Origin: a virus
Virus record (IMG/VR): IMGVR_UViG_3300010885_027767
Span: 1 to 20,982 of that record
Direction: 5' to 3' (one strand)
DNA length: 20,982 nucleotides
Shown here: positions 1 through 20,982 of the stretch, piece after piece
Layout of the letters: each line of letters starts with the position of its first letter
Numbering within the stretch: the first letter of the stretch is position 1
Program-made: the position numbers and the translations under genes
Notes under the pieces: model-generated
Told to the model about the DNA's origin: nothing
Databases searched by the model: none
Seen by the model: only the letters and a program-made list of their open reading frames with translations

Positions 1-296
1 AGAAACTCATCGGACTTAGCAAGTATACAAGGATCGCTCAGTGGTGTGCCCGTCGAGGTACTCTCCAGGAGGAACTTTGCAATGACATTGCTCGGGAAAT
101 CCAAAAAGCCACAGGAGCAACAGATCTAGGCGTATACATCCAAGCAGTGCATGGATGCTGTGAGAATCGTGGTATTATGGCACACAGCAGTCTGACCCAG
201 ACCACTGTGTTAAAAGGCGCTTTTAAAGATGATGGCAATACAAAGAAAGAATTTTTTGATAACATTAAACTTCAACAGGAGTTTGCACCACGATGA
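1..296 (+). CDS. folE: GTP cyclohydrolase I, C-terminal part (5' end outside window)
   Basis: The frame that stops at 294-296 gives 97 residues matching the C-terminal half of GTP cyclohydrolase I, although the start lies outside the window. It begins with [18 protein letters not shown], which fits the family's KxIGLSKxxRL segment. HGCCENRG then supplies the C-terminal zinc cysteine region (HxCMxxRG in Escherichia coli), and KGAFKDD follows. The enzyme turns GTP into 7,8-dihydroneopterin triphosphate, the substrate of QueD. With queD and queE downstream, it most likely supplies 7-deazaguanine synthesis rather than folate; that role is inferred. Its stop codon overlaps the ferredoxin start as ATGA (293-296), so the two are probably translated together. 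Confidence 0.9.
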
Positions 297-625
297 CTTA
301 TGTTGTAACCGATGACTGCATTTTATGCAAACACACTGACTGTGTTGACGTATGCCCAGTTGATTGCTTTGTAGAAGGCCCAAACTTTTTAGCAATTAAC
401 CCCGATGAATGTATTGACTGTGCAGTGTGTGTTCCAGAATGCCCTGTCAACGCCATATACGCCGACGTAGATGTTCCAGAAAATCAACAGGCATTTATCG
501 ATATAAATGCCGAATTGGCAAAACTGTGGCCGGCCATTACTAAACGCAAAGCCCCGTTGCCAGACCATGAACGATGGACCAATGTGCCCGATAAGCTACA
601 GCACCTAGATCGTGGAACAACATAA
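293..625 (+). CDS. fdxA: 7Fe ferredoxin (FdxA / Azotobacter FdI type)
   Basis: This 110-residue protein aligns by eye along its whole length with Azotobacter vinelandii ferredoxin I. Cysteines 9, 12, 17, 21, 25, 40, 43, 46 and 50 keep the family spacing, so both a [3Fe-4S] and a [4Fe-4S] cluster should form. The family tail ([31 protein letters not shown]) is intact. Such ferredoxins carry single electrons in the cytoplasm. The start overlaps the folE stop as ATGA with no separate Shine-Dalgarno, which suggests translational coupling. A natural but unproven partner is the radical SAM enzyme QueE at 8290, or the radical SAM protein at 13749, since both need a one-electron donor. The family is certain; the partner is inferred. 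Confidence 0.92.
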
Positions 626-1217
626 AAATTTTGTTGTTTACGGCCCTGGTCGTACTGGCAGCCACTGGGTTGAATCCATTGTGATCGGACAAGTAAGTCC
701 GGCCGAATTCAATTATAAGAGTTGTCATTTTTTCCCCGATGGCTGGATATACCATTCCAACAGTATCGACGAGCTACTGACGGTGCCTCAAGAAGTAAGA
801 AATTCGGTTACATTGATTGTTTGTGATCGATCAAATTATTTTGATGTGGCCGTCAGTTACTTTGTAGCAGAACACACAGATGAATGGTTTATCTACACAG
901 ATAAACCGGTGGTACCATTCAACGTTGATTCCGACGCCTTTATCAGTGTATTAGATGGATTATACACTGCATGTCAGTTGATCAAGTCCCGGGTTGTACC
1001 AATGTACAATCGTATGATCCGTGTTGACTACGACCAGTTGGTCTCTGCTGCCATTCCAGAAAAGTATGTGGCCGACCTTTTAAGTATTGATTACATAGCA
1101 GATTCTCTGCATACTCGGAACAGTTTTAGAAACAAAAACACAAGAAAATACCAAGAGTTAGTACTAAACTGGAATCAATTGGTCGACATTTACCAAAATC
1201 ACACGGTTGACCATTAA
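612..1217 (+). CDS. P-loop sulfotransferase-like protein
   Basis: The 201-residue frame opens with a GTG at 612, inside the end of the ferredoxin gene. Right after the start, strand FVVY is followed by GPGRTGSHW (residues 11-19), the kind of loop that binds the 5'-phosphosulfate of PAPS in sulfotransferases. Later, [21 protein letters not shown] (72-92, approximately) resembles the family's R..n..d...S. segment. No ATG start gives the P-loop, so GTG is chosen. The acceptor cannot be predicted. The gene ends inside the promoter of the next gene. Similarity is by motif only, so another P-loop kinase-like activity is possible. A second protein with a comparable N-terminal loop lies at 20009-20752 on the other strand. 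Confidence 0.5.
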
Positions 1218-1235
1218 ATCCCGTTTTGCTATAAT
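1207..1235 (+). promoter_or_regulatory. sigma70-type promoter for the lipoprotein gene
   Basis: TTGACC at 1207-1212 and TATAAT at 1230-1235 are separated by 17 nt, a near-consensus host sigma70 promoter. Transcription should start near 1242, about 28 nt before the ATG at 1270. The -35 box lies inside the end of the preceding gene, so the lipoprotein can be expressed independently of the upstream genes. Confidence 0.75.
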
Positions 1236-1269
1236 ATGGACATGTTTAACAACTTTGGGTGACAGCACC

Positions 1270-2505
1270 ATGCGCTCTATTATCAGTACAATTGGGTTGG
1301 TATTATTCTTAACCGGGTGTGGAGGAGGTGGCGGCGGGGCCGTACCTGTTGTGCCACCAATAGTGGCGCCCACTTCGTCTTGTATTGTCAAGCCTGCAAT
1401 TGGCGCAGACAAATATCGAAGTGCTATCGTGGACATGCGATTTGACCAGCCAACTGACTTCACAGCAGACGGTAAATTGGTCAACTCTTACGAGGCAGTT
1501 GCGACAGTAATTAATAAAGTTGATTGTGTTGGATTTGACACTGTGGTTTTTCAAACCAATATACCAATTGACATTGCCACTGGAAAACTTGAACTTTTCG
1601 ATTCAAGGCCTGGTGCATTTAATCCAGATAAAAATATACCCAAAGATTTTTGGCGCTTGGTTGAGTATGCAAAAAATAAAGGCCTAAAGGTATTTGTCAA
1701 AGCTATACCTGTAAATCACACCAACGACGTTACAGTTTGTCCTGGATGCACTGGCACTGCATTTGCATTGCCATCAACCTTTTCAACTGCAAACTTCTTC
1801 AATGCATTGTTCGCTTATGAAACAGTTCTTGCAAAAGAAGCGGAAAAGTACAAGGTCGATGGGTTTTATGTAGGAGTCATGAACCTAGGACTTGATACTA
1901 CTCAATACGATGCGGACTGGGATCGAGTTATTGCACAGGTTAAAACTGTTTACAAAGGCAAATTGATTTACGAAGCATGCGATCGTTGCAACGCAAAAGT
2001 CTGGAGTAAAGTTGACATTGTGGCGGTGCATACAGGTGGATTTATGACCAATGCTACTTCTGCTAGTATTGAATCTATATTGACCGAGACTTCGATATTT
2101 AATTTTGTAGTCGATATTCAACGCATTGCTACCTTGTATCAAAAACCCATTTTGTTAGATACCATCAATATTTCGGCAACCGGAAAAAAAGAAGATCTAG
2201 GTGCAGTGATCAGCGGTGTGGTGCCGTACACCAGTCTGCAACCCGATTATGCATTGCAAGCAACTAAAATTGCCACTGTATTTGAATTACTAGGTGCAAG
2301 ACTAACCGACCGAGTTGTGGGACTTCAGTGGTCAGAGTACATGCCTTGGTCACAGGCTGCCTGGATACAGAATCCCACCAGTGCTAATTCATGGGCATGG
2401 CATCATGTGCAGTTCTATGGATTTGATTTGTTGAACAACGAGTCTGCACAAAAGAAACTGTCTGAATATTTTTCCAAGCCATGGGGCTACCGCACAGTTA
2501 ACTAA
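1270..2505 (+). CDS. secreted lipoprotein with glycosidase-like TIM-barrel domain
   Basis: The ATG at 1270 is preferred over an upstream in-frame TTG at 1207 because it places a lipoprotein signal at the N-terminus: hydrophobic ISTIGLVLF, then lipobox LTGC with Cys17, then a Gly run and a Pro-rich linker. The protein is 411 residues. The body (about 45-411) looks like a (beta/alpha)8 glycoside hydrolase: DGFYVG, WDRVIAQVKTVYKGKLIYEA, the KPILLDT strand, and the aromatic tail VVGLQWSEYMPW. GH113-like or uncharacterised TIM-barrel families are candidates. Residue +2 is Gly, so Lol sorting would favour the outer membrane. The Cys-plus-poly-Gly style is common in betaproteobacteria. In a phage it could alter or trim host surface glycan, or block superinfection; both are inferred. 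Catalytic acids are not assigned. Confidence 0.7.
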   Translation: MRSIISTIGLVLFLTGCGGGGGGAVPVVPPIVAPTSSCIVKPAIGADKYRSAIVDMRFDQPTDFTADGKLVNSYEAVATVINKVDCVGFDTVVFQTNIPIDIATGKLELFDSRPGAFNPDKNIPKDFWRLVEYAKNKGLKVFVKAIPVNHTNDVTVCPGCTGTAFALPSTFSTANFFNALFAYETVLAKEAEKYKVDGFYVGVMNLGLDTTQYDADWDRVIAQVKTVYKGKLIYEACDRCNAKVWSKVDIVAVHTGGFMTNATSASIESILTETSIFNFVVDIQRIATLYQKPILLDTINISATGKKEDLGAVISGVVPYTSLQPDYALQATKIATVFELLGARLTDRVVGLQWSEYMPWSQAAWIQNPTSANSWAWHHVQFYGFDLLNNESAQKKLSEYFSKPWGYRTVN

Positions 2506-2516
2506 AAGGACTAGAC

Positions 2517-2921
2517 ATGAAAGAAATCGTTCCCGGAATTGGGCCAGAAATTAACAAACAACTTGCACCATGGACAGAATTAGTGCGCGAAGACTTTCAT
2601 GTACAGGTATTTGAAGATATCTATCCGGTAACTCCGGGACATTTGCTGTTTGTTCCTAAATACAATACTGTAGGTGTGCTCATGGACGCCATGCAAGATG
2701 CAGTCTGCCACGGGCAGAAGCAAGTTGAATCTGGTGAATGGGACGGATTTAACATTGGGTTAAACTACGGCACTGCCGCAGGACAAACAGTGGCTTGGCC
2801 ACATGTGCATTTGATTCCACGCAGAGCAGGTGATACAGCAGATCCAATCGGTGGTGTACGCAATACCATTCCAGGACAGGGCAATTACCGCACAGGTAGT
2901 TATAAAAATCCCAATGCGTAA
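2517..2921 (+). CDS. HIT-family nucleotide hydrolase/transferase-like protein
   Basis: This 134-residue protein has the HIT fold signature: PVTPGHLLFVPK near residues 37-48 and AGQTVAWPHVHLIPRRAGD near 88-106, followed by DPIGGVRNTIP. The family triad HxHxH reads W94-P-H96-V-H98, so the first His is Trp while the middle His, the nucleophile in this family, is kept. HIT enzymes hydrolyse or transfer nucleotidyl groups from dinucleoside polyphosphates and similar substrates. The substitution may change the substrate or lower activity. AAGGA lies 7 nt before the ATG. The substrate here is unknown; placement next to queD does not by itself show a role in that pathway. Confidence 0.8.
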   Translation: MKEIVPGIGPEINKQLAPWTELVREDFHVQVFEDIYPVTPGHLLFVPKYNTVGVLMDAMQDAVCHGQKQVESGEWDGFNIGLNYGTAAGQTVAWPHVHLIPRRAGDTADPIGGVRNTIPGQGNYRTGSYKNPNA

Positions 2922-2924
2922 TAC

Positions 2925-2932
2925 GATAAATA
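2925..2932 (+). promoter_or_regulatory. T4 late-promoter-like octamer upstream of queD
   Basis: GATAAATA differs from the T4 late promoter octamer TATAAATA at one base. It lies just after the HIT gene and about 80 nt before queD. A single short match in AT-rich DNA is weak; it is listed because similar motifs recur at gene starts in this window. Confidence 0.3.
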
Positions 2933-2941
2933 TTTCTTTAC

Positions 2942-2966
2942 ACCGGCCTTCGGCGTTCATCCCGGT
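2942..2966 (+). other. GC-rich hairpin between the HIT gene and queD
   Basis: ACCGG (2942-2946) pairs with CCGGT (2962-2966), and an inner GCC-TTC-GGC can form in the loop. No T-tract follows, so it is not a standard intrinsic terminator. It may stabilise the 3' end of the upstream message. Confidence 0.4.
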
Positions 2967-2981
2967 ATACAAACTCTGCCG

Positions 2982-3009
2982 CCTATGCTATAATTTAACA
3001 TAGGAGAAA
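2982..3009 (+). promoter_or_regulatory. -10 box and RBS region of queD inside an inverted repeat
   Basis: TATAAT (2989-2994) has only a weak -35 (TATACA, 2966-2971, 17-nt spacer). It is flanked by CCTATG (2982-2987) and CATAGG (2999-3004), a perfect 6-bp inverted repeat whose right arm runs into the Shine-Dalgarno TAGGAG (3001-3006). In a read-through transcript the hairpin would hide the ribosome site. A transcript from this -10 would start near 3001 and leave the site free. Confidence 0.5.
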
Positions 3010-3013
3010 CAGC

Positions 3014-3520
3014 ATGACAACATTAAATCCCGTAGTATATCGATACACCAGTACCAAAGAGTACCACGACGCATTTCCGTGTGCGTACAGACAGTGGAGA
3101 AGTGACAGCCATTGTAATTTGATACATGGATATTCATTCTCAATGAAGTTCTATTTTGGAACCAATGAACTAGATGTGCGTAACTGGGCCGCTGATTACG
3201 GTGGACTTAAAGAACTTAAAAAGACATTAGAAGACCAGTTTGACCATACACTTATTGTGGCTGCCGATGATCCAGAAATGACAACATTCCAATTGCTACA
3301 AGAACGGAACATGGCCAAGATTGTTGTGTTACCGAGATTAGGTTGCGAAGGACTCAGTGACATGCTGTACAAGTATGTGAACGGCGTGTACATTCCAGAA
3401 ATGTGGGGACCGGGTGAGGCAGCAAGACTTTGGTGTTATCGTGTAGAAGTTCGTGAGACACAAAGTAACATGGCGTTCCGCGAAGGACACCGTGAATGGA
3501 ATGAAGACTTATTTGCATGA
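3014..3520 (+). CDS. queD: 6-carboxy-5,6,7,8-tetrahydropterin synthase-like (QueD)
   Basis: The 168-residue product belongs to the PTPS/QueD fold. It converts dihydroneopterin triphosphate (from FolE) to 6-carboxytetrahydropterin in 7-deazaguanine synthesis. SHCNLIHGY (32-40) matches the family segment C-x3-HGH, with catalytic Cys34 and zinc ligand His38, but the third position is Tyr40. The upstream zinc His is replaced by Cys23 in FPCAYRQWR. FDH (76-78) keeps the catalytic Asp-His pair. The body is about 45 residues longer than E. coli QueD. I recall a QWRxxSHCxxLHGY clade from other genomes, so this may be a stable variant rather than a dead enzyme. The start has a good TAGGAG, and the stop overlaps the next gene as ATGA. 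Confidence 0.85.
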   Translation: MTTLNPVVYRYTSTKEYHDAFPCAYRQWRSDSHCNLIHGYSFSMKFYFGTNELDVRNWAADYGGLKELKKTLEDQFDHTLIVAADDPEMTTFQLLQERNMAKIVVLPRLGCEGLSDMLYKYVNGVYIPEMWGPGEAARLWCYRVEVRETQSNMAFREGHREWNEDLFA

Positions 3521-4137
3521 ACTTGTTTATAACAGGTGGTAGCTCTGGTGTTGGTCAAGCATGTGTAGAACTGTTTAATCAATACCATGTCACAGCACCA
3601 ACCCGAGATGAATTAGATTTATCCAATTTTGAGGCAATCGATCAATTGGATTTATCTCCATATGATATTGTTATCAACTGTGCAGGTGCAAATGCGGGTG
3701 CATTTAAAGGCTGGCTAGACAACAGTTGGCAAAATCAACAAAAACAAGTTGATGTAAATTTTACCGGCGCACTATTATTGGCCAAGCAATATGTTCAGCA
3801 ACGGCCCGACGGACATTTTATCTATGTTACCAGTAGCAATATCGACGATCCTATTGTGTATAACATATTCTACACTGCCGCAAAAGCCGCAATGCATTAT
3901 AGTATGAATACTGTAAGAAAGCAGTTTCCTGGCATGCTTATTACAGAAATAAGACCTGGAAAAATACGTAGTAATATGTTAAAACAGAACTACCAAGGTG
4001 CAAAAACTACAGACGAAATTGAAGAAATGTATGCAAAAGGTGCTGTGCTGGCACCCGCCGATATTGCAACGGCCATTGCGACTGCCATTAAATACAGGCT
4101 AGATCAAATCACAATAACCCCACATGACCACACGTGA
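3517..4137 (+). CDS. short-chain dehydrogenase/reductase
   Basis: This is a classical SDR of 206 residues. The nucleotide loop TGGSSGVG is at 6-13, the NCAGA strand at 54-58, a catalytic Ser at about 106-107 (VTSSN), and the YxxxK pair at Tyr119/Lys123 (FYTAAKAAM). RPGKIRSNM follows the active site, where many SDRs have PGxxxT. Such enzymes move hydride between NAD(P)H and an alcohol or ketone. The start overlaps the queD stop as ATGA, and the end overlaps the next gene by 14 nt, so it belongs to the same translated run. The substrate is unknown; a sugar or pterin ketone are both possible given its two neighbours. Confidence 0.85.
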   Translation: MNLFITGGSSGVGQACVELFNQYHVTAPTRDELDLSNFEAIDQLDLSPYDIVINCAGANAGAFKGWLDNSWQNQQKQVDVNFTGALLLAKQYVQQRPDGHFIYVTSSNIDDPIVYNIFYTAAKAAMHYSMNTVRKQFPGMLITEIRPGKIRSNMLKQNYQGAKTTDEIEEMYAKGAVLAPADIATAIATAIKYRLDQITITPHDHT

Positions 4138-4948
4138 ATTTAAAATTGCCATATTACTTCCTACGCACAAACGCACCGATGCGTTGAGCCGCAGTGTATT
4201 CAGCCTGCTGGATAATGCACATGATTTAACCCCGATACAGTTTATATTTGGCATTGACAGCAACGATGAAATTGGACGCAATCATTTTGTTAATGCGATC
4301 CAACCTGTACTAGACCAACGAGATGCAACCTATACTGCACTGGAATTTGAGCCACTGGGTTACGGTGCTCTTAATCGTTACTTCAACACACTGGCCGAAC
4401 ATGCTGACGCCGATTGGTTGTTTGTTTGGTGCGATGATGCTATCATGACCACTCAGGACTGGGATCAACGCATTATAGAATGCACCGGAGAGTTTAAATT
4501 GTTAAAAGTGCATACACACAACGAACACCCTTACAGCATATTTCCTATCATTCCAGCAGAGTGGCACGAAACAACAGGCTACCTTAGCAAGCATCAGTTG
4601 ATTGATGCAGAAGTCAGTCAAATGGCCTACTTGCTGGACATAGTAAAGATCATTGAAGTAGATGTCACGCATGACCGTCATGACCTTACTGGCAACAACG
4701 CAGACGAGAATGCCAAAAAGAAAAAGTACTTTGAAGGCGATCCAAAAAGTCCCGGGGACTTTAATAATAAATTTGTCACACACAATCGCCTGGTGGATGT
4801 CAACAAGTTAGTCAAGTATATGAAATCCAAAAATATTAGTACTGCGCACTGGGAGGCAGCTGCCGCAGGTAAAATTGACCCATGGGCAATTATGAAAAAG
4901 AACGATCCGAACGGTCAAACAAAACAATTTAAACTTCCTAAAACATGA
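4124..4948 (+). CDS. GT2-like glycosyltransferase
   Basis: The 274-residue protein begins with IAILLPTHKRTDALSRSVFSLL (8-29), the nucleotide-sugar strand and helix of GT-A glycosyltransferases. DADWLFVWCDDAIM (about 94-107) carries the acidic metal-binding motif in its usual position. The C-terminal 60 residues are Lys-rich and may bind the acceptor or a membrane surface. The start lies within the preceding SDR, and the stop overlaps the following methyltransferase as ATGA (4945-4948). It most likely transfers the sugar made by the downstream genes onto glycan, protein or DNA. The donor and acceptor are not visible from sequence. Confidence 0.7.
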   Translation: MTTREFKIAILLPTHKRTDALSRSVFSLLDNAHDLTPIQFIFGIDSNDEIGRNHFVNAIQPVLDQRDATYTALEFEPLGYGALNRYFNTLAEHADADWLFVWCDDAIMTTQDWDQRIIECTGEFKLLKVHTHNEHPYSIFPIIPAEWHETTGYLSKHQLIDAEVSQMAYLLDIVKIIEVDVTHDRHDLTGNNADENAKKKKYFEGDPKSPGDFNNKFVTHNRLVDVNKLVKYMKSKNISTAHWEAAAAGKIDPWAIMKKNDPNGQTKQFKLPKT

Positions 4949-6177
4949 CAACAGACATTACACACAGCAGACAGTTAGACACCTGTCTAATCACTGTAGA
5001 ACCAGTGACCAAGGTATTAGACTTTGGACAACATGCATACGCAGATACGTTTGTGTCTATGAATCAATTGAATCTAAGTGAGCCTGTATTTCCTTTACAA
5101 GTTCATTTGAATCCCAACTCGGGCATGTTGCAATTGGGCTACGTTAGCAATGCCGAAGCAAGATATAACTTGTACAGTTACAGTTACACATCCAGCAACT
5201 CAAAGACAGCACGAGATCATTGGGATGAGTTTGCCACAACCATCCAATCAAAATACAACACCGATGGTCTGGTGATTGAAATTGGCAGTAACGATGCCTA
5301 CTTGATTAAACAATTCAACAAAGAATCAACTGTTACACTGGGCATCGATTCCAGCAGTGCCATGTGTGAATTGGCCAAATCACAAGGAGTCGATGCGCTA
5401 CAGGCATTATTTCATCCTAATGTTGCATATGATCTTGTTCCCAAATATGGCCGTGCCGCAGTTGTCATTGCCAACAATGTGTTTAACCATGCTAACGATC
5501 CTACAGAGTTTGCACACGGCGTAAGTTTCTTACTGGCCGAGGATGGCGTATTTGTGTTTGAGGTTCCTTACTGGCTGGAAATGGTCAACAACGGACGCTT
5601 CACAGACATGGTATACCATGAGCATATCAGTTATTTCACCATCAAGAGTTTACACAACCTACTGGCAGAGGCTGGATTGGAAATTGTTGACTATGATGTG
5701 GTTGATTATCATGGTGGTAGTTTGCGTGTGGTAGCAAGGAAAATCACTGGTGCTGGAGTGCCAGAAAAGGTTCTAAATGCTATTCACATAGAAACCACTG
5801 CTGGGTTATTTGATCCTGACTTTTATGCAGGTCTTCAGAAGAAGTTTGAACAACAGCGCAATGCATGGCTGGCTAAATTTTATCAGATACTTAATGAAGA
5901 GCCTGACGCTGTGGTCATTGGCGTAGGTGCTGCCGCCAAAGCAAATACATGGTTGACATGGCATGGTCTAAATAAAACACACTTGCATTGTATCACTGAT
6001 GCCAGTGAACACAAGCAAGGTAAGTATACTCCTCTCAGTCGTATACCGATCTTAGATGATAATGAATTCGCAAAGCATCCTAATCCATATGCACTAATTT
6101 TAAGTTGGAACATTGGTGAAGGTCTTAAGCGAGCACTATTAAAAATCAATCCCAACACAAGGTTTATATCACAATGA
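4945..6177 (+). CDS. sugar C-methyltransferase-like protein (TylCIII/NovU type)
   Basis: At 410 residues this has the full length and three-part order of SAM-dependent sugar C-methyltransferases. The N-terminal part (about 14-65) corresponds to the putative zinc-binding domain: VTKVLDFGQHAYADTFV then EPVFPLQVHL. The SAM loop VIEIGSNDAYL (110-120) follows, then the family motif YHEH (224-227). A Rossmann-like C-terminal domain starts at VIGVGAAAKANTW (324-336). In this family the first domain usually has two Cys pairs; here only Cys14 remains, so zinc binding is probably lost. The expected reaction is methylation of a carbon of a 4-keto nucleotide sugar. Both ends overlap their neighbours as ATGA. 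Confidence 0.8.
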   Translation: MTTDITHSRQLDTCLITVEPVTKVLDFGQHAYADTFVSMNQLNLSEPVFPLQVHLNPNSGMLQLGYVSNAEARYNLYSYSYTSSNSKTARDHWDEFATTIQSKYNTDGLVIEIGSNDAYLIKQFNKESTVTLGIDSSSAMCELAKSQGVDALQALFHPNVAYDLVPKYGRAAVVIANNVFNHANDPTEFAHGVSFLLAEDGVFVFEVPYWLEMVNNGRFTDMVYHEHISYFTIKSLHNLLAEAGLEIVDYDVVDYHGGSLRVVARKITGAGVPEKVLNAIHIETTAGLFDPDFYAGLQKKFEQQRNAWLAKFYQILNEEPDAVVIGVGAAAKANTWLTWHGLNKTHLHCITDASEHKQGKYTPLSRIPILDDNEFAKHPNPYALILSWNIGEGLKRALLKINPNTRFISQ

Positions 6178-6590
6178 AACAGTATAACATTTACAACAAC
6201 AACGAAACAGGGCTAGGAACATTTACCGATGAACGTGGCACAATCACAGATATCTTTTACAAAGCAGGGATCAATCATGCCTGCTTGATTACCAATGCCG
6301 CAGGTGCTGTACGCGGCAATCACTATCACAAACACACTACTCAATACACCTATGTGTTGACAGGCAGCATGGTTTACTACAGCAAACCTGTTGACAGTGA
6401 CGTGCCGCCCACGCCTTTCTTGGCAAGAAAAGGTGATTTTATCATCAGTCCGCCTAATGAAATCCATGCCATGAAAACCACAGTGGATGGCTGTACATTT
6501 ATTGCCTTTGCTGAAGGGCCACGCGGTGGCGAAGACTACGAAACTGACACGTATAGAGTAGATTCAATTATTCCAGGAGATAGCAAATGA
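6174..6590 (+). CDS. cupin-domain sugar isomerase/epimerase-like protein
   Basis: This 138-residue single cupin has the pattern DERGTITDI (19-27), VRGNHYHKHTTQY (47-59), VLTGSM (61-66), GDFIISPPNEIHAM (87-100). His50, His52 and His98 are likely metal or substrate ligands. The segments resemble WxcM/FdtA-like 3,4-ketoisomerases and RmlC-like 3,5-epimerases acting on dTDP-4-keto sugars. Its place between a sugar C-methyltransferase and a nucleotide-sugar dehydrogenase supports a nucleotide-sugar substrate. Both ends are ATGA overlaps. The exact reaction is not determined; a regulatory sugar-binding cupin is an alternative. Confidence 0.75.
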   Translation: MKQYNIYNNNETGLGTFTDERGTITDIFYKAGINHACLITNAAGAVRGNHYHKHTTQYTYVLTGSMVYYSKPVDSDVPPTPFLARKGDFIISPPNEIHAMKTTVDGCTFIAFAEGPRGGEDYETDTYRVDSIIPGDSK

Positions 6591-7360
6591 ATGTAGGTAT
6601 TATCGGAAAAGGTACTGTGGGTAAAGCAGTATACGAGGGCTTAGAGTATTTGGGACACAACATGTGTTTCTTTGACCCTGCATACGAAGGGTCCTCGATC
6701 ATGGATGTGATCGATGCAGACTGTGTGTTTATCAGTGTACCAACTAATCAAGCACCAAATGGCGACTGCGACACCAGTATTGTGGAAAATGTAATCAAAG
6801 ATCTGGACGGATTAAATTACAAAGGATTGGTTGCAATCAAAAGCACAGTGGTGCCCGGGACCTCTGAACGTCTCAGTGCAGAATATCCACGTTTGAAGAT
6901 TTGTAGTGTGCCAGAGTTTTTACGTGCTAAAACTGCGCTGGCAGACTTTATTCACAATCACGACCTGTTGATTATTGGCAGCAACCGTGAAGAAGATTTT
7001 GACTTGATTAAGAAGATTCATGGCTTCTATCCCAAGCATGTGGCCTGTGTCCGACCCACGGAAGCAGAAATTGTCAAGTACTTTAACAATGTTCACCATG
7101 CCATGCAAGTGACCTTTGCCAACGTCACTTACGAAGTGTGCCAAAAACTAGGTGCCAACTACATGAATGTGTACAATGCAATTACACAACGTGATTGTAT
7201 CAATCCTGCCTATTTGATGGCCAATAAAAACACACGCGGCTATGGTGGACATTGCTTGCCCAAAGATACCAGTGCGTGGAATAACTTGATAAAAAAATTA
7301 GGTCTTGACTTTAAACTGATCCAAAGTGTAATTGACGACAACGAGAAATTTACCAAATGA
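6587..7360 (+). CDS. short UDP-glucose/GDP-mannose dehydrogenase-family protein
   Basis: The NAD loop GIIGKGTVGKAV (4-15), VPEFLRA (108-114), EAEIVKYFNN (159-168) and the active-site GYGGHCLPKD with Cys223 all match the UDP-glucose 6-dehydrogenase family. They keep its order: Rossmann domain, then central helical domain. The protein stops at 257 residues, whereas usual members have about 390-450 and end in a UDP-binding domain. It therefore has the NAD site and thiohemiacetal Cys but lacks the third domain, and the coupled ATGA stop shows this is not a frameshift truncation. It could oxidise a nucleotide sugar with a partner, or act on a different substrate. Confidence 0.85.
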   Translation: MNVGIIGKGTVGKAVYEGLEYLGHNMCFFDPAYEGSSIMDVIDADCVFISVPTNQAPNGDCDTSIVENVIKDLDGLNYKGLVAIKSTVVPGTSERLSAEYPRLKICSVPEFLRAKTALADFIHNHDLLIIGSNREEDFDLIKKIHGFYPKHVACVRPTEAEIVKYFNNVHHAMQVTFANVTYEVCQKLGANYMNVYNAITQRDCINPAYLMANKNTRGYGGHCLPKDTSAWNNLIKKLGLDFKLIQSVIDDNEKFTK

Positions 7361-8268
7361 AAATATTAGTAACAGGTGCCAGCGGCTTATTAGGCACAGA
7401 AATCTGCCGCCAACTTAAACAAAATAAAAAAAATGTAGTCTGGGCAATGGATAACCATAGTCGTAGCTCAACCATACCACCATGTGACAAGTTTATTGAA
7501 GTAGACTTAACTGCTGGTGATGTGGCCTACGCAGACTTGCCTGTGGACTTTGATTATATCTATCACTATGGTGCAATTAACGGAACCAAGAACTTTTACG
7601 AGCGTCCAAATCAAGTGTTATGGAACAACATGGTGGGTGACTTTAATGTGTTTGAGTTTGCTGGTATGAACAAACAGTTAAAAAAACTAGTGTATGCTAG
7701 TTCCAGTGAAGTAGTCAGTGATGATCCTGTGAGCCCAGTGGCCGAACACACTGACATCACAATCAACAACATACACAATGCCCGCTGGAGTTATCGCTTG
7801 CCCAAGATCTGTGCAGAAAACTTTTTGGCCAACTCACCGTTGCCCTATGTAATGATACGTTACTTTAATGTGTACGGCGACAACAGCAAAGCCGGGCATT
7901 TCTTGGCAGATCAAATTGCCAAGATTCAAAATGGTGTGTTCCAAGTGGTTGGTCCAGAAGAAACACGCAGTTTTTGCCATGTCGAAGATGCTGTTCGAGC
8001 CAGCATATTCTGCGCCGAAACACAAGTTAACCAATTATTTAATATTGGCAATGACAGAGAAATTACCATTATGGATGCAGTAAAAGTCATTGCAAAAGAA
8101 TTAGGACACAAAAATCCAAAGTGGACAACCACACCCGGAATGGCCGGCAGTACTGCAACACGCAGACCCGACATTGCCAAATTACGATCGGTCATGTCTG
8201 ATTATAAGCCAATGTCATTCGAGCAAGGCGTCAAACGAATTGTTAAAAATTTAGTTGACAAAACTTAA
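7357..8268 (+). CDS. NAD-dependent epimerase/dehydratase (extended SDR)
   Basis: The 303-residue protein is an extended SDR: GASGLLG loop at 7-13, Asp32 at the end of strand 2, YGAING at 71-76, the SSSE segment at 115-118, and YxxxK at Tyr146/Lys150 (WSYRLPK). The MIRYFNVYG strand follows. These enzymes epimerise, dehydrate or decarboxylate nucleotide sugars. It follows the dehydrogenase with an ATGA overlap, a pairing that resembles UDP-glucuronate production followed by decarboxylation or epimerisation, though the specificity is not shown. It ends the sugar run; the -35 box of the queE promoter is inside its 3' end. Confidence 0.85.
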   Translation: MKILVTGASGLLGTEICRQLKQNKKNVVWAMDNHSRSSTIPPCDKFIEVDLTAGDVAYADLPVDFDYIYHYGAINGTKNFYERPNQVLWNNMVGDFNVFEFAGMNKQLKKLVYASSSEVVSDDPVSPVAEHTDITINNIHNARWSYRLPKICAENFLANSPLPYVMIRYFNVYGDNSKAGHFLADQIAKIQNGVFQVVGPEETRSFCHVEDAVRASIFCAETQVNQLFNIGNDREITIMDAVKVIAKELGHKNPKWTTTPGMAGSTATRRPDIAKLRSVMSDYKPMSFEQGVKRIVKNLVDKT

Positions 8269-8284
8269 ACAATTATTGTATAAT
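8255..8284 (+). promoter_or_regulatory. consensus sigma70 promoter of queE, leaderless configuration
   Basis: Exact TTGACA (8255-8260) and exact TATAAT (8279-8284) are separated by 18 nt. The expected start is near 8291, while the queE ATG is at 8290-8292. There is no Shine-Dalgarno in the preceding 25 nt, so the message is probably leaderless or nearly so. Confidence 0.75.
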
Positions 8285-8289
8285 AGTAC

Positions 8290-9171
8290 ATGAAATTAAA
8301 AGTATCAGAACTATTCTATTCCGCACAAGGCGAAGGCCGCTTTGTTGGTGTGCCCAGTGTGTTTTTACGCACATTTGGGTGTAACTTTAAGTGTGCCGGA
8401 TTTGGTATGCCGCCAGGGGAAGTAAGCCACGAAGCCACCGACATTGCGGCCACACACACCATGATCCAACCTTTTGCAAAGTTTGAAGACTTGCCATTGG
8501 TCAATACTGGGTGTGACAGCTATGCAAGTTGGCATCCGGACTTTAAAGATCTAAGTCCAACTATTGATACTGATAAGCTAGTAGATCAAATGCTGGCATT
8601 GACGCCCAATCACCGATGGATACAGGACAACGGCAACGATGTTCATCTTGTTATCACCGGTGGCGAACCCTTGTTGGGCTGGCAACGTACCTACGAAGAG
8701 TTAATTAGTAACCCTGATATGATTGACCTGCGTAACATTACATTTGAAACTAATGGTACTCAAAAATTGCAATCTAGTTTTAAAGACTTCATGCACGAAT
8801 GGCAACGAGCCCCGTTGGGTGGCAAGAAAGATCGTGAAATTACATTTTCGGTGAGTGCTAAATTAAGTGCAAGTGGTGAAAAGTGGGAAGAAGCTATTTG
8901 CCCAGATATTGTTACAAGCTATCAAGAGCTAGGCACAGCATACTTGAAATTTGTTGTGGAGACAGAGGAACACTTTGCAGAAGTTGAACAGGCTGTAAAA
9001 GAATTTCGCACAGGTGGGTTTACTGGTGTTGTATATGTCATGCCACAAGGTGGTGTTGTTACTCCCTATGCACAAAATCGTGTTCGGGTAGCAGACTGGG
9101 CTTGTAGCCGGGGTTATTACTACAGCCCAAGATTGCACGTGGACTTGTGGGGCAACGGCTGGGGCAAATGA
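8290..9171 (+). CDS. queE: 7-carboxy-7-deazaguanine synthase-like radical SAM protein (QueE)
   Basis: The N-terminus SELFYSAQGEGRFVGVPSVFLRTFGCNFKC is a strong QueE match and fixes the start at 8290. QueE rearranges 6-carboxytetrahydropterin to 7-carboxy-7-deazaguanine with SAM, a [4Fe-4S] cluster and Mg. The usual CxxxCxxC is changed: Cys31 and Cys35 are present but residue 38 is Phe. A segment of about 40 residues separates this from TGCDSY (73-78), which looks like the family's WCDTxY and offers Cys75 as third ligand. ITGGEPLL (SAM-binding GGE) and FETNGT follow. At 293 residues it is longer than bacterial QueE, largely because of the insertion. The next gene starts at the stop codon (ATGA, 9168-9171). 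Confidence 0.88.
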   Translation: MKLKVSELFYSAQGEGRFVGVPSVFLRTFGCNFKCAGFGMPPGEVSHEATDIAATHTMIQPFAKFEDLPLVNTGCDSYASWHPDFKDLSPTIDTDKLVDQMLALTPNHRWIQDNGNDVHLVITGGEPLLGWQRTYEELISNPDMIDLRNITFETNGTQKLQSSFKDFMHEWQRAPLGGKKDREITFSVSAKLSASGEKWEEAICPDIVTSYQELGTAYLKFVVETEEHFAEVEQAVKEFRTGGFTGVVYVMPQGGVVTPYAQNRVRVADWACSRGYYYSPRLHVDLWGNGWGK

Positions 9172-9419
9172 TGGGCACCGGCTACCAAAGTAAACGATTA
9201 ATGGCCCAGGGCAGAGATGATTGGTTTTATCGCAAATGTTTAGGATGGGAATTAAAGTTTGCTGTATTACCAAAACGTTGTGATATTACAGACAATCTTA
9301 TATGGCTCAAACATGCGTATCGTGGCACTGCATTGCTGACTGGGCCCGGTGACAACATAGTAGAGCATCGATGGCACGACAAAAACGAACATCTTATTTT
9401 TAAAATTAAAGGAAATTAA
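9168..9419 (+). CDS. small protein of unknown function, coupled to queE and metK
   Basis: I choose the ATG at 9168, which overlaps the queE stop as ATGA, over an in-frame ATG at 9147 inside queE. The 83-residue product has WFYRKCLGWELKF, a P-rC pair, NLIWLKHAYRG and LLTGPGDNIVEHRW. This W...P.RC...iWLk..yrG...tGPG.....W spacing resembles small phage proteins I recall, but no function is attached. No signal peptide or membrane segment is seen. Its stop overlaps the metK ATG (TAATG at 9417-9421), so it sits in a coupled queE-X-metK unit and may relate to SAM or QueE use. Confidence 0.7.
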   Translation: MMGTGYQSKRLMAQGRDDWFYRKCLGWELKFAVLPKRCDITDNLIWLKHAYRGTALLTGPGDNIVEHRWHDKNEHLIFKIKGN

Positions 9420-10519
9420 TGAGTTATCTATTTACAAGTGAAAGCGTGTCTGAAGGACATCCGGACAAACTGGCAGACGCCATCAGCGATGCTGTATTAG
9501 ACTTAGTGATGGCAAAAGAAGATCTTGCACTTCGATGTGCTTGCGAAACACTTGTTACAACTAATCGTGTTGTGGTTGCCGGCGAATACAAAGGTATACT
9601 ACACCCAGAAGAAGTTGAATCGGCTGTACGCCGAGTTATCAAAGATGTTGGCTATGACCAATCTGGATTTAGTTGGCGCACAGCAGAAATTACCAATTTG
9701 CTACACGGACAAAGCGCCGACATTGCACTAGGTACAGACACATTCGGTGCTGGTGATCAAGGCCTAATGTTTGGATATGCCTGCAACGAAACTGATGTAC
9801 ACATGCCCAGTGCCATCTATTGGAGTCACAAGATTGTAGAAACATTGACCAAGGTACGCAAGAGCTTGGCACTGCCCTGGTTAGGCCCTGATGCCAAAAG
9901 TCAAGTAACGTTTGAGTACAACGATGATGGCTCTCCTAAACGCATTGCCAAAGTTGTTTGTTCAACTCAGCACCACGAGTCTGTGGAAATTGACCAAGTC
10001 AGAACATCTGTTGAAAGTGTAATTCGCAGTGTTCTTCCTGAAAAATATGTTGATAACACTACTGAATTTTATATTAACCCCACTGGGCGATTTGTGATTG
10101 GTGGTCCTGATGGCGACACTGGCCTTACCGGACGCAAAATTATCGTTGACACTTACGGCGGATACAGCCCTCATGGCGGCGGTGCTTTCTCCGGCAAAGA
10201 TCCTACCAAAGTAGATAGGTCTGCTGCCTACCTGACTCGCTACCTGGCTAAGAACATTGTAGCCAGCGGTCGAGCAGATTGGGCCACTGTGCAAATCAGT
10301 TATGCCATTGGCCTGGCACAGCCCATGAGTTTCTATATTGAAACAGCAGATGCCGCACAAGGGCGCGAATTAACTACATGGATTCAAGAAAATGTAGATC
10401 TAACACCAAAGGGCATTATTGAACGATTTAAACTGTTCCGCCCTATTTACAGTAGCACAACAAACTACGGACACTTTGGCAAAGACTATTTGCCATGGGA
10501 AGCCGTGGATTTATTCTAA
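9419..10519 (+). CDS. metK: S-adenosylmethionine synthetase (methionine adenosyltransferase)
   Basis: This 366-residue protein makes SAM from methionine and ATP. It opens with YLFTSESVSEGHPDKLADAISDAVLD, then has GAGDQGLMFGYA (110-121) and the phosphate loop GGGAFSGKDPTKVDRSA (248-264). It is about 18 residues shorter than E. coli MetK (384), with the domains in normal order and intact. AAGGAA precedes the ATG, and the start overlaps the upstream small gene's stop. SAM would feed QueE, the C-methyltransferase at 4945 and the radical SAM protein at 13749. Keeping a SAM synthetase beside queE suggests the phage's demand exceeds what the host provides; that is inference. Confidence 0.96.
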   Translation: MSYLFTSESVSEGHPDKLADAISDAVLDLVMAKEDLALRCACETLVTTNRVVVAGEYKGILHPEEVESAVRRVIKDVGYDQSGFSWRTAEITNLLHGQSADIALGTDTFGAGDQGLMFGYACNETDVHMPSAIYWSHKIVETLTKVRKSLALPWLGPDAKSQVTFEYNDDGSPKRIAKVVCSTQHHESVEIDQVRTSVESVIRSVLPEKYVDNTTEFYINPTGRFVIGGPDGDTGLTGRKIIVDTYGGYSPHGGGAFSGKDPTKVDRSAAYLTRYLAKNIVASGRADWATVQISYAIGLAQPMSFYIETADAAQGRELTTWIQENVDLTPKGIIERFKLFRPIYSSTTNYGHFGKDYLPWEAVDLF

Positions 10520-10528
10520 GGAAACTAT

Positions 10529-10918
10529 ATGGGATTTTTCGATAGGTTTAAAAAGAAACCAGAAGTCAAAGAGACAGCGCCAAAGGTAGAAAAACTCAAA
10601 GCGCCGGCAAAGTCTTTAAAAGAAATTGCTACAGAAAAAGGCGAGCCATATGTGGCAATTCTCAGCATGGATGTAGATCCAGAGAACATGCATCAAGGAG
10701 CATTTGAATTAGATTGGAATGATAAATTTATTGCCAACCTGGTGCGAGCCGGATATCAAGGCAAGCCTGATGACAAAGACTCTGACATCATCGATCGGTG
10801 GTTTCAAAATGTATGCAGGCATGTAGTTATGGAAACATGGGAACAAGAAATGGCAAATAATCCTAATCGTGTAGTAAAAACACGAGACATTGGCGACGGT
10901 CGATCGGAGGTATCATAA
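10529..10918 (+). CDS. acidic C-terminus protein of unknown function with Lys-rich N-terminus
   Basis: The 129-residue product begins MGFFDRFKKKPEVKE, a Lys-rich stretch resembling an amphipathic or disordered lead, and then LKEIATEKGEPYVAILSMDVDPENMHQGAFELDWNDKFI. Short conserved phage proteins with an 'ATEKGEPyV..l..dvDPeN...GaFELDWN' core are familiar to me from T4-like marine phages, but no role is known. AAGGAA lies 7 nt before the ATG. Its stop overlaps the next start as TAATG (10916-10920). No membrane segment is seen. Confidence 0.8.
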   Translation: MGFFDRFKKKPEVKETAPKVEKLKAPAKSLKEIATEKGEPYVAILSMDVDPENMHQGAFELDWNDKFIANLVRAGYQGKPDDKDSDIIDRWFQNVCRHVVMETWEQEMANNPNRVVKTRDIGDGRSEVS

Positions 10919-11604
10919 TGTTAATATATTTCAATGGTGATAGTAATGTAGCCGGTACAGAGCTACCAGAGACCACACACGGAATGGCAAATAGACTAGC
11001 CGAAAAATTTGACGGCCAGTACAAAACAAAATTTATCAATGATGCAACCCCGGGTGCAAGCAACGATTTAATTTACGAACAAACACTGGACTTTTTAAAC
11101 AACCCCAGCAGTCCAAAACCTGATTTGGTAGTGATTGGATGGACACAGTTTAGTCGTGTCCAATGGTTTTTGGTCGACGAATGGGGCAATGGTCAATTTT
11201 GGGAAATAAACAAAATTGGAGTAGGCATTCCAGTACCAGCAATGTATCAAGAACGATACGATCACTATGTTAACAATGTGCAAAGAGACGGACATTGGAG
11301 AATGATACAAGGTGCCTACTGGCATAATAAAATTTTTAATGTACACAAATTACTAGAGTATAAAAAAATTCCTCATTTGTTTTTCAATGCCTTTGAAGAG
11401 TTTATTTTGCCAAATGAAGTAAACAAACTTGAATGGGATAATACATACTTAACGCCATACTCTAGAGAGTTAATCTACACTGAATATTGTCAACGACTGG
11501 GTTTTAAAGAAATAACTCCGGGCTGGCACCATTACGAAAGTGCGGCGCACACAACGTGGGCAAAGCTCATGTACGAACATATTACAAAACACAAGATTTT
11601 ATGA
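10918..11604 (+). CDS. SGNH/GDSL-hydrolase-like protein 1
   Basis: This 228-residue protein starts with LIYFNGDSNVAGTEL, which fits block I of SGNH hydrolases (GDS, Ser9). LVVIGWTQFSR (about 75-85) sits where block III lies, without its canonical Asn. HYESAAHTTW near 205-214 resembles block V, with Glu207 in place of Asp and His211. Such enzymes are esterases or acyltransferases on sugars or lipids. There is no signal peptide, so action in the infected cell or as part of a virion is more likely than secretion. The next gene is a paralogue, joined by an ATGA overlap. Whether it is catalytic is uncertain given the altered blocks. Confidence 0.6.
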   Translation: MLIYFNGDSNVAGTELPETTHGMANRLAEKFDGQYKTKFINDATPGASNDLIYEQTLDFLNNPSSPKPDLVVIGWTQFSRVQWFLVDEWGNGQFWEINKIGVGIPVPAMYQERYDHYVNNVQRDGHWRMIQGAYWHNKIFNVHKLLEYKKIPHLFFNAFEEFILPNEVNKLEWDNTYLTPYSRELIYTEYCQRLGFKEITPGWHHYESAAHTTWAKLMYEHITKHKIL

Positions 11605-12302
11605 TTCTTTATGTAAACGGTGACAGTCATACTGCGGCAGCCGAGGCAGTTAACCCTCATGCGTTTGCTATGGACGACGGACAGTTGTTTTACATGGGTC
11701 GTGCACCGCATCCTGAAAACTTGGCAGTGAGTTGGGGTAGACGATTAAGTGATGCGCTACGTGCTAGTTTTCACTGCGATGCCGAAAGTGCTAGTAGCAA
11801 CACTAGAATCCTGCGAACAACAAGAGATTGGTTAAAAAAGATAAATCATTTGGAAGAAGTGTTGGTGGTTATACAGTGGAGCACCTGGGAACGCGAAGAA
11901 TGGTTGATCGACGGAGTTTACTATCAGATCGGTGCCAGTGGCATGGATGATGTACCAACTGAACATCAACAACGCTATAAAGAATTTGTGGTCAACGTGG
12001 ATTGGGAACAAAAGACCCAACAAGCACACAATGAGATTTGGCAACTACACATTGAACTGGAACAGCTAGGTGTCAACCATATTTTCTTCAATGGCAACAA
12101 TGATTTTAGCAAGATCTCAGATCGGAAAGACTGGGGGAACAGTTACATTGATCCATACAGTCTCAATGGCACCTACAATGCTCGAATCAGAGCTGCCGGA
12201 ATAGAAACAGTTACACCCAATTCATGGCATTTTGGCAAGGACGGTCATAGCTTTTGGAATCGTTTTATGTTACAATATATCAATACAAACAACAAAGTCT
12301 AA
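11601..12302 (+). CDS. SGNH/GDSL-hydrolase-like protein 2 (paralogue)
   Basis: The start at 11601 overlaps the previous stop as ATGA and gives 233 residues beginning ILYVNGDSHTAAAEA, so an earlier in-frame ATG at 11556 is rejected. Like its neighbour it has GDS (7-9), a strand LVVIQWSTWEREEW in place of IGWTQFSR, HIFFNGNNDF near HLFFNAFEEF, and a C-terminal SWHFGKDGHSFWNRF with Asp214 and His216. The matching order of motifs shows tandem duplication and divergence. This copy keeps Asp and His near the block V position, so it is the better candidate for activity. The substrate is unknown. Confidence 0.62.
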   Translation: MILYVNGDSHTAAAEAVNPHAFAMDDGQLFYMGRAPHPENLAVSWGRRLSDALRASFHCDAESASSNTRILRTTRDWLKKINHLEEVLVVIQWSTWEREEWLIDGVYYQIGASGMDDVPTEHQQRYKEFVVNVDWEQKTQQAHNEIWQLHIELEQLGVNHIFFNGNNDFSKISDRKDWGNSYIDPYSLNGTYNARIRAAGIETVTPNSWHFGKDGHSFWNRFMLQYINTNNKV

Positions 12303-12310
12303 GGTTTCTT

Positions 12311-13318
12311 ATGCGTTATGTGTTAATTGACACAGCCAATATGTTTTTTCGTGCCAGGCACACTGCTTTTCGTGCCAGTGATCCTTGGGAAAAAGTTGGG
12401 GTAGCACTGCACACAACGCTGATGAGTGCTAACAAAGTTGTTAAACGTTTTGAAGCAGACCATGTAGTGTTTGCACTAGAGGGACGCAGTTGGCGCAAAG
12501 ATCACTACAAGCCCTACAAAGCAAATCGTGCTGTGGCCCGGGCCGCTCTGACAGAAACGGAAGCGGAAGAAGACAAAATGTTCTGGGAAGCATTTGATAA
12601 TCTGACTAAATACCTGTCAGAAAGAACCAATTGCAGTGTGATTAGATGTCCCACCGCAGAGGGCGATGACATTATCGCCCGTTGGATCGCCCTACATCCC
12701 CAAGACGAACACATTGTGATCAGCAGTGACACAGATTTTGTGCAGTTAGTAGCCACAAACGTAAAACAATACAATGGTATCACAGACGAACTCATCACTG
12801 CAGAAGGCATCTATGATGCCAAAGGCCGACCTGTAGTTGATAAGAAGACCAAGGAACCTAAGCAGATTCCGGATCCCCAGTGGTTGTTGTTTGAGAAATG
12901 CATGCGTGGTGACACTAGCGACAATGTGTTTAGTGCATTTCCTGGTGTGCGAACCAAAGGTACTAAGAACAAGGTAGGTCTTACCGAAGCATTTGAAGAT
13001 CGTAAAAGCAAAGGATATGCGTGGAACAATCTCATGTTGCAGCGATGGACCGACCACAACGGTGAAGAACACCGTGTATTGGATGACTATGAACGCAATC
13101 GTCAACTAATCGACCTTACTCATCAACCACAATCAATTAAAGACACTGTAGATCTAGCTATCATTGAACAAATATCACATAAAGATATTGGACAAGTGGG
13201 TGTACGATTTATGCAATTTTGTGGCAAGTATGAGCTTGTGCGATGTAGTGAGAACGCTGACAGTTTTGGTCGTTGGTTAAATGAAACATATAAAGGAGTT
13301 TTAAATGTTAGTAGCTAA
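12311..13318 (+). CDS. 5'-3' exonuclease / flap endonuclease (phage RNase H type)
   Basis: The 335-residue product starts at ATG 12311 (RYVLIDTANMFFRARH); a longer reading from 12254 would run back into the preceding gene. It has the metal site of FEN-family nucleases: Asp7, then AEGDD with Glu117, Asp119 and Asp120, then SSDTDF with Asp140 and Asp142. The helical arch region HVVFALEGRSWRKDHYKPYKANR (51-73) binds the 5' DNA end, and MRGDTSDNV further on matches the helix-hairpin-helix segment. Such enzymes remove RNA primers and flaps during lagging-strand replication, as T4 RNase H does. It is the clearest phage replication gene here. Its last 14 nt overlap the following gene, whose SD AAGGAG lies inside it. 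Confidence 0.88.
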   Translation: MRYVLIDTANMFFRARHTAFRASDPWEKVGVALHTTLMSANKVVKRFEADHVVFALEGRSWRKDHYKPYKANRAVARAALTETEAEEDKMFWEAFDNLTKYLSERTNCSVIRCPTAEGDDIIARWIALHPQDEHIVISSDTDFVQLVATNVKQYNGITDELITAEGIYDAKGRPVVDKKTKEPKQIPDPQWLLFEKCMRGDTSDNVFSAFPGVRTKGTKNKVGLTEAFEDRKSKGYAWNNLMLQRWTDHNGEEHRVLDDYERNRQLIDLTHQPQSIKDTVDLAIIEQISHKDIGQVGVRFMQFCGKYELVRCSENADSFGRWLNETYKGVLNVSS

Positions 13319-13742
13319 AGTCGTAGCAGACAAGCAGTTTTGGATCTTACAAGAAGACGATCGCAAAGTTGGCAATATCGAAGCATGGAATGGCGGATAT
13401 CAAGTTCGCATAAACAACCAAGTAAAGCAATTTAAAACAATTAAACTTGCGGCACGCGAATCAAACATTGTGTTTGCCGAAGAAAAAGTTGTGTCAAAGC
13501 CAGACAATACTGCTGTACACGGATATCCGGTAGCAGGTCGTTGTTACAATCCTGTGTGGGATGTGGTGCATCATTTGCCAATCTATACAAAAACATCCAA
13601 AAGTAAAAGTTGGTTTGCCGCAGGCTGGTATTCAATCAAACGTGGCCGCAATTGGAAAATTGTACAGGATCCTAAACTAATTGCATTACAACGTTATCCT
13701 TACCAAGGGCCGTTTAAAACCAAAGATGAAGTAACGGTGTAA
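13305..13742 (+). CDS. conserved-looking protein of unknown function
   Basis: The 145-residue product (ATG 13305, preceded by AAGGAG at 13294-13298) starts LVAKVVADKQFWILQEDDRKVGNIEAWNGGYQVRINNQVKQFKTI, a small beta-rich domain. A second part, about 70-145, has HGYPVAGRCYNPVWDVVHHLPIYTKTSKSKSWFAAGWYSIKRG. I recall short phage proteins of the same pattern, but no activity. There is no signal peptide, metal motif or membrane helix. Its overlap with the exonuclease suggests co-expression with replication genes. Confidence 0.8.
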   Translation: MLVAKVVADKQFWILQEDDRKVGNIEAWNGGYQVRINNQVKQFKTIKLAARESNIVFAEEKVVSKPDNTAVHGYPVAGRCYNPVWDVVHHLPIYTKTSKSKSWFAAGWYSIKRGRNWKIVQDPKLIALQRYPYQGPFKTKDEVTV

Positions 13743-13748
13743 CCGCGA

Positions 13749-14903
13749 ATGAAAGTTTCCGGTGATGAAAATTATTGTCCAGAACTATGGCAACGAGTTT
13801 TTATAGCACAATACAACGATAAATTTAAATTAAAACCATGTTGCATAATTGCAACAACTGACAGCACTCAAGTTGAATTAACAGATCCAACAACACTTTT
13901 TGATCATTACAATCGCAGTGCAAGTATTGTAAATCTAAGAGAACAGAATCTTAAAGGCAAGTTGGATCCAGGTTGCGATGTCTGTGTACATGCCGAACGC
14001 ATCACTGGCACCAGTGCTCGAATTGACGCTATTAATCAGATGTCTCACAACGAGCCGCTGGCATTGCTTTCGCATGTTGATATTAATTTAGGCAATTTGT
14101 GCAATTTATCGTGTGCAATCTGCGGACCGCATTCGAGTACTTCCTGGAATCCTGTGTGGGAAAATATGTATAGCACTTTTCCAATCAGTGCATCATATAA
14201 TAAAAACAATCGCCCGATAATTGACGACCCCGATTGGTTTAGAAATATTAAGAGCCTTCAACTTCAAGGCGGTGAAGTATTTTTACAACCAGAGTACATT
14301 AAATTTTTTAATAATTTAAAAAAATATAAAAATCTCAATGACATTGACGTGAGAATTTTTACTAACGGTACTGTGTTGCCAGACCCAGAGCTAGTTGCGC
14401 TACTTAGAGAATGCCAATCAGTCCATATATGGATAAGCATTGACGATATCAGTGCCAGGTTTGAATATCAGCGCCGTGGTGCAAATTGGAAAAAAGTATT
14501 GGAAAATTTAAACTGGTATAATGAGCAGTTTGATGATAAATTCTTGTTGGGCATTAATGTTACACAAAATTTATTAAACGTATTTTATCTCAGCGAGACG
14601 TACAATTTCTTTGATCAACACTATCCAAGATTTGTTATAAACAATAATCAATACAACAGCAGTACCGGGGTGTTGTCAATTTCGTATCTGCCGGCAGAAA
14701 TTAAAACTGCTATTGTGACCAACAATAGATCTAATACAAAATTAAATGCATTAGAAAATATTATTACTGTCGACAACGGGTATAAATTCAATAGCGCCAT
14801 TGAATATATTCAAAAATACAACAGGGCCACTGGTACATCTTATGCAGACACTCATGCCGAGTTTTGGCAATTGATTACCGACTACACCGAAAGAAACATA
14901 TGA
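13749..14903 (+). CDS. twitch-type radical SAM protein
   Basis: This 384-residue protein carries a canonical CxxxCxxC at Cys118, Cys122 and Cys125 (LGNLCNLSCAIC), followed by QLQGGEV, the SAM-binding GGE, and IFTNGT. Before the core are KPCC (30-33) and GCDVCVHAE (75-83), cysteines that could bind an extra cluster as in twitch/SPASM enzymes. The reaction is unknown; relatives modify peptides or mature other enzymes. The DNA is visibly richer in A+T than its plus-strand neighbours and no Shine-Dalgarno precedes the ATG, which may point to recent acquisition. The stop overlaps the next start as ATGA (14900-14903). The 68-aa downstream product is a possible peptide substrate or partner, but this is speculation. 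Confidence 0.82.
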   Translation: MKVSGDENYCPELWQRVFIAQYNDKFKLKPCCIIATTDSTQVELTDPTTLFDHYNRSASIVNLREQNLKGKLDPGCDVCVHAERITGTSARIDAINQMSHNEPLALLSHVDINLGNLCNLSCAICGPHSSTSWNPVWENMYSTFPISASYNKNNRPIIDDPDWFRNIKSLQLQGGEVFLQPEYIKFFNNLKKYKNLNDIDVRIFTNGTVLPDPELVALLRECQSVHIWISIDDISARFEYQRRGANWKKVLENLNWYNEQFDDKFLLGINVTQNLLNVFYLSETYNFFDQHYPRFVINNNQYNSSTGVLSISYLPAEIKTAIVTNNRSNTKLNALENIITVDNGYKFNSAIEYIQKYNRATGTSYADTHAEFWQLITDYTERNI

Positions 14904-15106
14904 TACACATTCAGAGATTTATTGAAAGACTGCAGGGGTTTGAAGCACGTGGTACAAGAGACTTTACCATGCCCATGAAGGATGCCAAAGACCTGCATGC
15001 AGATTTGACCAGATTGCTGATAACACTACAGGAAGTGAGAGAATCCACTGCGGCTGCCGCACAAGAAAGCGAGATCACAGTGGAAATGCAAGGCGGATCA
15101 TTTTAA
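14900..15106 (+). CDS. small helical protein of unknown function
   Basis: Starting at ATG 14900 (overlapping the radical SAM stop), the 68-residue product MIHIQRFIERLQGFEARG... is mainly alpha-helical. It has DAKDLHADLTRLLITLQEVRE in the middle, an Ala-rich AAAAQE, and a short tail ending GGSF. An in-frame upstream ATG at 14864 would extend into the radical SAM gene and is less likely. No Cys is present, so it is a poor thioether precursor. It may be an assembly or adaptor protein. I cannot name a family. Confidence 0.65.
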   Translation: MIHIQRFIERLQGFEARGTRDFTMPMKDAKDLHADLTRLLITLQEVRESTAAAAQESEITVEMQGGSF

Positions 15107-15122
15107 AAGTTCCTATATTTGT

Positions 15123-15130
15123 CATAAATA
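15123..15130 (+). promoter_or_regulatory. T4 late-promoter-like octamer
   Basis: CATAAATA, one base from TATAAATA, sits in the 45-nt gap between two genes. A start near 15136 would give a short leader containing the Shine-Dalgarno TAGGAG (15137-15142) before the ATG at 15152, the layout expected of a T4-type late promoter. Confidence 0.5.
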
Positions 15131-15151
15131 AAAATGTAGGAGTTTAATGAT

Positions 15152-15448
15152 ATGAGTAGACCAAAGCCCAAAGTTCTTTTAGAACTGACAAATAAAAGCA
15201 CATACAAGACCGAACAGGTCCTGTCGTCAACGGGCGTTTGGGCAGTATTCTACGACGAAACTCCTATCAATCTCAAGACCAGCAACATGCTGGTGCAACA
15301 CCCTGGACCCAAGTACAAAAAAGTTAGTTTCTCTAATCCCGGGCATGCTCATAATCTTTCAAAGAAACTAAACGCACAGTTTAAGACAGACAAATTCACT
15401 GTGGTGTTGTTAACACAGGGCGACAAAGTTCAGCCTGGCAGTGCGTGA
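15152..15448 (+). CDS. small basic protein of unknown function
   Basis: The 98-residue product begins MSRPKPKVLLELTNKSTYKTEQVLSSTGVWAVFYDETPINLKTSN and continues with GPKYKKVSFSNPGHAHNLSKKLN and FTVVLLTQGDKV. It is Lys-rich with predicted strands and one helix. It is preceded by TAGGAG at 9-nt spacing and a late-promoter-like motif. It overlaps the next gene by 8 nt. The family is not recognised. Confidence 0.75.
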   Translation: MSRPKPKVLLELTNKSTYKTEQVLSSTGVWAVFYDETPINLKTSNMLVQHPGPKYKKVSFSNPGHAHNLSKKLNAQFKTDKFTVVLLTQGDKVQPGSA

Positions 15449-15803
15449 TAAAACAAAACTGACCCAAGCACTGGTGGCCAATCTACCAGAAGGATTCAAC
15501 GAGCCTGCAGAAGTTGCGCTTAAAACTTGGTGGTCAAATATTCGTAAAACAGGCGGCATGCGACTTACCGAACATGGGTTTTATGTATTCAGTCGTGTGT
15601 TAGAATTAGATCACTACGAATTAGAAATCAAACCAACTTCAGGCAATCGACGAATTGTGCTGACACTTGACCGTAAACTGCAAAGCCCGTATTACATCAG
15701 AATAGACAAACGTATACCAACTGGTGTTTATATGTTTGGCAGCCGAGAAGCAGTGGCAGCTCAACTGTATGGTGATTTAGAAAAGTTCCTGCGCAACTAT
15801 TGA
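15441..15803 (+). CDS. protein of unknown function, GTG start
   Basis: The frame opens with GTG at 15441, inside the end of the preceding gene, and gives 120 residues. Key segments are PEGFNEPAEVALKTWWSNIRKTGGMRLTEHGFYVFSRVLELDHYELEI (about 16-63) and YIRIDKRIPTGVYMFGSREAVAAQLYGDLEKFL. The pattern 'LKTWWSNIRKtGG.RLT..G..v' is one I associate with phage proteins of no known role; the fold may be a winged-helix-like DNA-binding unit, by impression only. It ends convergently, overlapping the last 27 nt of the minus-strand gene that ends at 15777. Confidence 0.75.
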   Translation: MRDKTKLTQALVANLPEGFNEPAEVALKTWWSNIRKTGGMRLTEHGFYVFSRVLELDHYELEIKPTSGNRRIVLTLDRKLQSPYYIRIDKRIPTGVYMFGSREAVAAQLYGDLEKFLRNY

Positions 15804-16709
15804 CTGCAACTCTGGTCGCTGTTGAGCCTTTTCTAATACGTCTTTTAAAAATACATTCTGCTGTAACAGATTATAATTGTGCTGTAATCGCACTGGATCA
15901 ATACTGCGCCGCGCTAGATCAAAGTCGGTCAACAATCCAAGGTTACATTCTACAGCAAGATCACATCTCCGTCCCGGATCCGGCTCCGTTTGGTAACTGT
16001 GATCAACAACATCATCAAACACATCAAATCCCATACTGGCCATATAGTGTGCTATTTTCCAACCTCCTACCCAGATTGGAATAGTTCCAGCATACAATGC
16101 CATCAAGGTCTTCTCTGTTACTATGGTTTCTTTTTCATAGTATGCAGGCTCGGTTATTAACGAAATACAAGTGGGTTCAAAAACTGTCTGTTGTAATAGA
16201 TTATTATAGGTGTAGGAATTTTTAAATGAGCCGTTGCGAACTCCTTGATCCATAATAATCTCAGGTCCAAAAATATAGTTGGTAACAGGTATAGCATTAA
16301 TGTTGTTTGTTTTCCATGCAAGAGAATGACAATAGTCGGTTAAGGCATGCTGTTCAATTAGTGACAGCAATCGACGTCTGTTAGATCTGGGCTTGTTGAT
16401 CATAAAGTTAAATGTAAATGCTTTATTGTTCCAATTTGGATGTATATTCTGCTGTATAAATTCTCTATTTTCCCGGGCCAACAGCATGGGTAAACAAATG
16501 TAAGGATACTTTGTTAATCCTTCTTGTATGGTGACATGGTCAAATACCAATAGATGTTGTTGTGGATCACAGGCACTGTTTTCTAGTAATTTTTCCACAT
16601 GATAACAGTGTTCATAGGGATTATAATGGTGATCTCGAACCAAAATAATTTCAGGACTAGATAGAATCTCGCCTGAGTAGGTGTAGGTGGGGCCGTGTAT
16701 TTCAATCAT
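15777..16709 (-). CDS. GT10-like (fucosyltransferase-like) protein A
   Basis: The minus-strand product has 310 residues. NFMINKPRSNRRRLLSLI (101-118) resembles the nucleotide-sugar region, and SLITEPAYYEKETIVTEKTLMALYAGTIPIWVGG (183-216) closely parallels the C-terminal donor-binding segment of GT10 alpha-1,3-fucosyltransferases (E...iTEK...al.aGtiPi). It then has MGFDVFDDVVDHSY. The enzymes transfer a sugar, often fucose, from a nucleotide donor. No signal or membrane anchor is seen. The start is 28 nt from the divergent gene at 16737, across a palindromic promoter-like element, with no Shine-Dalgarno. A related protein is encoded at 17365-18414. Confidence 0.65.
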   Translation of the reverse strand: MIEIHGPTYTYSGEILSSPEIILVRDHHYNPYEHCYHVEKLLENSACDPQQHLLVFDHVTIQEGLTKYPYICLPMLLARENREFIQQNIHPNWNNKAFTFNFMINKPRSNRRRLLSLIEQHALTDYCHSLAWKTNNINAIPVTNYIFGPEIIMDQGVRNGSFKNSYTYNNLLQQTVFEPTCISLITEPAYYEKETIVTEKTLMALYAGTIPIWVGGWKIAHYMASMGFDVFDDVVDHSYQTEPDPGRRCDLAVECNLGLLTDFDLARRSIDPVRLQHNYNLLQQNVFLKDVLEKAQQRPELQSIVAQELF

Positions 16710-16715
16710 TGGTTG

Positions 16716-16731
16716 TATTTACAAGTAAATA
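16716..16731. promoter_or_regulatory. palindromic divergent late-promoter-like element
   Basis: TATTTAC-AA-GTAAATA is a perfect 7-bp inverted repeat. Each strand reads GTAAATA, close to the T4 late octamer TATAAATA. Projected starts are about 16710 (minus) and 16737 (plus), coinciding with the ATG codons at 16709 and 16737. Confidence 0.45.
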
Positions 16732-16736
16732 TCATT

Positions 16737-17390
16737 ATGACAGATATATTAAAAACTGTGTTGGGGGAAGACTACTGTATGTTTTATCACCCGACTATGC
16801 CGGCGGCAGAGTTGACACCGATACAAACACTCAGTCAGTCGTGTACTGTGGTAAATCAAGCTCTAACCTTGTACGGGATTGAGTTATTAACTTGGCCTGT
16901 TGGTCTTCAGGATGAGATTGCCAGGCTGCTATGGGTCAATCGATTTTATCAAAATCTCAGCACAGAACCCATTAGAAAACCCATTCTGGTACATCGGCAT
17001 CAAGACCAATACATTGTAGACTGCGGAGACACACGTTTAATGACTTTGCAATTGGCATCTAGTGCTGCCACAGTCAGTGTTATCATAACTTGTTTGGCTG
17101 CCGTTGCTGATCAATACATCACATGGCAACCGGTCACTGGCGATCAAGACCTAATTCAGTTGACACAGTTTGATCCGAACAATACCACAGTACTGGTAAC
17201 CCCAACTCCGCCCGGATCAGACCATGCTGTAGAATGGCTGGAGATTGGGGACGCTAGTACTCGGCATCATCTTCACAGCGTTGATCTTAGAATCCAGATG
17301 ATGCAACAGTATCTCCGTACACAGCCTATAAATTTTAAATTTACCAAGGACTGGGCCAAGATGCCTATAGATTGGTCAGTGTTTGTGTAA
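16737..17390 (+). CDS. ParB-like-domain protein of unknown role
   Basis: The ATG at 16737 is preferred over an in-frame ATG at 16695 that would run through the promoter-like element and the divergent gene. The 217-residue product contains KPILVHRHQDQYIVDCGDTRLMTLQLASSAATVSVIITC (81-119), which matches the ParB N-terminal pattern: a basic strand, then G-x-x-R (Gly97, Arg100), then a strand. No helix-turn-helix is evident. The rest is Gln- and Thr-rich. It sits alone on the plus strand between two minus-strand GT10-like genes, its 3' end overlapping the downstream one by 26 nt. Function is unknown; DNA or nucleotide binding is a guess. Confidence 0.7.
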   Translation: MTDILKTVLGEDYCMFYHPTMPAAELTPIQTLSQSCTVVNQALTLYGIELLTWPVGLQDEIARLLWVNRFYQNLSTEPIRKPILVHRHQDQYIVDCGDTRLMTLQLASSAATVSVIITCLAAVADQYITWQPVTGDQDLIQLTQFDPNNTTVLVTPTPPGSDHAVEWLEIGDASTRHHLHSVDLRIQMMQQYLRTQPINFKFTKDWAKMPIDWSVFV

Positions 17391-18414
17391 GTTGATGGGA
17401 CCACTGATCAAACTCCTGGGGCCACTGCGCCGCCATTGATGCTAGTAGTTGTTGATTGTGAGTGGCTGCCTGCAGGCACCGAGCTTTTATTCGATCCACG
17501 TCCTGGGTCTTTATTAGTTTGGCAGTTTCTAAACTTTTCCATATGAATATGCGTGTTTTGTCCTGCACTTCAATCAACCGATCATAATGATTATGGATCA
17601 CAAGATCTGACAAGGTATCAAAACCCAAGGTTTCCAGGTATGCCACGGTGTATCTGCCGGACAGCACAGTCCAGGGTGCTGGTGTTACCAATGCACGAAA
17701 TATCTTTTCGCTCAGGGCCACATTGTTGTCACTGCTGTAGGTTTCAGTCACAATGTTGACATAGGAACGAGTGAAGATTACATCATGCTCAACTTCATAA
17801 TTGCGGACGGGCATTTGGTCCGTCAATAGTTCATAGCTTTTTTGGTAATGTGCCCGATCTTCGTCGCTGGCATGATCCCAGTGTTCGCGCCAATATTCAA
17901 GAGTCTGCTGTTGGGATATTGATGCAGAGTCACCGGGACGGTAGCAATTGAAATTTACATAGCCACGGTGCAGATGTATTCGCAATCCAAGTTCCAGCAT
18001 CACCATAAATCTGCGTTGATCAATTCGATTCACTGCAAAAGAAAAATCTCGCTTGGGCCACCATTCTTGATTTTGGGGCACGTAGTGATAGATTCCTAAA
18101 AAACTAGTGGGTAAACGGATCACACGGTACTGAGTGGGACAGGTAAGGTAATTGTCTGTTATGACTGTGGTATTGGTGTCATAGAGATAGGGCAAGTCTC
18201 GGTGATAGTCTGCGTTACAACTGCGTATGTCATCAACTAGACACACAATCACAGTGCGGTCACCTTTTCTCCATATTCTTGGATGACCGGGTGCAGTAAA
18301 CCCGGCATTTTTTAGTAGTTGGTAAATTGCAGAATTGGTGCGGTTTTCGTGTGTTAGACACTGGCTTTGTGTCCAAATTTCGCCACTGTGTACTCCGTTG
18401 GATAGTTGTTGCAT
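17365..18414 (-). CDS. GT10-like protein B (distant paralogue of A)
   Basis: This 349-residue minus-strand product shares its C-terminal design with protein A: NIVTETYSSDNNVALSEKIFRALVTPAPWTVLSGRYTVAYLETLGFDTLSDLVIHNHYD (220-278) runs parallel to ITEPAYYEKETIVTEKTLMALYAGTIPIWVGG...MGFDVFDDVVDH. The N-terminal region differs. A glycosyltransferase role is inferred from this parallel; the TPAP replacement of the GTiP turn makes donor binding less certain. The upstream sequence has TTAC-TTA-GTAA directly before the ATG and no Shine-Dalgarno. The neighbours and the start element suggest co-regulation with protein A. Confidence 0.6.
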   Translation of the reverse strand: MQQLSNGVHSGEIWTQSQCLTHENRTNSAIYQLLKNAGFTAPGHPRIWRKGDRTVIVCLVDDIRSCNADYHRDLPYLYDTNTTVITDNYLTCPTQYRVIRLPTSFLGIYHYVPQNQEWWPKRDFSFAVNRIDQRRFMVMLELGLRIHLHRGYVNFNCYRPGDSASISQQQTLEYWREHWDHASDEDRAHYQKSYELLTDQMPVRNYEVEHDVIFTRSYVNIVTETYSSDNNVALSEKIFRALVTPAPWTVLSGRYTVAYLETLGFDTLSDLVIHNHYDRLIEVQDKTRIFIWKSLETAKLIKTQDVDRIKARCLQAATHNQQLLASMAAQWPQEFDQWSHQLTQTLTNL

Positions 18415-18472
18415 GATTTACTTAGTAACACAAATATCTTGAAAAAAATTTGCATTTTGGACAACCAGTGGG

Positions 18473-18501
18473 TTGACATTGTATAAATAACTCTATATAA
18501 T
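18473..18501 (+). promoter_or_regulatory. perfect sigma70 promoter with internal late-promoter octamer
   Basis: TTGACA (18473-18478) and TATAAT (18496-18501) are both exact with a 17-nt spacer; the start should be near 18508. The spacer contains an exact TATAAATA (18482-18489), the T4 late octamer, which would start near 18495. One site could thus be read early by host polymerase and late by a phage sigma factor. Confidence 0.85.
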
Positions 18502-18549
18502 ACACACATGCGCCAATAAAAAAGGCCTATGTAAAAATAAAGAAACAAA

Positions 18550-18690
18550 ATGCAAACAAACTTATTACATTCTATATCAAGTTGTTCAGCCAAACAGGCC
18601 GGCTTCGTGCCCTCTATTTGGTCGGCAATTAATAGCATGTCATATGATCGCACACTAGAGGGCACCAGGGTCCAGGAGACCAAATTGTAA
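18550..18690 (+). CDS. possible 46-aa leader or small protein
   Basis: An ATG at 18550 opens 46 codons ending at TAA 18690. The product starts MQTNLLHSISSCSAKQAGF and contains WSAINSMSYDRTLEGTRVQ. The upstream AAAGAAAC is a poor ribosome site. Both pseudoknot helices lie within this frame, so RNA and coding functions may overlap. A frame this short occurs easily by chance. The absence of membrane or toxin-like features gives no independent support. Confidence 0.35.
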   Translation: MQTNLLHSISSCSAKQAGFVPSIWSAINSMSYDRTLEGTRVQETKL

Positions 18691-18717
18691 GCAACAGTTT
18701 ACATTTAAACTCCAAGG

Positions 18718-18751
18718 ACCCTAGGATTAAAAACCCTGGGGTTTTTTGTTT
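18718..18751 (+). terminator. rho-independent terminator
   Basis: ACCCTAGG (18718-18725) pairs with CCTGGGGT (18735-18742) through a 9-nt loop, 8 bp with one G-U, followed by TTTTTGTTTT. It would end the transcript from the 18473 promoter after about 240 nt, only 14 nt before the next gene, so that gene and the tRNAs probably depend on read-through or another promoter. Confidence 0.8.
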
Positions 18752-18764
18752 TAAGAAAGGAAAA

Positions 18765-18926
18765 ATGAAGAAATTAGATTTAGAACAACGAATGCGTGAA
18801 GTAAGGTTTACAACAGAGCACACTCTGACACCAGAACAACGTGAAAAGTTGATTCAGGAAAAGTTGGAACGTGCTAGGTTGGAACTTGAAACTCGTAAAC
18901 GAGTCGAGAATCAACTTCTGGCATAG
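18765..18926 (+). CDS. 53-aa charged helical protein
   Basis: The 53-residue product MKKLDLEQRMREVRF...LTPEQREKLIQEKLERARLELETRKRVENQLLA is one long amphipathic helix with heptad-like Leu spacing from about residue 21 and a high Glu/Arg/Lys content, as in small coiled-coil proteins. AAGAAAGG lies 5 nt before the ATG. It follows an intrinsic terminator and precedes the tRNA array, an odd location that suggests controlled expression. It might bind RNA or a host protein; I do not recognise the family. Confidence 0.7.
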   Translation: MKKLDLEQRMREVRFTTEHTLTPEQREKLIQEKLERARLELETRKRVENQLLA

Positions 18927-18940
18927 ATCCCAAAGTGTTA

Positions 18941-19019
18941 ACAGGAAACGAGGTCCTGTGCCGCACTATAAATCGGCACAAACGGGCGGCGACTAGGATG
19001 GAATCCCTTGTGTGGGACT
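18941..19019 (+). other. hairpin-rich noncoding stretch after the 53-aa gene
   Basis: Hairpins ACAGG/CCTGT (18941-18945 with 18955-18959), GTGCCG/CGGCAC (18958-18963 with 18974-18979, loop containing TATAAAT), and TCCC/GGGA (19004-19007 with 19014-19017) follow each other. The first two overlap by two bases, so they compete. Together with the following stem-loop they fill the 192-nt gap before the first tRNA. A stable RNA like the unexplained RNAs C and D of the T4 tRNA cluster is possible. Confidence 0.35.
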
Positions 19020-19031
19020 AAAAATTAGATC

Positions 19032-19087
19032 GTATTAAAGCATTCTTTAAGAACAGGCAGCCTAAGTATTTTAGAGTGCTTTAATAC
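19032..19087 (+). other. long stem-loop before the tRNA array
   Basis: GTATTAAAGCA (19032-19042) pairs perfectly with TGCTTTAATAC (19077-19087), an 11-bp stem around a 34-nt loop that holds smaller TTCTT/AAGAA and CTAA/TTAG pairings. No T-tract follows, so it is not an intrinsic terminator. It may protect or process the tRNA precursor. Confidence 0.5.
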
Positions 19088-19118
19088 ACACATTCTGACA
19101 AGTGTGTTCGATGTATAT

Positions 19119-19193
19119 GCACAGGTGGCGGAATGATTACGCAACGGATTGCAAATCCGTATCATGCAGGTTTGAGTCCTGTCCTGTGCTCCA
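19119..19193 (+). tRNA. tRNA-Cys (GCA), atypical D and T loops
   Basis: GCACAGG pairs with CCTGTGC and CCA is encoded. The anticodon loop TTGCAAA in stem ACGGA/TCCGT gives GCA, Cys. The D loop (GAATGATTA) lacks the usual GG and the T loop is TTTGAGT, with U instead of C at position 56, so the normal G19-C56 contact is absent. Confidence 0.9.
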
Positions 19194-19200
19194 ACCAACA

Positions 19201-19290
19201 GGAAGCGTGGTCGAGTCTGGTTTATGGCAACAGTCTTGAAAACTGTCGTGTCGAAAGGCACCGTGAGTTCGAATCTCACCGCTTCCACCA
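19201..19290 (+). tRNA. tRNA-Ser (UGA)
   Basis: GGAAGCG pairs with CGCTTCC and CCA is encoded. The anticodon loop CTTGAAA in stem ACAGT/ACTGT gives UGA. The long variable arm (class II) and T arm GTGAG-TTCGAAT-CTCAC support Ser. Confidence 0.95.
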
Positions 19291-19294
19291 GTGA

Positions 19295-19384
19295 GGTGTG
19301 GTCCCGTAAAGGTATCGGAGCAGGTTGCTAACCTGTCGCTCGGAGTAATCCGGGTTCTCGGTTCGAGTCCGAGTCGCACCGCCA
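19295..19384 (+). tRNA. tRNA-Ser (GCU)
   Basis: The acceptor arm GGTGTGG/TCGCACC has two G-U pairs, and CCA is encoded. The anticodon loop TTGCTAA in stem GCAGG/CCTGT gives GCU. The extended variable arm supports class II Ser. It is only 4 nt from the preceding tRNA. Confidence 0.95.
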
Positions 19385-19389
19385 GTTAA

Positions 19390-19464
19390 GGGTCCTTGGT
19401 GAAATGGATATCATGCTTGGCTTCGAACCAAGTGGTGTGGGTTCGATTCCTGCAGGACCCGCCA
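19390..19464 (+). tRNA. tRNA-Arg (UCG)
   Basis: GGGTCCT pairs with AGGACCC, and CCA is encoded. The anticodon loop CTTCGAA in stem CTTGG/CCAAG gives UCG, which reads CGN Arg codons. It is the last of four closely spaced tRNAs before the minus-strand cassette. Confidence 0.95.
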
Positions 19465-19475
19465 CACAAACTCTA

Positions 19476-20012
19476 TTACATTAATTTTAATTTTCCGTAA
19501 TTTGATCGAGCTATCCAATTGTATAACGGGGTTTCAAACGCAAGCTCAAACCAACCGTTTTCAGAATTAACATAATTGGCATAATATCCACGAGTAACAT
19601 GCATTAATTTGCCATTGACTGATTCTAACTCATTTAACAAATCGTTTGGGATCATAAAATTTGTTATGTAGTCAAAATTGTCAATGGTGTTATATGTGAT
19701 CCCGGGTTTAATAAATTGATCAAGTATTACGTTGTTGATTTTAACTGCTCTGGTTTGAAATCCAAAATCGCCGTTGGTTTTGTATTTGTCTAATATATTT
19801 TTTCCTTGCACTTTGATAACATGCTGATTAATTTCATTATCATTAGCATTTATGTCAAAGTTATAAAATTGAAGATTACCAAACTTACTGCCTACTTTGC
19901 AGGCATGATTCAATGTTAGATTGTCAGTGATAACAGTGTTGTTAACAGTTATACTTACAATAGGATATTCGGTCACTTCGGAGTTTACAGCAAAGCCCAG
20001 TTCTATATTCAT
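19476..20012 (-). CDS. protein of unknown function, second gene of AT-rich cassette
   Basis: The 178-residue minus-strand product is rich in Asn, Ile, Thr and aromatic residues and looks like an all-beta protein: MNIELGFAVNSEVTEYPIVSITVNNTVITDNLTL at the start and GYYANYVNSENGWFELAFETPLYNW near the end. It could be a glycan-binding or capsid-decoration type domain; this is an impression only. It starts at 20012, overlapping the stop of the gene at 20009-20752 as ATGA. The region is clearly richer in A+T than the flanking tRNAs and genes. Confidence 0.7.
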   Translation of the reverse strand: MNIELGFAVNSEVTEYPIVSITVNNTVITDNLTLNHACKVGSKFGNLQFYNFDINANDNEINQHVIKVQGKNILDKYKTNGDFGFQTRAVKINNVILDQFIKPGITYNTIDNFDYITNFMIPNDLLNELESVNGKLMHVTRGYYANYVNSENGWFELAFETPLYNWIARSNYGKLKLM

Positions 20013-20752
20013 AACTTTTGTGTTCTACTATAATAATCTTTAAACTCCAGAGGAGATATTTGTATGTATCTATTAACCAACATGTCACATGCATCAATTT
20101 GATCAATGGTCAGTTTCCTGTTTAGAATATTTTCTAATTCTTGTTTGTATGATCCATTATAGATGCCAAGTATGTCAAGTGTTTTTAAGTGTGGATATGG
20201 ATTCAGCAACGTCTTGACATCCAGTGCGTAGTTTACAGATTTTTTAATCTGTTGGGACAGTGCTTGATATTCTAAAGGAGCATGTACAAATATTGCTCGA
20301 GTAGTATCAAATATTACATCTGTCATTTTTTTAAAATGATTCATATCATTGATTAAAAATTCGTCAGGGTTCTCGGTAAAATAAGTGTATTGTTCTGGGC
20401 TAGTATGTCCAGTTTTGTAAACATGATTTGTCAGATAATATTTTACTCTTGAATAAAACAAATCATAGATGCTGGTATTGCCATTTAACAGAATTTTAAT
20501 AATGTCAGTTGAATAATTGTCGACATTTGTTTGATATTGTAAATTAGAACTTAGTGTATTGCACAACAGCCCAACGTCGGGCGGAATAGATTCATACCGC
20601 CGCCAATCCTCGTGTTTACTTTCTAATAGATCTGGAAAGTTTTTGTAGGCCAGTTCAATGCAAGAAGGGTCCAATGCCAGTTGAAGTAACCAACTCACAA
20701 TAAAACCGCCACTTCCTCCTGGGTACCAAACTACATATTTTTTCTTTTGCAT
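20009..20752 (-). CDS. P-loop-like protein, first gene of AT-rich cassette
   Basis: The 247-residue minus-strand product starts YVVWYPGGSGGFIVSWLLQLAL (6-27), a strand-loop-helix that resembles the phosphate-binding loop of sulfotransferase-like or kinase-like proteins, though the loop has no Lys or Arg and is not a standard Walker A. The C-terminal ENILNRKLTIDQIDACDMLVNRYIQI resembles endings of such proteins. The substrate is unknown. Upstream on the minus strand is ATTAAATA but no Shine-Dalgarno. The cassette lies between tRNA-Arg and tRNA-Ile on the opposite strand, suggesting insertion into the array. Confidence 0.65.
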   Translation of the reverse strand: MQKKKYVVWYPGGSGGFIVSWLLQLALDPSCIELAYKNFPDLLESKHEDWRRYESIPPDVGLLCNTLSSNLQYQTNVDNYSTDIIKILLNGNTSIYDLFYSRVKYYLTNHVYKTGHTSPEQYTYFTENPDEFLINDMNHFKKMTDVIFDTTRAIFVHAPLEYQALSQQIKKSVNYALDVKTLLNPYPHLKTLDILGIYNGSYKQELENILNRKLTIDQIDACDMLVNRYIQISPLEFKDYYSRTQKL

Positions 20753-20776
20753 ACGTAATACTATTTAATCAGCAGG

Positions 20777-20788
20777 TTAACTAGTTAA
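20777..20788. promoter_or_regulatory. 12-bp palindrome between cassette and tRNA-Ile
   Basis: TTAACTAGTTAA is perfectly symmetrical and lies in the only gap between the divergently read cassette and tRNA-Ile. It may be an operator or an integration scar. No partner copy was found by eye. Confidence 0.3.
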
Positions 20789-20800
20789 ATTAATTCATAT

Positions 20801-20874
20801 AGCCCGTTAGCTCAAAGGTAGAGCACTCGACTGATAATCGAGCGACCAAGGATCGTTACCTTGACAGGCTACCA
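20801..20874 (+). tRNA. tRNA-Ile (GAU), atypical acceptor and T loop
   Basis: The anticodon loop CTGATAA in stem CTCGA/TCGAG gives GAU, D arm GCTC-AAAGGTA-GAGC is normal, and CCA is encoded. The acceptor AGCCCGT/ACAGGCT has a C-A mismatch at pair 5. The T loop reads ATCGTTA, losing T54 and A58, which are nearly universal. It may be decaying or need special handling. Confidence 0.85.
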
Positions 20875-20879
20875 AATAA

Positions 20880-20953
20880 GTATCTCTGGTGTAATGGCAG
20901 CACCGCGGTCTCCAAAACCGTCAGTCAAGGTTCGAGTCCTTGGAGGTACGCCA
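20880..20953 (+). tRNA. tRNA-Trp (CCA)
   Basis: GTATCTC pairs with GAGGTAC (one G-U), T arm CAAGG-TTCGAGT-CCTTG is canonical, and the 3' CCA is encoded. The anticodon loop CTCCAAA gives CCA, Trp. It lies 5 nt after tRNA-Ile. Confidence 0.95.
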
Positions 20954-20957
20954 GTTT

Positions 20958-20982
20958 AGCTCTTATAGTATAATGGCATTAC
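20958..20982 (+). tRNA. 5' part of a further tRNA, cut by the window edge
   Basis: AGCTCTT followed by an AT junction and AGTATAATGGCATTAC resembles an acceptor strand and D arm of a short-D-loop tRNA. Its spacing of 4 nt after tRNA-Trp fits the array. The anticodon lies outside the window, so its identity is unknown. Confidence 0.6.

Follow-up and report, generated by a model that had tools for sequence, protein, structure and literature searches.

How did two protein genes come to lie in the tRNA array of this virus, against the direction of the tRNAs on either side, and what might they do there? The DNA that we analysed, a stretch of 20,982 bases that makes up one IMG/VR virus record and is referred to here as the window, is by its sequence relationships a fragment of a large, jumbo-phage-like genome. 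Its flap nuclease gene (12299-13318) retrieved 80 related IMG/VR loci (the best 80 of 599), and among named phages PA5oct (51% identity), GAP32 (49%) and RaK2 (47%) led the best 30 of 136 matches. One of the array-bearing relatives, L084, is part of a record of 346,856 bases. The window shares a tRNA array and the nuclease with the XacN1 and RaK2-like jumbo phages, which the excerpted text of PMC5852040 describes as having a genome above 300 kb, myovirus morphology and a large tRNA complement; as a point of difference, nothing among 50,697 phage records matched the two cassette proteins significantly (lowest E 0.7 for P0001 and 4 for P0002).

A two-gene cassette between tRNA-Arg and tRNA-Ile

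A preliminary description of the sequence had reported that four tRNAs end at 19464 and that others resume at 20801. ARAGORN and Rfam returned the same coordinates and agree on six complete tRNAs in the window (Table 1). A fragment of a further tRNA lies at the contig end; it was assigned to tRNA-Thr because all 103 nt of window positions 20880-20982 agree with the Trp+Thr(GGT) stretch of L084.

Table 1. Features of the tRNA array and the cassette in the window.
Feature	Position	Strand	Source or remark
tRNA-Cys(GCA), tRNA-Ser(TGA), tRNA-Ser(GCT)	19119..19384	+	ARAGORN, Rfam; starts at 19119, 19201 and 19295
tRNA-Arg(TCG), left border of the cassette	19390..19464	+	ARAGORN, Rfam
Inserted cassette	19465..20800	.	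1336 bp, G+C 0.326, replaces the 4-7 nt spacer of relatives
P0001, 178 aa, second gene	19476..20012	-	C-terminal GWFELAFETPLYNW motif; proposed divergent A3 member
Overlap of P0002 stop and P0001 start, 4 nt	20009..20012	-	putative translational coupling
P0002, 247 aa, first gene	20009..20752	-	N-terminal KYVVWYPGGSGGFIVSW loop; proposed enzyme slot
tRNA-Ile(GAT), right border of the cassette	20801..20874	+	ARAGORN
tRNA-Trp(CCA)	20880..20953	+	ARAGORN, Rfam
tRNA-Thr(GGT), truncated at the contig end	20959..20982	+	identity to Trp+Thr of L084

Between the two borders we found two substantial ORFs, P0002 and P0001, both on the minus strand, which end 48 nt from tRNA-Ile and 11 nt from tRNA-Arg, respectively; this agrees with the earlier account of a minus-strand gene pair 11 and about 50 nt from its tRNA neighbours. 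The 4-nt overlap of the two genes suggests that they are translationally coupled. The higher A+T content described for the pair was likewise borne out, with a G+C content of the insert of 0.326 versus 0.424 in window positions 1-19464, where the lowest value for any 1336-nt stretch (sampled every 50 nt) was 0.369. The P0002 ORF is not a product of chance, since it is longer than the longest ORF in each of 1000 first-order Markov resamples of the insert (median 67, 99th percentile 128, maximum 178 aa). Promoter-like sites numbered 13 in a consensus scan of 18900-20982, against 7.4 expected; the minus strand carried four, and the interval between P0002 and tRNA-Ile (20753-20800) none. A single terminator-like site (expectation 1.2) was picked up in the scan; it is on the plus strand. 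Repeats and inverted repeats within the insert were short and mostly AT-rich.

Relatives carry a short spacer at the site of the cassette

Seventeen IMG/VR stretches (L082-L098) contain an exact copy of a 27-nt piece of tRNA-Arg. In 13 of them (L082-L085, L087-L094 and L097) tRNA-Ile comes next after tRNA-Arg, and these served as comparable loci; L086, L096 and L098, which have other tRNA neighbourhoods, and L095, which reaches a contig end, were left out. The Arg-Ile spacer measured 4-7 nt in all 13 loci, several of which are near-identical records (in locus order 7, 7, 4, 7, 5, 5, 7, 5, 7, 7, 5, 7 and 5 nt; L082 and L083 are the same contigs as L003 and L004). Because the short spacer is present in every one of these loci, the cassette is most simply explained as an insertion on the lineage of the window. 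No blastn match of the insert (E <= 1e-5) was obtained in the related loci, and relatives keeping both genes, which the preliminary description had set against its proposal of an inserted cassette, were not encountered: neither protein was found in the loci or among 65 related viral records (50 and 15 more). Among the relatives compared, the cassette is therefore an insertion specific to the window, and we infer that it is of foreign origin.

The surroundings of the cassette are shared with the relatives. In 12 loci, two contigs being counted twice, the aligned pieces of the 7.2-kb left flank of the window add up to 5.4-6.1 kb at 78.8-82.2% identity. On the right, identity in the Ile-Trp stretch is 97% with the L087 type and 88% with L004, and that of Trp+Thr is 97% with G058 over 113 nt, besides the perfect match to L084. 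By these differing identities of the Ile-Trp and Trp+Thr stretches, the junction of the cassette appears to be mosaic.

Protein genes occupy several other junctions of related arrays

Protein genes in phage tRNA clusters are already known; the excerpted text of PMC6409571 mentions coding sequences of hypothetical function inside such clusters and an HNH endonuclease in some mycobacteriophages. Among the matches listed in open-access full text, we found no description of the present gene pair or of the recurring arrangement with a beta partner that is presented below.

The related arrays carry other genes at Cys/Ser, Ile/Trp, Tyr/Ala, Lys/Met, Arg/His, Gln/Arg and elsewhere. Since these are several junctions other than that of the cassette, the array can be regarded as a multi-site variable region, in line with its earlier description as an entry region for cargo. 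A D-Ala-D-Ala carboxypeptidase gene (Peptidase_S11, Pfam E 4e-35) follows tRNA-Cys in relatives (L004 6803-7564, plus strand, and its relatives) and is missing at that place in the window and in L085/L092. A protein of a family that we call PGRTGSH (A1) is encoded between tRNA-Cys and tRNA-Ser(GCT) in L004 and L091; in L004 its gene sits behind a tRNA-Ser(TGA) that was read by eye and missed by ARAGORN. Ile/Trp of L084 holds a phosphorylase-superfamily gene. Tyr/Ala of L087, L088 and L097 contains a 1715-nt insert with a G+C content of 0.33 and two genes, the first with a weak, below cut-off methyltransferase match (Pfam), and measures 204 nt in L090. The Lys/Met gap spans 833-859 nt in L083, L084, L087, L092 and L097 versus 104 nt in L089 and L094, and its gene gave a weak FkbM match (Pfam, E 0.006, below cut-off). 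A DUF6492 gene lies at Arg/His in L089 and L094 and an Endonuclease_7 gene at Met/Pro in L092; an RNase H-like protein was also recognised (Pfam) among the cargo.

In gaps of at least 300 nt in L082-L098, all 32 ORFs of at least 150 aa, near-identical records included, run with the tRNAs, while three shorter ORFs (61-92 aa) run against them. When two gaps of L120 are added, one antisense ORF of at least 150 aa appears, a 264-aa ORF between tRNA-Gln and tRNA-Arg(TCT) (L120 16884-17787, reverse-complement coordinates). The direction of the window cassette is thus unusual, not unique.

Outside the array, a radical-SAM gene of the window (13749-14903, plus strand, G+C 0.36) looks like a second insertion: G055 (L121) and G058 (L120) align on both sides of it and have only about 370 nt there, and tblastn with this gene gave matches of 24-26% only, in four loci.

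P0002 is a putative enzyme

P0002 begins with MQKKKYVVWYPGGSGGFIVSWLLQ, in which a strand, a glycine-rich loop (WYPGGSGGF) and a helix can be discerned by eye. It had no significant family match in Pfam, NCBIfam, PHROGs or PADLOC and no match in plasmids and GTDB genomes. Peptide patterns returned no IMG/VR homologs of P0002 or P0001 in a search that possibly left out records near the window, and comparison with PDB sequences stayed at chance level (best E 0.37 and 0.40). The P-loop of P0002 written as a DNA pattern had no match in IMG/VR; five genome-contig stretches that it picked up, three of them from Lachnospiraceae MAGs, were set aside as their frames are unlike P0002 beyond the pattern. 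AlphaFold models made without an alignment were unusable (mean pLDDT 35.5 for P0002 and 30.1 for P0001). We propose that P0002 is an enzyme, because of its glycine-rich loop and because it takes the position that enzyme-like genes hold in the modules of L120, L132 and L133 (see below).

We considered that P0002 could be a sulfotransferase-like P-loop enzyme of the PGRTGSH family, which would be compatible with a role in an accessory module and which we regard as possible, if doubtful. P0002 shares the N-terminal strand-loop-helix with this family, its score against the family profile (5.2 bits) was reached by only 8 of 2000 shuffles, and in global pairwise comparisons few of 1000 shuffles scored as high against L011 (0), L104 (9), the window copy at 612 (14) and L108 (26). 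The same profile match has an E of 1.8 and ranks twelfth among 2067 ORFs with seven non-members above it, its best stretch covers residues 2-23 only, HHalign assigned 4.7%, and the scores against L003 (111), L109 (205), L091 (255) and L013 (921 of 1000) are at shuffle level; beyond the N-terminal loop there was no significant match. The family itself matched neither Pfam nor PDB structures, so that its 'sulfotransferase' label is a visual resemblance. Of the P-loop protein proposed in the preliminary description, the glycine-rich N-terminal loop has therefore stood, while a significant match to the one P-loop-type family tested was not obtained.

PGRTGSH copies are present in the window (612-1217, plus strand) and in L104-L119. 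Seven of the 16 IMG/VR relatives (L111, L112, L113, L115, L116, L117 and L119) lie between or beside tRNAs, several of them being contigs already in the comparison or looking alike, and the family may for this reason be recurrent array cargo; the five relatives closest to the window copy (L104-L108) have no tRNA nearby.

A small beta-type family in modules of related phages

G058 (which includes L091 and L120), a close relative, carries at Ile/Trp, the joint next to that of the cassette, an insert of 3118 nt with four genes and a G+C content of 0.335 (L120 3672-6789). A small beta-type protein with the C-terminus ...GVIKFKFYTPAYVWLIENI is the product of the last gene, which PP-loop and amidinotransferase-like genes precede. 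The two enzyme labels were read by eye, Pfam having given no significant match, and 'beta' rests on the sequence pattern; in PHROGs the amidinotransferase-like gene corresponded to phrog_25854 (unknown function, E 1e-6) and the PP-loop gene was QueC-like at E 0.081. A search of 42 records with the L120 protein returned itself and four homologs (E 1.6e-21 to 9.7e-19). The four homologs stand in a conserved block (in G055, G051, G031 and G037) in which a second small beta-type gene precedes them. Three of the four blocks continue with a cytidyltransferase gene, recognised through PHROGs in one case and by eye in the other two. The family, which we call A3, was matched by no Pfam or PHROGs model.

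The block with its two small beta-type genes is seen in L123 (726-2325, minus strand), L124, L125 and L126. For the first of them in L123 a weak PHROGs match to a virion structural family was obtained (E 0.005), and because of this neighbour the core copy of the family may be structural.

A profile of the five sequences detected three further, divergent copies (E 1.6e-7, 1.8e-4 and 1.7e-3). The G002 copy is flanked by two genes, one of them a B12-type radical-SAM gene and the other with a radical-SAM match below the cut-off; the G032 copy lies behind a PP-loop gene, and the G051 copy directly behind a radical-SAM gene. The G032 module (L142 6060-8012), which consists of a small gene, the PP-loop gene and the beta gene, comes after tRNA-Thr, the last of a 22-tRNA array within the stretch examined. 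It is homologous to the G058 module: pairwise comparison gave 32% over 381 aa for the PP-loop protein (E 1e-64) and 48% over 52 aa for the first small gene (E 1e-11). The tRNA beside which a beta-containing module is located thus differs from phage to phage. Neither array location nor enzyme pairing is obligatory, since the 10.0 and 12.9 kb examined around the copies of G002 and G051, respectively, showed no tRNA and since the four core copies follow a beta-type gene. Two neighbours were noted by eye: a GIY-YIG endonuclease-like gene behind the radical-SAM/beta pair of G051 (L133 1806-2207, plus strand), and a TauD-like oxygenase gene between tRNA-Gly and tRNA-Thr in L142 (G032 48000-62000).

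P0001 is a candidate member of the beta-type family

P0001 ends in ...GWFELAFETPLYNWIARSN... and was the top non-member for the 8-member A3 profile among 2134 ORFs (8.5 bits), a score reached by 13 of 4990 shuffles. By itself this match falls short of significance (E 0.23 in the 2134 ORFs); the bias term is 11.1, and no single domain scores above 2.4 bits. With the 5-member profile P0001 was again the top non-member (6.5 bits; 45 of 4934 shuffles, 38 of 4920 in an earlier run). HHalign gave a probability of 17-23% over about 20 C-terminal residues, 256 of 2000 shuffles scored as high in the pairwise comparison with the L120 protein, and the profile searches of the A3 family had no match in the window record.

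The motif G-x5-[FILV]-xx-P-x-Y-x-W is present in seven of the eight A3 members; two of the 2134 ORFs contain it, those of P0001 and of the L120 member, against none of 20,000 P0001 shuffles, a test that is partly post hoc because the motif was first noticed on comparing P0001 with L120. A looser version hit 22 of the 2134 ORFs and 298 of the 20,000 shuffles; once an N was fixed and the spacing shortened, the pattern matched nothing, members included. As a DNA pattern the motif was found in six of 49 records, namely five A3 members and P0001, compared with three matches for the reversed-pattern control. Two other candidates were discarded: phrog_5018, a weak match of P0001 whose profile matched 0 of 40 records, the window included, and a beta-family motif that as a regular expression failed even on P0001. 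Taken together, profile and motif suggest, without proving it, that P0001 probably belongs to the A3 family, and to this extent the beta half of the pair proposed earlier is retained as suggestive.

Possible origin and role of the cassette

We consider it modestly probable that the cassette is a horizontally acquired accessory module, composed of an enzyme and a coupled beta partner, in a variable tRNA array. The two genes would have arrived as one block, in the manner of a 'moron', in the tRNA-Arg/tRNA-Ile spacer of a jumbo-phage-like genome. P0002 would be the enzyme, with an N-terminal glycine-rich, nucleotide-binding-like loop, and the translationally coupled P0001 would be its small dedicated beta-type partner, either a binding or recruiting subunit or the substrate of the enzyme. 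Recombination via repeated tRNA sequences might have provided the route to the tRNA joint, or else an endonuclease-driven exchange as outlined for SegB in the excerpts of PMC13096335 and PMC6409571. The pairing of an enzyme with a beta partner is proposed because weak sequence similarity coincides with matching gene order in relatives. Against an accessory module speaks the direction of the cassette, which is antiparallel to the tRNAs, unlike the 32 longer ORFs counted above.

The comparison with known systems points both ways. Phage morons, or auxiliary genes, are insertions between conserved genes, and the cassette resembles them as extra genes in a spacer that differ in composition and are absent from the relatives compared; unlike them, it consists of two coupled genes against the local strand with no clear promoter or terminator of their own. 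The G058 Ile/Trp and G032 tRNA-Thr modules are similarly low-G+C inserts at a tRNA whose last gene is beta-type and stands behind an enzyme-like gene, but they have PP-loop and amidinotransferase-like genes in place of P0002, run with the tRNAs and occupy other junctions. With the tRNA-SegB locus of T4/T6, as excerpted from PMC13096335 and PMC6409571, the cassette shares protein genes among phage tRNAs in a region that varies between relatives; no endonuclease was recognised in the cassette, unlike that locus.

The preliminary description had suggested a possible defence or exclusion function, and a module for phage-phage exclusion, anti-defence or defence, built from an NTP-binding effector and a small sensor, would fit a pair of genes that stands alone at a tRNA locus, is AT-rich and runs antisense. 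Phage tRNA clusters have also been tied to arms races, SegB amplifying tRNA-Tyr against Septu according to the excerpted text of PMC13096335. This function found no support in our searches, in which P0001 matched no family of PADLOC-DB 2.0.0 at E <= 1 and P0002 matched only Cmr5 (E 0.022, 13.2 bits versus an NCBIfam cut-off of 27.9). The recognisable cargo of related arrays (carboxypeptidase, phosphorylase-superfamily, RNase H-like, HNH endonuclease and weak methyltransferase matches) argues against it as well, and to our knowledge none of these types is a known defence gene. We hold a defence module to be unlikely and think that modification of a target, be it cell-surface, protein or small-molecule, is likelier.

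That the pair is an old resident of the array, lost from the sampled relatives and AT-rich for reasons other than recent transfer, appears quite improbable. The cassette is known from one genome only and low G+C occurs elsewhere in the window, in the radical-SAM gene, although that gene looks inserted too; since the 13 loci, with several tRNA-Ile and spacer types, all keep the short spacer, several independent losses would be needed. Still less credible, and in our estimate very unlikely, is a selfish homing element targeting tRNA genes, in which P0002 or P0001 would be an endonuclease that has escaped recognition. The insert does fill a tRNA spacer, the L092 array does contain an Endonuclease_7-type gene, and SegB of T-even phages moves or amplifies tRNA regions (PMC13096335 and PMC6409571, in excerpt), but neither protein matched GIY-YIG, HNH or LAGLIDADG models in Pfam, NCBIfam or PHROGs, and no target-site duplication was seen by eye, or was definable, at the joint.

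Implications

The accessory module that we favour could be one case of something broader, an idea that we put forward tentatively and judge rather unlikely: in large phages of this kind, tRNA arrays may be landing pads for mobile modules of an enzyme and a dedicated beta protein, a family of modules that swap their enzyme (radical SAM, PP-loop synthetase, amidinotransferase-like or the WYPGGSGGF protein) and retain the beta protein, either as its partner or as the protein that undergoes modification. If this were true, it would amount to a phage system for protein or peptide modification with a logic comparable to RiPP maturation. If the pairing of enzyme and beta protein is true, it would provide a handle on a small-protein family that Pfam and PHROGs do not match, and it predicts that the proteins of a pair interact. 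For the phages themselves, our comparison shows a tRNA array in which protein genes come and go at a number of distinct joints with little change in the order of the tRNAs, and which offers clean empty sites for comparison.
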